Part shown: positions 1-64,000 of the stretch, piece by piece
Layout of the letters: every line of letters begins with the position of its first letter
How positions within the stretch are numbered: position 1 is the first letter of the stretch
Assembly: GCA_013115145.1 (NCBI GenBank)
Contig: JAAPAO010000077.1
Span: 1-64,000 of the forward strand
Direction of reading: 5' to 3'
DNA length: 64,000 bases
From: Perkinsus chesapeaki
Taxonomy: Eukaryota; Perkinsozoa; Perkinsida; Perkinsidae
The notes under the pieces: model-generated
What the model was told of the DNA's origin: nothing
Databases searched by the model: none
The model's input: only the letters and a program-made list of their open reading frames with translations
Translations under genes and position numbers: made by a program

Positions 1-212
1 ATTATTAAGTTGAACTTGTTTAAGACTTGTTCACTTCGTTCCATTTGGCATTGAGTTGTCTATAGGAACATCAGCACTTCCAAAGCCTAGCGCCAGAATT
101 GCCCAAGTGCAATCAATATGTTATCGGCCTACAACAAATTTCAAACGGCCCCGGAAAGCCACCCGCGAAGATATACCCTACGGGTTACTTTCCAAGACAT
201 TCCCTCAATGCC

Positions 213-246
213 AAGGTCGCTGGTTCGATCCCCAGGCCCGACATCC
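213..246 (+). repeat. tRNA T-arm-like fragment
   Basis: A GGTTCGATCCC-type B box with short flanking complementarity (GCTGG before, CCCAGG after) lies here on the plus strand. No complete cloverleaf can be folded upstream. It resembles the tRNA 3'-half pieces found inside Brr2 introns further along. It may be a tRNA-derived short element; a chance match is possible. Confidence 0.3.
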
Positions 247-421
247 TCTTACCTCTGTCTCTTATTATCAGCAGCCATGCCAGGACCATCAGGACGCGAC
301 ATCTGCCTCTTCTCACTGTAACTAAGATGCAAGTGTAACGTCGACATGAGAATCTCAGGAAATTCCGGCCATTTAAAAAGTCTCAGCACCTACACAGTGC
401 CGCGAAATCCTCCCCTATTGC

Positions 422-960
422 CTACTTGGCAGCCACTGCAGAGGTCCTAACAGGCGCCGCCTTAATCCTCGCTTCCCGTTCCTTTTCAAGTTTCTCCTTC
501 TGCGCCTTCGCCAGCTTTTCCCGCATTTCCCTATCCTTCTCCAACTGCTCCTTCATCCTGGCCTCGCGGTCAGCTCGCTCCTTCGCCATCTTCTCCGCTG
601 CGATCTTGTCCCGCTCCGCCTGCTCCTTCGCATCTATTTTCGACCACACCCGCTGGCAACAATCATACTTAGCATCCTTGAAACAAAACCAAGTAAAGTC
701 CAATTTCCTGGCGCGTGACGATTACCAACGGGGATATGTGCCAGCCACCAGTCACTTCCACGCCTTCGCCCCACTTGGCCACCTTCGCCTTGCACTGAAA
801 GCCCTTGCGCTCCTCACCAACATCGATAACCTACTCACCAAGGCAGGAGTCATTCCCACAAGGCAGGAACTTACTGTGCGCTCCTCCACTTTAAAGTCGA
901 TAAGCTCATCATCCCCTCCTTCCTGCAGCTCGAGCATCTTTCTAAGCCGTGCTGTGGTGG
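422..960 (-). CDS. hypothetical charged coiled-coil protein, 3' exons
   Basis: I do not recognise this gene. The last exon (stop at 422) encodes about 70 residues almost entirely of K, E, R, A and Q in heptad-like order (KEQAERDKIAAEK and following), a clear single-helix or coiled-coil tail. An upstream exon near 752-840 encodes a Cys/Trp-containing segment (KVAKWGEGVEVTGGW). Another ends at about 877 with an acidic stretch before a GTAAGT donor. The spacing implies at least two short introns, but the exact junction near 700 is uncertain. The 5' end is not found; an ATG at about 937 is the most upstream in-frame start. The plus-strand open frame over the same bases is a composition shadow. 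Confidence 0.4.
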
Positions 961-1686
961 CTGGTATTATTAGATTACCAAACTCACTGCCTGAAAGGCA
1001 TCAACACATTGGTATTGTAAACAATGAGAACAACAGTAAAGAGAGATTCGGTGACCTAAATCTACGTGTGGAGATACCTAAGGGCAGCCAACGTTAATTT
1101 ATACAGTGCTTCTGAAGAGGCAGAAAACTTCATCACAGAAGTCACACCACCACAACCACCAGCAGCAGCACCACCAGCAGCAGTAACAAAGATTCACTGT
1201 TAGAGCAGTCATTATAGGGAAGAAGTGATGCTTTCCATTTTACCGTGTATGGTGACTCGGTATTTCGCGAGGCTTTGAAAGTGCACCAATTTTTCTAACC
1301 GAAATCTAGACATATTTTCAGCTCAACTACTCTAATACGAGTTGATGAACCGTTCGACTCTCTATCGTTTCCATCTCTCTAAGACTTCTCTTCATTATTT
1401 TCTTCCACTAGAGGGGCTAATATTCGTTCGGATTTACTTATCAGATATTCCGGCATCGTATAACGCGAATTGTGAGTGCTGTGGAGCTAGAAGAGGTAGT
1501 AGCTACGTCGACACAATACGGTTTAAAGACATCCCTAATCTACAATAGAATTCACTTTAAGACGCAGGCTCTTAAGAAGAGCTCTTTGGTGCACATTGAG
1601 AACAAGCAAAGATCGGCTCCTAGAGGAGAGAGCGGTATGAACTACGATACACCTTCACTGAGTATCCTATCAAACCTCTACTTTAA
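961..1686. other. no gene recognised
   Basis: There are short open frames only, none with convincing codon structure. A CAC/CAG-rich patch at about 1145-1185 (CACCACAACCACCAGCAGCAG) is simple sequence. Confidence 0.4.
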
Positions 1687-2040
1687 AAGTCCAGCTATGT
1701 TCACCCGAACTTTATCATCCTCGGCTATGTCATACAAAAGCCCACATTCGCACAACGTTTCGCACAGCGGCGGCCTTGAGCCCGAGGCCGCCGATGCCGC
1801 AGGCGCCGTTGATGTCCATCTTCACTAAGAGCCTTAGTCTTAGCCTTATCAACAACCCACTCCTACTGTTAATCATATATCGCAGCCTACCTCTAGGCGG
1901 CCACATCCGCCGCACTATAGCACCACCACATGCCGCTGTCTCGTACTGGAGGCTAGGGAAGATGATGGTCAAGGTCGTGAGACTGGATAATGGTGGTCAA
2001 GTGCCAACGCTCTTTTTACTGTCTAAGATGCAGTACCCGT
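1687..2040 (-). CDS. hypothetical protein, 3' exon candidate
   Basis: The minus-strand frame has a Gly/Ala-rich segment (about 1750-1830) followed by a plausible GT...TAG intron (about 1723-1753). A short terminal exon reads EDDKVRVNIAGLLK then a stop at about 1687. There is no recognisable domain. It is weakly supported, mainly by the intron-shaped interruption and the hydrophilic ending. Confidence 0.2.
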
Positions 2041-2848
2041 AGGACCATTTTTAACAAGTTCACCGTTCCATAGCTTCCGAAGCGCTATGGAATCTTCGCC
2101 GTTCGCAAATTGTATGGTACGCTGGTTTAAAACCAGCGCAACAGATGAGCCAGTCTTTCCTGTTGCCCTTATCCTCATCCCCTATTTTCTCTCATCGAAC
2201 ATACTCTACCCCCTATAGCAAGTACAGCAGCCTTATAGTATCCAGTGAGACCCATATCGGTAATCGAATTTCGCTTATTCGCCGTTGTCATTGAATAACG
2301 ACTGGTCCGTCACATACAAGCAAGGACGGGGTGATCAAGGGATTGCAAAGACATGTTCTTCGAGGATCGAAAAGCATTCTAAGTTTGAAGATCCACTAGT
2401 CCCTTTTTCAGTAGGAAAATGAAAATCTAACACGCCTCCCGTTCATCTACAACTCGACTGCAGGCATCTTAATGATGCTACGGATGGTATTAAAATTCAC
2501 CAGACTCTTCACTAGACTCATAAACGTTCATTACTCTCTTAGTGCCTTTGATCACCTAGCCTTATGCCTAGCTCGGCACCATCGCAAACCCAACTGCTAG
2601 TAATCAACATGTGCGATTGCCTCCATCTATGAGCGAAGACAAGGAGCTCCGAGAGATTTTCACCAGAGTGAGTAAATTGGAGTAAATTCAAAGGAAAATT
2701 CAACAAGGGCTCCAATGACCGAGCCGGAGGATTTGGTATAGAATTATCTGGCCTACTAGGTCTAGGTACTACCAACGCGGAGACCACAAGCAGATCTACA
2801 AGCAAATGGTCCTCCTAGGAAAATCGTCAAGCAATAACCGGCCCTCTC
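2041..2848. other. no gene recognised
   Basis: There is an 88-codon minus-strand open frame at 2539-2805 with Pro/Ser-rich, low-information translation and no flanking splice signals that would join it to the exon at 2849. I see no RNA gene or repeat here. Confidence 0.35.
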
Positions 2849-3080
2849 TCAATTACAATTCTTTTCCAAGAACTCCTCGAGAGGTATCCCCTTCAACGTT
2901 ATAGCCGCATGAGCTGCAGCCTGTACTGCCACCCTTTCATCCGATTGATAACCTCCGTCAAAATCTACTCTTCCACCTCCATTAGGCTGCTGATACCAAT
3001 ATACTGTACAGCGATAAGGTAGGCCCTGAGCAAGGTTTATACCGATAATACACAACTTCCTCTGAACTCCTAGTGCACTG
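2849..3080 (-). CDS. hypothetical protein, 3' terminal exon
   Basis: About 70 codons end in a stop at 2849. The translation has the look of a folded domain: an aromatic YRCTVYWYQQ strand, a GGGRVDFDGGYQ turn, then an Ala-rich helix and a LEEFLEK ending. I do not recognise the family. The exon probably belongs with the exons at 3.2-3.6 kb and perhaps the acidic start at 4.4 kb. I cannot prove the joins. Confidence 0.4.
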
Positions 3081-3239
3081 CTTTGAGCCTAGAAATTATA
3101 TAATATTAAACTTAGTAATTGAAATTAAATATTAACTATCGCAAAAGTACACAAACGTAAGTGCATGTCGATATATCGAAGATAAAGAGATCCCCTCTCA
3201 CAAAAGTATAAGCTCAGAAATGCCCCCTGAAGTTATTCT

Positions 3240-3560
3240 GACACCTCTAGCTGTGAACTACCTTGCTGGTCGCCTCCGACCTATTAGCCGAATGCAAATC
3301 ATGCACAACTTCCAAATGTATTCCCCGTTGCTCCAGGTACCTATGTTAAAAATACCCCCTTTTTCTGGCGGAGCGAAGCAAGTACTCTGCCAGAGCCTTC
3401 CGAAAGTCCATAGTGTACGGCAACACCGACGAAGCTCTGATTTCCTTCCGGCGTCCATCAGCCTTCACTGCCAATCTTCGACGCTCCTCCTCATCGAGAA
3501 GAGTTTCACCACCGGAAACAGGCATGCGGAATTGCATAGGAGGCGGAACGGAAACAGGCT
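3240..3560 (-). CDS. hypothetical protein, internal exon
   Basis: The minus-strand frame has a charged stretch (ETLLDEEERRRLAVKADGRR) followed by MDFRKALAEYLLRSARKRG, then a GT donor at about 3357 with an AG acceptor at about 3280. The following short segment is open to a further donor. Hydrophilic and helical, no recognised domain. A GGCGGAGCGAAGC string on the plus strand here is antisense to the LLRSA codons and is probably unrelated to the Brr2 intron family with the same core. Confidence 0.35.
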
Positions 3561-4086
3561 GAGTCCTGAATTCGAGCTAATTCTTGCGCGCCACGAATTT
3601 ATCTATTATTACAGTAGAATGCTTCTCAGATATGCTACCCTCGACACACCGTTATCATCCTCGTATTCGTCGTAGGCAATTGGCCTGTGATGAGGCGCTG
3701 CCGTCGAGAACACTGGTAGGCCAGGCTCAGGAGGCAAGTATCTGACACCTCTAGCTGCCACCCTAGTGAATTGAGATGGTTTCGCGAGTTCGCCTTATTT
3801 ACTCCATTCCCCAAAACCCTCCGTATAGATCAAACTTTTCATATATGCTACGAATTGTTGATCCAGGAAAGGGTATCTCATAGAGCTCCCGCTTCCACGA
3901 CTAAGTCGCGTAAAAACCCAGCACTTCTCCAACAACAGCTTTTGTCGAAGTCTTCATGGCGATTCCGAAAGATGAGCCCGTTTAGCTATCCCTGGTAGAT
4001 TACACCGGAAATCTCAGAAAATGCCTCCAAGTAAAAATTGAGATTCTAAAATATATTTCAAGCCTCATCCCCATTCAGTTCCGTAA

Positions 4087-4395
4087 TTACACTTCCCGTG
4101 GCAGCTTGTCAGCTTCGCATTTCTCGCTCTTGTGGTCGTCTGGTCTGCGAGGGGGAGATGATGTTTGGCGAGAAGGAGCAGAAGGGAATTACTTTTCGTC
4201 GGTTCCCGAAACGCTTTGCTCCACCTTAGCATCAGTCATATCGACATCACTGTCGAGTTTGGGCACTAATAAAATAGATTTCGAGTGAATATCTTAGCTC
4301 GGAGCGTGCAAGATACAAAGTAGGTCAGAAATACTACCTTCGTCCTCCACAGTTTTCACTGCCTCCTCAGTGTTGCTGGCCACCTGTTGATCCAT
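4087..4395 (-). CDS. small acidic hypothetical protein (5' exons)
   Basis: The start ATG at 4395 (MDQQVASNTEEAVKTV) is followed by two clean introns: about 4289-4335 (GT...CTAAG) and about 4140-4188 (GTAATT...CGCAG). Splicing keeps one frame through SDVDMTDAKVEQ and PDDHKSEKCEADKLPREV to a stop at 4087. The product is about 70 aa, acidic, with no hydrophobic core. It may instead be the 5' part of a longer gene whose later exons are those at 3.2-3.6 kb, because the last codons overlap a possible GT donor. Family unknown. Confidence 0.45.
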
Positions 4396-4528
4396 AGACG
4401 GCAAACGGCTATCGAGTCATATTGAAATCACTCCAACTAAATTTCTCCTCCATAAAGAGTAGTGAAACGATCAGTACAACAACTGGTACGGGCTGAGAAA
4501 TTGTATACCGACACACCAGCAGGAGCTT

Positions 4529-5977
4529 TCACTGGAAGAACAACGAGCCCATACCAGATCGATGACGCGTGAGATTCAGGCAAGCCTTCAGCGACAGGCC
4601 CACCGAGCCCAGAGCATTTACCACATTCAACAGAATCGATGTCACCATCACGGCGTTGCTCCCCACCGGCTTTCGCATATACGGCCAGTCGGTGAGCTTG
4701 AACTCGATGCTTCGACCGTATACAGTATCTTCTCTCAATACATCCTTCCACACCTGAGGAGCCTGAAGAGCCTCCCTCAAAGCCGCAATGACCGGCGAAA
4801 GACTTCGCTGATCCGTACTAGTAACTCGTATCTTATTAGGGGCATTGAACATAATACCAACCACGGGATTAACCGGGCCTTCGACATGCCGACTCGCTTT
4901 CTCTGGGCGGCGCCAATAGATCACCGGAAGCTTTCCTTCGACCACTCCGGCGATTTCGAAATTCTGCTGCCACATTACTTGTAGAATATGTGAGAGCAAC
5001 AACCGCGTGTCCACCCTCGATTTGAAAAACGCATCGAACGGCAAGCCCTTCAGTACCCACTCCTGAGCTTCACCACACTCCTGCTGTCTCGCACAGCCAC
5101 GAGGCCATCCAGCCGCAATGGCGCCCGAGATTGCCGATACCAGGAACTGATCCAGGCCCTGATGAGGCGGACCAAACAGCCTTATCCGATCCTCCTGGTT
5201 GAAGCTGAGCCCGACGTACTCGCCGCGATCGGTCTCCTGAGGCAAATGATGGAAAAGCATCTTTGGCTTCAGTCCCTTAGAATCGGCCACCCTCATGGTG
5301 TTTGTTAGGCGATACCCAGACATCTCCTCGAGGCACACCAGCGCCCCCAGAATAGACTGACGAGCTGCCACGCCATCCGATCCGAAACAAATCCATGGAA
5401 CGGTATCGAGGGAAATATCCACCCCATCCGGAGCCTCGTCAACCGAGTCTACTTCCCACGATGTTTCCAGGCCGGCCTTCACCGAGGCCACCAGCGCCTT
5501 GCGGGTGTCCTGTGGCATCCCAGTGGTGACTGCGGTGACGCCTGACCACCCCTGGAGGGCGAGGCACAAATCTGGCGGGGGAGATGAGTCGTTCGGGTCC
5601 TCCCTAAGAATCCAGACTCTCAGAAATCCAAGCTTGCGGTGGACGATGTCGACATCCGTAATCATATTGAATCCAGAGCGGCGCACCGCGTCCATGAGCC
5701 CTAGAGCCAAGCGGCTCGTTTCAAATCTATCACCGTTGAAGTTCCACCACGGAAATCCTCGAAGCTTGAACTTATGCACGCCCGAAGACTCCTTAAGATT
5801 CTCATCTTTCTGCAGGCCATCGGTCCAAGAGGCGTTGATCGCCCGACGGACCTCATCGACGAGATGCTGCGGGCCTCGCTGGACATAGATCTTATCGTGG
5901 CCTAGAATGGCTATACTGCAGAAGCCTGCCGAGGTAGGAACGAAGGGGTAGGCCTCCTGGAAGTCTACCTTAAACAT
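4529..5977 (-). CDS. four-repeat tandem-family protein 1 (divergent member)
   Basis: 482 aa, intronless, the most downstream member of a five-gene tandem array. It consists of four diverged copies of a ~110-residue domain: about residues 12-125, 130-250, 255-375 and 380-482. Repeat 3 keeps the family signature (YVGLSFNQEDRIRLFGPP, then WPRG, EWVLKGLPFD, VDTRLLL). Family ending GSLFFQ replaces SLYF. Unlike its neighbours it starts MFKVDF, not Met-Gly, and lacks a myristoylation signal. It also has the most eroded repeats 1 and 2. I do not know the function. No signal peptide, membrane segment or catalytic motif is visible. The start is the first ATG, about 20 residues before repeat 1, as in the paralogues. 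Confidence 0.85.
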   Translation of the reverse strand: MFKVDFQEAYPFVPTSAGFCSIAILGHDKIYVQRGPQHLVDEVRRAINASWTDGLQKDENLKESSGVHKFKLRGFPWWNFNGDRFETSRLALGLMDAVRRSGFNMITDVDIVHRKLGFLRVWILREDPNDSSPPPDLCLALQGWSGVTAVTTGMPQDTRKALVASVKAGLETSWEVDSVDEAPDGVDISLDTVPWICFGSDGVAARQSILGALVCLEEMSGYRLTNTMRVADSKGLKPKMLFHHLPQETDRGEYVGLSFNQEDRIRLFGPPHQGLDQFLVSAISGAIAAGWPRGCARQQECGEAQEWVLKGLPFDAFFKSRVDTRLLLSHILQVMWQQNFEIAGVVEGKLPVIYWRRPEKASRHVEGPVNPVVGIMFNAPNKIRVTSTDQRSLSPVIAALREALQAPQVWKDVLREDTVYGRSIEFKLTDWPYMRKPVGSNAVMVTSILLNVVNALGSVGLSLKACLNLTRHRSGMGSLFFQ

Positions 5978-6261
5978 TAGGGGAAATAAATAAAGCTAAG
6001 GGGATATATCAACAGAGACCAGTCGAATAGCTACAAGCAAGGCCACAGTGACACTTTCGACAAACGTCAAGGATTGAAGGAGGAAGAAGAAGCAGAGCCA
6101 CCGTATAAGCAAATGAATCCCATGTCGATTTCATCGACGAGCTTTTTAAGCCCTCACAAACCAGTCAATGCGGCCACCTCAAAACTCAACATCGATCTCT
6201 AAAGGAAGAACCAAGTCTCCTGAAAGATTGTCAAGAACTATATGAAATTAGCCCTCCTCCT

Positions 6262-7836
6262 TCATACCCTCGGCGTGAAATACAACGATGAAAGCTGTAA
6301 CCTATACCACTCACTCTCAGTCGACACACACAGCCTCGACAGATCCAGCGAGGCCTTCAGTTCCCAACCTATCTCTGACATAACATTAATAACAGATATC
6401 AGGATTGCCGTCGGATAGATGACGGTCTTAGGTCCTGGCATCCACGTATGGAACGGGGACTTCACCAACTTCAACTGAGCTGATTTACCAAAGTCGCTTA
6501 AATCCTGAACAGCCTCGATGCTGAATTGAGGGGGGCAGAGAGCCATGCGTATCTTAGGTTGAAGCTCGTCCACCAGGGCTCTGTCTGGCGAGCATATCCT
6601 CATCTCATCGATATTATTAAACCACACACAGACGACCGGGGCCTCCTCCGAGCGCACCGCCTCGTTAGTCCTCCTGAACACCATGAAGGAAGTCTCCGCC
6701 AGCCGACCAGTGCAGTCGATCTTAGGCATGAGTTCGAATCCCAGCGACAACATTTTCTGTAATATCTTTGCCATGAGTATCCTAGCTTCAACCGTGTCCT
6801 CCATCTCAGTGCTCCACGGCTTACCCTGCAGCTTCCACTCGTATGCGTTCGTCCCGAACCCTCCCTCCCGATCAACACCATTCGCCCACGCCTTCGAGAT
6901 GACCCCTCCAATCTCCTGTTGAACCGACGCATCCAAGAACTCTCCCGGAGCTGGAAAGATTCTTATCAGGTCGGCTTCATCCAAACTCATCCCCATATAT
7001 TTCCCCCGATTTCCCGAAGCGGCTTCTGGCGGCGGCACCCTCAACACCAGGCTCGACTTGGCCCCGCGATTCTGCGACAAAGACAGCGTCCTCACCAATC
7101 TGTAGCCGGTCTGCCTCTCCAACTCCGTTATAACGCTCAATAAAATCTGCTTCGCTTCAACAGGTTTGTCACACCCCGCCGAAAAAGGCGCACCGGCCAA
7201 CTGGAACTGATAAGCCCCACTGTAATCTGTTTCACTGGTAATCTGCCAGCAGTTCACTATCCCTTGTCGAACTGCCTCCTGGACATTGAACAACCTATTG
7301 GCCTCATCTTCGAGAATGATACGAATATCATTTTTATCGTGAAGACTGATCATCAGATCTCTTCTAGAACTCCGTTCGCTCAATCTGTCGATCTTATGCA
7401 GCACCCATACTTGCACAAAGAACGGCCGAGACATATCCAAATCATCCACAATTCCCCATCCGACCTCTCGGAGCGCTTCCACCATCTTCAGAGCATATCT
7501 TCTTACATCAACCGTAGCTTTGCCATTCGCCGCCCAAACCCATTTAATAAACTCTATCTCGTGCAGCCCCTCCACTTTCTTGCATTTCCTATCATTCTTG
7601 ATAATTCCCTGATCCTTTACAGCCTTCCTCACCGCCTCGAGGACCTCCTCCGGGCATTTGTATCCATAAACTCGACTGCTATTGCTCAGCACCAATGCGC
7701 AGTATCCCTCGGAGGTCGGTGTGTAGGGCTCGGGCTCGCGGAGACCTTTGACACCACCGAACCCGATGCGGAGCTGGTTCAACTCATGAGTGCCGATACC
7801 GAATATTTTAATGCCAACAGGAGAGCTGTTTCCCAT
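6262..7836 (-). CDS. four-repeat tandem-family protein 2
   Basis: 524 aa from the ATG at 7836 (MGNSSP); an in-frame ATG at 7863 would add nine residues. I prefer 7836 because three paralogues also begin Met-Gly, and MGNSS fits an N-myristoylation signal. There are four copies of the family domain. Each has a hydrophobic-Ser/Leu-D-x-[IV]-R strand, W..G[IV], YGGxYE[FW]KLxGxP[FW], E(T/A)hxxRhLL and a closing G[WF]xLhxxhDhS segment. Repeat 1 includes the family string KCPEEVLEAVRKA. It ends LSSLYFTPRV. The gap to the next gene upstream is only 73 bp. Function unknown; the design suggests a membrane-tethered multivalent binding protein, which is inference. Confidence 0.85.
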   Translation of the reverse strand: MGNSSPVGIKIFGIGTHELNQLRIGFGGVKGLREPEPYTPTSEGYCALVLSNSSRVYGYKCPEEVLEAVRKAVKDQGIIKNDRKCKKVEGLHEIEFIKWVWAANGKATVDVRRYALKMVEALREVGWGIVDDLDMSRPFFVQVWVLHKIDRLSERSSRRDLMISLHDKNDIRIILEDEANRLFNVQEAVRQGIVNCWQITSETDYSGAYQFQLAGAPFSAGCDKPVEAKQILLSVITELERQTGYRLVRTLSLSQNRGAKSSLVLRVPPPEAASGNRGKYMGMSLDEADLIRIFPAPGEFLDASVQQEIGGVISKAWANGVDREGGFGTNAYEWKLQGKPWSTEMEDTVEARILMAKILQKMLSLGFELMPKIDCTGRLAETSFMVFRRTNEAVRSEEAPVVCVWFNNIDEMRICSPDRALVDELQPKIRMALCPPQFSIEAVQDLSDFGKSAQLKLVKSPFHTWMPGPKTVIYPTAILISVINVMSEIGWELKASLDLSRLCVSTESEWYRLQLSSLYFTPRV

Positions 7837-7909
7837 AGTATCTTTTATACCTACGAAATGCACGCTTCAACCTCCCTTCCCCAACGCAACCCAGCCACTG
7901 TAAACAACT

Positions 7910-9442
7910 TCATCGTTCTTCATTGCGAGTAAAGTACATGGCAGAGCAATCTAATTTATACTGATTCTTATCATCCGCATGATACTTCCTCGACACATCC
8001 ATCGAAGCCCTCATCCTCCATCCCAAACCATACAGCCTGTCCACCAACGCCAACAAGACGCTTGAGCAATACAGCGAACTGTAAGAGTTTGTGCACGTGT
8101 GGAAGGGCATCCCTCTCAGTTTGATCTGCAGGCCGCGGCCGTAGCGACCAAACCGCTGTATTGGACTTGTAGAGATCGCCGGTGGTTCCAGAGACTCACG
8201 AATGACCTGTTCCATAGAGTCAATGATGGAATCTTCGGTACAGGTCAACCTAATATCATCTGCGTCATGCAAAGACAGCCCCAAAACCGGCTCGCTCTCC
8301 GGAAGTCTATTTCCTCCCTCTCGCGGGCGTCTAAACACCATCAAGGACATGTCCGCCAGCTTGCCACTGCAATCTATTTTAGGCATGAGTTCGAATCCCA
8401 GAGCCCACATCTTTTTCAGCATTTTCCCCACTAGTAGCCTAGAGTCGACAGTCTCGGTGCCGTGAGCATCCCAAGGTCGACCAAGCAACTTCCACTCGAA
8501 CGCCCCACCGTATTCCCCTTCCTTCTGGATTCCTCGAGGCCAGCCCTCAACGATCGCAGCTCGGAGAGAATCTTTGACAGTTTCATCAAGCGGCTCTCCC
8601 GGGAGACTGATCAATCGGACATCATCTGTATCATTCAAGCTCAACCCAAGATACTCCACCGGCCCACTTTCACCATAATCCTCGACTTGCCGAAATATCA
8701 AGCTTGATTTCGACCCTTGCCCCACCGATAGACTCAGCGACTTGTACAGTTTCGCACCGGTCTGCTTCTCGACTTGGGCGCAGATCGCCAAAAGCATCCT
8801 CCTGATCTTGACGGAATTCTCCCCGTTAGCTCCGAAGGCCCCAAACGGAGACCCCTTCAGCACAAACTGGTGTACTCCGCCATATTCGTTTTCCTTGGAG
8901 ACCTTCCAGCAAGCTTCGATAGCATTTCGGACAGCTTCAATAACACTATGGGTCCTCAAAGGGTCACTCTCACATAACACTCTGACATCGTCACTCGAAT
9001 GCATGCTTACCATAAAGTCCTTTCTATTAGGCCGAGGGTTGTAGTCACCAACAGCGTCACTGCGCCGCAAAATCCACACTTGCATCAACCCAGCTCGAGA
9101 CATATCAACCTCCTCCACTATTTCCCAACCTCGCTTGCTGAGTTCCTCGACAACTCTCATAATTATCCTTCGGACCTCAACAGTCTTTTTACCATTGGAC
9201 ATCCACAGGCGACTTGACAGATTGAACTTATGCAGCCCCGGCGCTTTCTCCGACAAACCATCCCCCTTCAGATTCTCCCTTCCCAGCCCTTCCCGAATTG
9301 CTCCAAGCACTTCCTCCGGGCACTTGAGCCCATACATTGCACCCAAGCCACATAGAGTAATAGCACAGAGACCTTGAGACGTGACAGTGTGCGGGCTGGG
9401 CTCCGACAGGCCTTCAAGACCACCGCAGCAAACCACACCCAT
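7910..9442 (-). CDS. four-repeat tandem-family protein 3
   Basis: 510 aa, intronless. It starts MGVVCCGG: Met-Gly followed by two cysteines is the classic layout for dual myristoylation and palmitoylation. The four domain copies are easy to follow. Repeat 1 runs through CAITLCGLGAMYGLKCPEEV. Repeat 2 has MVSMHSSDDVRVL and YGGVHQFVLKGSPF. Repeat 3 has LGLSLNDTDDVRLISLPGE and YGGAFEWKLLGRPW. Repeat 4 has LGLSLHDADDIRLTC and ends MDVSRKYHADDK. The C-terminus is SAMYFTRNEER. Repeat 3 is the best conserved across the array (FELMPKIDCSGKL is shared with genes 2 and 4). Function not recognised. Confidence 0.85.
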   Translation of the reverse strand: MGVVCCGGLEGLSEPSPHTVTSQGLCAITLCGLGAMYGLKCPEEVLGAIREGLGRENLKGDGLSEKAPGLHKFNLSSRLWMSNGKKTVEVRRIIMRVVEELSKRGWEIVEEVDMSRAGLMQVWILRRSDAVGDYNPRPNRKDFMVSMHSSDDVRVLCESDPLRTHSVIEAVRNAIEACWKVSKENEYGGVHQFVLKGSPFGAFGANGENSVKIRRMLLAICAQVEKQTGAKLYKSLSLSVGQGSKSSLIFRQVEDYGESGPVEYLGLSLNDTDDVRLISLPGEPLDETVKDSLRAAIVEGWPRGIQKEGEYGGAFEWKLLGRPWDAHGTETVDSRLLVGKMLKKMWALGFELMPKIDCSGKLADMSLMVFRRPREGGNRLPESEPVLGLSLHDADDIRLTCTEDSIIDSMEQVIRESLEPPAISTSPIQRFGRYGRGLQIKLRGMPFHTCTNSYSSLYCSSVLLALVDRLYGLGWRMRASMDVSRKYHADDKNQYKLDCSAMYFTRNEER

Positions 9443-9716
9443 TCACAAAAATACCTAAAATAGAAGATTCGCCAGAGGAACACAACGACTAGCTGAGGAG
9501 AAGATGAGCAAATAAATAAATGTCTATCCCAGACATCATCGAGGATTATCTAGTACTAGAGTATACAGAAGATACGGTCCAAGCCGGTATACAAATGCCA
9601 AAGCGAACTAGGGCCGTCGGTGACTTGGCGATGGTGTTCGGTGGCAGCAAAGGTATGAATAATACCATATAAACTGGCATAAGGTTGAAAACCGTGATCA
9701 CAGTCTATTTAATCTA

Positions 9717-11321
9717 TCAAACTGCTTTGACGAAATACAGCGAGGAAAGGTCGTCTTTGCACCTTCTTTCTGGACCACTGTTACCTCCACCATCGAACCC
9801 ATTTGAAACTCCGCCGTTATTTTGCCATCTCTGTTGGCCGCCACGATTTGGCATATTATTCTGATTTTGAGAATTTTCCACTCGAATCTTCCCCGAGACA
9901 TCCAAGGAGCCTTTCAGCACCCATCCAAGCTCTATTAAAGCATCAACCAAGCTCAATACGAGACATCCGGCTACCTTTGCCGTGGAGGAGCTAACATAAC
10001 TTTTAAAAGGCCACCCGTGAATTTTAAACTCATAAGATCTTCCATACCACCTGCAGTCTTGAACAGCGTCCATGGAAAGGTTGGGAGGTCCCAAACTTGC
10101 ACGCATGCGCAAAGATACTCCTTCAACCAAGCCCCCATCAGTGCAGGAAACGCGTATCCTGTCCTCTCGATGAAATGACAGACATAAAACCGGCGGCGCC
10201 GGTAAAACTCGAATTGGCATCTCCATCGGCGGCCGACGAAATGGCATAAAGGACATATCTTCCAGCTTGCTACTGCAATCAATTTTAGGCATAAGTTCGA
10301 ACCCCAGGCCCAACATTTTTCCAATTATATTCCCAACTACCAGTCTCGCATCGATCGTCTCCGTACCATCGGCGCGCCACGGATACCCTCGAAGCTTCCA
10401 CTCGTAACTTCCACCATACTCCCCCTCACTCTGCACTCCCTGAGGCCACATTTCACCAATTGCACGCCCAATTTCGTCACGCGCCACAAAATCCACAGAC
10501 TCCCCGGGCGGCGCCATGATCCTTATACGATCATATCCATTAAGGCTGATTCCAAGATACGTTCCTCGGCCACCCAATCGGAGCTCATCAGAGTCACGCG
10601 CCTCAAAAATCAGACTGGATTTGGATTGATCCTTCCCAGACAATATAAAAGACCTCTTCAAAAGATACCCACGACCTTCGAGCTCTTCGCAAATCCCCAG
10701 TAACATCTTCCTCACGGCAACCGTTTCGCTTCCGTCGGCGTTAAACGGGAAGCCACTCAACTTGAATTCATACGTCCCCCCATAGAGACATTCGCCCGAT
10801 AATTTCCAGGCGCGCGAGATTCCCTGCCGTACAGCTTCTTGAACAGCCTCAACTCGCAAAGGCTCATCCTCAACAAGCAAACGAACGTCATCATAATCAT
10901 GCAAACTGACCATCACACTTCTCCTCGGCCCTCGAGGTGCCGATTCGACCTTCCTTAATATCCAGGCGCGCAAGAAATATTTCTTGGAGACATTCGCTTC
11001 CTCCAAGACCTCCCATCCAACCCTTCTGATAGCGTCCAGAATTCTCATACTGCACCATCTCGTCTCCATCGTTCCCGAGCCAACTGCTTGCCAAACATAA
11101 TCGCGTAAAGTGAATTTTTGAAGCCCTTTCGCCTTGCTCGAAGGGCCTTCTCTGAGAATCAATGCCGGCCCCAAAGCCGCCCTTATCGCCTGTATGACCT
11201 CCTCAGGACACTTTAACGTATATATGTGATGATAGTCAGATAGGAGCACGAGTGCTAGGCCTTGATGGGTCGGTTGGAGAGGACGGCCGACATCTAGAGA
11301 TGATAAGGGATTGTTACCCAT
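9717..11321 (-). CDS. four-repeat tandem-family protein 4
   Basis: 534 aa, intronless, starting MGNNPL (myristoylation-type). Repeats lie at about residues 20-128, 130-245, 252-370 and 378-475. Repeat 3 shows the full family pattern: GISLNGYDRIRIMAPPGE, WPQGVQSEGEYGGSYEWKL, PW, GTETIDARLVVG, LGFELMPKIDCSSKL. This member alone has a low-complexity Asn/Gln/Gly insertion (about residues 483-515) between repeat 4 and the shared ending SSLYFVKAV. I dimly recall uncharacterised fungal and protist proteins with a similar YEFKLxGxPW core but cannot verify this. Function unknown. Confidence 0.85.
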   Translation of the reverse strand: MGNNPLSSLDVGRPLQPTHQGLALVLLSDYHHIYTLKCPEEVIQAIRAALGPALILREGPSSKAKGLQKFTLRDYVWQAVGSGTMETRWCSMRILDAIRRVGWEVLEEANVSKKYFLRAWILRKVESAPRGPRRSVMVSLHDYDDVRLLVEDEPLRVEAVQEAVRQGISRAWKLSGECLYGGTYEFKLSGFPFNADGSETVAVRKMLLGICEELEGRGYLLKRSFILSGKDQSKSSLIFEARDSDELRLGGRGTYLGISLNGYDRIRIMAPPGESVDFVARDEIGRAIGEMWPQGVQSEGEYGGSYEWKLRGYPWRADGTETIDARLVVGNIIGKMLGLGFELMPKIDCSSKLEDMSFMPFRRPPMEMPIRVLPAPPVLCLSFHREDRIRVSCTDGGLVEGVSLRMRASLGPPNLSMDAVQDCRWYGRSYEFKIHGWPFKSYVSSSTAKVAGCLVLSLVDALIELGWVLKGSLDVSGKIRVENSQNQNNMPNRGGQQRWQNNGGVSNGFDGGGNSGPERRCKDDLSSLYFVKAV

Positions 11322-11521
11322 AATAAAACTGACAGGAATTTACCGGAAAAATATTACAATTTCTTAAAAGGTTAATTTTATTAAAGGGAATTAACCGATT
11401 AAAGGTCTATTACTCTACAGAAATCAGTTCAACACTGGAGCTGTTCCACCAAGTAGATACCCTTCAAACTCAACAAGGTAGAGAAAAATACGGTATGATC
11501 AACAAAACCATGCATGTCATT

Positions 11522-13030
11522 CTACTTCTTCGCAAAATACAAAGATCCAAGACCAGTCTTATGGGAATCTCCAGATCTTCTATAATTCTCATTAACCGTT
11601 CGATGGTCCCTATAATACCTTCCCGACACGTCCAGTGCCGCCTTGAACTTCCATCCGTTGCCTTCGAGAGCGTCGAACAGATTAACCAGCAGCAACCCGT
11701 CACATAGGACCGCCTGTGAATTGATTTTCCCTGCCTGAAAGGCGGCCACTTTGAGCTTGAAAACGACAGACTTGCCGTATCTTCCACAAGACTTAGCAAG
11801 CTCAACATTCAAGCTGGGTGGCCCGAAGATATCATTCACTATCTTGGCAATAGATTCCACCATAGATTCGTCCGTACACGACAACCTTACTTCATCCTTA
11901 TCATGAAATGACACACAAACCACCGCCTTGCACGCATGCGCATTCGACGGCCTCCCTGCCGATTTTCTCAGTACCAAAGTCGACATATCCCGAAGCTTAC
12001 CACTGCAATCAAAAGATGCTAAAAGGTCGAACCCTGCATCCCAGAAGTGACCTAAGATACGCCCCACCAACAACTGAGAATCCACTTCCATCTCCCCCAC
12101 GCAGCACCACGGTGAACCTTTTAATTGCCATTGATATGAGCCGCCATAAACTCCTTTCGTTTCGATCCCGTACGGCCAGGCATCGACTACGCATTGGTCT
12201 AGGGCGTCTCTGAGGGCATCCGGCAGAGGTTCATTGGGTGCAGAAAACACACGAAGTTCATCTGGCTCATGCATGCTTACTCCTATGTAGACAGAATCAT
12301 CTCGGCAAGCACTGTCGGGCAAGAAGACCAAGTTGGATTTGCCGCCTTGTTGATTGGATAATATAACCGAATTTCGCAGAAGTCCACCCGTGACTTTCTC
12401 AAGCTCCAAAGATACCCCCAGGACCATCCGCCGAATCGACACCGTGCCCTCTTCCTCGGACTGGAAGGGATGACCGGCCAACTTGATCGAATAAGCTCCA
12501 GAAGAATCTTTCTCTTTCCTCTCCACTTTCAAGCTCGAAGATACGCCTCTGACGACCGCCTCAGCCTTACAGTCCTGTTCGTCTTCTCCACTGAAATCGA
12601 TCTTCACTTCGGCCTTGTCACACAGCCCGACGATGCAGCCACCGCCCACGACGTACCCCTCAGACGGGAACCTCTTGAGCAGCCACACTTGCACAAAGCT
12701 CGTTCTCGACATGCTTATGTCCGCCACAAAATGCCAACCAATCTCTCTAAGTTGCTCAATCAGCCTCAACGCTGCGAGCCTTGGCTCGAAGGCCCCAGTG
12801 TTGAGCCAAGCCGAAGTCGCCAAGGTGAATTTATAAACCCCTTTGCAGGTAGATGACGGCCCTTCGCTTTTAATGTCGTCAAAGGAGACTCTCAAAGCTT
12901 CCTTAACTTCACTTGGGCACTTGACCGTATAGATCTCATTCTTACCAGCAAGCGCGATAGCACAGTAGCCTCTAGAGGAGGGCTCATCAGGGTTGGAGTC
13001 CTCTAAGCCTTTGAAACCAGCTGCTCCCAT
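11522..13030 (-). CDS. four-repeat tandem-family protein 5
   Basis: 502 aa, intronless, starting MGAAGFKG (Met-Gly, compatible with myristoylation). It is the most upstream gene of the array. It has four family repeats. Repeat 3 (YIGVSMHEPDELRVFSAPNE, YGGSYQWQLKGSPW) and repeat 4 (VCVSFHDKDEVRLSCTDE, DALEGNGWKFKAALDVSGR) are clear; repeat 2 is more acidic than in the paralogues. It ends LGSLYFAKK. Gaps inside the array are 284, 73, 274 and 200 bp with no other gene between. That suggests tandem duplication of an already intronless gene in an otherwise intron-rich genome. Confidence 0.85.
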   Translation of the reverse strand: MGAAGFKGLEDSNPDEPSSRGYCAIALAGKNEIYTVKCPSEVKEALRVSFDDIKSEGPSSTCKGVYKFTLATSAWLNTGAFEPRLAALRLIEQLREIGWHFVADISMSRTSFVQVWLLKRFPSEGYVVGGGCIVGLCDKAEVKIDFSGEDEQDCKAEAVVRGVSSSLKVERKEKDSSGAYSIKLAGHPFQSEEEGTVSIRRMVLGVSLELEKVTGGLLRNSVILSNQQGGKSNLVFLPDSACRDDSVYIGVSMHEPDELRVFSAPNEPLPDALRDALDQCVVDAWPYGIETKGVYGGSYQWQLKGSPWCCVGEMEVDSQLLVGRILGHFWDAGFDLLASFDCSGKLRDMSTLVLRKSAGRPSNAHACKAVVCVSFHDKDEVRLSCTDESMVESIAKIVNDIFGPPSLNVELAKSCGRYGKSVVFKLKVAAFQAGKINSQAVLCDGLLLVNLFDALEGNGWKFKAALDVSGRYYRDHRTVNENYRRSGDSHKTGLGSLYFAKK

Positions 13031-13087
13031 TACGAGACGCGAGTAAGTTCAATTCGTCGACGATCCATCCCAATTAAGTACAGAAAA

Positions 13088-13243
13088 ATGTCCGATCCGC
13101 GGTTCGAACCTGTGGAGAGCACGGAGCAGAAAAACCATCGCTCGCCTCAATTCTGCCTTGTGCCGTCCGAGGGACAGCGCTACTTCTATATCGCTCGCCT
13201 GAAACTGCATATCTGTAACGGTTCTAAGATAACTGTTCTATAG
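13088..13243 (+). CDS. possible small ORF or first exon
   Basis: The 51-codon plus-strand frame starts MSDPRFEPVESTEQ and contains QFCLVPSEGQRYFYIARLKL, which has protein-like composition. It is divergent from family gene 5 with a 57 bp gap. It could be a free-standing small protein or the first exon of a gene lost downstream. No family recognised. Confidence 0.25.
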   Translation: MSDPRFEPVESTEQKNHRSPQFCLVPSEGQRYFYIARLKLHICNGSKITVL

Positions 13244-13920
13244 TTCCTTCTCAGGAACCTATGAATTAGGTGAACTTACACTGAGTTCTCTAGGGAACTT
13301 ATATTGAGTTCTATCTGAACTATTTGCGATATAGTTGGACTTCTATTTAGTCTATTCTAATCTATTAGCTGTGGTATCTACTCGTTAGTATCTGCATCTA
13401 TAGTCTAATCTAGTTATAACCAAACTCTTGCGTTTAACTAGTATCTTGAGCTCGTCTAACCACTCGCTCTACTATATCCGATTGCCTCTTTTAGTCGTGT
13501 TACAAGCCAAACGGGATGCTACTTAGATCTGGGACGAAATTATCTACTCTCGATCGCTCTGTTTTCTCTCATGATTCAACAGGTTTAACTCCCTCTACAC
13601 CTCCTCCGTCTAACGACGCCACACCATCACTACCACCATCGCTACACCTCATCTAGAACAACCCCTAACCCTAGATCTTCTACGGTTTCTTCAATTATTA
13701 ATCTAAGTCGTCCCGTACAGCCTCAGAAACCGCCCTGAACCGAATGCCCTATTGCAAGCGCTCTTTTGGACCTGTCGGGTCCGACCAAACCTTTTCTACC
13801 CCAAAGCTGTTTCGCCGACAGATTTCGTTACAAGGTCGCTGGCCCCCGCTCGGACATCACCAATCCAACATCTTCGCGCTTCGAATTCAAGTAGGGGGCA
13901 CGGTTAAGGGATCGTGCAAT
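13244..13920. other. low-complexity intergenic sequence
   Basis: It is rich in short degenerate units (variants of TAGTTCTC, AACTTATATTGAGTTC and TCTAATCTAT) up to about 13450, then CT/CCA-rich. I see no coding exon. Confidence 0.4.
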
Positions 13921-13934
13921 AAACCGATTTTGAA

Positions 13935-13998
13935 ATTCAGAATCGATTCCAGAACTGCTTTTTACACGTTAAATGCGATGCTGGAATCGATTCTGAAT
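13935..13998. repeat. 18-bp inverted repeat, 28-nt loop
   Basis: The left arm ATTCAGAATCGATTCCAG (13935-13952) is perfectly complementary to 13981-13998. The flanks pair imperfectly for about another ten bases on each side. The shape is that of a long hairpin. It opens the palindrome-rich tract that runs to about 21.3 kb. Confidence 0.85.
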
Positions 13999-14036
13999 CT
14001 CAGAATTGGTTTAATGAACATTGGGTAAATCCAGAG

Positions 14037-14069
14037 TCTAGATTAGTCTGGATTCCAGACTAATCTAGA
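14037..14069. repeat. perfect 16-bp palindrome, 1-nt spacer
   Basis: TCTAGATTAGTCTGGA at 14037-14052 is followed by a single T and then its exact reverse complement to 14069. Read directly from the sequence. Confidence 0.95.
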
Positions 14070-14538
14070 TTACGACTTTTCGGTGCCAGCCTCAATTCTC
14101 AATAACCTAGGGGTGAAAGATGCTGCAAGTTGGGTGGTGTACTCAGGGCTATATGAGAGCAAGGTTTTCTGAGGTTTCTTTTCGTTTCTCGAAAACGTTT
14201 TCAATTCAGTTTGGAGCCTCCAAGCCCGAGGATTGTAGAAGGTACAGTAATGCACGATCAGTACTACTGAATCTGCAGTCCTCGAGATTCGGGCTAACAA
14301 AAAGGACAGCACAGCTGCGCTGACGCCTTCTTATAACCCAGAACACAATATCAAGTGCAAACTCTGATCCCTTAATGGTTATATTGATAACAATTCTTAT
14401 ATAATAATAACTAATATTATTCTACAGTTTTCATGCACGTTACAGCTTATCATCGATACGAGCTCCGAAGTATCTGATTCACGCTTCCTATAATCGTCAG
14501 ATTTGCTGACGATTGGCAACCGCTAATTGAACCGTTTC

Positions 14539-14555
14539 ATTCAGGATTCCTGAAT
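14539..14555. repeat. perfect 8-bp palindrome, 1-nt spacer
   Basis: ATTCAGGA, T, TCCTGAAT. Just upstream, 14492-14514 holds a 9-bp inverted repeat (AATCGTCAG) with a 5-nt spacer. Confidence 0.9.
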
Positions 14556-14845
14556 CAGAAAGCGTGTTGCTGCAAGACATAACACAGCAACCACGTCCTT
14601 TTGCTCTGTGGCTCCACATGGTACATTTTGCCTGGTATTAATCCAGTGGAAATCAGGATCAGAATTAACGCACCACGCCACGTCGAGCTTAACGCAGTAC
14701 TTCATGAGCAAGAAAAGGGCAGAACAATGCCTAATAGGGTAACGGTCAGTTCACTTATAACAATGAACTCTTAAGTGGAGGGCAGGGAGCCATGTACTCC
14801 ATACGAGCGAAAGCGTATATGCGGTAAGGCTTGAACAACAAAGCT

Positions 14846-17149
14846 TTATCGGTATTTTCCGAACACAAAATCATCCACAAGTTTCAGCACACCATCCGGG
14901 AAATCCTCCGCGGCATTATGGCCTGCTCCAAACACCTGAATCAATCGCACCCTATGCTGGCAACTGTTAGCGTACAGCCTACTTGAGCAAAGTTGAGCTC
15001 TCCTCCAGTTTTAGCCAAGGTGAAACTCCTGAGTTTTCCTATCTGCTTCCCGCTTGGTAGCTGAAGAACGACTTAGTAAACCAGAGCCACAGGAGAACAA
15101 CTCGTCACGTAATCGATACACGAAGCATCAATGATGTCATGATAGTGAAGGCAAACGGGTAAAGTCGTCGGTTTTATGGCTAATAATGCAAGCGATATAA
15201 CATTCCTTACGGAATAAAGCTCCTCTCGTGCTCTTGAGAAGCCTTTTTGGCCATCTCACTGTACTCCTAGTGCCATGTTACGACTTCCAATCCAATCACA
15301 CATATAGTCCTGATCGCCGGAGTATATCAGAACCTGACAGTTAATGGTAAGCTTGTCTGCTAACCTCAAGAATATGTCAGGGAAGAGGTTGAAGTGGTTT
15401 AAACTGTTATTCAGGGCGAATCCTCAATGAGGCAGAATACTGATGGAGACCCACGAGGTAGATCTCATGCCACGCGCGAATCTTCCACGCCTCGAGCCAA
15501 CATACCCGTAGACCTCGGTTGAGGATATCAGTCAAATTGCTGCTGTAGTCAACGAATAGATCACCAAGGAAGGCTTCGAGTACCTTTAGCCAACAGGGAT
15601 AACCTTAACTAGCCTAGATCCGACCAAACCTGCGCGCCCTACAAGCTGTGTATGACGAAACTCAGAAAGGGAGACCCATTCAACAGCAGGTAAGATATGC
15701 AACAATCATCCAAATGAGCGTGACCGCTTCTCACGGCTGTGTTAAGCAGCTTCCACTCTTGTCTCACTCCGAGATAATCCTGAAGTGCTCGGTTGTTGAA
15801 GTAATTCTTGAGCTGATCAACAAAAGAAAAGTCTGTGGCCAGAAGCCTACAAAAACCCCAGCTTACATTCTCAGTATATCTACATGCTGGAGGAGGTTCA
15901 GTGCACTGCAAGCGTAGGTCGTACCTGTGATACATAATTCATTACAATATCGAGTAGAAGGAAATGTATAACCAACTGGACTGTCAGCTCCGATTCGGAG
16001 CCTCCGAATACCGGAATTACAGTGTACCAACAGCACTGTATACTCATGCCGCTCACTCACGGATCAATATTTTTATCCTTTAATGGCTTCACAAGGGTTC
16101 CAGCAAATGTCTGGAACGCTTTCAAACATAAGTCATCATCGTCTCGGTGGGCAAGACACTTTTTCATACTGTCGAAGAGTCCCTTAAGGCCTTTGGTCAT
16201 AGCATTGTACCTGACTTAGAGAGTATATCCAGCGGAGCGCTCAGGTAGTACGCACTCTGCCTTTGTGATAACACTCCGAGTAGTTCCACTTTTGTATGCC
16301 ATAGTTGGCATTGAAGAGTATCTGAAGCGACCACATGCCATGAAAGCACTTGTAGATTTACTTTGCGATTCTTACTGGACCTTGGGATTGACCATACTGT
16401 TCCCGAGAATGACACCCTTCAGTTTTATCAGGGATCCACTCTTCAGAATCTCTGCAGCCAGTGGTGGGATATAGTGACCTGTCCATGAGAAGGTGATCAT
16501 ATGAATCTCCAGAAGTCTAATGGTAAAAGCTAAACTGACCTGCATAAGACTGGCCAATGAGGAAGACTTCTGAGTTGTAAGAAGGAGATTCCTTGAAGAA
16601 GGACTCCAATGCCTTGAGACTACAGAGATACATAGGGATGGCTCGAGACAGTGCAATCCCGCTGAGCTACGTAGACTTTGCTGCATCGACAGAATTCCTT
16701 GGTGGTCTCCCTTTACTGAAGCCAACCGATGCGGGTTGGTCAATATACATAACATTAACAAAGGTGTTGAATGAGAACCTGATGATGTAAGTGGCAGTCC
16801 GAGTCGAAGCGAACGAGTCTGAATACTGATTTGGAGTTGTCTTGTCCCCCTTTCTATTTAGTATACAGGGTCCGCCATTACCGGAAGCCAGCGAAATCAT
16901 ACTGCTACCTCCAGGGCCGCCTTGGAAGTAGACGAGGGTTGGGCTCGTGCTTGAGGACCTGCGAGACTCGAAGAACCAATAGAATAATCTGAAAGAACAG
17001 AACGAAGCGCCACGGAAGTTCGGAGCACAGGGCTACTGCGAGTCAGAAGCTCCTCGCAGGTATCCAAACTTCTGCTTCACATTATCATCACAGTAACTGT
17101 CAGCTGTGAGTAGACAGCAGGCAAGCAGCAGTAGTGATGCGGGTATCAT
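14846..17149 (-). CDS. serine carboxypeptidase, family S10 (possible pseudogene)
   Basis: A secreted or lysosomal S10 carboxypeptidase that would remove C-terminal residues. The start at 17149 gives a signal peptide (MIPASLLLLACCLL). Exons then carry FYWFFESR, the family string YFQGGPGGSS, VMYIDQPASVGFSKG, the nucleophile motif GQSYAGHY split by an intron (usual GESYAGHY, so E to Q), VLGNSMVNP-type segments, QLKNYFNNRALQDYLGV, LIYSGDQDYMC (catalytic Asp region) and GAGHNAAEDFP (catalytic His). The stop is at 14846. Introns are about 40-60 nt. Oddity: after SRNMALGVQ the codon that is Trp in the family reads TGA (about 15265). Either an unseen intron removes it or the gene is damaged. Family assignment is firm; functionality is not. 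Confidence 0.75.
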
Positions 17150-18145
17150 GCCGGAAACCGATGCTGAGCGTGAAATCGAATCACTGGGACCGAAAATTTC
17201 GCGAATTTCTGAAAATTGGGGATTCACCAGAGAGTCACTCGCCATTAGAAAGCGTAGCATTCAGACTATGAGTGAGAAAAGTGTGCCAAGGCAAGGCCGG
17301 GTGCGGGTGGCCGGTGGGCACGCTTGCCGCGAATAGGAAGGCGAGCTGAGGTGCTGCTGGTCTTTAGCAATATCTGGCTCGCTGAGAGGCGCGGCACGCG
17401 TGCGGGCACAGCCAACCCGCTTTCGGAGTCATCTCTTGACAAGGCGTAGAAGATGCCCTATGATGAGGCCCTATGGGGATATACACCTACTGCCGGTATG
17501 GCCAGCTTGTTCAGCTGCCGGGCCCAGAGACTCTCGGAGCCAATGAGAAGCAGTAAATAAGGCCAACAACAGCAATGCCTAGAGCTTGAACCGATCATGA
17601 AGAGGTCGCGTTACTTTCTAGTCCGAGGACACGTGCCCTCATACAAAACCGCAGGCGCGCTTACCTAGTATGATCAGGCTAGTACCGAACTATTTTTGGT
17701 GAGAGCAAGTCGTAGGGGTTGGGGTCAGCTACTAACCACGATTTGACTAACCTGTAAGGCAGAAATAGAACCTGAGTGAGTCATATTCGAAAATTCCAAC
17801 CTCGGCTTGGTGCAATTCCTCCCAAGATTTTCGCGCGTAGAAATCATTTGGCAGCAAAGCTATAGTAACTGCTTAACGTGTGTGGCTCTGAGGAGATTTG
17901 CGACAAGAAGGATATACCCACTTCGACCCTTACAACTTGTAAGTAACAAGTTAAAGTAGAATACACGGTAACTTGCGCACAGAACAGCTACCACAGTGGT
18001 AGTAACACTACAGATCTACAGTCTACAGTCGGAGAATTCCTGCACCCAGTGCGTGCAGTATACCCAAACTGGTGCTCAACGACGGGTTACCCGCTGAAAA
18101 TCTTAATTATCGCTTACCCGTCGCGGGTAGGCGATGGTTAGGGTC
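17150..18145. other. no gene recognised
   Basis: The open frames are short, and the plus-strand ORF at 17106-17336 is antisense to the carboxypeptidase 5' end. Inverted repeats include AACTTGT...ACAAGTT at 17936-17954 and CGGGT-T-ACCCG near 18083. Confidence 0.4.
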
Positions 18146-18573
18146 TTCGCAACACTTGGTTCCATCATTTTTATGTACACCTTTGTCATTTTTCCAATCT
18201 TCGTTCATATACTTGAATTTATAATGCGAGGCCGAAGACGAACTGGCCAGTTCACCTGACTCTGAATAGCTAGGCCGCGGACTCCGCGTCCCTCGGAGCT
18301 TCTGAGACCATGGGAGTATTAACCTGAGTTTGGTCCAGACCTCCGTTACGGAGTCTAACCGAATGTCGTACTTCGATCAAGAACGGGTATCAAGAGCGCC
18401 ATCGTTTGTAGTTCACTTTTCGATTAGTTCGTCAAGGATTCCCTACACGCGTACTCTATTCGAGTGCTCACTCGGAACACAATGACGATATTGAATGATC
18501 GGCCAATTGTGATATAAATGGCGAGTATAGAGAGGGACGAATTATGTTTGTAAGGAAGGAAGCGGTTATTGTG

Positions 18574-18622
18574 TTCATAGGCTATGAAACAGCGGTGCTA
18601 TGAAACATAGGACCGCTGTTTC
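18574..18622. repeat. nested palindromes in copy A
   Basis: TTCATAG-G-CTATGAA (18574-18588) overlaps an 11-bp inverted repeat, GAAACAGCGGT (18586-18596) with ACCGCTGTTTC (18612-18622). Copy B lacks the intervening ~30 bp, so the hairpin is an insertion in A. Confidence 0.85.
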
Positions 18623-19035
18623 CTTTCCAAGCGACGCCGTGTTATCCTTGAATTGCCTTATTCGCTGGTGCTGGGCTTTACTGACAACAACCAGAATACA
18701 TTAAAGAGCACAGAAACGCGTTCTTCACAAATCGTGAATCATCATGATTTAACCATGTCCACTCGCTACTCACAGCCGACCGGTTGCCTCGGGAATATGC
18801 ACACGACCGCCAACCTCGTCAGAGTCGGAGGCTCAGACGGCTTCGGTTCGGGCATAATCGGTACTGACAGGTCTGGCTTCATTTCCTTCAATACCTCAAC
18901 TTCAATGTCAAAGAGTGAGCAAAAGGTGAGATGCTACAGTACCTGATTAGCGAATATATCGCGAAGTATAATATCCGTCCTTACAGACTGTAAGTTACAG
19001 TAAGGCACGACAGGGTGTAGTCACGCGCGTCGAGT

Positions 19036-19068
19036 ATCTCGGGCCCCGAGATTCCCCGAGACTCGGGG
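19036..19068. repeat. two adjacent 1-nt-spacer palindromes
   Basis: ATCTCGGG-C-CCCGAGAT (19036-19052) is followed by CCCCGAG-A-CTCGGGG (19054-19068). Copy B has only a single ATCTCGGGG at this place, so about 24 bp were inserted in A. Confidence 0.9.
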
Positions 19069-19199
19069 TGCTCGTTGAGTTCTCCGTTGGGTGCTACCAT
19101 CATTACAGGGACGGTGATTTGTTGTTTTGAGTAGATGCTGATTCCGATGGGAAGATCAGAGCTTACGTATGAAGCCTTGATATAGAGAATTCGATCCAG

Positions 19200-19218
19200 A
19201 GTCTGGATAATCCAGACT
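19200..19218. repeat. perfect 9-bp palindrome, 1-nt spacer
   Basis: AGTCTGGAT-A-ATCCAGACT. Shorter 5-bp one-spacer palindromes overlap it on both sides (CCAGA-G-TCTGG, CTGGA-T-TCCAG). The segment is absent from copy B. Confidence 0.9.
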
Positions 19219-19331
19219 GGATTCCAGACACCTGATGGGATGGAAATTGTCCGAAGCCGTGGCGATGACCGACATGTCCATTCGCGCTGAATCATACCAA
19301 CCTTCTCAAACCATAAACTTTCGAGATACCT

Positions 19332-19579
19332 TTCGAGATTCTCGAATCGAGAACTCTACAGTGTCTACAGGAGGCTCTACAGCGTAGACCATCAAAATGG
19401 CTCTCTCAGCTCAGTTACTGAGCCTCAGTGGACTGTGCTCATCCTGCCCTCAGGGCAGGATGTCAGTGCCCTGCCATTCTTGCTCCCTGAGAAGAAGAGC
19501 CAATTTGACTCTTGAGTTTGAAAGTCAAATATACGATTGATAATCAATCATTGATCTTGCCTACGCTGTATTATACAGC
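19332..19579. repeat. cluster of five 1-nt-spacer palindromes
   Basis: Read directly: TTCGAGA-T-TCTCGAA (19332-19346), GCTCAGT-T-ACTGAGC (19409-19423), CATCCTGCCCT-C with its complement (19440-19462, 11 bp), GATTGAT-A-ATCAATC (19535-19549), GCTGTAT-T-ATACAGC (19565-19579). Random sequence would give about one 7-bp one-spacer palindrome per 16 kb. Confidence 0.9.
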
Positions 19580-19885
19580 CTATATACTCTATTGTTGATG
19601 CACACTGTCCGTCTTTTCGTTTTTGTCATCTTTTCATCCTAGAATGACTCGCAAACGTTACTGGAAGCCCGTATACCACAATCAGATAGGTGGCAGTGTG
19701 ACATCCTTTCTCTGCCGACTTGTTATGGATGAGTGTACCCTGCTACTTCACACTCTTGAATACAGACGGTAGCAATGAACGGAAATGCAAGTGTGGCCCC
19801 CATACGAACTGTAACTATCAACTACGTATGATTCGTTGTGGAGATGAGTTCGACATTGTGGTTCGGGTAGGTGATGAATCATCAC

Positions 19886-19938
19886 GGAAATTCCAAGTTG
19901 GAATATCATCACTGATGATATTCCAACTTGGAATTTCC
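19886..19938. repeat. perfect 26-bp palindrome, 1-nt spacer
   Basis: The 26-nt arm 19886-19911 (begins GGAAATTCCAAG) is followed by a single C at 19912 and then by its exact reverse complement, 19913-19938. The adjacent 19871-19885 is another palindrome, GTGATGA-A-TCATCAC. This is the longest of the class in the window. Confidence 0.97.
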
Positions 19939-20040
19939 AAGCGCACGCTTTGTAGAGTCAATCCGTTCTCTGTCAGGGGACTTTCTTCGGAGTCAAACCC
20001 TCGGGAACGTCAGCGCCACCCGGCGGACATAGAGAGTTTC

Positions 20041-20109
20041 ACGATCAAACTTTGATCGTCTTTATCCATCACCTTTGATAACTGCATCTTTGATGATCAA
20101 AGATGCAGT
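20041..20109. repeat. two perfect palindromes, 9 and 14 bp, 1-nt spacers
   Basis: ACGATCAAA-C-TTTGATCGT (20041-20059). ACTGCATCTTTGAT-G- and its complement (20081-20109). Both are exact. Confidence 0.95.
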
Positions 20110-20261
20110 GGTGGCGGACTTTGAAACGGCCATCGGGAGGGGAATAATTCCGTTGTTCGGTATAAATGAAACTTCATTGAGAGGTTGTATTCTTCGTGCA
20201 CACCTGGCGTGGAATATAAGATTGATAGAGCTAGGTCTTGGTCCAGCGTATAGAAAAACAT

Positions 20262-20572
20262 GTTCCATCATGGAACTTCCATGTTCCAACCCCACTTTTT
20301 CCTCAATACCTGATTCAATCAGGCTGATTGCAATGCATATTTGGCCGGTGCTGTTAGGGCTTCAGGCGCTCACAGCCCTTACCTATTGTTCGCTTAATGT
20401 CATTAAGTTAATGAGGCGTCTAGCTCAACTGGCCAGGAGCTTTATATGTCAACCGTAGAGCCCAGGTTCAATCTCTGGTAGCCGTATCTCCATCTCAAAT
20501 CTATTGTGTCAAAGCTGTCCCTACTATTGCATTGAGCTATCGATTGAGTTATATTCCTGAGATATTATCTCA
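20262..20572. repeat. five 7-bp palindromes with 1-nt spacer
   Basis: GTTCCAT-C-ATGGAAC (20262-20276), CCTGATT-C-AATCAGG (20309-20323), overlapping CAATCAG-G-CTGATTG (20316-20330), CTTAATG-T-CATTAAG (20393-20407), TGAGATA-T-TATCTCA (20558-20572). Confidence 0.9.
20412..20486 (+). repeat. tRNA-like element, probable pseudogene
   Basis: It contains an A box TAGCTCAACTGG, a D stem GCTC/GAGC, and a T arm CCAGG-TTCAATC-TCTGG with a perfect 7-nt T loop, so both internal pol III promoter boxes are present. The anticodon arm does not close with a 7-nt loop and the acceptor ends (AGGCGTC and TAGCCGT) do not pair. It is therefore a degraded tRNA or tRNA-derived SINE head rather than a working tRNA gene. 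Confidence 0.45.
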
Positions 20573-20713
20573 AACCTCTCGGATTTTAATCGTTTACTTG
20601 ATCTACAGTCCCAGATGACTAGTGTTGAGCCAGCTAGTGATATGTCACTTGTCACTGAGGAAACTGACGGTGATAAGTCCCCATCCCGCGATGAATTCCC
20701 ACAGTGCTGTCTC

Positions 20714-20756
20714 CTCTCCAACGAAGCATCAGCTCAGCTGATGCTTCGTTGGAGAG
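20714..20756. repeat. perfect 21-bp palindrome, 1-nt spacer
   Basis: The arm 20714-20734 (CTCTCCAACGAAGCATCAGC, ending in T), a single C, then the exact reverse complement to 20756. It is followed by a short direct repeat of AGCTGATTC to about 20778. Confidence 0.97.
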
Positions 20757-20825
20757 CTGATTCAGCTGATTCAGCTGCCTGGGAACACTAGTGGTTCACT
20801 CACCCGTGACAGATTTTCGAGCGAA

Positions 20826-22030
20826 AACTTTTCGCAACACGTGATTGATACACCTTTGTCATTTTTCCAATTCTCGTTCGTGTTCTTGAATTTATAATGC
20901 GAGGCAGTTGACCTGACTCTAAATAGCTGGGCCACGGACTCCGCATTCCTCGGAGTTTCTGAGGCATGGAAGTATTCGCCACTGGAGTTTTTTCAACGAC
21001 ATTTGTACGGAGTGTAACCTAATAATCAGGTTAACCTAGCCATTTGTTTTAACAAACGTTGTCATGTTAGGTCGAAATATCGTACTTCTATCGGGTACTA
21101 CGAACGCCACCGTTTGTCGTTCACCTTTCGATTAGTTCGTCAAGGGTTCTCTACCAGCACGAGTACTCTGTCGGACAGAGTCTGTCCGAATGCTCACTCG
21201 GAACACAGTGACGATATTGAATGATAGGCCAATTGTGCTATAAATGGCGATTATGGAAACTTTCCATTAGAAAGAGATGAGTTATGTTTGCTAGGACGGG
21301 GACAGTATTCTGTTCGTAGAATCGTTGTTCCTTCTCAAGCGAAGTCGTGTTTTCCTTGGATTGCCTTGTTCGTTTGTGCTTCGCTAAACTGGCAACAACC
21401 GGAATACATTAAAGGCCACAGAAACGCGTTCTCCACAAATGATAAATCATGTCCACTCGCTACTGACAGCCGAGCTGGTTGCCTCAGGAATATGCACAGG
21501 ACCGCCAACAACCTCAGACGGCTTCGCTTCTGGCATCACCGGCACTGAGAGGTCAGGCTTAGCCTCCTTCAAGACCTGAACTTAAAAGATAAATGGACAC
21601 GAGGTGGTGGGGTGCTACCTGATTAGCGACTATATCGCGAAGCATAAAATCTGCCCTTGCAGTAGGACATGGTAAAAGATAGTCGCACGCGTCGAGTATC
21701 TCGGGGTGCTCGTTGAGTTCTCGGTTGGTTGCTACCATCATCACAGGAACGTTGATTTGCTGACAAATGCTGATTTTGACTATCAATTCAAAGCTTACAT
21801 ATAAAGCCTTGATGTAGAGAATGGGATCGAGACACATTATAAGATGATAATTGGCCGACGCCGTGGCGATGACCGACATGTCCATTCGCGCTGAGTCATA
21901 CCAACTTTTTCAAATCATGGACTTTCGATATACCTTTCGAGAACTGCAGGCCCTCGAAGTGGTTCTTCCAGCTGACACCGCCCTGATTCTTGCTTCCTGA
22001 GAACAAGAGTCAAAGTCAAATGTACGGAAA
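20826..22030. repeat. segmental duplication, copy B
   Basis: Partner of 18146-19530. It keeps the intact uS2-like gene. Its own extra hairpins relative to A are at 21165-21189 and 21253-21267, so insertion of palindromes has happened independently in both copies. Confidence 0.85.
21165..21267. repeat. copy-B-specific palindromes
   Basis: ACTCTGTC-G-GACAGAGT (21165-21181) is nested with TCGGACAGA-G-TCTGTCCGA (21171-21189). ATGGAAA-C-TTTCCAT lies at 21253-21267. Copy A reads straight through both places without the extra bases. Confidence 0.9.
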
Positions 22031-22172
22031 CTTTACCGATAACGAGAACTGGTGCGTTGTTCTCTTTCAAAAGCCGAAGAAACTTGAAGCTCCTTTTATA
22101 GTTGATCAACATAGTGTACGGATCAGCTATGTACTGAACCGTCACCTTGTTGGAAACTCGGTTGAAGTTCAT
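21447..22172 (-). CDS. mitochondrial ribosomal protein uS2-like
   Basis: Likely small-subunit mitoribosomal protein uS2. The first exon from the ATG at 22172 reads NKVTVQYIADPYTMLINYKR and NNAPVLVIG. After a ~45-nt intron comes NQGGVSWKNHFEGLQFSKG, then NYHLIMCLDPILYIKALY, then INVPVMMVATNRELNEHPE and ILDACDYLLPCPT. That order (strand ending VIG, then a D-P-IL-Y strand, then INVPV with a T/D-N turn, then a pyrimidine-type LPC loop) fits the uS2 fold. A C-terminal extension ends SSAVSSEWT at 21447. There are at least four introns, one as short as about 30 nt. More 5' exons may exist above 22.17 kb. No targeting peptide is visible yet. Alternative: another Rossmann-like protein. Confidence 0.5.
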
Positions 22173-22509
22173 CAAAAATAATGGTCACTTAATCCGACTT
22201 GAGGGAGCTCCAACTCAACAATTTAGGTACGACAACAACCAAAGAATAACGCACATCAGCGTGGAATCATCACTGCTGCATTCTCCGTAGGAGCCTTTGT
22301 AACTACACAAAGCAACGTCGACAGTTCCCCATTGCGAGCATTCTCACATCAGCGTGCTGCTTCCTTAAGACGATCATTTCCTGTTTTCCACTCACACTCG
22401 TTTCAACTGCTGGTTTGCTGTTTTCTCGGATACTCTTCTGTCTCCTCAATCCTTGGCTGATCTCCAGCGCCTCTTCACGTCGCCTACAATTCTCCTGTAC
22501 AAATCGCCA
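22173..22509. other. intergenic, no gene recognised
   Basis: It lies between the uS2-like gene and the end of the EF-hand gene. No open frame or repeat stands out. Confidence 0.4.
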
Positions 22510-25500
22510 TTAAAGTTGATCATACTTTTTCTCGCCTGGTGTAAGATATTTAGTCGTTCGACTAAGCGAATGCTTATTGAAGAACATTCCCGTATCGAAT
22601 AGCTCATTCGGGTCGGCTTGCTTAATGACTTCTCGGAAACGCTTCGCTTCAGAACTCAGCTGTTTCTTTGTTGACGCGATCCTCGAGTCGTCCACAGACA
22701 AACTCTGGCCGAGAAAATAGTTGAAGTGAAAAGAAGCGAAGATTGGCCCTGGCGAAGAGGAACTCACCTTCAGCAACTTCTCGTGTTCGCGATGCTGTTC
22801 GTCAAGAAGGAACGATCGGAACATATCAAAAGTCGGCAGAGAGTTACGCCGCGCCTTTCGCTTACCAACCGAAGTGGACTGTGTGGGAGCAGTTTTATTG
22901 AAGGACTAAATAGGGAGGATTTGGCTAGCGGTGATCCCCAGTCTTACGGTTTCGGATGATGACAGTCCGAGGACGGCTCGAGCATGCTCCAATTTCCTAC
23001 CGCGTTCTTCCCTAGCCTGAGGGCAGAGTAAATCACACTGTGAACCACTCGAACGAACCTTTCTCTCCTGTTTCGATTCTCTACCAGCAACCACACTGAG
23101 AGATTTATATATTTCAACCGGGGGAGGCGGAGCGAAGCAAACAACAGCCGACCGACCTGACGAGAATCAAGGCTTTTCAAGAAGGGCCTTCTAGAAGGCA
23201 AGGAAGATTCCTCACTGGCAGCAACGGTGAGCCTTCGCCGAAGAGCATCGGCCGTAAGGCTGCCTTCCTTCTCCCAATCAAGAGCGCCGAATACAGCCAG
23301 CAACGCGGGGCGGGATAGAGCCTAAGATTAGGTAAGATAACTCAACTACGATAGTGTTATCACCATCAGTTGATCTAATATAGGAAGATACAGCTGATAC
23401 GCGAAACGTAATTGTTAAGGAAACATCCTAGAGCAGAGAAATATCAAATCAATACGCTCGGAGAACCGCGAGTATCCCATGGGAGCTTCGTGCACCCAGT
23501 CTGGGTGACCAGGTGATTATCGTTTGCGACGCAACGTCCATTGCGTCACAGTAATTTACTTCAGCAGCCACATCACGCTGAAGCTTAGATCCTCGAATAG
23601 GTGAAGTAAGCTAAGGGCATAGACTTGATGCTGTTCTCTTCATGAAGCCACGAAGCTACGGAGTCGAAAAATCGGCACGAATCCTGCGGATCTATTAATT
23701 CAGCGCCGGCGGAGATGCTATAGAAAACTCACGCCAAGCTTGAGATTTCTCAATGCAACATCCATATCGATCATAGTAATCGACTCCGGTCTGCCGCGAA
23801 CTGACGCGATAGCCTGCACTGCTGCTGTGACGCTGCCAAACACACCCAGAAGATTGTTCGCCAATTCTCGGACTAGTCTGAAACACTCAGTGATGCTCAC
23901 TTCATCGACAGCTCTACCTTTGCTGGGTGATGTCCAGCTTAGAAAGCCACTCGTCTGGACCGAGTATAAAAACACCACGGTGTGCCCGGTAGCGGAACGG
24001 TGTCTGAAATATCGCACCATGAATTCACTAAAACCCGTAACATTCCGGGTTTCCCCATTCCCCGCGCCCACCTTCAACTCTTCGCTCCGCCCAGAGCTGC
24101 TCCGATCTGATCAAACGACTCTCAAAGTGAAGAACGTCCATGCTCACCTTTGCCAGTAGGCTGACCGCTAAAGATGATATCAAGATTGAGGTCTTTGATT
24201 CGCGCAACAGATTCGTTTTCGATCCTCGCCATATCGTCAAGTAAGCTTCCCAACTGATCGAATGAGGCTATACAATGCAAAACTTCCCTCAACTCTCTCA
24301 CATGGCTCTGAGCTTCCTTTTTCATATCACGGCAACGAGCTTCTTGATCTGTTATCTCCCGTAGCTCCTTCATGCGCGCTTCAACCTAGTAACAGCTTCG
24401 GTCAGTCCTCTGTCCTCAAGTCGCCCGGGCTTACGCTCTTTCTCACGTCCCACCATCGCCCCGTCAAGGCAACCAATCGCCCCGTTACTAAATTCAACTT
24501 CGACCTCATCACATCAGACGGTAAAAAGTCGCTTGGGAACTGTTCGAACTCTGAATGATAGATTCTCCAAAAAGCTCGAAAAGTTCCCTCCCGAACGCAC
24601 CGATACATAAGTTTTCTGTACGTTTTCGAGGGAACCTCCAGGAAGCTAGATTCCGACCATTCCTCTACAGTACTCTTTCTGTAGACGTGTGTAACCATTA
24701 TGAAATGAATTAATAGTATACAGTTTTAACACCGCGTAAAAGCGCAAGCTTTGATAGACTAGAAGGTTCTTTGAGATACGGAGGCGGTTGCGTGAGTTAA
24801 ATAATTCAACTGATCCGTTTACATACAATCATGTTGTTGAACATATTGATGCATTCGATGACGCTACTGGTGATATAAGACCTATTCAAGTTCAACGAAA
24901 GGTATCCGCTACCACTGCCCGCCATCGCTCGACCAAACCATCTCACCACGCAATGATCCAGGTCTATCAGATGTCGTTCTAGCTCTACCTCCAGACGACC
25001 CAGTGTCTCTTACAGAACCATTTTCCGACTCCAGTTCCTGATAGACATCCTGATCTAGCTCCCACCTCTCAGCATTTGCCTACCCGTGTCCCCACCACAT
25101 TATGTGGACTTACTGATGAATCCGATGCCGTAGCGACCCGGCCGGCGTCAGCTCCTCGAGCAACGAAGTTTTCTCTAGCATTTCCGATCGCTTTGAGGAG
25201 TTCTTCCTGACACACCGCGAGACCTAGAGGGCAATCGACTCTCATTAAACCTCACAGTGAGCTCCCTCTGTGTTGGGACGTCTCCAGTCGAGCCTTCCTC
25301 CGAGGCCCTAACGCGCTTCTTTCGAAATCTCTCAGCAACGTCGTCGATCGTTGCAGTTAATGACTCCGTGATCATTTCTGACACAGCTACGCGAGTGAGG
25401 GACTTCCTACCACTTGGAATCTCATCAACGTCGACAAGCGACTTCATCCAGCCGGTGGAGCCATCGATCCCCCGATTTCTCTCACTTCTATCATCATCGC

Positions 25501-28500
25501 ATAGGATGCTTTCTGCCACGTTGGTAGTGCCTGAATAATCAACCATTACTTTGCATTCTCCAGTGCATATCCAGAAAAGCGTCAACCTCCCATGTCCTTG
25601 CGAACTCAAGACTTGTGACAAGTCACTTGTCAGGTACCCGGATAAGCTCCTGGCTGTACTCGCTCAATGACGTTCCTAATTCGATGCAACTTGATAAGCG
25701 AAAGCTACCCAATTTCCGCCAGGGTGGGTTCGACTCACAACCGCCATTACTAAAGACGTCCGAAAAAGAATGGCTTTTCAGCAGAAAGACCGAAACAGCC
25801 GACGGCTTCACCAAATGAACAGACTTACCTCCGTCTCCGTCACTCGCTACCATCTCCCGCAGAGTTCGATCCCACTGTAACTCAGCAATACGTCGGAACT
25901 TAGGATGGCAGACATGTTTAAGGAACATTTTCTTCGATAGTGGAGAGTCCCTGGCATCATCAACTCATAACTCCACCAGGTCGCCAATGCTTACATGCTC
26001 TCAAAAATCCCCAAGGAGATCGCTCTGTCAACCGCGGCCGCGTCCGCTAGCCCTCGTCGAATTGCTTCTCTCAGGGTTAATAGCCCCAAATCGGTCCCTG
26101 AAAGGCCTCCATTCCGCGACTTTGAAAACAGTTCCTCACCGTAATGGCGCAAAAAGTTCTGCTGCTTCCTTACGGAAGTGAGCTCGAACAATCGACCCAT
26201 GAGATTCTTCTCAGCCGTTGGTGAGACCAAAACAGACTCAAGCTCGCCAAGATACTTTCTGCGATTGGCAGAAACATTCTACTCGAAAGATACTATTGAA
26301 ACTTACATAATCCACTCATCAACGAGATCATCGCCAGCGCACGGACAGAGGGACTTCAATAGCGTCCGGAAGGAGACGACTCCGATCCCCAAAGCGCCGC
26401 CCTTGAGGCTCATAAACCAGCTCTTAAAGTAGGATACCTGCAATCATTCACAGCGCATCGATCAGGAGCGATGAGACCTACCTTGTTGCAAAGCTCTCTG
26501 TGTAGGACGGTCATAGCGGCTTTCTCAACCTCCACAGTTCCGTCGTCTATCAGCATACTCCTGGCTCGCTCATAAAGTCGACGGAACTCGGAAAGCAGCA
26601 CTTGACGATACGATCCATCATAGGTCCTAAGAGACGGGACAATTGCAGAAAAACGGAGGATCTTGAAAATGCAGACACCACAGGCTTGTGAAGACATTTT
26701 AAAGAACCTCTGACAGAGGTTGCCCAAAAACATATATACACAAGGACGTGCGTTTCGAAACGGTCAAGAATTGCTCTAGAAGGATTTGCAGGCTTACAGA
26801 GGACACGAGCGATAATGAAAATATAACAAACAAAGGAGGGTTCTCCGAACTCATTTAACCCTCGGCAAGTTAGTTCCTGGTTGTTGCCCCTCACCTATCA
26901 GCGTGCGTCTTCATAAGCGCTAGGACGTTGGAAGCAACTACAACTTCATATTCATTGAGATACCGGCATTCGCTTCGATGGCTATGGATTGGGCAAACCC
27001 GACCGAAACCTGGGGGAAGGCAAATCCCAACATTCCAGAAAGTGGTTCAACTTACCAGCAGATAGCTCCACAGAGTATGTCGGGTCGTCCAAGGCCACCC
27101 TATCAGCAGCACTCTCCTTCAGCCCTCCTTTCGGTGACCCAGCAGCAGCAGCATTCGGCCTGATGTGGGAAGTACATCGAGCAACACAAGGGCAGATTCC
27201 TTATTAGAATTATTAGGAGCTAGTCTGAGCATGAGGATGATGTGCGAGCTCGTAATCGTCGAGATATCTTCCAAGCCCGAACTCTATTCTCAGAGAGCTT
27301 TTCGTACAATACAATATGACGTGAATAAATCGAACATCTTACTTTAGAAGTATCCCCCACGGAGACCAACATCTCAAACGGAAAATAGCATTGCGCTCGA
27401 CGAGAGGCAAGTAAACAGCAAAAGCGCTATACTCACTTTACGAGGCCATCGTAATATATTTCACCCGCAACACTTCGGCTGTCTCCCACCTACCTCAGAG
27501 AGGGTAAAGCCGCCATGGACCTCGAGACAGCTCCGTCCTCCAAGGCCCATCGGACTACTTCATCAACCGAGAGGCACGCTGTCTTTGGAAGATCATCAAA
27601 TGACAGGTACCTGGAATACATAATATCAATTTGCTGGTGTTGAAATATACTCCTTCATATGTGCGCCGACGAAGAAAGTTTCGACAGGAAAATAGGGTCG
27701 ATTTTTCGGAGCCTTCTAGCTCGAAGTAATGCACATATTGCGATCATTCGGCATGACAATTTTAGGACCCGCTTGAGGAACCGTCTACCTGTCGACCGTC
27801 CCAACAGCGAGGTCAAACTCTGCAAGTCCCCGGAACTTCTTACACGATATCGGCTATCATCTTAGCCTGCTCGTGATGACCAATGACATTTCCTCCACCT
27901 TCATCAGCAGCAGCTTGATACGGTGAAGCTTCCCCGCCCTCGATGATGATCCTCGAGGATACTGTGGTGAAGGCTCGAAGAAAATTGGCGACAAGCAAAA
28001 CCTAAAAAAGGAAGCTGAAAATTCGGTGAATGCGCCGCTGGAACTTTTAGAGTCCTTGAGAAGCGATGCATTTATTATCAATGGGCGCTCAGCGATCAAG
28101 TGTTTGGTTTGGTCATGCATGGGCTAAAGCGGATCCGATGGATCTAGCTTGACCTCAGAAATATCTTTTCATCATTGCTTCCGACCAACTAAGCCCCACC
28201 GCCTTTGGATTCTCTAAGCACTCAGTAAGTACTGGACGGATTCAGGGCCAAGCCTCTCCCACACTAATAGAGCTCAATAAAGTTATAAGTCATTTAAATT
28301 CTAAGTAAAGTAAGATTCTGATGGAGAACAACTCTAAATATCGCGCACCCATTCCCATTGAAGCTCCGTCTAAAGCCACGTGCGCACCGCCGTCTATGCG
28401 TATAATTAGCTTTCTAGGTTGAAGCTTGCTCGTAACGTCTCTCAAAGATACTCACCAGCTCATCGTATCCGATCAGGCCATCTCGGTCAAAATCAAACAT

Positions 28501-28960
28501 GCCCGCAATAAACCTCAATTTCGCTTCCACTGTCAATCCTCTACTCCAAAGGCACCCAACAGCCAGCAGTTGATACATATCAACACCAAGGTTAACTGCC
28601 TGCAAGCCATCAGATTCCCCGTCAATACGCAAACCCACACAGTACCTTTCCCAGCTCTGATGACGTAAAGTTTCCTCGATGATGAAGCGAGCACGCTAAT
28701 TTCCGCGCATCCCCAACAGATAGGCCGATCAACTGCGCCGTAGCCTCTTGCGTCAGTAGCGGTCCTGCATTCGTATGATAACTTATAACTATACAGACAT
28801 CATATCACCTTTAACGCAGCGGCGCCTGATAAAATGTGTGTACATCTCACAAAGCTCTGCTTGACTCTTTGATTTAAACACATCGAATTCGGGTACAGAG
28901 ACAGCCTGAGCAGCACCAATCAATTCTCTGTATTTCCAACGGGCCCCTCCCGAAGATGCT
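22510..28960 (-). CDS. large multi-exon EF-hand / coiled-coil protein
   Basis: A long intron-rich gene that I cannot name. A canonical EF-hand loop, FDFDRDGLIGYDEL, sits in the exon at about 28430-28560, after an LLAVGCLW...KLRFIAGM helix. An EF-hand-like segment, FGALDWEKEGSLTADALRRR, lies near 23250-23300. Upstream exons at 28.6-28.95 kb read RWKYRELIGAAQAVSVPEF and TQEATAQLIGLSVGDARKL. Middle exons include a helix-rich coiled coil at 24122-24373 (KELREITDQEARCRDMKKEA) and Arg/Glu-rich helices at 25.99-26.23 kb. The last exon ends LTPGEKKYDQL at 22510. Splice sites are GT-AG at 40-70 nt. It is probably a Ca2+-regulated scaffold. It could also be two adjacent genes, because I could not follow every exon join between 24.7 and 25.9 kb. 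Confidence 0.55.
23493..23507. repeat. 7-bp palindrome, 1-nt spacer
   Basis: CACCCAG-T-CTGGGTG, of the same design as the cluster at 14-21 kb. It lies in non-coding sequence inside the large gene. Confidence 0.85.
25616..25632. repeat. 8-bp palindrome, 1-nt spacer
   Basis: TGACAAGT-C-ACTTGTCA, overlapped by ACTTGT-G-ACAAGT. It is probably intronic. Confidence 0.85.
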
Positions 28961-30028
28961 CACTGAGCTATATAGAATACTTTGCATTCGAGTTGGTCCT
29001 ATGAGGCTCTCTGGTTTTAACTATTACAGTTTGATATAGTTTCCAAAAAGTATAGACCGAGTCTATTATATGCCAATAAAAGGAGTTAGTTCGTGGAAGA
29101 TTCTCACCAACTGGCCAACGTCCACAGATGTCATTCCTGCCATAGTAATACGGAGATACGAGTTATTCCAAGTCGCAATATCATGCACTCTGCAACGTCC
29201 GATGCAATCAACCCTCTAACACCCAGTCGCCGTTCCAGACCCCCTCCCCATGATTCGATTCTCAATGCTTTTACAGTGCAGCTCATCAACATTTTACCTG
29301 GCATTTAACTGGAAGCACCTCTTTAGTACATTCCCTAAAGAGTTCCCCCTGGCAAAGGATGTAGGCTAATTTCGCTAGCACACTGAATCCTTTTCGTAAT
29401 CAAGCGAGTTGTACCGGGCAATATACACATACACTTAAACCAGACGTCGATTATACTCTCATCACTGACCCTAGTATGACCTTCGTTCTTCCCTTCTCCA
29501 TTCCAACTATCAGCGGGTCTAGTAATGAACTATGTTCAGACCCCATTCAAGTGCTGCATCTCGGCCATTATAAGAAGAACTACCAAACGCTACAAAACGC
29601 TCCCCCTCCCAACACAAGCATGCTTCACTGGAAACGTTACAGTTTTCACACTTTAGTGTTGGTAGCTTTTAGTACAAGTATATGAGCTGCTTGGACTCCA
29701 GCCACCGTACCCGATATCATCACACAATGCTTCCATCTGAACAACGACCAACCGTAACCGTCTTCTAATTGATGACATTCTCCTTTCTTTTAAAGTGTGA
29801 CAAATCTACTTGACAATTATAACCGCTGGTGAAAACATTTTTCCAATACGAGAAACCTAGGATACGGTGCCTAGGATACGCAATTGTGTGTCGACTATCA
29901 CATCAACTTCCCCATCTTGCCGCAGAAACACAAGCGTAAGCAACGTATCTTGGAGATGCTATCTTCTACAAATCCCTCTTCCACTAGCCTCAATAACAGT
30001 AAGCAAAACCCTTAGACGTCCCTCAATA
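28961..30028. other. no gene recognised
   Basis: AT-rich with short open frames on both strands (for example plus 29093-29308 and 29476-29685) that show no conserved-looking composition. No RNA gene or repeat seen. Confidence 0.4.
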
Positions 30029-30345
30029 TTACTTCGCTGCAAGTTGCTGACTAGTTATCAATGTACCAGTCTTAGCCATTATACTATCCAGTTCTCCTTC
30101 CTTTATTATCCTCTCCAAAGCCTCCTTATCAACATGGCATTCAATCACACAATGTGTCTTCATAACCTCCATTCCCTCTCTTGCTCCATCACCAATAACA
30201 TCTGCCGTAATCGATGTTGACGCTGGCGTCTCAGCATTCGATATGACCATTGAGGAATCTTCAAGGCCGTTCAACAAACCAACTCTGACACTCGGAATGC
30301 TTTCCTCCAATCTCCGATATACGCTCGCCTCTCCTTGATAAAATT
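30029..30345 (-). CDS. hypothetical protein, 3' exon
   Basis: About 100 codons of protein-like sequence: EASVYRRLEESIPSVRVGLL, then a Ser/Thr-rich linker, then CHVDKEALERIIKEGELDSI and the ending SQQLAAK at 30029. No family recognised. An acceptor AG precedes it at about 30345; earlier exons were not identified. Confidence 0.4.
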
Positions 30346-30722
30346 AAGCTGACTATCGTTCCCTCTGGCTCACCTTCCGACAACTAATGGATATATCCAT
30401 CGGAATCATTTGAGAGATGTCAGATTTGCGTACTCAGGACACCTATTGAAGTTCAGTCCCCTGAATGTTTAACGAGAATCCCGAGGCTCCAGTGAGGATA
30501 CCAATCAGATGATCCCGTTTCGGCTTTTCACAACTACCTGCCCAAAATTGACCTCGAACATTGCTCTACCACTCTCCCTATTGATACAAACACAACATCA
30601 TCATTCCCCGCCAACTCCGAGAAAGAAAAAATACACAAGTGTCGATATACACTAATAACCCGCCCAGACTTGATGCAAGTAGCGCTCGCCCAGATAATCG
30701 ATATATAATAATTACGTTACTA

Positions 30723-32826
30723 CTAGCTCGAAGGTGGAGCAGCTGCCATCACTCCATTGGCCCCTGTCTGCTGCTGTTGCTGCATGAGGATGTCGTTCTG
30801 CTGCTCCGCGGCCTTTTTCAACGTTTTCGATTCCTTCACTCGGTTGCATTTGTTAATGCGAATCCCTCCACGCTTCTTTATTTTCATACGAATGCGATCT
30901 CCCGATGATAGATTGTAATACGCCAAAGACTTGCTGTCGTCGCTGAAAACATTAAGGTGCTTTCCCCCATCACCAGCGAGACATACCGGCCAAATTTAAT
31001 CCGGAATTCCGGCCTTCATACCCCATATACGACAATACAATTTCTCTAGGGCCAATCCGGAGACCCGTTATCAACGTAATAATTGTGAAGTCCGTTCTAC
31101 CCTGTTCACTATATATTCGAAGACCGCCACTATCAAAGCCACGATCTTTTTTTGTGGTCATACAGTTATCTCGAAGTTTCCCCTTCCCCCAGAGCCCTTA
31201 TTACTTCAGCACTCCAGTTTCCCTCACAATAAGCTTCATAACCCCTGTTTTCCATCCCTGTGCTCTCGACTCTAGCATAGCCTTAAGCTCCCCAATGGTC
31301 ATTCGCATACTCAAATCATCAATAACTATATTATTAGGTGACACTTGGCCCTTCTGTCGAATCGGTGCTGGAATTCTTTGTATTATACGTAGAGAGAGAG
31401 TATCACCTGCCATAAGACTAAATCGATCACGTGATCGATTTCATCATTCTACGCACTCTCAAGAATTTTCTAAACGTTCTCAAAGACCATTATTCAGACG
31501 ACGAGACAGAGCCAGTCATCGACCCGATGCCTGGCAACGGTTATATTTTAAAAAGTTGAAAACGGTTGAAAAGATAACTGAATTTTCTTCAGTTTTGCCG
31601 GCTAAATCCCACTTCAGTCACCCAGCACAAGCACTACCTTTCTTAGCAATCCATTTATCCTCGGGCAGCAGATCAACTCCCAATGGTCTTCTAATGCACA
31701 GATCACGCATGTGGCCTCGCCAAGGGTCGATGGCTCCGAATCCACGGACGTCCAATTCACCCCTTTTCGCTTTATCACAAGTTGATATGATGAAGCCGGC
31801 CTTGGAATGGGCGTTCAGGAAAAACGCGCTAAAATAGTTTGGAAGATATGAACGAAATCTGGGATGTTTTGGCTTATTTCAACCACAAGCAATTAAACCG
31901 CTCTTAAATGAAAATAAATGAACTTGAGCCGCCGCCTTCTAGTTGATCTTCTAGTAGTTCTAGATTGATCCCGATTCCTTTTGCCACTTCAGTACATGGC
32001 CGGAAAATCACAAAGTGCCCTTGAACCAACCTGGGCCGAATGACGAGGAAAATATGTATTTTGAGTGGCTTCAAATTTAAAAGGGTTACTTGGCATGCTT
32101 TTCATAAGGTCAGAGATATTATTCAACAAAGCCCTGAAGCGATGGACTCTTACCGATCCGCATCCAAATGGTCCATAACCTTCAACAAAAGAACATCCGG
32201 AAGAGATTGCATCACCACCACACACTTGAGATCAAGTTCACCAGGGCGAAGTGTTCCATCTGAAGCCGTAAAAATTCATACCACATTTCCTCCTACTCGC
32301 GCTCAGGTATTACCCCGAGACCTCGCCGCCGAGTGCAATGCGGGTGTCTCCACGGCAATCTCAGACTGGTCCCTCACCCAGACCAAAATCGATCATTCGA
32401 TCGATTCGCGCTATTCCTCCATTACTACCTTCCAAGTACTTCACGATCCTACTCCTCACTGGTTTCGGCAGGAATCTTGCCGCGTTCATCGCAGCATCGT
32501 CGCCGTATTTATCCAACTCCGGGCAATAACTATCCGGCTGCGTCCCCAACCCTAGCGGTGTCTCATCCACAGGATTCCATTGCATTCCAACATACGTATC
32601 ACGATCACCTAACAACAACCAACATTCGTCACGCGCCACAAAACTCCCCTTAATTACTCAGAACTTTCATCTGCGCACATTGTATATGCTTCGCTCTCTC
32701 CTCCGGTGTAGCCAATGTAGTTTCATGACCATTACCGCCAGCGATAGGACGTGGCTCGCGCATGGCCGAAGGTGGCTGCGGCATACCCGACATCATACTC
32801 CCGTTATGGTTCATATTGAAACTCAT
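30723..32826 (-). CDS. protein with SF3A1-like C-terminal ubiquitin-like domain
   Basis: The last exons (31413 to 30723) read as the ubiquitin-like domain that closes splicing factor SF3A1. NNIVIDDLSMRMTIGELKAML is followed by LRIGPREIVLSYMGYEG, DDSKSLAYYNLSSGDRIRM and KIKKRGG, matching the SF3A1 layout of a beta grasp then LAYYN...GG. Human SF3A1 stops at the Gly pair plus a few residues; here a Gln-rich tail follows. Earlier exons (start at 32826, MSGMPQPPSAMREP; KYGDDAAMNAARFLPKPVRS; SLPDVLLLKVMDHLDADR) do not show the two SURP modules expected of SF3A1. It is therefore either a divergent SF3A1 or another protein sharing the domain. An ATCGAT-palindrome intron lies at about 31.43 kb. Confidence 0.45.
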
Positions 32827-34016
32827 CGAACACTAACATACATAGCGAATCAGTTCATACCGACATTCCCTCCGTTATCTACTTGGTAACTCTCTCGAAG
32901 TACCCCTGTACTCCCTAGGATAGTCTAATACAGCCCTCCCCAATGAAATAAAACATTTCGTTTTTTAACGATTTCTCGTCTGCTATTGAGTGTGCGACCT
33001 TAAAATTCTGCAGCATAGTACTAGAAGACACAGCAAGGAAGAATATGCAAATCGATCAACCATTTCATGCCTGGGTGCAAAGATACCGGCGCGCGAAATT
33101 TACCGCGCGCGCAGGACTGCCTCGGTAAAATAGAATACTTTCGGAAGACACGCGATAGAACCCTTCAATAGTATAACTAAATTTCAAAGAACAGCTCTAC
33201 TCCATTCCTCAACAGTGGTGGGCGTTGGGACGCGGCGTCATCGGCCGTCAGCTCTCTACTCATAGGAGCGACACTTTATCCCAAGCCCATCATCCACCGA
33301 TTTGAGGGCAACGCCAGGGAGGTCACTTGTCATCATACATGTCATACCCCAGACTACTGAATCATAACCGAGAGCTAGCCAAAACCGCCGCGGTTAATTG
33401 GTAGAACCAGAGCCCTTCTAATATTACCAAGAGCTAGTTCAAGCAATCCTCCCGGAACCTCCTAATAAGAAGACGCGAACCCGACTAAAGCGAAAGAATT
33501 AATAACTGCATTTATCCACAATCTACCCTCATCCTCCAATAGGGCCCTATAAGACATGCTTAACCAAAAGGAAGAGTAGGTGAACTCAACAGTTACTATT
33601 GCTACTACGTAGGATAATAAGTTGGGAAATTGTAATGAGTGATCATTCGATCGTTCATCATCATCATCACACTGTGATCTCGACCTCATACTCGTGATCG
33701 GCACCCATGAAACTATCGCTCATCAAACACCTAAAATATGATACAGTACATAGTCAACAATTATCAATTATAAAATATATATCGGAAGAGGAGCGGTATG
33801 GAAAGCTAAGAGAATTGTTAATATTGCAACAATAGCGAATGATGACAAAGACAAGTAAAATGTAAAAATCGATCGCAGAGAGAGATACCAACTATACGAT
33901 GTAAGTGGCAAATATATGGCAATGTACAAAATAACAGAGATACTGTTTCCATCCAGGATCCTCCAAAACGAAAACGCTTCACCGAAACCAGAGCAACCAA
34001 GAGCGCGTATTCGTCC
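32827..34016. other. no firm gene; weak minus-strand ORF
   Basis: A minus frame at 33462-33704 has a mixed hydrophobic stretch but no flanking exons I can join. Several TCGATCA strings (33052, 33650, 33870) recall the palindromic intron motif. A CGCGCGAAATTTACCGCGCGCG self-complementary patch is at about 33091-33112. Confidence 0.35.
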
Positions 34017-37000
34017 CTACAATGTATAAGCGTATTTCCCAGGCTTCTCCGGCAGCCTAAACTGCAGCTTCGCCTTCACTTGAGCTTGATTGATAGTAAC
34101 TCTACGGATCGCAACAAGACTGTCCTTCATACCAGCCACTAACCACCAGGATTCCTCCTTCTCACCAGGATAATACCTAGCAGCTTCAACCATGCACCAC
34201 ACCCGATCTAAAGATACTCTTACTTAGCGTAAACCGGCACGAATCCAGCCGTTTTATCGATCACACCCAGATCGCCATCCCTCTCCAATACAATAGGAAT
34301 CTGTCACGAAATCGATCAACCAAATCGATCAACCGTTTCATCCTACAGTCACAGTCGTGCCATCCTTAGACTTGTTGATTTTATACTCCATATTGATGCT
34401 CGGGAACTGATTGCACGCTTGCGCAACTTCAGCAACTTGTGACTCCGACAAATTCCGGAATAGTTTATTCCTCTTATCATCGTCCAAGTCCAATATATCA
34501 AGCACATCTTCAACCTAAGATACCATCCCACAAAATGGTAAGCAAAAATCGCTTCGCTCCGCCTACATCCATTTTCTTAGCCTCATCCACGATATCCTGA
34601 GTAATATACGGTAACTGCATCAACAGACTAGTGTCCGGTCCCATCGCCTGGACAATCATCTGTGACAACTCCATTGCTCTCAATGCTACTCGGTACCTAA
34701 CACCAAATCGATCACCTGGGCGCGCGCTAAATACAAATCCTACCATTCGTTACTGGCAACAACATCAACCATGGCTTGAATAAGCCTGGTGGAGTTGATG
34801 AGGATGGTCCTCTGGTCGGCTGCGAGATCAGATCCTGGAAGCCTTTGGCGGGCCAGGTGGGCGTGGAGGAGAATAATGCACTTAACGACCGGATCGCCCT
34901 GCTTCAACTTGTTAGTTTCCACAGGAACCTAATCGATCAAAGTGCATCCAAGTCAACCTTAAGATACTCCCCACCTTCAGACGCTCAGCCAAGTTCCTGA
35001 GAGGTCCCTCCTCGCCAGGGCGAACAGGAATAGACTCGAATTCCGTCGCGCCACATAATGCTTCGACCAGAGCGCGCCTCTTGCTGGTGCGGGTGATGTT
35101 GCGTGAGAAGATCTCAATAGTCGATGGTCTCGTGTAGTAATACCTGATTAAGATAACAACAATTTTTAAATACAAGTGTTGATCATATAATTTAATTTTA
35201 ATAATCAATTCACTCAATCTGACAGTAAAAATTTTTAAATAAGTCTTGAATTGTAAAACATAAGCTTAGCATCAACCTAAGATACCAAAACCAACCCAGA
35301 CAGTTCTATTATGTATATTATTTTGATTCCACAATAATCAATATGTAGCCTGCGTATCTGTGATATAACGACGAAGCTCAGCCCACACCACATTGCACCA
35401 TGCTCACACTACAACCCCATCGAACGAGACTACTATTTTCGATCAACTTGATAATATTTCTTCTCAAAAACGTCAAGACGGTCACGCCTGGCGATTCCCC
35501 CTCGGAAGATTCCAAAATATCCCCTTAAACGTTGATTGAAATGTATAGAGAAGCGATATGACGTAAATATAAGACAACAGCAAATACATCCCACTTACGC
35601 TGCCACCATGCCAAGATTAGTGCTGCTCAAGGTTATCTCATCATCACCAATTTCGATACAGCCTGTCTGAGCCAAAGCATCAGCAGTCGACTCGATAATC
35701 TCAGACAAGAAATCTGATATCTCTTGTGGCGACACACCCTACAAAAAAGTTAAACAAAAAACGCTTCGCTCCGCCGCTTACCTGTAACGAATAGTAGTTA
35801 GGATTGCGTGTGATTCTTCTATAGAAGAATGTCCATGTTAACCAATCCACCGCATCTTGCTTGTTCTCTATGGTACCCGAAACAACCTAGAAAGAATCTT
35901 ATCATCGCACTATAAAGATTTCAGATCCGCCCCATTGAGCGATCAATGACATTCCAAGGAACATCATCACTTTTCCATTTCCCATCCAATTTTTAAACCC
36001 GGAATTAGCCCATTTCGTTTTTAAAATGAATCCTCCAGTTCAAGTTCCCATGTATCGTATTCAGGAAGTGTCCATGACAGTTTATATCGGTATCATAGAA
36101 AAGTTCTTCACAAAATTCCGAGTCCTAACTCTACCATTCAGTCCAGAGGTTTATTCTCATCTACTCTATAATATTAAATATTATTATGACGCATTTATAT
36201 TAATATTTTTTATTATATTTCATGTATATAATATCTACATAAATTCACACCATGCATAATCAATTCCTCAACCCGCCCACCTCAGCATTAAGATGATCCG
36301 TAAGTTTCTGATCAAGTTGAGATTCAACGGGCATCGGCTCATAAATGAACTTCTTATAGTAATCCTTCTTGGTAGTCGGACACAACAGTGCACACCTACA
36401 AAACCGGTAAACAAAAATCGCTTCGCTTCGCTAAACCTACGTAGCATGATCATCAATTCCAGGCCGACCAGCAATGGACATCATCTCAACTACATCAGCA
36501 ACATCATAATCGACATAACGACGTTGCCTGATCAAACGCAAATCGATCACGCGATCGATTTCACATCCATCTCACCTGGCATCATACTTAACCGTATCCA
36601 TCACCACAACCATTCTACAGCCCGCATTGCGCGACTGCGGCAAAAGCCCCCAAGCAAGGTCAACAGTCACCACCATAATCTGCACAAAAATGCCCCTGCC
36701 TCGGTTCGAACCCACGCCCTTACCTGTACTGCGCCACTTTCAAACAGCTCCATTAGACAGTCCCTTTCCCTATTGCTCAGACCTTCATGCATGTATCCGA
36801 CGCCATGCATCAATGACGTCACCAATCCACGCTCGCGAGTCTTCCAACCGTACTCCTTCGAAAGACCGCTGATATGCTCCTTCATAGCTTCCTCTGATAT
36901 ATGACGGAATCTGCACGCATGCACATAAAGATACAAAATAGGTTAACTCGAATGCACCCTTACCTGTCCGGACTGTTATCAGCTGTGGCTTGGAGCATCA

Positions 37001-40000
37001 GGTCGGCTGCCACCATTCTGCTCTGTCGGCGATCCCCAACAAACACCACCACCGGTTGAGTCGGAGAGTTCGCCTTAATCAAATTATACCTGTTAAACAA
37101 AAACAGTCATTCGTGAATCGCTTCGCTCCGCTAAAGTACGTAGGTCTGGTCATTGCAGCCATTCTCGCATTTCTGCTGTAGATGTCGTAACCATGAATGA
37201 TGACCTTCACCGGCACCGCACGAATCTTGGTCGGGAAGTTAAATTGAGAGGATACCGGTGCGCCCATCCAACCACCGAGATCGTTGGCATTCTGAAAATA
37301 AAATGTACCAACCAGGATTCGAACCCACGGCCTCCTTTCTTCAAGAGACCTCCGAGCCGGATTGACACCAGTGTAGCAATGCAAGTGGCACGTTATCAAC
37401 CCGATAGTTTCGAAGATTTGCCACCAAATCCCCAAAATGAGTCTATTCCCCAGCGAAATGGCACTGCAAAAATCTACCGGAAATTTCCACCAATTTTTCC
37501 CTTACCAACAACTGTGAGCGGAAATTCACATTTCATCACCGATTTACACCTTGAAGATTTTATAAACATAATTCCGCTCGTCTGACTTATGAAAAAGTGC
37601 GCCCGATAAAGCGACCGATAAAGGGGACCTACCGAGACGGACGCCGCCAAACCGATGATCCTGCATGGCTTGAAAGTCTCTCCATTTTCGGATGCCTGCG
37701 CTGCCAAGTTCGAGGTGATATATCTGATACCGACATTCCCAAATCTACACGCATGCACATGACACATACCTCATCCTCGACACGCACACTTCCATTGTGG
37801 CACCGACTGTAGGGTGATTCAAAAGATGCAGGTCATCGGCAATGAAGAGAGATACCTGACAATAATGCGAAATGGCCACCAACGGTACATTATCCAACTC
37901 GATGCCCAAGTACGGTGGTAAATCCATCGAGCAAAATGCGATTTAATAATCTACATTATGATATTAATTCTTTGATGTTACGGGAATGATTCTGATTCTG
38001 AATTTCATGACTGGGTAAAAAGTGCTAATTTTTCCACCAAAAACCAATTCCAAAGGAAATTAAATTTCCCCAATATCGAGAACCTACTCTAAAAAGCATA
38101 ACGTTGTCATTATTCCACAAAGAACCGCGTTCGAGCACATTCCCTTCCGGCCAAATTCAACGGCTTCTCACCTGTTGCACCGGCTTCCGAGTTCTCCACC
38201 TCCTCGACAACATATCCCAGTGCTCTGGTGTGGTGATGATAATATGCGACGAATCCAACAGCTTCAAGTCTTGCGAAGCCTCACCTGACAATCGCCATAA
38301 TTTAGCTAATTTTCAACCAACGCGAAAATCTTCTCACCAGTGAGTTTCGTAACAACACAGCCGAGGCCTTCTGACCCGAACTTCTTCTGCCAGTCAGTCA
38401 ACCTCAACTCCGCAAGCCGTTCAAACGGGCACATATATACGCATCGTTTAATCTGACAAAATTGGTAAACATGAAACGCTTCGCTCCGCCTACATCATAT
38501 TCTTTCAGCATCCTTAACACAGCAAACTCGGCACACTGCAATTTTCCAGAGTTGGCCGGCGCGCACAAGAGCGTGTTCTCATCGCTCTGGAACATCTGTG
38601 TGAACGTCTGCGTCTGTATAGGGTTCAACTTGCCAGCTAAGACAATGCGCATGCGTGCAGGCCTATCTCATACCGCTCTTTCCCCTACTCGCGCCATAGA
38701 AGACCTGCTCGGCCTTAGGCCACTTCAGTGCGGTTATCGGCAATGGCATCAGATCCAACAGCTCAGTCTCTGGAGGATTCCTCTCCGGTAGAATCAAACG
38801 ACGGAAGTTAACGGGCAACAGAGACTCTGCTCCAATCCACCTGATTGAGAAAAAAACGAAATCTTCGCAGTGCGAAAGATACGCCTCAGGGGCTGGCGTA
38901 TTCCCAACAATTCCAAAGGCGACCCAAAAATTTTCGCGAACCTAATTCGGTTTTTGCGATCGCCCATCGGCCTTAGGCTTATCAAACGAAACTCAAAGGT
39001 AAGCGAAAATTTTCCACTGGTGTCTTTCGATCAACCTATTTGGAATCTTTTGCCCCGAATGCCATTCCCAAATCCTTACCTGTCCGACACACATCTTATA
39101 AAGTAATGTGGCGGCATTGGATCTGTGATAGGCACCGTGAAGGTAAGCGTATGCTCCTGGTCAGCCTGGGACTGCCTCAGCGCAAACAACTCGTAATATA
39201 GTATAGTCTCCTGCTGAGTATCTTCAACAAAGATCCAGAAGGGCTCCGTAGTGGAGTGAACCTGAAACTCAATTTCTACTACTTCACCCATTTTCGAAAT
39301 TCCTCTCAAACTGCTACGCGAAATCCCCCTAGTGGCTACGAAAGCAATAGTCTCTATAAAATATTCCACCGAATATGATATACTATTCGATATCATACAC
39401 CTAAGACACCCCATCCCCACAACGCCGCTCACCTTCGGGTCGAACTGGAAATCTGGCGTCAATGTGAGTTCCACCAGCAGACAGCTACGAGTCAACGGTT
39501 GGACATAAGCCGCCAAATCAAGCTTAGGGAACTGATGGACGTATTTGTAGATGTGCTTTCCTGAAAAGGTCGCGAGTTCAAATCCCAGGTGGGGTATTTT
39601 TATAACCTAGTTTCGGCGCCCTCAGAAGTTCACCAATTTCGTGAGGTTTGTAATCATAGTACTGCTCGAAACGAATATCTTTCTTCTCGATTTTACGTAG
39701 AATATCCTGAACGTATCCAAGCTTGAAGCGCGCATGATGCAAAATAGCTCATACCTCCGGTATCTCCTTGAAGTGCCTTAAAGGAGTCTGTACGCTCCAG
39801 AAACGCTTCTCGACCACTTTGCTCCAAAGAAGCGCCTTCTTAGCCAGATCGGCCCAACCACGACGCAAAGCAATCTCAAATAGAGCACGGAAAATACGAC
39901 CAGCAGATTGCTCAACATACCTGATCAAACAAAAAGCATGCACGCATGCACAACATCATATAAATTCAAAAAGTTGCTATTTCCAAGCGGCGATGTCGGA

Positions 40001-43000
40001 ATACATACCCCTAATCCTAGGCCTTTCAGACCTGCCCCACTGAGTGCTAGAAGGGGGTCAACCTTGCTATAGCTTTTTACATTAGCATTTATTATTATCT
40101 TAATTCCTTAACAAACAGGTTGGTGAAGCATAAAGGACTTAATTTCCAACTGTGTCCATAACTGAGACTCCACAATACTCCATCATCGTTATTCACTATA
40201 TTATTATTCCTATAATACCTCAACACTGAAGACCCTCCCTCAGCTTCCCCTCTACCCCACCATGCCCACACTTACACCATGTCCGCTTGTAAGGCAAATC
40301 CATCCAGCGGCAACCGTGAGATATAAGCTTGCAGCAACACGTTTATCTTAGAGCCCGTCTCCTCAGCACCGCCCTTAACCGGTATGGGCACCTATTTGAG
40401 AAAAGATTCCCCAGAGCTTGATTGGCTAACCTCACCTTCTCCACCAGTTTACTGAGCTCAACCTTCTCCTCTTCTCTAACCGGAATGTATTTGAATTCCG
40501 AACTCAATGAGAATAGACGAAGCAGCTCTATATCAGACATGCGGGGCTTTAAATGTTGATTGTAGACAGCCATAGATGGATATCTGAATTAGAACAGAGG
40601 AAGTTACGGTATGAAAATACACAACAAAAAGTTGGAAGATGTCGACCATTTCTTCCTTAAGTACTTCGTCTAACGAAGCTATCGTTTTATCCTTCGTCAG
40701 TTCGACCCTTGCCGAAGCTTCACATGGTCGTTCGTGTTCAGTATATGTTGAGTAAGTAAAGGGAAGTTGGCCCACTAGTATTAACTGTATAATACTAATT
40801 CACATTTCCTATAATAATCATTTGTATAATTTATGCACGTCTCGAACCAGTATTAAAGATTTTGACGACATCTACAAAAGACTCCCTTCGCCAACGCTGC
40901 CTTGCGACCTCGCACGGCAGTGGTGCCAGATGATCATTTCATCCATCACTAGCCATCATCTCACCTTCACTTATACCATCACACCATCATCAAAATTTCA
41001 CGCGCCACAAAATTCCCTTTCTTACTTTATGTAATAATGTGCCGCAACTCTTCCCAAAGCTGTTATGTGGCATTGACCTGTTCTCTTATCGTATTTTACC
41101 AAACCATTCTTATCCAGCATCGACATGGCAGCATGGCAGAGATTAACACGATGCTGAAAAGGACAGAAATTGACAAATCACACTCACTTCCACAATTCTA
41201 AAAATTCTACAAAGCTCAGACCAGCGGGTCCCCCCCCGTCCACGCCGAGCGGCAGATAACAAAATCAATATGAAAGCTGGCAAGGACAATTTCGGTGAAT
41301 TCCCCAGCAGCATTAAAATTCCAATCCAAGCTTACCTGTATGAGCTTAGGATCATCCCTAGGATTCCCCTCCTCATCCCCCATCGGCACACCGTACAGCT
41401 GCGGTGCTTTCATCATCCTTACGTGCAGGTAAGTGTACCCGAGCCAACGGACGGCGTCATCTCGTGATGCTATGGTGCCAAGTGCCATCTCAGCATTGAT
41501 CATATCCGGCAGGGCAGATAGCATCTGCGATTCAATGGGAAGTTGAGTATTGTTAAGTGATAGGTAATATTGAAGCTCAGAACGATTGGTGATGACGATA
41601 CCTGAGAGAGGGGATGAGAGTGGATTGGACCAGGCTTGAAGTTGAACAAGATTCACACCCGCCATATCAACCCGCATCCCTCAAGCAGCACCAGTGGCAA
41701 TGCTGTTACCCGTATAACCCAGAACGCACAAGAAATTGATAATTTGATCCATGTTATATTATAACAAGAGTATTGATAAAGTGCTTCATATAAAAGTGCC
41801 ACTACTAATAGCTCTATCCCCCCTATTTCTCACCAATCTAGTAAATGCACTATTACCAATGATCTACAACTCGATACGTGTCATTATTATCAATATCTCT
41901 CGCCCCCCTACTCACCATGTCCAGTAGTATCATACTGTGGTCGTCCAGCTCTACCCATCATCTGCATCATATCCATCGGACTGAGTTCAACCCAATCACC
42001 CTTCTCCGGGCTGTACACTTGCGTGCCCTTAATAATAACCGTATGCGCCGGTAAATTAACTCCCCACGCCAAAGTCAACGTCGACACCAACACTTGAATG
42101 TGACCGTCCGCGAACAGATCCTCCACAGTAGTTCTATCAACTCTGGCCATTCCTGCATGATGAATGCCAAAGCCATACTTCAACAGATCCGCCAGATCCG
42201 GCGACTTGATCGTGTTCTCAATTTCATTCTCGATAATCTGTTTCGACGCTCCGCTGTCCGGCAGGAACTTCCCTAAGATTTCCTTCTCCATCGCCATGTC
42301 TCTCAGCTCCCTCGCCGTCTTCAACGTATCCTTCCTTGAATGTACAAATATGATAATCTGGTTGTTTCCAGCGTCCGCTTCGACCTTTTCAAACAATACT
42401 TCGTTCATGACATTAGCCCGTTTAATCGCCTTCTTCGAGCTCACTCCCACATATGTCTGGTCCAATGGCACCGGTCGATACTCCTGGCCGAAATAGAAGA
42501 GCCCACGGTTCAGGTTGACCCTCAAGAAAAGGGCGACATCCTTGTAGTTGGGCAAAGTGGCCGAAAGTCCCACCAACCGAACGTGCTCCTGAGTCTGCTC
42601 AATCTGCCGCAACGTACGAGCAACTATGGATTCGATGACAGGACCACGACTGTCGTGTAGAAGATGTATCTGAAATAATGAAACAAGAACCTCCTTGCGC
42701 TCAGTAATCTCCACAGTCTATCCCGCGCTCTTCCCCACAACAGTTCTTGCCGCAGTGAAGCTACTCCCAGTCGGTAAAATGCATACCGACTCGAGCTCCT
42801 ATGATTCCCCTCCTTCCCCGCATTCCTCCCCCAACTACCTCATCAATTATAATGAGTTTAACCAAAGCCGTGAAGCCTCGACTTTCGCCCGCCTTCCGAG
42901 TGACAACATCCCACTTCTCAGGAGTAGTAACAATAACATTGGTCTGCTCGATCTGTTCACGGCTGAGGGATTGGTCGCCGGAAAGCTCCTTAACGGTAAG

Positions 43001-46000
43001 ACCGAGGTCTCCCAAACGAAGAGAGAAGGATTGTACGACTTCCTGAAGTACAGAGAAAATAGCCGGTCGGTATAATCCTTTGCTATCATCCAGGCAACCC
43101 CGGTTCGATCCCCGCCCACCTGCACAAGTGCCTTCATTGGCGCGACATAGACCATCTTGAACGCGCTCGTATCGAAGCCATCTTCAGTCCTATACTGCTT
43201 CAACACCTACCACACCAGCAATCCTTCCTATGTCTTCATACCGACTTTTTCTCACATTCATGATCGTCAGCATAGCAACATTAGTTTTACCAGCACCAGT
43301 TGGCGCACACATCAATAGATTCTCCTCAAACTCGTTGTATGCCACCGGGAAGACCTGAACAACAGTGCAGCTAGAGGTGTCAGAAAATTCAACAAAACTC
43401 CTCACCTTCGATTGTACAGCATTCAACCTCTCAAAGTGCTTGAACGCCGGCCACGCCCATTCCGGTAGAGCGTCCTTAACCTGATCACCATAATTTAGCT
43501 AATTTCCATCGTCTTCGAAAACCCCCCTCTACCTTGATCAAAGCTCCCTCTTTAACCTTTGCCTTCGGTGGCGCCTGCACCACCACTTCCTCGTATCCTT
43601 TATGGCTCGAGGTAAACACATCGGTGTTCTTAGCGGGCTCAAACGACTGATTGCTCATAAACCTAAGCAATCAAAATTACATTAAAAATGCCCGTACCGG
43701 GGATCGAACCTGGCTCCTCCAGGCAACTGGAGATTCTCCAGATCCAAGAGCTTGGTAGGATTAGGCATCTTAGCAGCTTCCTTATTCTCTCCAGTGGAGT
43801 CGGGCATCTCAACATCACCATCATCATTGGCTGTAGAGGACCGTTTCTCGCCTTCCCTCAGTTTCTTAGCCTCGGACCTGAACAAGTTAACTTCACATTC
43901 ACCCCGCAATACATTAGACATTCCGTAAAAGAAAAGCCCTACAAGACGACCTCCGGGAACTACGGGCGCAGGCGATATTTTTCTTCCTTTACATTTTTAC
44001 CAACTAAGTCGGCCTGGAATATTTCAATTTCGCGTGGCTTACAGTGTTCCTGACAATCTGACAGCTGCAAATAAGAATATATTTCACTGCCGAGATGCCT
44101 TATACCGTGAACCCATCCTCCCACCTTAAATTCCTCCTACGGCTTCCACCGGCCTCTCTCTCGCCCTCCTTATCCCCTTCGCCAGCCTTGTCGTAGTCTT
44201 CGTGATGATGAGCAATACGCCATTCCTCAACAACCTCAGCGGCAGCTGGATCCTCGGTCATCTCTTTCTCCAAAGCTTCACGCTCCTCTAAAAATAAAAG
44301 TACCCTCCGTGGGATTCGAACCTGTGCGGGTTTGCCTACCTGGGGTTTGGGCTTGATTTATCTTCGTGCAGTACCATATCTTTATCCTGTTATTAACCAA
44401 GATCTTGCAGAAGTCGAAGTGCTTATATTTGAAGATTTGCACCAACTTATTCTCAACGCTCTGCGAGTCCGGCAACCTCAGCACGTCCAGAATAGATTTC
44501 TCCACCGAGATGACTTCCGAGCTATCCTTAACTCTTTTACCCTGATAACATATGAATACAATAGATAGTAATAAAGTAGGTAGGCCACCGCCGGGCCACA
44601 AACACATTACCCTAATACCAAGCGAATAAAGGGGCGATGATAATACACAGTACAAAGGTACCGAGACATATACGAAGAGGAGAAGAAGGAGCAAAAGAGG
44701 AAGTTCATAAATTACCAGACAACTTCACCTAGCAACACCAAGGCAAACTATATCTCAACTGGTTAGACCAATGATACTTGTTGTACATTTTACAAATGCA
44801 TCTTAACTGTTCAGAGACTAGAACGCGCAGTCACATGAACCACAGGCAATTATCCAACCTCAACCGACCCAAGAAGTTTATTACAAGTTCTCTCTGAAGC
44901 CAATGTGAATGGATCTTCTGGACTGGCAGGTCGGTCGAGGAAGTGTTCCTCTTCTTCGCTGCCGGGCCTTCATCCCCCTCCTCATCACCAGCCTTAATAC
45001 CGGCATCTTCATCATCATCTCCACCTAGAAAAGTAACAGCATCGATTCGAACCCACGACCTTCACAATAGCAGCCCAACCCCTTAACCATTACCCCGTTT
45101 CCTCCTCTTTCCGCCAGCGTCCATTCTATCATCCGCATCAGAATCTTCAGAATCGCTACTGGATTCATCCGACACTTCATCAGCGTACAACATATCATCA
45201 TCTCCTCCCATCTCTGAAATTAATCCACATACCCTTCCAATGGAACGAATCCACAATCACACCACTCGATGACGAACAGCTCAACTAGTTTCAGTAAGAT
45301 ATCGAATAAGTTATATTATCAATCTCACACCAGTGGCCGCTCATAAGCGTATTCACTGATCGATAATAATAATATAACTATATACAGTACTAGACATCCC
45401 ACAATTCCTATTATGTACCATAATAGTTTATATACTCTATGGATAAAATATGTATTACCCCTACCACACTATAATGACACTGCACTCAATAACAACCAAC
45501 CTTCCCCCAACTCACCATCATTCTCATCATCCTCATCAAAAGTAACAGCAACACCTGCCGGATCATCAGCTGCCCCTGCCAGCAGTGCAGCATCGACCTC
45601 CTCTGCTCCACCAGCACCGCCGCCCTCAGCGGCAGCCACTCCTTCATCCTCATCAACAGCAAAGTCATGGATTTGTTGGGACAGCCTTAACAGTTGAGTA
45701 TAAAGCTCATTGGTTAAGGAGCGAGGTGGCAGGATCTAAAACGAAACCCATTTTAACGGAGAAAACCCGAAACCCGAAAACCCGGATCCCATGCCGAGTA
45801 ATATGTATACCTACACATGGCGTGCAAAACCCTAAAGTCATGCATCAGGCAGGGTAAACGTTTCCCCGATCCCCTCCCTTCACAGCACCGACAGTTTCGA
45901 ACAAATGACGTACTTATCCATTACCGAAGTGCAAAACTGCCAAACTTCGCCCGCGAATTATTCCCTACTAGTGACACCCTTTTTGCTAGTCCTCCCAAAT

Positions 46001-47113
46001 CTCATCGACTTGCCCCAAGCCCCCTATCCTACCTCCTCCACATTCTCCTGCTTCAAAGCATCCTTCTGGTCCGACTTCAGTGCCATCAATATCTCATGCG
46101 CAGCTTCCCTCAATACCGTACTAGTCTCACCAACCAGCACAGTTGATAACACCGATAACATCTCATCATACGGCCTTTCAGATGCCCGGGATTTCGGTCT
46201 GAGGGAGCTCCTATAAAACCCCTCCTCCACCCCAGAATCTACCTGTATATATCTTCTCCTGCCTCTCCCACAGTAAGAACTGTCTCCCCTTTATTAATAT
46301 CAATACCCTTCCGACGTTTACGTAGACCTTTATCACCACCAGCCTCTGTAACAGCTTTCCTGAACAGATAAAATGCAATAGTAATATTACAGGATTTGGT
46401 CGCGTAAAAATTTAGCACATGCCGATTTAATTAACTTCACATTAAAAAATGTAGATATCCGAAATACGTTGATTTCAGACAAGATACAAAATAATTTAAT
46501 CGGCGAAAAACTAATGGGCAAATTTCTCAAATTTATATTCATTTACCATTTCGACTTTCCACATCAAAATCGATGCAACGTTCCAGTGTACAGCCTCGCG
46601 AGAACTAATAGACACTAATACGTAATTACGGGTTTGAGACAAAGCGGGGTGTGAGAGAAGTATTACACATGCCGTCGTTTAGCTGCCAAGGCCGCCTCTG
46701 GCTTCGGCTTGGTCTTCAGGACCTTGTCTCCCATGGTGTGCATTTTATGGTACCGCAGAGTCTCTGGCTCACCTGGAAAAGAGAATCGTATATTGCAGAT
46801 AAATCAACCTAAGTTGCATCTTACTCACTTAACCTCAAGATACGACCCATCCGTATGACTACCAAGTGAACTATAACTGAGCCTAATCCGAATTTAGCGC
46901 ACCTAGCTTAGATACTTTCTACTACAAACAAGGTGGGCATCTAGCACCTCCCCTACAACCTATAAAGTATCTTTCTCGCGTGAAGCTAAGATATCCCCTA
47001 TTACCCGTAGGTTCATTAGCCAGATGACTTCCTCCACCAGGATCCCTCTGTAGGACTAAGTTACTGTTCTCCTTATACTCGAACCGCTTGAAACGTTCGA
47101 ACTCCTCAGCCAT
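34017..47113 (-). CDS. BRR2: U5 snRNP RNA helicase Brr2 (SNRNP200)
   Basis: Spliceosomal Ski2-like helicase that unwinds U4/U6. The start ATG at 47113 gives [14 protein letters not shown], the conserved Brr2 N-terminus. Exons then follow the whole human order: [11 protein letters not shown] (46.7 kb), the acidic/PWI-like region (46.2-44.1 kb), KGYEEVVV (43.6), Walker [12 protein letters not shown] (43.3), [10 protein letters not shown] (43.15), [22 protein letters not shown] (42.66, split by an intron), the 251-codon exon 42669-41919 with HHAGM and [12 protein letters not shown], the first Sec63 unit ([18 protein letters not shown] type, 40.5), cassette 2 (38.6-36.3), Sec63 unit 2 (35.2-34.5) and the Ig-like end SWWLVAG...KYAYTL. 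Cassette 2 has degenerate motifs. The human C-terminal tail is missing. More than 30 introns, mostly 40-70 nt, are implied. Confidence 0.95.
34301..34346 (-). other. Brr2 intron, TGATCGATTT family
   Basis: 46-nt GT-AG intron between TTVT and [10 protein letters not shown] codons. It contains two copies of TTGATCGATTT. Confidence 0.8.
34515..34566 (-). other. Brr2 intron, GGCGGAGCGAAGCG family
   Basis: 52-nt intron. It begins GTAGGCGGAGCGAAGCGATT, continues through TTTACC/CTTACC and a T-run, and ends GGTATCTTAG. Removal joins AKKMD to [10 protein letters not shown], matching the human alignment. Confidence 0.85.
35739..35781 (-). other. Brr2 intron, GGCGGAGCGAAGCG family
   Basis: 43-nt intron GTAAGCGGCGGAGCGAAGCG, then T-run, TTTAAC, T-run, GTAG. 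Flanked by the NPNYYSLQ and [10 protein letters not shown] codons. Confidence 0.85.
36396..36440 (-). other. Brr2 intron, GGCGGAGCGAAGCG family
   Basis: 45-nt intron GTAGGTTTAGCGAAGCGAAG, then CGATTTTTGTTTACC and ending TTTTGTAG. It joins GIDDHAT to [12 protein letters not shown]. Confidence 0.85.
36528..36575 (-). other. Brr2 intron with ATCGATC palindrome
   Basis: 48-nt GT-AG intron containing AAATCGATCGCGTGATCGAT followed by TT, near-palindromic. The same motif occurs in the intron near 31430 of the neighbouring gene (AAATCGATCACGTGATCGAT and TT, a perfect even palindrome). Confidence 0.8.
36680..36723 (-). other. Brr2 intron made of a tRNA 3' half
   Basis: A 44-nt intron that consists of splice ends around GGGCGTGGGTTCGAACCGAG, a 3' acceptor-like GGCAGGGGCA and TTTTT. 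The exons SGAVQ and [11 protein letters not shown] on either side match human SGAIQ and VVVASRSLCWG, so the insertion is exact. Confidence 0.85.
37090..37139 (-). other. Brr2 intron, GGCGGAGCGAAGCG family
   Basis: 50-nt intron GTACTTTAGCGGAGCGAAGC, ending TTTTTGTTTAACAG. It joins MTRPTY to [11 protein letters not shown]. Confidence 0.85.
37292..37632 (-). other. long Brr2 intron ending in a tRNA 3' half
   Basis: 341-nt intron between LAASVS and [10 protein letters not shown] codons. Its last ~60 nt hold GTGGGTTCGAATCCTGGTTG, then GTACATTTTATTTTCAG. It is the same arrangement of T-arm, acceptor, oligo-T and splice acceptor as the shorter members. Confidence 0.8.
38453..38493 (-). other. Brr2 intron, GGCGGAGCGAAGCG family
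   Basis: 41-nt intron GTAGGCGGAGCGAAGCGTTT, then TTTACC and ending TTTTGTCAG, immediately after RMLKEYD. Confidence 0.85.
39561..39606 (-). other. Brr2 intron with antisense tRNA 3' half
   Basis: 46-nt intron between PKL and GKHIYKYVH codons. Read on the plus strand it is GGTCGCGAGTTCAAATCCCA, GGTGGGGTA, TTTTT: a tRNA T-arm and acceptor inserted opposite to the gene. Confidence 0.8.
43041..43119 (-). other. Brr2 intron with antisense tRNA 3' half
   Basis: 79-nt intron after [10 protein letters not shown]. The plus strand reads CAACCCCGGTTCGATCCCCG CCCAC at the donor end, so the T-arm is antisense to the gene. Confidence 0.8.
43663..43727 (-). other. Brr2 intron with tRNA 3' half
   Basis: 65-nt intron between DLENLQ and FMSNQSF codons. 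It holds GCCAGGTTCGATCCCCGGTA, CGGGCA, TTTTT, then an AT-rich stretch and CTTAG. Confidence 0.85.
44288..44339 (-). other. Brr2 intron with tRNA 3' half
   Basis: 52-nt intron GTAGGCAAACCC, then ACAGGTTCGAATCCCACGGA, GGGTAC, TTTTATTTTTAG. It joins NQAQTP to [10 protein letters not shown]. Confidence 0.85.
45025..45093 (-). other. Brr2 intron covering most of a tRNA body
   Basis: 69-nt intron between GGKRRKRG and GDDDEDAG codons. It starts GTAATGGTTAAGGGGTTGGG (A-box-like TGGTTAAGGGG), continues through an anticodon-arm-like stretch to GAAGGTCGTGGGTTCGAATC, and ends GTTACTTTTCTAG. It is the most complete tRNA-like intron seen. Confidence 0.85.
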
Positions 47114-47224
47114 GGTGAAGAAGAACAAGGAAGAAGATCTGATCAATCAAATCAATCAAGTGCCAGAATGCACTTGATAAAAGCATGGGCAGTTGCGAAT
47201 GAAAGAACATAGAAATAAGTAATT

Positions 47225-47359
47225 CATAATAGTGAATTTTTAGGAATTCCGAATTGCTTTTTACTGTCCTTTCATGAGCCCCTATATTATGATGATTAGT
47301 AAATATTAAGTGATGAAGGACTTATAGATAATTGTGATACTTACAGGTGGAAGCAAAAT
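47225..47359 (-). repeat. 135-bp block shared with 56650-56783
   Basis: Read on the minus strand it aligns without gaps, at roughly 80-85% identity by eye, to the plus strand at 56650-56783. Shared strings include TTCCACCTGTAAGTATCAC and TA(A)TATTTACTAATCATC followed by (A/G)TAATATAGGGGCTCAT. It lies about 110 bp upstream of the Brr2 ATG. It contains a GTAAGT donor and an ATAG acceptor in both copies. Confidence 0.85.
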
Positions 47360-48052
47360 AATACAGATTGAATAAAGAAGAAGCAATGCAGAGCCTAATT
47401 TTCACACAAGCCTTGGAGGCATTCAATCAACCTATTTGGAATCTTCGACAATCGTTCACAAAACGAGATCCTGTCATATATCTCAGCCAGCAACCTATGG
47501 TCATCCTAGGAAGCCCCCAAGTCCAAAGCTTGGCAAAAGATACGGATCAGGTTGATTGGAGACCCTCTGCGTCCCTCACGAATAACCTAATCCCATGTTC
47601 TGGGGGCCAAATAAAGCGAAATAATATCCCCCAAGGAAAGCCACATCCACGCAAGCAACCTTGAAGTGTGTATAACCAGCGAATCCAAAAGGGAGTATTG
47701 CTCGTCAGCATTATAATATTGTATATTCCCAGGTACTGCAAACTAACAATAAAACCTTAACCACAATTTGGCGAAAAGTTTATAACGCGAAAGAAAAGCG
47801 CGCGCCCGAATGATCGGCGCACTTTGAAAAAGGTCGGGGATTGGTATCGCCTGTGGGAGCTGTTCTCTTGTAGCTCCTTTGTTTACTTTTGCCCATTACT
47901 AGAAGTGTACTCCGCTATTATTGATGCGTAGCCTTGGTATGGGTGTACCCGGTACACCTTTGGTTCAACCAACAACCTTACCAACACAAGTAGGGAGACA
48001 GCAACACTAGAACGCACCCTATAGATTTGACAACTACTCTGAGACTTAGTTT
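47360..48052. other. no gene recognised
   Basis: A plus-strand 98-codon frame (47368-47664) has no conserved look. The region is the Brr2 5' side and the 3' flank of the gene at 48.05 kb. Confidence 0.35.
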
Positions 48053-48580
48053 TACCAATATAGGTTGACTTTTATTTTCCTCAGGAGATAGTAGCCCACT
48101 TCTGGGTCCCCGATACCTCCGACCCCTGGTTGCTGCTCATGCTACTTACCGTGGCGTGGTGTGTAAGTCAGGCCCCATGGCAAGATATCTTTTACTTCCG
48201 GAAAATCGGGCTTTCTTCGGGACTCTAGCAATTCGCCCTTGAGATTCTGTGCTTTGAAAATCTCTGTTATCTCCTCGACAACCAAAGGCTTATATGTCGA
48301 TACTACTGTTTGATGTTAATTTAATGCTAATCATTATATTATTCCTATTATACTTACGTTTGCGAATCTCATACGGCCGATTCCGAGAGCTGTCGACATC
48401 CGTAATTGTTGGTGAGATATATGATGGAGTTCTTTCAAAAATATCATTCCTCCAGGGTCACCCTGTAGTGACTCAATTTCAAATAATAATCTTTTTGTAC
48501 AGTAGAACTTCACTCCATCACCCGTCAACTCGTCGAACGCGTTCTTTATGTTCTCAGATCCTTTATTCGGTCCTAGTGTG
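48053..48580 (-). CDS. hypothetical conserved-looking protein
   Basis: Three exons can be joined: about 48580-48353 (NAFDELTGDGVKFYCTKRLL, then LHHISHQQLRMSTALGIG), about 48310-48152 (TYKPLVVEEITEIFKAQNLK and DILPWGLTYTPRHG, with a GTAAGT donor), and about 48116-48053 (GDPEVGYYLLRKIKVNLYW, stop). The sequence is well structured but I do not recognise the family. The 5' end runs into the start region of the divergent TLC gene, so the two probably share or overlap their 5' flanks. Confidence 0.5.
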
Positions 48581-48623
48581 CTCGATTGGCTGCATCAATT
48601 CGGGTCGCCGAGCCAGGACTCCT

Positions 48624-49728
48624 ATGGGCCGAAAGTTGGCACCATTGACGCCGTTCTTGGCCAATAACCTCACCAGCCTTGCCAACACAATACTCAGGTC
48701 AGGCACAGGCATGCATCGACACAATTTCTGTCTCCCTCAGTTTTACAGCAGTATCAGTCTTTGCCATACAGCTCAGATCTGACGGAGCAACCATCAGTTC
48801 ACCCCGGCTAGTTGCAGGACCTTTAATAGAGTATCTTTCCATCGCCTACGTTCTTAATCGAGCTTGCTCCCTCCAGACACACCTCTATATTCTACATTGC
48901 TTTTGCAGCTTATTGTGTTTACGATATGCTCTGGGTTATCTTCCTCCAGCCCAGCATCGATAAGGTTCGTCACTATCATAATACACTAATTACATCTCAA
49001 TTCTAGGTCATGCTCGGCCATCATCTTTTATTTTTTGCGGTCGTATGGCTTCTCTACGCTGAAGAGGTTTTCCCCCTACTAGCAGCCACGCTACTATTAC
49101 AGGTAGTCCTCCTCCTGCTTTACCTCATATCAGCTCCGCCTCAGGAAGCATCTGGGCCTTTCGTTTGTATGTTGCATGTCCTAAGAGAAATAGGCATCAC
49201 CAAAGGGAAGCTCTATACTGCTAATGGCGTCACAATGACCATCACCTTCGGTGTTTTCAGAGGTACATTATCACCCCTCCACATGTATGTTGAATTTCTC
49301 CCCTCAGTGTTGCTCCCATTGCTCTCCATAATACACGTCTTTGTACATTGGCACAGTTCTGGTATCAACAACCGAATCAATTGGCGGATAATACTTTGCA
49401 TCACCCTTATCAATGCCGGATATTGTTTGCAGCTTTATTGGTTTGGAAAGATTGTAAGAGCACCTATATAGGCTCGTCACAACTACTGCTCAGATTCGGG
49501 GCCTCATCAAACACGTCATCGACGCGCCTTCTGTTATGTCCGAAAATGGGGAAGACGACCTCGAAGATGCCAAACCATTTCTTGAGGACAAAGTAAGTGG
49601 CGCTATCAATCAGTATGATATAGTTTGCCCATCAGGTCCGGCAAGATAGAAAGTCGTCGAGTAGTTCATCCTATAACCCGAGACTCAGCGCACGATCGGC
49701 TGGCGATGCTGCTGCTGGCACTGGTTGA
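48624..49728 (+). CDS. TLC-domain (TRAM-LAG1-CLN8) multipass membrane protein
   Basis: Polytopic membrane protein of the TLC superfamily, whose members include ceramide synthases and CLN8/TMEM56-type proteins. The exon at about 48743-48848 gives SPRLVAGPLIEYLSIAY, then AYCVYDMLWVIFLQP, then MLGHHLLFFAVVWLLYA: the YD...HH pair typical of TLC domains. Further helices follow, ending INAGYCLQLYWFGKI. After an intron at about 49456-49493 the cytoplasmic tail (VMSENGEDDLEDAKPFLEDK) continues to RSAGDAAAGTG and a stop at 49728. It has at least four introns of ~40 nt. The start is uncertain: ATG 48624, or ATG 48548 (MFSDPLFGPSVLDWL) in another frame. It lacks the full ceramide-synthase Lag motif, so the substrate is unknown. 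Confidence 0.75.
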
Positions 49729-49886
49729 CATGTCATTTATATTAGTTGTCAAACATCACATGTGTGTCTAGTTGAAAGATAGTGAAACCGTACACGCTGA
49801 ATCGTGCCTCTTTTGAGGGAACCTTCCAACACTTCCTTACCATTTCGGTACGGAGACCTTGGAAACGGGCCGTCACTTGTCTGGCT

Positions 49887-49905
49887 ATGATGCCAATGGC
49901 ATCAT
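49887..49905. repeat. 9-bp palindrome, 1-nt spacer
   Basis: ATGATGCCA-A-TGGCATCAT, the same one-base-spacer class as at 14-21 kb. Confidence 0.9.
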
Positions 49906-49978
49906 GCCGTAGTCTAGCTGCGCAAACTGCTTAATTAGATTATCTAGGCGCATCTTTCCGAGGTGGTCACTGCACGCT

Positions 49979-50325
49979 TCAACTTGTAGTGTGCACGCTG
50001 TTGTGGATTCTGCTAGCCTGCCTTGTACGATCATAGCACACATACTTGCCATAGATGGCTTTGTTGATACTCTTTATTGATGCGTGTTGTTATGCCGACT
50101 CGCCCGGCGGCTGATAAAAAGCCGAGCAAGGCAAGCGTGCTTGGCACTAGTCGATTCACAATGCCAAAACTCATACCGCAAAGTCGTTGGGTCCTTTGAA
50201 GCCGTTGCGTTCTGGTAGTTGTACACAGGCCCTTGTATGCGTAAGTGAGTTCCACTAGGATCCTTGAGTGAACCATACAGTGTCAATAACAGTATAGATA
50301 TTAATCTCTCATTCGAAAGCTGCAC
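49979..50325 (-). CDS. small putative secreted protein
   Basis: Start ATG 50325. The first residues MQLSNERLISILLLTLYGSL look like a signal peptide. GTHLRIQGPVYNYQN and TTLRYEFWHCES follow. A later segment, KYVCYDRTRQASRIHN, ends in a stop at 49979, probably after one short intron near 50060-50110. About 90-100 aa, Cys-poor. No family recognised. Exon joins are uncertain. Confidence 0.45.
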
Positions 50326-51144
50326 ATAGTACAGATAGTCTAACTAAGCCTTCTTCGGCGTTGGACTATAAACTCACACACACATACACCGCAAAGTCAC
50401 TAACTATCTTGACCAGCAAATACAATGCAGCACTGATTTGCTGTAGTAACGATCAGGTTGAGCGTCAACCGGAAACTGTAGAGGGAACAATGTTTCCTTA
50501 TGACCATAGTCTGGTATAATGGCCGAACACAGATGGTCAATGAGCTTTGGTACTACTCTAATAGAGTGCCCAGTGACTTGTGGTAGTGATCCTTCTCTAC
50601 TTGTGAGTTGTCGCTGAGATTAGCTTAAACTTAATATACGAATCGAATGATGTGCACACATGAGAGTTGAAACAGCAAGAATATCGAAAGCCAACAGCAT
50701 CGGAGTTCGCAACTCAGCTCAAAGCCGTCCACTATTTCTGAAAAAAGATCACACGCCTATATCGGAAGTGTATGGGTATTCAGTGTTACAGTGGGCTTCG
50801 TTATATAACCTATTACGCGGGTACGCGTGCCGCAGTCTACCGTAGTGAGAGACGGGATGTGACTCAAGTCAGCTAGACGTCGCTGTGTCGCATTTTGAGA
50901 CATAATCATTAACACCGCTAACTCAGCATCGAGTCGCAGTTTATTAGACTTAGGAATCTCATCTGAAGATGGATCATTAGTAGTATGGTAATAGCACTAT
51001 AATCCCTTCGATATTGATGTCTAGTAAGGTGATACTGTGAAGCTTATAAAGCCCATATAACGGATTGATGTTGTCTCATAAAGCAAACGGTTGACAGTTG
51101 ACGGCACTCGAGACTCAAGTGCATCCAAGCTCGTCTTCGGTCCT
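50326..51144. other. intergenic, no gene recognised
   Basis: One 61-codon plus frame (50660-50845) has no support. Small one-spacer palindromes such as ACTCTA-A-TAGAGT (about 50554) occur. Confidence 0.4.
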
Positions 51145-52765
51145 TCATAGCTTAGGTAACCCGGCGAGGACCATGCGGTCTATACCGCATTCGGTGAGTC
51201 CTATCTTGAAGAGGCCATGATCGCCCCAATCTTCATTCCAAGAATTGACAACCAGCCAGTAGTCTTCACCGTTCTCGTTGCCCCAACCAATTATCTTCAC
51301 AGCATGTCCTCCGAGCGCGTTTCCAGAAGTGTACTTGTAGACACCAGACTTGTAGGCTAGGAAATCTTCATAAACGGTGAAAGCCGCAGATACCTGACAA
51401 ACGACACGACAGCCATTCTGCAGCATTCCAAGTAAAGGAAACCCTTCGAGAACCAGCCTATGGTAGCAGCTACCGGGCCATTGGTCATAATCTCCTTCTT
51501 GATGCTGCTGGTGAAGAAGAAATAGCTCGGGAGAAAGCTGCTGGTGTGATGGCGGTCCCTTCATAAATAAGCTTCACCCGTGATAGCTGGACTGGTTTAC
51601 TTGTCCAAATCCGTTGTATACTTTTTATTCGGGCAAGTGCCTTCGCATCTCGGTGTCTTGTACGGATCCTGGCGGCAGAATAAGCGAGGTTATTATAAAG
51701 TATCTTTACCTTAGGACAGGCGGGGTACTCAGAGCTATTCACGTGGTGAGCACACTTGGGGAAGTTGTATGGCCAGCAGCCATCATCTTTAGTCATTTCG
51801 TCTTTCTTAATAAAGTCTCCACCTATATTATGACAGTATCACTAAAAAGTGAGAGGAGCGCACCTGATACGACTCCAGTTGTATATAACCACATCCACGC
51901 AAATAATGGATTGCCACCAGAGCACCCGAAAGAACTGAGACAACACGAAGTGTTATGCTACAGTTCTGAGGGTATTGAGCCTCCCTCGCGAGGGACTTAC
52001 AGACAGCCATGGAATAGGCTACAACAGCCGAGCATATCTCCAGGAGAGAGCAGGGTTGTAATCGTTGCATTCGACTTGATGCATACCCTATCATTGAAGG
52101 CCTCAGTTGTGCCGAATGCCCAACAGCTACCACAGTCGGACTGGTCCCTGAAAAAAGCTCTTGCGCATGAAGTGAAAATCCACTGACACACCTGACATGT
52201 CCGATGACCTTCTCACATCCTTTGAAACCCTCACGGGCATCAAAGCTACCGGGCAAAGTCTTTAGCTCTTCCTCTGGATAAATAACCTCTTCGAGAGTCT
52301 CTGTTATGTTCATAAATGTGCCGCATAGCCTTTTGGCGTCGCCAAGCGTGGAACCTAGGATGAAACCCGTTGGAAAAGGTGGGGCCCAGTCGAAGGCACC
52401 TTTGAATCTTTCCTGGTCAACTGAGGCCGTCCAGGTATTCTGCTTGGAGTTGATCTGGTTGACGAGGCTCTGCATAATGGCTGGTCTGGTATCATCAAAG
52501 ATCTCAAGTAGCTCGGTCCTCGAGAGGTCCTCGGCCTGCACTTCCAGCTCCTCTTCGAAACGGGCGAAGTGTTGGGCTTCTTCATCGATAGTATAAACCA
52601 GGCCTAATAGTATCCACTGGAGTTCGGAGGCTCTTGTATGGGAACCTTACCCTTGTTAGCTTTCAAATCACTGAAGGCAGATTTCAGATCTCTCGGCTTA
52701 GTTGCCAGCATCACATAAGGCAAGCACAGTAGCACAGCGAATACGAGCAGATGGCCGAAATTCAT
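51145..52765 (-). CDS. cathepsin B-like cysteine protease (C1A)
   Basis: Papain-family peptidase made as a prepro-enzyme. From the ATG at 52765 there is a strongly hydrophobic leader ([19 protein letters not shown]), then a cathepsin B-type propeptide ([15 protein letters not shown], near 52.45 kb) and the mature start [11 protein letters not shown]. The catalytic Cys motif [19 protein letters not shown] is at about 52.13 kb. The catalytic His lies in [11 protein letters not shown] and Asn in [13 protein letters not shown], both in the last exon, which ends VLAGLPKL at 51145. Exons are separated by about six introns of 40-60 nt. The usual occluding-loop His-His pair was not seen in the exons I could follow. 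An upstream in-frame ATG at 52879 would add 38 residues. Expected in a vacuole or secreted. Confidence 0.85.
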
Positions 52766-52879
52766 TTGCTCGTTAACTAGACTCCTACCTGTCCAATAAC
52801 GCTCGAGCCAAAGCTGAAGCGCGGTCGAAGATAGGTTTGAGGCGAGGAATCCGAGCTGTGGTACAGCTGCTGTACGCAT

Positions 52880-54197
52880 CTTTGCGACGCGGTACTAAAT
52901 CTTTCTATCATGGCTTGCGAGTATATCTGGGCTACTACCCTCAGGGAGTCTGAGTAGTCCTATACTGATAGAACTACAAAAGATAAGCTCGGCCTTTCTG
53001 CTGGCTTTCTAGCGTACCATACCTTGAACCCCGGGCTACGACTGACCTGGCTACAGTACCAGAAAGTTCGTACGTGTGCATTGCGTCTCTGGGTATCGTG
53101 TGATGCACCATTCAATGACTTGTTACAAAGATCCCGCGTGACGAAGACTGACATTAAACTTCTGAGTCAGAAATTCTGACTCAGACACACGGGGACATTT
53201 TTAGCGCGAGCGCGCGCTTGATAGGGGTCGGGCTCGATAATGTGATATAGATTGAGAAGGCACGTGGCAGATGATACAGCAAATGGTCATGATTGCTCCA
53301 TTGTACCGGATACAGTGTACTCTTGTTTATCACGCATATGCCCCTCTCATTGCCACACCTCCGAGGTATTGAGTTAGCATTTGACGACTCTAAAATGGGA
53401 TATGATGTTCAACATTAACACATTCAACCTCGACCTATTTCGCACTTCAAAGGGTTGGCGTGATAGCTAATCTCGAGCTAGGGCTCATTGGTTCCACCTT
53501 TCACCGGTTGCTTCTTCGACAGTTTGAAGGCAAAGTTGCTCGCTTTCTTTTCCGTTTACTAAAGTTGACTGCCCCCAAGGAAATTGCTCACTTGGTCATA
53601 TTCAAGGCTGTAACCATAGCATTAACGGAACCTTCGTCTCAATCGCTACGCCTAGTCTTTCAGGTGCTTCCAAGCGACACCCTCAGTCTCTACGATACAT
53701 TATATTCGTGAAGTTTTTGCTTCTCCCACGAACCTTAAAGTAGTGCTGCCTTCGCGTATGGCTTCCCAAAGGAGAGTTAGGCTACTCGTTTTGTAGTTGG
53801 ATCCTGAGTCGCTGGAGTGTAAACTGAGTGCTAGTAAGCCAAAGAGTCCAGGAGGGTTCCTGAGACGGTTGCCAGTGTGGTTTACTGGTTTCCTGTCCTT
53901 TGCGAGCCTGCACTATTGGCACAGCAGTGCTCATCGAGCCTGTTGGCAACTGTTGCCCTAGGGAAGGCATCGCCCTTCTCGAAGCGCGACCAATACCGGG
54001 TTCTTGGCATATTTCGAATTGATCACTCATCCCTCGGGGATGACAATTCCTCAGTCCTTTTCAAAGCAAGTCCGATGAGCACTCCTGAGCCAGGGATCCT
54101 GACGTCACTCCCTGCCTTGTATGATAACGCGTTCTCGAGCTTTCTCGAGCTCAACTTGGAGATACGCAACACTGCTACACTAGTGGGAAACCGCTCA
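52880..54197. other. intergenic; weak plus-strand ORFs
   Basis: Plus frames at 53460-53711 and 53877-54317 are open but have no recognisable domain, and the second is antisense to the HD gene end. A 12-bp palindrome lies at 53161-53185. Confidence 0.4.
53161..53185. repeat. perfect 12-bp palindrome, 1-nt spacer
   Basis: TCTGAGTCAGAA-A- and its exact complement. Confidence 0.95.
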
Positions 54198-55409
54198 TCA
54201 CTTTCTGCCTTGCACTTCATTAAATATTTGATCCAGAAAAAACAGCATAAATTGATGTCTTTCTTCGGCGATCTCTCGCCCAGTTTTGGTCTTCATGGTG
54301 CCCTTCAAGTGCAATAATTTCTCATAGAAGTGTGCTATTGCTGTTGGGCTTCCTTCAGCGTATCTGATACCATAAGGGAGGATACTGCCTGCATTACCGT
54401 GACAAACGGATACGTAACAGTCAAGCTTCTTAAATTGATCAAGATGAGATTTTTAGGCATCCTGTAGACTCGATGTCATCTCACGTAATCATTGTCAGGT
54501 AGTAATACGCTCCCAAAGAGGGAGCAATGCTTTTTCGAAAATCGACACTGATTGCTAAGCCCCATCTAGGATTAAGGATGTACCCTCAAAGGCAGCGAAT
54601 CCCGAGTTGCAGCAACGTCAACGTCTCCCTATCAAACTTCCTATTGGCAGGATTTCCCCATTTTAATCGATACAATACAATCCCTTCCCGCCCGACCTCA
54701 CTTGGCAGCGGTAGGTCTGGTGCTCTCAGGATCACCCTCAAACTCTGTCCGTAGTTGCATCTCCTGCTTGGCTCCTTCAGATATTATCATCCTATCCTTC
54801 GCCCCAGAGTAAGCCATGCACCTTTAACCCATTACAGCACCTCCCCCTCGAACCACTCTCACCGACAAACTCCAATCGCTCCTATAGCATCCAGTCTGTC
54901 CCCATCTTGCACAATCGCAATGTAAGGATCGCAGGCAGCAGCCTCGCCGCTCCTGCCGTTCTTCAACTCGGCAGAGTAGCTCATCTGGTCCGAAAGCTTC
55001 CGCAAGATTTCATAGAGAATCTTACGTTCTTAATTTTCGTTATAATAAACTCCGCCGTCGGTCTTGGAAAACCAACCGGAGCCTCCTCGAGCTTCTCTTG
55101 GACCTCCACGGCCTTCGCGTTTGGATCCTCGCAATACTTCCGATCGAATGAATCGTGTAAGTAAGCAATGCAGAGAAGCAGATTCAGATCAACTCCCGCA
55201 GAGATCTGCGAACGTTGCCTATGTCAAATGAGAAGAGCAGATGGCTGCTGCACCTGGTCTCTGAGATAGATAGTCTTGACGGTGGCAACAACCCTTTCTA
55301 TGTGGGCCATGTCATGAGACGAATCACATTCCTCCATCCATTTTGTAACCAGTTGCTTAACTAGTTCAACTTGAGTATCGGTAGCGCTTACTGGTTGATG
55401 AGAGCTCAT
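54198..55409 (-). CDS. HD-domain phosphohydrolase
   Basis: Metal-dependent HD-superfamily hydrolase resembling bacterial YedJ/YpgQ-type proteins. The first exon has CDSSHDMAHIERVVATVKTI (first metal His of the H...HD...D set). The next has LLCIAYLHDSFDRKYCED (the HD doublet). Then comes ILYEILRKLSDQMSYSAELK and IVQDGDRLDAIGAIG (the distal Asp and the family's D-x-DRLDAIGAIG signature). The last exons carry HFYEKLLHLKGTMKTKTGRE and AEERHQFMLFFLDQIF, ending at 54198. All four metal-ligand motifs are therefore present. Five or six short introns. The start at 55409 (MSSHQPVSATD) is the last ATG before the domain; a longer N-terminus is possible. The substrate is probably a nucleotide, which is family inference. 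Confidence 0.8.
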
Positions 55410-55516
55410 GGCGATGTGCTCAGTTAAATAGCAACTGCTGTGGATAGATCCTCCAGAAGTTTCTTCCCCAATTAACACTAACTTCACCCCAGCCTCATCG
55501 ACGTTGAAACAATAAA

Positions 55517-56369
55517 TCAAGGTTTATTAGGTATTCCCTCATCAGAGCTCCGCACGGGTATGCCATGTCTAGCCGCAAACATACCCCCGAACCCCTTCTT
55601 GGCCGCTTTGTCCATTTTGAACTTGGACATTCGCTTAGGCTGCACCTCCTCGCTCTTAACATTTCCTTCGCCATGCTCAGTAACAACACCCGTAAAAGCT
55701 TTTGTTCGCCGTGGGAGTTCCTCGTTATCTCCTACAGTCGGTTTCGATCGTACAAATGCCTTTTTAACTTCCTCTTCGTCGTGATCCGGCTCGCCATACA
55801 GCGGTGCCTTCTCCATCACATCAGCCCACCACTTAACCATTTCCGATCGTTTGGTTTCGAGATCTTCGTCGTCGATGAGCACCTTGTTCGGAGTGGCCAC
55901 TTGAGGGGCCTTCGGAGCTTCCTCCTCTTCTATCTTCTCTTCAATGTCAATTATCTTGTCTCCGTCCTCGTTGGTTGCTCTGAGCGACAACGAGTGAAAG
56001 CTACTCCACGAAATCAAACAACAATTTAAGTACTATCCCATAAGATTCATAATAGGTTGATTCAATGACCTCTAAACGCACAACTGTCAGCTGTTTCCCA
56101 AATTTTTACACTGTAAATGCGCTTATCAAGCCTATTAATTGGCAGACCTAACTCGGAGCTAATTCATTATCCCATTCATCCGTATTTGGACGCCTCTTTA
56201 AAGCATCTTACTTTTCTTTCGGTAACTGCTTTAACATCTCCAACAGTTGCCTGAGCCGTTGAGCCTGTTGCTCCTTTGTCATCGGAGCTTCCTTATTATC
56301 CTCCGACGAAGGTCGTGCTGTGGCTGAATTGAAGTATCGTTGAGGTGATGTTCCGCTATAGGAAGGCAT
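55517..56369 (-). CDS. charged protein, possibly URI/prefoldin-like C-terminus
   Basis: Exon 1 (56369 to about 56213) reads MPSYSGTSPQRYFNSATARP, then EEQQAQ-type helix RLRQLLEMLKQLPKE, ending at a GTAAGA donor. Exon 2 (about 55992-55517) continues in frame as ATNEDGDKIIDIEEKIEEEE, then KWWADVMEKAPLYGEPD, and closes KRMSKFKMDKAAKKGFGG with GIPVRSSDEGIPNKP. The SKFK...-type basic ending recalls RPB5-interacting prefoldin (URI) proteins, but the prefoldin helices are not evident, so this is only a suggestion. A 5' tRNA-type intron (56405-56461) lies just upstream of the ATG. Confidence 0.55.
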
Positions 56370-56404
56370 TATAAGAGAGAAATGTTATTCAAGTTACGGG
56401 TCTA

Positions 56405-56461
56405 CTGGAAAATTAAATTACAGTAAAAATACCTGAGCCGGGGATCGAACCTGGGACCTAC
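56405..56461 (-). other. intron-like tRNA 3'-half element
   Basis: 57 nt: GTAGGT, then CCCAGGTTCGATCCCCGGCT, CAGGTA, TTTTT, AT-rich tail, TTTTCCAG. Same structure as the Brr2 tRNA-type introns but in a different gene, probably in its 5' UTR. Confidence 0.7.
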
Positions 56462-56649
56462 CAAAATGCTATGGAAATTCTCTAAAGGCATTCGTTTGCA
56501 CCTTAAATGCGTCATAGAAAGTACGAGAATCGTCGAGGAGGTGGTCGGCTCGGACGACACCGGAAAGTCACCAAATTCGCCGACCAAAGGTGAGCCTGTT
56601 GCAACTAAATTTTGAATATCGTAATTTCCTTATCAAATGTTTTCCCTTT

Positions 56650-56783
56650 ATTTTCCTTCCACCTGTAAGTATCACCATTATCTGTTAATCATTCATCAGT
56701 TAATATTTACTAATCATCGTAATATAGGGGCTCATAAAAGGACAACAAAAACCAATACGGAAGTCCGCAAAATTTTATTCCGA
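56650..56783 (+). repeat. 134-bp block shared with 47225-47359
   Basis: Gap-free match (opposite strand) to the Brr2 5' flank, including a GTAAGT donor and an ATAG acceptor. It sits about 60-200 bp upstream of the next plus-strand gene. Confidence 0.85.
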
Positions 56784-56845
56784 TTGTTCAAACTATTTTC
56801 CGGCATCTGGTTCTCTGGCGACTTTTTGTTATTTTCAGAACCCCT

Positions 56846-57511
56846 TTGGCGAAGGACTTCGAAGGAAGAAATGAAGCGCCCAAGAAGGACGATGAAGATC
56901 TTATCTTGCCCAACAAAGACGTTGAAGAGGCGGCCACTGAGGGGGAGAGAGCAGAGGCGAAGGTGACCGAGGGAAAGAAGCTTACTAATAGAGAGAAGCA
57001 TGCATTGATGAAACAAAAGAACGATGAGAGAAGGAAGAAACAAGGAAAGCCGGTCAGCACTAAAGTCGGCGATAAGAAGAAGATACAAAGTGACGACGGC
57101 GAGACCGGCAAAAGAAAGCGCGGCGAGTTTGGTCCTGATTATGATGAAGACGGGGTGCCAAGTTTGATGAAACCCTTGGTTCTACCTAAGATACCCCGGT
57201 TGGAGGACGTACTTGCCAACATGGAAGCGATGCGTAGTGAAGAAAAGAAGGAGGAGGAGAATGACGAAAATAAGGATGAAAGTGATGATGAGGAGCCCGT
57301 CACCGAGAGGCCTGCATTCGGTGACGTCATTGAAGCACCTCCAGTGTTCTCTAAAAAGGCCGCTTCGGTCGGTCAGAAGGCAGCGAAACACAGCAATGAT
57401 GCAGCCAGCAAGAGTGCTGTCATTCAAGGTGTCACTGGGTGGCGACGACAAGTGAAGGGGAAGTCTTTGGAATCTTTGGTTAAGTCGGTTGAAGCAAGAT
57501 ATGAACATTAA
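56846..57511 (+). CDS. highly charged nuclear-type protein
   Basis: 221 codons from ATG 56846 in one open frame. An AG acceptor about 10 bp upstream (TTTTCAG) shows that the true start lies in an earlier exon, probably using the shared block at 56.65 kb. It is Lys/Glu-rich throughout (KLTNREKHALMKQKNDERRK), with KRKRGEFGPDYDEDG, an acidic run EEKKEEENDENKDESDDEE, then RPAFGDVIEAPPVF and the ending GVTGWRRQVKGKSLESL. The FGDV-x-APP string recalls CCDC137-like nuclear proteins; weak. No enzyme domain. Confidence 0.6.
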   Translation: MAKDFEGRNEAPKKDDEDLILPNKDVEEAATEGERAEAKVTEGKKLTNREKHALMKQKNDERRKKQGKPVSTKVGDKKKIQSDDGETGKRKRGEFGPDYDEDGVPSLMKPLVLPKIPRLEDVLANMEAMRSEEKKEEENDENKDESDDEEPVTERPAFGDVIEAPPVFSKKAASVGQKAAKHSNDAASKSAVIQGVTGWRRQVKGKSLESLVKSVEARYEH

Positions 57512-57625
57512 CGACGATTACTCCACGTAAAACTGTTTCTATTCTTATTTTAGCTTTTGTGTGGTAATCTACGAGGTGCATGAACCAACCTCCGGAGTAT
57601 CTTCCACAATAGACCTTAAGATCTC

Positions 57626-58095
57626 ATGACGATCACAGCAATGAATGACCGGCGTCGGCCCTGCGTGCCGGCTGGGGACGAGCCTCCCTATTACAAGAAA
57701 GTTGTGCCGTACCTGCCTCAATGGCCACATTTACATTTCAAAGTGCATCTCACTAAAGGGATGAGCTGGATGAAAGGCAACGGAAATAAAGTCGTTTATG
57801 AAGATAGAAGAAACAGGCTGAATGAACCAACAGTTGCTGAGCAGGTTAGGAGTATCTTGAGGTTGACCGAGGAAGATACTAATGAGGTCGAGATGACGAA
57901 AGCGGAGGCGGTCAGTAAAGCTACTTCGAATTGATTGTATTCCTATTCCAGCAGGTCCAGCCACCAAGCCCACAGTCGGTCTATTTCGATTTCTGTGAGT
58001 TCCCCGAAGATGACGTCAGTCCGGCGCCTCCCGGAAGAGTCCTCGAATTCAACTTTCACACATGGATGAAAATGAAGCTTGGTACACCAACCTGA
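57626..58095 (+). CDS. hypothetical two-exon protein
   Basis: Exon 1 (57626-57910) encodes PCVPAGDEPPYYKKVVPYLP, WPHLHFKVHLTKGMSWMKG and an acidic helix. A 41-nt intron (57911-57951, GTCAGT...CCAG) leads to exon 2 (57952-58095): QSVYFDFCEFPEDDVSPAP, GRVLEFNFHTWMKMKLGTPT, stop. About 142 aa, no recognised family. Sequence quality and clean splice sites make it a likely real gene. Confidence 0.6.
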
Positions 58096-58125
58096 CCTCG
58101 AAAATGTCTTCACAGCATATCTTTT

Positions 58126-58390
58126 TCAGACGCTGAGATCCTGCTTGAGATCATAGCAACATCGACCCCTCCCGCTGCCACTCGCCGACGGTCCTCCTTG
58201 GCCAGAACGCTCAGCGCGCCCGAGCTGGATATTACCCCAGTCCAGAGGCTTCCTTGGAGATGCTCCGTCCTCCAAAGAGTCTTTCGAACACGGACGGGTC
58301 GACCGGGCATTTGGAAGCAGCTCTCTCATAATGGTCAAATCTACACCTTGACATTGCCTGAATTCCTTCCACTTTTTCCGAGGTAAGTAT
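58126..58390 (-). CDS. hypothetical protein, last exon
   Basis: The minus frame RKWKEFRQCQGVDLTIMREL leads into a Ser/Gly/Arg-rich tail with SKDSLEDGASPRKPLDWGNI and a stop at 58126. An acceptor-like AG lies above it. A short start-like segment, MEPGETLELTKPNFTVMTIA, at about 58688-58626 may be exon 1. Function unknown. Confidence 0.35.
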
Positions 58391-58800
58391 CCTATTGGTT
58401 CTTTAATCTAGAGTTTTCTCAACAAGAGAACTCCACTCAGTCTTCACCTACTATCATTATACCGTATCGCCACTGCACCACCATTGACGTGTGGCAAAGT
58501 GTGCGGAACTCGTCTACATGTGTTCGGGGTTTTAGAAAATTCCACGGCCTTCATACACCCTCAGGAATGGCGAACAGACATGAAGAAATTTTAGCAACCG
58601 GTAGAGGAAACCCACAAGTCACTAAGCCGCGATAGTCATGACAGTGAAATTCGGTTTCGTTAGTTCCAAGGTTTCGCCTGGTTCCATGGAGTTACTAGTG
58701 CGCCGAGAACGTACTGAAATTCGTGTAGACGAGGTGGCCGTAGGAAAATGTCAAATGCGCTCCCCCTTGAGAAGATTATCGTATATTCCCTAAGACTGCC

Positions 58801-59027
58801 CTAATAATATTTCAGGACCTTCCTCCTTTTTTGGCCTTCTTCCACAACAACCAGCATCATCGATCCTTTTGTTAAGCCTAAAGCCTGCAGCAGCTTCCGT
58901 GGCCTCACCTCAACAAGCAGCATATCTTCGTCACCGTTTGGATCGGCTCCTGCTCCTTTGGATTCTGACATTGAAGTCATGACCAATCTTACCAACCTTT
59001 TGGAACCTTCTCCATGAGCTCCGTCAT
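58801..59027 (-). CDS. small hypothetical protein
   Basis: Frame LTGPDDCDQLIAQQEHQATT, then MTELMEKVPK from ATG 59027. After a ~32-nt intron comes ESKGAGADPNGDEDMLLVEV and KLLQALGLTKGSMMLVVVEE with a basic end, stop 58801. If translation begins upstream of 59027 the gene overlaps the 5' end of the divergent TMEM14 gene. No family recognised. Confidence 0.45.
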
Positions 59028-59098
59028 GTCCTGTGTTGTTGCCTGATGCTCTTGTTGTGCTATGAGTTGGTCACAATCGTCCGGCCCAGTCAGTTCTG

Positions 59099-59588
59099 AT
59101 GTCTTCGGTAACAGCTGCCACTGTCGCCAACTTTTTATTTTCGGCGCTACTCGGTGTTGGCGGCGTAATTCCCTTTCCTGCTGTTCTGATTTAACTTCCT
59201 CTTCACCAGGTTGTCGGGTATCTCCAGGCTGGTTCGAGGGTCTCTCTCATTGCCGGCTCCCTCAGCTGCTTAGCTGTAAGGATCACGTATGTCGTCCAGT
59301 GGGACTCCTGTCAGGTCGGAGGTGTCGCCGTGGCCTCCAGACTTTTCCCGCAGCATCGTAAAGGCCTTCAGAAAACTCAGTTGGTGTTGGCCAGTTTACT
59401 CACTTTGTTCTTTGTTAAAAGGCAAGTTGGTTCACGACACATTTCTGCAAATACTTTGTCTTTTAAGGTTACAGCAAACAGGCAAGTTCATGCCGGGCGG
59501 TCTGATGTCCCTAGTTGGGCTTACAGTATCGATGGTCACCGCTGCCGCACTCAAGAGCGAGAGGTCTCCAGATGATAAAAACGAGTGA
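59099..59588 (+). CDS. TMEM14-family membrane protein 1
   Basis: Small four-helix membrane protein of the TMEM14 family, in animals a mitochondrial carrier linked to haem precursors. The exons 59099-59164, 59210-59275, 59315-59421 and 59468-59588 join in frame: MSSVTAATVANFLFSALLG, GYLQAGSRVSLIAGSLSC, GVAVASRLFPQ, LVLASLLTLFFVKR, TGKFMPGGLMSLVGLTVSM. The G-x(2)-GY...GS-x-SL-x-AG and KFMPGGLM signatures are typical. The third intron (59422-59467) starts GC rather than GT. A second copy follows directly downstream. Confidence 0.85.
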
Positions 59589-59677
59589 AAATATTCTATA
59601 GCTTTGTTTTTACCGCCCAAGTTGTATTTCGTTATCCCTTTTCACTGTGATGCTCATCAGCCTATTTCCCCGGTATA

Positions 59678-60220
59678 ATGAGCGCTGTTGCCTTTGCATT
59701 CGACGAAGCCTTCTTCTACGCTCTCTTGTTGATCGTTGGCGGTGTAAGTCATACGTTGGCTTCTCGTTTGAGATAACTCCTATCAGGCTATCGGTTTCGT
59801 GCAGGCGAAGAGCAAGCCTTCCCTAATTGCCGGTACCATCTCTGGTGTTCTGGTATTCGGCGCTGCTGAAGTTGGATCATCTTATGATAATCTTACTGGT
59901 TTGTTTTGCCTGGCTGCTATCGCTCTTATACTCACAGTCTTCTTCTATTCCAGGTGAGTCACTCACTAGCGGTCACATATTTTTGTGAAAAATTAGACTT
60001 TGTGTTTCCTGAAGTTTCCTTGTATTTGACGAAGAACGATTTCCACGTTGAGGCGGACGTCCGCCTATCGTTTGTGAATATGGGTTTTCTGTTCATGTTG
60101 GCATCTCAATTTTATTTCTCTTTCAGGTATGTGAAGACTCGTAAGTTCATGCCGGGTGGTCTCATGTGCGTGATCAGCGCGCTCAGTTTTTGCATCTATT
60201 TCTACGCTGTTGTCGTTTAA
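59678..60220 (+). CDS. TMEM14-family membrane protein 2
   Basis: Tandem relative of the preceding gene, 90 bp downstream. Exons 59678-59743, 59787-59953 and 60127-60220: AFFYALLLIVGGAIGFVQAK, SKPSLIAGTISGVLVFGAAE, LFCLAAIALILTVFFYSR, then VKTRKFMPGGLMCVISALSF and a hydrophobic end. The first and last intron positions match gene 1, but gene 1's middle intron is absent and the loop SSYDNLTG differs. About 108 aa, as usual for the family. The last intron is 173 nt, longer than most here. Confidence 0.85.
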
Positions 60221-60422
60221 GATGCTCATAACATTTTAATCATATTATCGTCTCACTGTCCCTTTTTTGTGTTACTATCTAGTCAACTAAAAACAGCCGA
60301 ATATCCGCACGAAACCGCACATTTCCGGGTAGAAAAGAGAGCGCCACATTAATACCGTCTCCCTCAAACACGCATTTCGAGCGGCACCGTAAAAATACGA
60401 AAGCGAGCCTTTTCACTGCTGC

Positions 60423-61607
60423 TTGTTCATATACCACGTTTCGCGTATTATGTTGTTTTTAATAGCACTGTTGACGTCGTCGCGATTTCATTTAATGAGG
60501 CAACACTCTGTTATCCTCTGGTTCGTGTTACTGGTAACTTGCCGTTCTAAAGAGCTTCCAGATCTCAAGATGGTCAAGAATAGGGTAACCATAGAGTTCG
60601 ACGGCCAACCGTTGAGGTTATGGGTTGATACGGGATCCACAAGGCTCCTTGTGGTCGGTAAAAAATCATATGAAGATATTCACGGTGAAGGAACATGCGA
60701 AAAGTTCTCACCGGCATGTTATTCCTGTCCGGCAGATCGGCCCTGTGACTTCACACATGCCCCGAAGTACACGGTTGAATACAGCAGCTTCAAGGTCCTA
60801 GAATACGTGCTACACAAAGGCACCTTGCGGATCGGTGATGTCGAAATGCCCGAGTTTGTCTTTGGTATTGTCGTTAATGCTACTGCCGATGGTGAACCAG
60901 TGCGGAAGCCGGAAGGCCAACTCGGACTGTCATTTGGCCGTCCCGATATACCGGTAACTTTCCTTGAACAACTGAAAGAACACGGGTTGATGAAGAGCCT
61001 ATCCTTCTCAATCAATCCTCCAACTTGGTGGAACCGCGAAGGAAGTCTCGTGCTAGGGCGTCTGAGTGGACCGCAGATTTCTTGGAAATTTACCAGTATA
61101 GTTGATAGACCGGATTACCCATTCGAGAAGTTCTTCGTTCGCGTGTCGGCGATCCGTGTTATCAGTGACGGAAGCCCCATAATGAGTATGACACCAAAGC
61201 GTGACACGGCGTTCGTTGACAGCGGTAACGACCTCATTCGAGTGCCGCCTGAAGTGTACCAGCATGTTGTAGCAGGCCTAGACCCGGCGCAAATTGCGAT
61301 CGGTCGAGGAGTCATTGAGCGGAGTGATATCCGTTATAAATTGCCAGATCTGGAATTTGTCATTGTGGATGGTGATGACGATAGGAACTCTTTTGTCCTC
61401 CGTGTGTCAGTGAAGGACTATGTGGTCAACTACCCCAGTGGTAAAGTCGCAATACATGTTCGACCCTCGGACAGCTTGATCTTCTTCGGTCAGCCACTCT
61501 TCGGAGCCTATAGCGTTTACTTCGATATGGAAAATAAGAAAGTTGCTTTTCGTGAAAAGGCAGTTGTCAGGCAGGTATCGCGCAGACAGGAAGGAACATC
61601 TGTATAA
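60423..61607 (+). CDS. pepsin-type aspartic protease (A1)
   Basis: 394 aa, intronless. An N-terminal hydrophobic stretch (LFLIALLTSS, or the later VILWFVLLVTC) acts as signal peptide or anchor. The first active-site motif LWVDTGST has its Asp at residue 69. The second, AFVDSGND, has Asp 266 with DSG, a common variant. A Cys-rich insertion with six cysteines (about residues 92-108) follows the first lobe start. LGLSFGRP and SLVLGRLSG are family landmarks, and FFGQPLFGAYSVYFDMENKK is the standard C-terminal strand pair. The propeptide is very short, so activation may be unusual. Probably secreted or in an endomembrane compartment. The lack of introns contrasts with its neighbours. Confidence 0.9.
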   Translation: MFIYHVSRIMLFLIALLTSSRFHLMRQHSVILWFVLLVTCRSKELPDLKMVKNRVTIEFDGQPLRLWVDTGSTRLLVVGKKSYEDIHGEGTCEKFSPACYSCPADRPCDFTHAPKYTVEYSSFKVLEYVLHKGTLRIGDVEMPEFVFGIVVNATADGEPVRKPEGQLGLSFGRPDIPVTFLEQLKEHGLMKSLSFSINPPTWWNREGSLVLGRLSGPQISWKFTSIVDRPDYPFEKFFVRVSAIRVISDGSPIMSMTPKRDTAFVDSGNDLIRVPPEVYQHVVAGLDPAQIAIGRGVIERSDIRYKLPDLEFVIVDGDDDRNSFVLRVSVKDYVVNYPSGKVAIHVRPSDSLIFFGQPLFGAYSVYFDMENKKVAFREKAVVRQVSRRQEGTSV

Positions 61608-62440
61608 CCATCAATGTTGTACGTTATGTGAGACTGCTCTATCACACGCTGTCTTTTGGTGTCAATCGGTATTCACTTGAGTTACCCAGTTACTTTAAAA
61701 CACTGTAACCTACCAAATCTCGCCATGGGTAAGGTCACGCAAGTGCCACGTGCATTCGTTATTGAAAGAAAGTTGGGGAATACAGGCACTACTAGGGCCG
61801 TCCTTGTGAAGCACTGACAGACTCAGGCGAGCAAGAGAAACGATTCTATCGGTCTTAATAAGAAGGATACATAATGGATTAATATAATAATCCGTTCCTA
61901 ATAATAACTTTTGTTGAGGATATGGAGGTTTCTTTCGAGTATAGTATACTATATATACTAGTATACATATAGTATACTCAGTATACAGCGACTCTGGTTG
62001 CTGCGAACCTTTTGTAATTTCTGGATCACCCAATCTATTGGGTAGACCAGTATCATGATGTAGATCATCGCATTGAACTCTTACCGCATAGTTCCGCTAG
62101 TTGATAAACACAGTGTACTGTATTCAGTAACGAATGGTAAGAGGGTCTCTATGTTCCTATATTCTCTCCAGCAACTGCTCCGCCTCAGATCCGTTCGCTG
62201 AGCTTTTTATACGATTGGAGGTGTTCGACTAAAGTACTGTAGGGTATGATGCCACTCATGCTGATATGATGCAATCAACGAGTAAGTCCCGTCTACACGC
62301 CATCGTTCGAAATTGTATCAATTATGTTGTCAATAACAGATTGCTTCAGTATACCCATGACTTGCCGCTCTCACCAGATTGACTATAGCACTCTAAGCAC
62401 GCAACGCAACTCAATTAGAGACATAGAGATTGAAGACAGT
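61608..62440. other. intergenic
   Basis: No gene seen. An AT-rich inverted repeat (AGTATACTATAT with its complement ATATAGTATACT) occupies about 61944-61978, in a GTATAC-rich patch. Confidence 0.5.
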
Positions 62441-62995
62441 CTAGAGGCTAATCGTAGTGATCTTACTCCATCCGTTTACTCCATCGAGACCCCCTTCAGT
62501 CTTCCATAGTTCGACCGAGTTAATGTGGAAATAGCACCGGCCCTCCAGCGTTGTCGACTCCTTCATTCTTTTAGCAATTTCTACACGCTCCGATTTAGAA
62601 CAGTTACCATAACAAAGCGATATGTGCGGTGTGTAGTCTGTAGTGTGTGCACCGAATGCTTGGTGAAGGGCTAACAGGTCACCATTGTGATCGTCGATCC
62701 AGTACACCACAGCCATATTCCACTTATCGGCCTCAACCGCGGAAGGTACGGCATCGAACTCAACGGTAAAACCACCAGTAGTGACTTTCTGTGAATATTT
62801 CTTCGCCTTGGTGATGGCATCCTCGTCACTATCAGCCATGAAGGAACCGACAATTGTTATATGAGGTTGGAAGATAGCATCTGTCATGTGTGGGTTCATC
62901 GTGTGAGCCTTTGTAATAAGTTCTGATATTTCTTGGTATATTTCGCTCGAAGGTGGCGGCGACACCCAGACACTATAATGGATTCCTTTGGACAT
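62441..62995 (-). CDS. 2H phosphoesterase (cyclic phosphodiesterase-like)
   Basis: 185 aa from ATG 62995 (MSKGIHYSVWVSPPPSSEIY). The two H-x-S/T-x motifs of the 2H superfamily are present: QPHITIVGSF (about residue 55) and TPHISLCYGN (about residue 133). The ~78-residue spacing, the N-terminal YSVWVSPP strand and the LWKTEGGLDG end match plant/fungal cyclic phosphodiesterases that open ADP-ribose 1'',2''-cyclic phosphate after tRNA splicing. Substrate is family inference. The open frame extends 39 codons upstream, over the ABC gene's 3' end, but 62995 places the start as in the family. It lies 79 bp after the ABC transporter stop. Confidence 0.85.
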   Translation of the reverse strand: MSKGIHYSVWVSPPPSSEIYQEISELITKAHTMNPHMTDAIFQPHITIVGSFMADSDEDAITKAKKYSQKVTTGGFTVEFDAVPSAVEADKWNMAVVYWIDDHNGDLLALHQAFGAHTTDYTPHISLCYGNCSKSERVEIAKRMKESTTLEGRCYFHINSVELWKTEGGLDGVNGWSKITTISL

Positions 62996-63074
62996 TATCA
63001 ATGACCAGAAATCTTCCATCGAAACTTTTATACCAAACCCAACACGTACTCGGATCAGAAACACTATCGATAGT

Positions 63075-64000
63075 TCACTCCAGAATTGAACCATGCAGTT
63101 GTTGACGGACAAGGTTCGCGTACCTTAGAAAGAGAAAGAGCACGCAGCGATCAGACAGCTGAGCTAACCTGCCATCCTCAATTGCTAATAGTTGGTGATG
63201 TGTCCCCTGTTCGGCCACGCGACCGTCTTCTATATAGATGACCACGTCCGCTCGCTGGACTGTAGACAAGCGATGAGCCACGACTATAGTGGTACGTGAT
63301 GAGCTTAGCCTGAAGAAGGCGTTGACAAACTTGGAAGAGAAAATGGAAAGCGGAAATAGGCAGTTTGTCTATTAGTCGCTGATTGGACTGACTAGTAGAG
63401 GATCTGCGATGTAAATGAAGTAAGCAGTCCCTATCATTTATTGTAGAAGTGAGCTTGGGGGCTCCTTATCACTACTAGTAGTAGTAGTAGTAGTAGTAGT
63501 AGACAATATTCGGCAGTACAGCTGGGCAGTTGAGAGTCAAACAGTGCGAGAACCCATGTACAACGTATCATGTCGAGACCGGTAGGAAATTGTGATGGAG
63601 TTCCTGTGGACACTGTAGCAATTTGACAAGGTTGACGGTTCATCACAGTTGACAGGAGGAATAGGATCTCTTGACACTAACTACATTCTTACTCAGTTAC
63701 CCATACGGTGACGACAGACACTAACATGCACTCTGGTCCTGCAAAGTTGCACATAAACTGCTTTCTTTGGCTTATAAACTCGCACAACCGGATGATTACT
63801 CGTCCAGGGCCTCTTGAACCTTTCTTTCGTTCTCGGCATCCAAAGCGCTCGTAGCTTCATCAAGCAGGAGTATCTTCGGTGAAGCCGCCATTGCTCGAGC
63901 GATTGCGACGCGCTGCTTCTGCCTGGATCCAGCAAATTAGAGTTGCCCAGCGAACTGATGCTACCCTCCGCTGAGTTGAACTCCTCGCTCGCCGACGAGC
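63075..64000 (-). CDS. ABC transporter, B (MDR) type, 3' end (partial)
   Basis: Nucleotide-binding domain of an ABCB-type exporter, cut by the window edge. Exons 64000-63965, 63922-63800, 63309-63169 and 63123-63075 join in frame. [11 protein letters not shown] | [11 protein letters not shown] has the LSGGQ signature split by an intron. [18 protein letters not shown] holds Walker B with the D-loop. [18 protein letters not shown] has the switch His. The end [11 protein letters not shown] closes at 63075. Walker A lies beyond the edge. The 490-nt intron 63310-63799 is long for this window and carries a TAG repeat. Substrate not deducible. Confidence 0.92.
63471..63503. repeat. (TAG)n microsatellite
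   Basis: About ten tandem TAG units inside the long ABC transporter intron. Confidence 0.9.

Follow-up and report, generated by a model that had tools for sequence, protein, structure and literature searches.

How could seven introns of a single gene come to hold the same RNA polymerase III (Pol III) B box, most of them with little else between their splice sites? The question is raised by a 64,000-nt stretch of DNA (the window) from Perkinsus chesapeaki, a single-celled parasite of clams, where the predicted gene for Brr2 (SNRNP200) carries such introns. Brr2 is itself a component of the splicing machinery. A sequence-only reading of the locus had taken these introns for tRNA 3' halves that entered exons in both orientations.

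Two kinds of known introns offer themselves for comparison. Introners are short repeated elements that constitute introns in many genes and, in the parts of PMC9860276 available to us, their families have median lengths from 30 nt, some of them have neither target-site duplications nor TIRs, and splice sites are provided by the element or by the target; the introner elements of Amoebophrya are a further example (consulted in part, PMC7789003). The main text of PMC9860276 contains neither "tRNA" nor "SINE". On the other hand, the available sections of PMC2394776 report that SINE insertion gave rise to a coding intron in rice catalase A and that four introns in human 3' UTRs arose by Alu "intronization"; they also treat SINE exonization, where the poly-T acts as polypyrimidine tract and an AG after it is a favoured 3' splice site; MIR, B2 and ID are named there as tRNA-derived SINEs.

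The B-Box Introns of Brr2

Our gene finder placed Brr2 at 33667..47275 on the minus strand, with an uncertain 5' end. The final run gave 46 introns and a hand model covering 46.2-34.2 kb had 41, the spliced hand model being open from GKRVKD to the stop (upstream of 44542 it follows another frame there, open in another gene model). The best homolog was U520 of Perkinsus marinus, with 96% identity over query residues 160-1200. Since the splice-site weights of the finder were trained on 33 hand-picked introns that included all seven B-box introns, comparison with the P. marinus protein is the independent check of their junctions; the minimum intron length of 30 nt was set by us. A predicted 37-nt intron (38637-38673) is probably wrong, P. 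marinus lacking five residues there.

All unit introns are predicted GT-AG spliceosomal introns. A B box does occur in each of the seven Brr2 introns first pointed out, and six of them, of 44 to 77 nt, consist mostly of the repeated unit, but two of the proposed boundaries were wrong. The claim that removing them restores the Brr2 alignment stands for six junctions, which are gap-free against P. marinus and include five of the six short introns; that of 45025-45093 is supported on its right side only, because the P. marinus model starts there (MGGGDDDED).

Four of the short introns, all on the minus strand like the gene, carry the unit in sense. The 69-nt intron (45025..45093) comprises an A-box-like TGGTTAAGGGG, the B box GGTTCGAATCG and a TTTT adjoining the acceptor CTAG, and in the 52-nt intron (44288..44339) the B box is followed by 12 nt, TTTT and the acceptor TTTTATTTTTAG. 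In the 47-nt intron (43663..43709) the T-loop itself provides the donor, GTTCGA, and the unit runs to the T-run; the longer span originally drawn, 43663-43727, is corrected by the protein junction between PGGA and RFMSNQ, which puts the cut after a G and before GTTCGATCC of the T-loop. This intron shows a 45-nt likeness (84%) to 56415-56459. The 44-nt intron (36680..36723) contains the unit GGGCGTGGGTTCGAACCG and then a T-run. Two introns are antisense to the gene, as had been noted: the 77-nt intron (43043..43119, formerly 43041-43119), whose donor GTGGGC adjoins the antisense B box GGGATCGAACC, exact at 43102, and the 46-nt intron (39561..39606), which reads GGTCGCGAGTTCAAATCC, 11 nt and TTTTT on the sense strand of the unit. 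The description of units squeezed between GT and AG fits these six but not the 341-nt intron (37292..37632), where a sense unit is confined to the last ~48 nt, before the acceptor TTTTATTTTCAG.

Layout and Decay of the Unit

The motif GGTTCGANNCC occurs seven times in the window against 0.42 expected, a count reached by none of 100 shuffles, and 1877 times genome-wide against 287 for the reversed pattern. The layout of the unit is that of a tRNA 3' end, with the B box, 11 nt and a T-run. In this regard, TTTT was found 9-12 nt downstream in 16 of 35 exact non-tRNA B-box matches (334 kb), and exactly 11 nt downstream in 12, compared with 1 of 53 control motifs and 3 of 20 tRNA genes themselves; within 224 kb of contiguous sequence the proportion was 6 of 13. 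A weight matrix made from 12 units, five of them inside those 224 kb, gave 21 matches at 10 bits or more (C1:264738-264783 being counted on both strands) versus 1 in the reversed sequence, and 20 versus 0 at 12 bits or more. A profile was also trained on 16 units, of which four came from Brr2 introns; it matched 17 places of the same sequence at E<=5, and these cover the seven Brr2 introns apart from 43043-43119 (E 4.5e-9 to 0.0056 for the six). Three exonic profile matches (6717, 8374 and 10280) were discarded as units, because all three fall on a single coding motif, LGFELMPKID, that is conserved among tandem paralogues.

In the consensus of the 16 copies, AGGTCGCGGGTTCGATCCCCGGnnGGGGCATTTTTA looks by eye like a tRNA 3' end with four of five T-stem pairs. 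The idea of intact tRNA 3' halves does not survive in the single copies, which keep 1.41 of three outer T-stem pairs (null 1.13) against 2.95 in tRNA genes, and RNAalifold predicted no consensus structure and no pairs for the 16 units. Acceptor-strand sequences are diverse, and the B box has drifted in several copies (39606, 36723, 45093 and that of the AIF3 gene). The flanks of unit pairs reached a score of at least 8 in 9.1% of cases on the left (null 0.3%) and 11.5% on the right (null 0.5%), and by eye just one pair, 43710/56451, remained alike beyond the T-run. An A box lies upstream of 5 of 20 units, or of 4 of 17 once the three coding-motif matches are set aside, versus 2.1% of controls, and of none of 10 units at other loci. 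Searching the genome with the DNA of two whole introns returned self-matches only, by a method that skips very common words, and so gave no sign of recent copying. The lost pairing marks the units as decayed, SINE-like copies and not as tRNA halves. SINEs derived from tRNAs have a B box and a tRNA-like 3' part, with a decayed cloverleaf and shortened copies, and the Perkinsus units share all of these features; they differ in showing neither a tRNA-unrelated body nor a LINE tail, and in ending at the T-run with tRNA spacing.

Units in Other Genes and between Genes

Outside Brr2, the clearest case is AIF3, in which a whole 44-nt intron is the unit. It surfaced in the matrix scan of sequence unselected for B boxes, the annotation agrees with it and a protein alignment supports the junction; the gene finder, which merges adjacent genes, had the frame wrong in the flanking exons, and this was mended with the annotated protein. 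Two further loci reached through B-box matches, L059 (44 nt) and L066 (48 nt), probably have whole unit introns too, their frames being open only after splicing. The unit is therefore a predicted intron in several unrelated genes, backed by protein alignment in Brr2 and AIF3 and by the open frame in the other two, and six of these nine whole-intron cases belong to the original Brr2 observation.

Units also occur in long introns (233-341 nt) and, five of them, in intergenic DNA. In the window, one at 56424..56465 (minus strand, profile match) lies just 5' of a predicted gene start, with GTAGG and TTTTCCAG at its ends. Two more, detected by weight matrix and profile, are in predicted intergenic DNA: 13083..13124 (minus strand) and 208..249 (plus strand), the latter without a T-run and intergenic in the final run, an earlier run having placed a gene at 113-937. 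On the expectation that such units be commoner in introns than in intergenic DNA, the counts were 12 against 5 in near-equal lengths (p 0.06) but, without Brr2, 5 against 5 (p 0.51), with no enrichment; the intron excess depends on Brr2, the gene that drew first attention.

The nine whole-intron cases measure 44, 46, 47, 52, 69 and 77 nt in Brr2, and 44, 44 and 48 nt in AIF3, L059 and L066. Predicted introns in this genome have a 5th percentile of 38-39 nt, and 184 of 407 do not exceed 60 nt. Seven of the nine fall within 44-52 nt and, once the 33-nt unit is subtracted, fewer than 20 nt remain, too short for an intron here. Target-site duplications at the splice sites, which insertion had been expected to leave, are not present in any long form: the matching end bases number 2-5 in the six short Brr2 introns (mean 3.3), 2 in AIF3, 0 in L059 and 2 in L066, with a mean of 2.1 in the 184 short introns.

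Origin of the Unit Introns

We give about an even chance to the proposal that tRNA-derived elements became introns, worn short copies of Pol III type forming the intron bodies. What stands of the tRNA-derived introner proposed from the sequence alone is that recurrent SINE-like units in both orientations form whole short introns in Brr2 and AIF3; that insertion created these introns, and that it proceeded by retroposition, we infer. The element would comprise the variable loop, the T-arm with the B box, an acceptor strand of ~11 nt plus discriminator base, and the T-run. Its source may have been a tRNA-derived transcript inserted into exons by retroposition, most copies being 5'-shortened as incomplete products of reverse transcription would be. 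In sense, the 3' splice site would be furnished by the T-run that terminates Pol III transcription, together with an AG after it, and the donor would be of GTA(A/G) type upstream of the T-arm or, once, the GTTCGA inside it. Where the unit is antisense, as in two introns, the donor (GTTATAAAAATAC, GTAATAATGC) would derive from the terminator region read on the opposite strand. As this genome splices introns of ~40-50 nt, an element of ~33 nt could be nearly the whole intron. A more far-reaching version, which we put forward tentatively and hold to be somewhat short of an even bet, is that Pol III transcripts were copied back into exons and spliced at once either way, the terminator serving, depending on the strand, as a 3' splice-site tract or as a GT-A-rich donor, and that several families of short introners, including a GCGGAGCGAAGCG family, filled Brr2.

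The introns may instead have existed before the units entered them, later deletions having trimmed them to the usual 40-50 nt and kept the unit by chance. We regard this as rather unlikely, even though units do occur in long introns and intergenic DNA and the copies have had time to lose their T-stem pairing. Moreover, gene model P0123 of the P. olseni AIF3 has seven extra residues exactly at the intron site, which model P0122 does not have; this hints at an intron of P. olseni in that place, in which case the site may predate the unit. Against trimming speak the little non-unit sequence left in the seven introns of 44-52 nt and the fact that more than half of the predicted introns exceed 60 nt, so that strong trimming pressure is not evident. 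Fragments of tRNA genes or pre-tRNAs pasted in during double-strand-break repair, with no SINE family involved, would account for the diverse acceptor strands, the missing long target-site duplications and the two queried introns without a close copy; against it, the 3' boundary lies repeatedly at the terminator and the flanks are alike beyond the B box, which would be less expected of unrelated patches, and we deem this origin improbable.

Selection on the B boxes themselves, for instance as extra intragenic TFIIIC binding sites with no mobile origin, has very little to recommend it. The B box and T-run do outlast the T-stem in single copies, but this apparent conservation follows from copies having been picked by their B box, several of which have drifted; the T-run, moreover, plays no part in TFIIIC binding. 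That the units are parts of real tRNA genes (split or permuted tRNAs, or intronic tRNA genes) is already contradicted and barely credible. The geometry is that of a tRNA 3' end and the genome has many real tRNA genes (of 3361 first-look candidates, 63 were scored and 62 matched), yet over the whole window ARAGORN found no tRNA gene and Rfam no family at the gathering score, and the units have no cloverleaf fold and have lost their T-stem pairing. A primer-binding-site origin was likewise discarded, by reading only: such a site has 18 nt and should show TGG adjoining the acceptor strand, and the antisense unit is longer and has no TGG there.

Implications for Intron Gain

If the units did become introns, they share with the introners of PMC9860276 and PMC7789003, as far as the available parts of both describe them, the use of short repeated elements as introns in several genes, and differ from those of PMC9860276 in that the unit corresponds to a tRNA 3' end, with strongly diverged copies. 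As in the rice catalase A and Alu introns, an exonic SINE would have turned into an intron, so that the belief that no case of exactly this kind had been described must be tempered; however, in the available sections of PMC2394776 those are single events, whereas Perkinsus has several introns of one gene, of ~45 nt and with little else in them.

The origin of new introns is an old open question, and the unit introns point to a little-known route by which they may arise. In contrast to most described introner families, which may move by DNA-based mechanisms according to the available part of PMC9860276, tRNA-derived transcripts would here become introns in either orientation, needing only their Pol III terminator and a GT close by. 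If this is true, any SINE-bearing genome that accepts introns of ~45 nt could gain introns likewise.

Structure and predicted splicing of the Brr2 introns

The model of the Brr2 gene (SNRNP200, or U520 in Perkinsus marinus; predicted on the minus strand at 33667-47275) was built by eye and with our own small gene finder over 36-46 kb of the window. The top public protein match is P. marinus U520, with 96% identity over query residues 160-1200, which we assume to be a gene prediction rather than a cDNA product. After splicing, the frame runs uninterrupted from GKRVKD to the stop; ten residues at 35.2 kb, without counterpart in the aligned P. marinus protein, are probably part of an intron. The sequence-only reading had described at least seven introns of this gene as built from tRNA 3′ halves, their removal restoring the Brr2 alignment, and six of the seven junctions that it named (44288-44339, 43663-43709, 43043-43119, 39561-39606, 37292-37632 and 36680-36723, all on the minus strand) are indeed gap-free against P. 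marinus Brr2, with 25-28 of 28 residues identical. The remaining one, 45025-45093, falls where the P. marinus model begins, so that the match covers its right side only. The end formerly proposed for the intron at 43663, 43727, had to be corrected to 43709, because the donor sits within the T-loop.

Outside Brr2, an AIF3 gene carries a 44-nt intron with an antisense unit (contig C664:25102-25145; 5102-5145 of locus L047), which the annotated P. chesapeaki protein P0121 spans as YTK/DLHGEG; the P. olseni model P0122 reads YTKDLHGEA at the same site. Our gene model contained these splice sites, but the frame beside them was wrong. In a second P. olseni model, P0123, the sequence is longer by seven residues (ECVQFRS) precisely where the intron lies; V-Q-F-R among them could be encoded by a B box GTTCAATTCCG, which proves nothing. 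Two further introns are predicted at loci L059 (44 nt, sense unit, low gene score of 13) and L066 (48 nt, antisense unit, gene score 44), where the frame stays open for 75 nt on either side only if they are spliced. A palindromic 64-nt case at locus L004 was left out of the count. On contig C19, two loci carry B-box units as inverted pairs, the members of a pair lying ~200 bp apart with their 3′ ends face-to-face (L059, 656+/855-; L063, 654+/857-).

As originally proposed, the units occur in introns in either orientation, five being sense (45025, 44288, 43663, 36680 and L059) and four antisense (43043, 39561, AIF3 and L066). Among the sense introns, four have their AG no more than 12 nt beyond the point where the T-run begins, whereas in the fifth, at 43663, it lies more than 20 nt off. 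In the antisense introns 39561 and AIF3, the terminator region supplies the donor through its complementary strand (GTTATAAAAATACC and GTAATAATGCC); the antisense units of 43043 and L066 have no T-run. Predicted introns have a median length of 53 nt (5-95% range 39-341, n=325), or 69 nt in a later set (38-351, n=407), 184 of these 407 being at most 60 nt long. Since a unit of ~33 nt placed within an intron of 45 nt would give ~80 nt, and the nine cases measure 44, 44, 44, 46, 47, 48, 52, 69 and 77 nt, these lengths favour units that themselves form the intron over units lodged in old introns, although it is conceivable that former introns took up the unit and were trimmed later.

Abundance and identity of the unit

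The motif GGTTCGANNCC occurs seven times in the window against 0.42 expected (17-fold over chance), and 1877 times in the genome (35.4 Mb in 884 contigs) against 287 for the reversed pattern (6.5-fold). Among 100 listed genome matches, 39 places were inspected, eight of them selected as GGTTCGAATCC, and 10 of the 39 were tRNA genes. The 334 kb surveyed, of which roughly one third had been selected through B-box or tRNA matches, contain 55 exact B-box matches, 20 in tRNA genes and 35 elsewhere. A TTTT begins 9-12 nt 3′ of the B box in 16 of these 35, and exactly 11 nt away, the terminator place of a tRNA gene, in 12, compared with 1/53 control motifs and 3/20 tRNA genes; 18 of the 35 have no TTTT within 40 nt. 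The same spacing was found for 6/13 matches in 224 kb of contiguous sequence, comprising the window, chosen by the earlier reading, and two stretches not selected for B boxes. A weight matrix, 5 of whose 12 training copies come from these 224 kb, gave 21 matches of at least 10 bits there and one in the reversed sequence. The consensus of 16 copies holds AGGTC, the B box, GGGGCA and TTTTT, which we take to be a tRNA 3′ end.

Whereas this geometry and consensus bear out the tRNA 3′ character of the units, single copies have lost their T-stem pairing. Outer T-stem pairs (of three) average 1.41 in 17 units with a T-run and 1.32 in 19 other non-tRNA matches, against 1.13 expected and 2.95 in 20 tRNA genes. 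RNAalifold predicted no pairs on the unit alignment, and no tRNA was found by Rfam and ARAGORN over the window or by Rfam on nine loci bearing units. Altogether, these results rule out tRNA halves in use, and point to worn, SINE-like copies. An A box as far upstream as in a tRNA gene occurs in 5/20 units (4/17 minus coding-motif matches) and in 0/10 units from other loci, against 2.1% in the control and 38/41 in tRNA genes. Many near-identical tRNA-Arg(tct) genes are clustered on contigs C440 and C328 (27 and 33 kb; loci L010, L012, L013, L015-L017, L025 and L027).

Distribution among introns, exons and intergenic DNA

In the 224 kb, a small sample with rough gene models, matrix matches of at least 10 bits number 12 in introns (49 kb), four in exons (124 kb) and five in intergenic DNA (51 kb), with one intron place counted on both strands and the match at 43683 reassigned from exon to intron on the P. 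marinus alignment. Three of the exon matches are one coding motif, LGFELMPKID, which is conserved among the paralogues of a tandem gene family (window 6674-6798, 8331-8455 and 10237-10361) and whose DNA resembles a B box in antisense. Units are denser in introns than in exons (p 0.00015). The expected excess over intergenic DNA is seen in the full count (12 vs 5, p 0.06), but vanishes without Brr2 (5 vs 5, p 0.51). Introns of at most 80 nt with a unit number 6/41 in Brr2, one recognised by its B box and missed by the matrix, vs 1/361 introns elsewhere (p 5e-6), Brr2 having been picked for exactly that.

Other repeat-made introns

Five Brr2 introns of 41-52 nt in the hand model (38453-38493, 37090-37139, 36396-36440, 35739-35781 and 34515-34566, minus strand) are copies of another repeat, GTAGGCGGAGCGAAGCG...TTTGTTTACC...TTTTGTAG, with the core GCGGAGCGAAGCG. 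This core has 410 genome copies vs none reversed and, with up to one mismatch, occurs in the 224 kb at ten places, seven in introns, five of these in Brr2, the reversed control giving one place. The repeat is a second candidate introner, clearer and more conventional than the tRNA-tail unit, and Brr2 is therefore rich in several kinds of repeat-made introns.

Other motifs common to introns are TTAGCTAAATTATGG (43481-43532 and 38285-38337), the palindromic ATCGATCGCGTGATCGATTT (36528-36575, 31407-31637 and 32260-32428), GTGCATGCGTGCA (36912, 37746 and 39939) and GTGGCGCGTGAAA (40996). Elsewhere in the window, paralogous stretches ~2.7 kb apart (18176-19338 and 20849-21942) contain repeat pieces 73-90% identical, and hairpin-forming inverted repeats at 19879-19941 and 13914-14019 match miRNA models below gathering scores (E 2.4e-6 and 6.4e-4).

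Further work on introner diversity appeared in 2023-2025. Searches of the open-licence literature for introners with tRNA-derived and SINE, or with retrotransposons, cryptons and helitrons, returned no paper. SINE-made introns are already published as single cases (PMC2394776). The tRNA-tail observation is real and exceeds chance, and the origin of introns from tRNA-derived elements, as advanced by the sequence-only reading, is plausible and partly supported.
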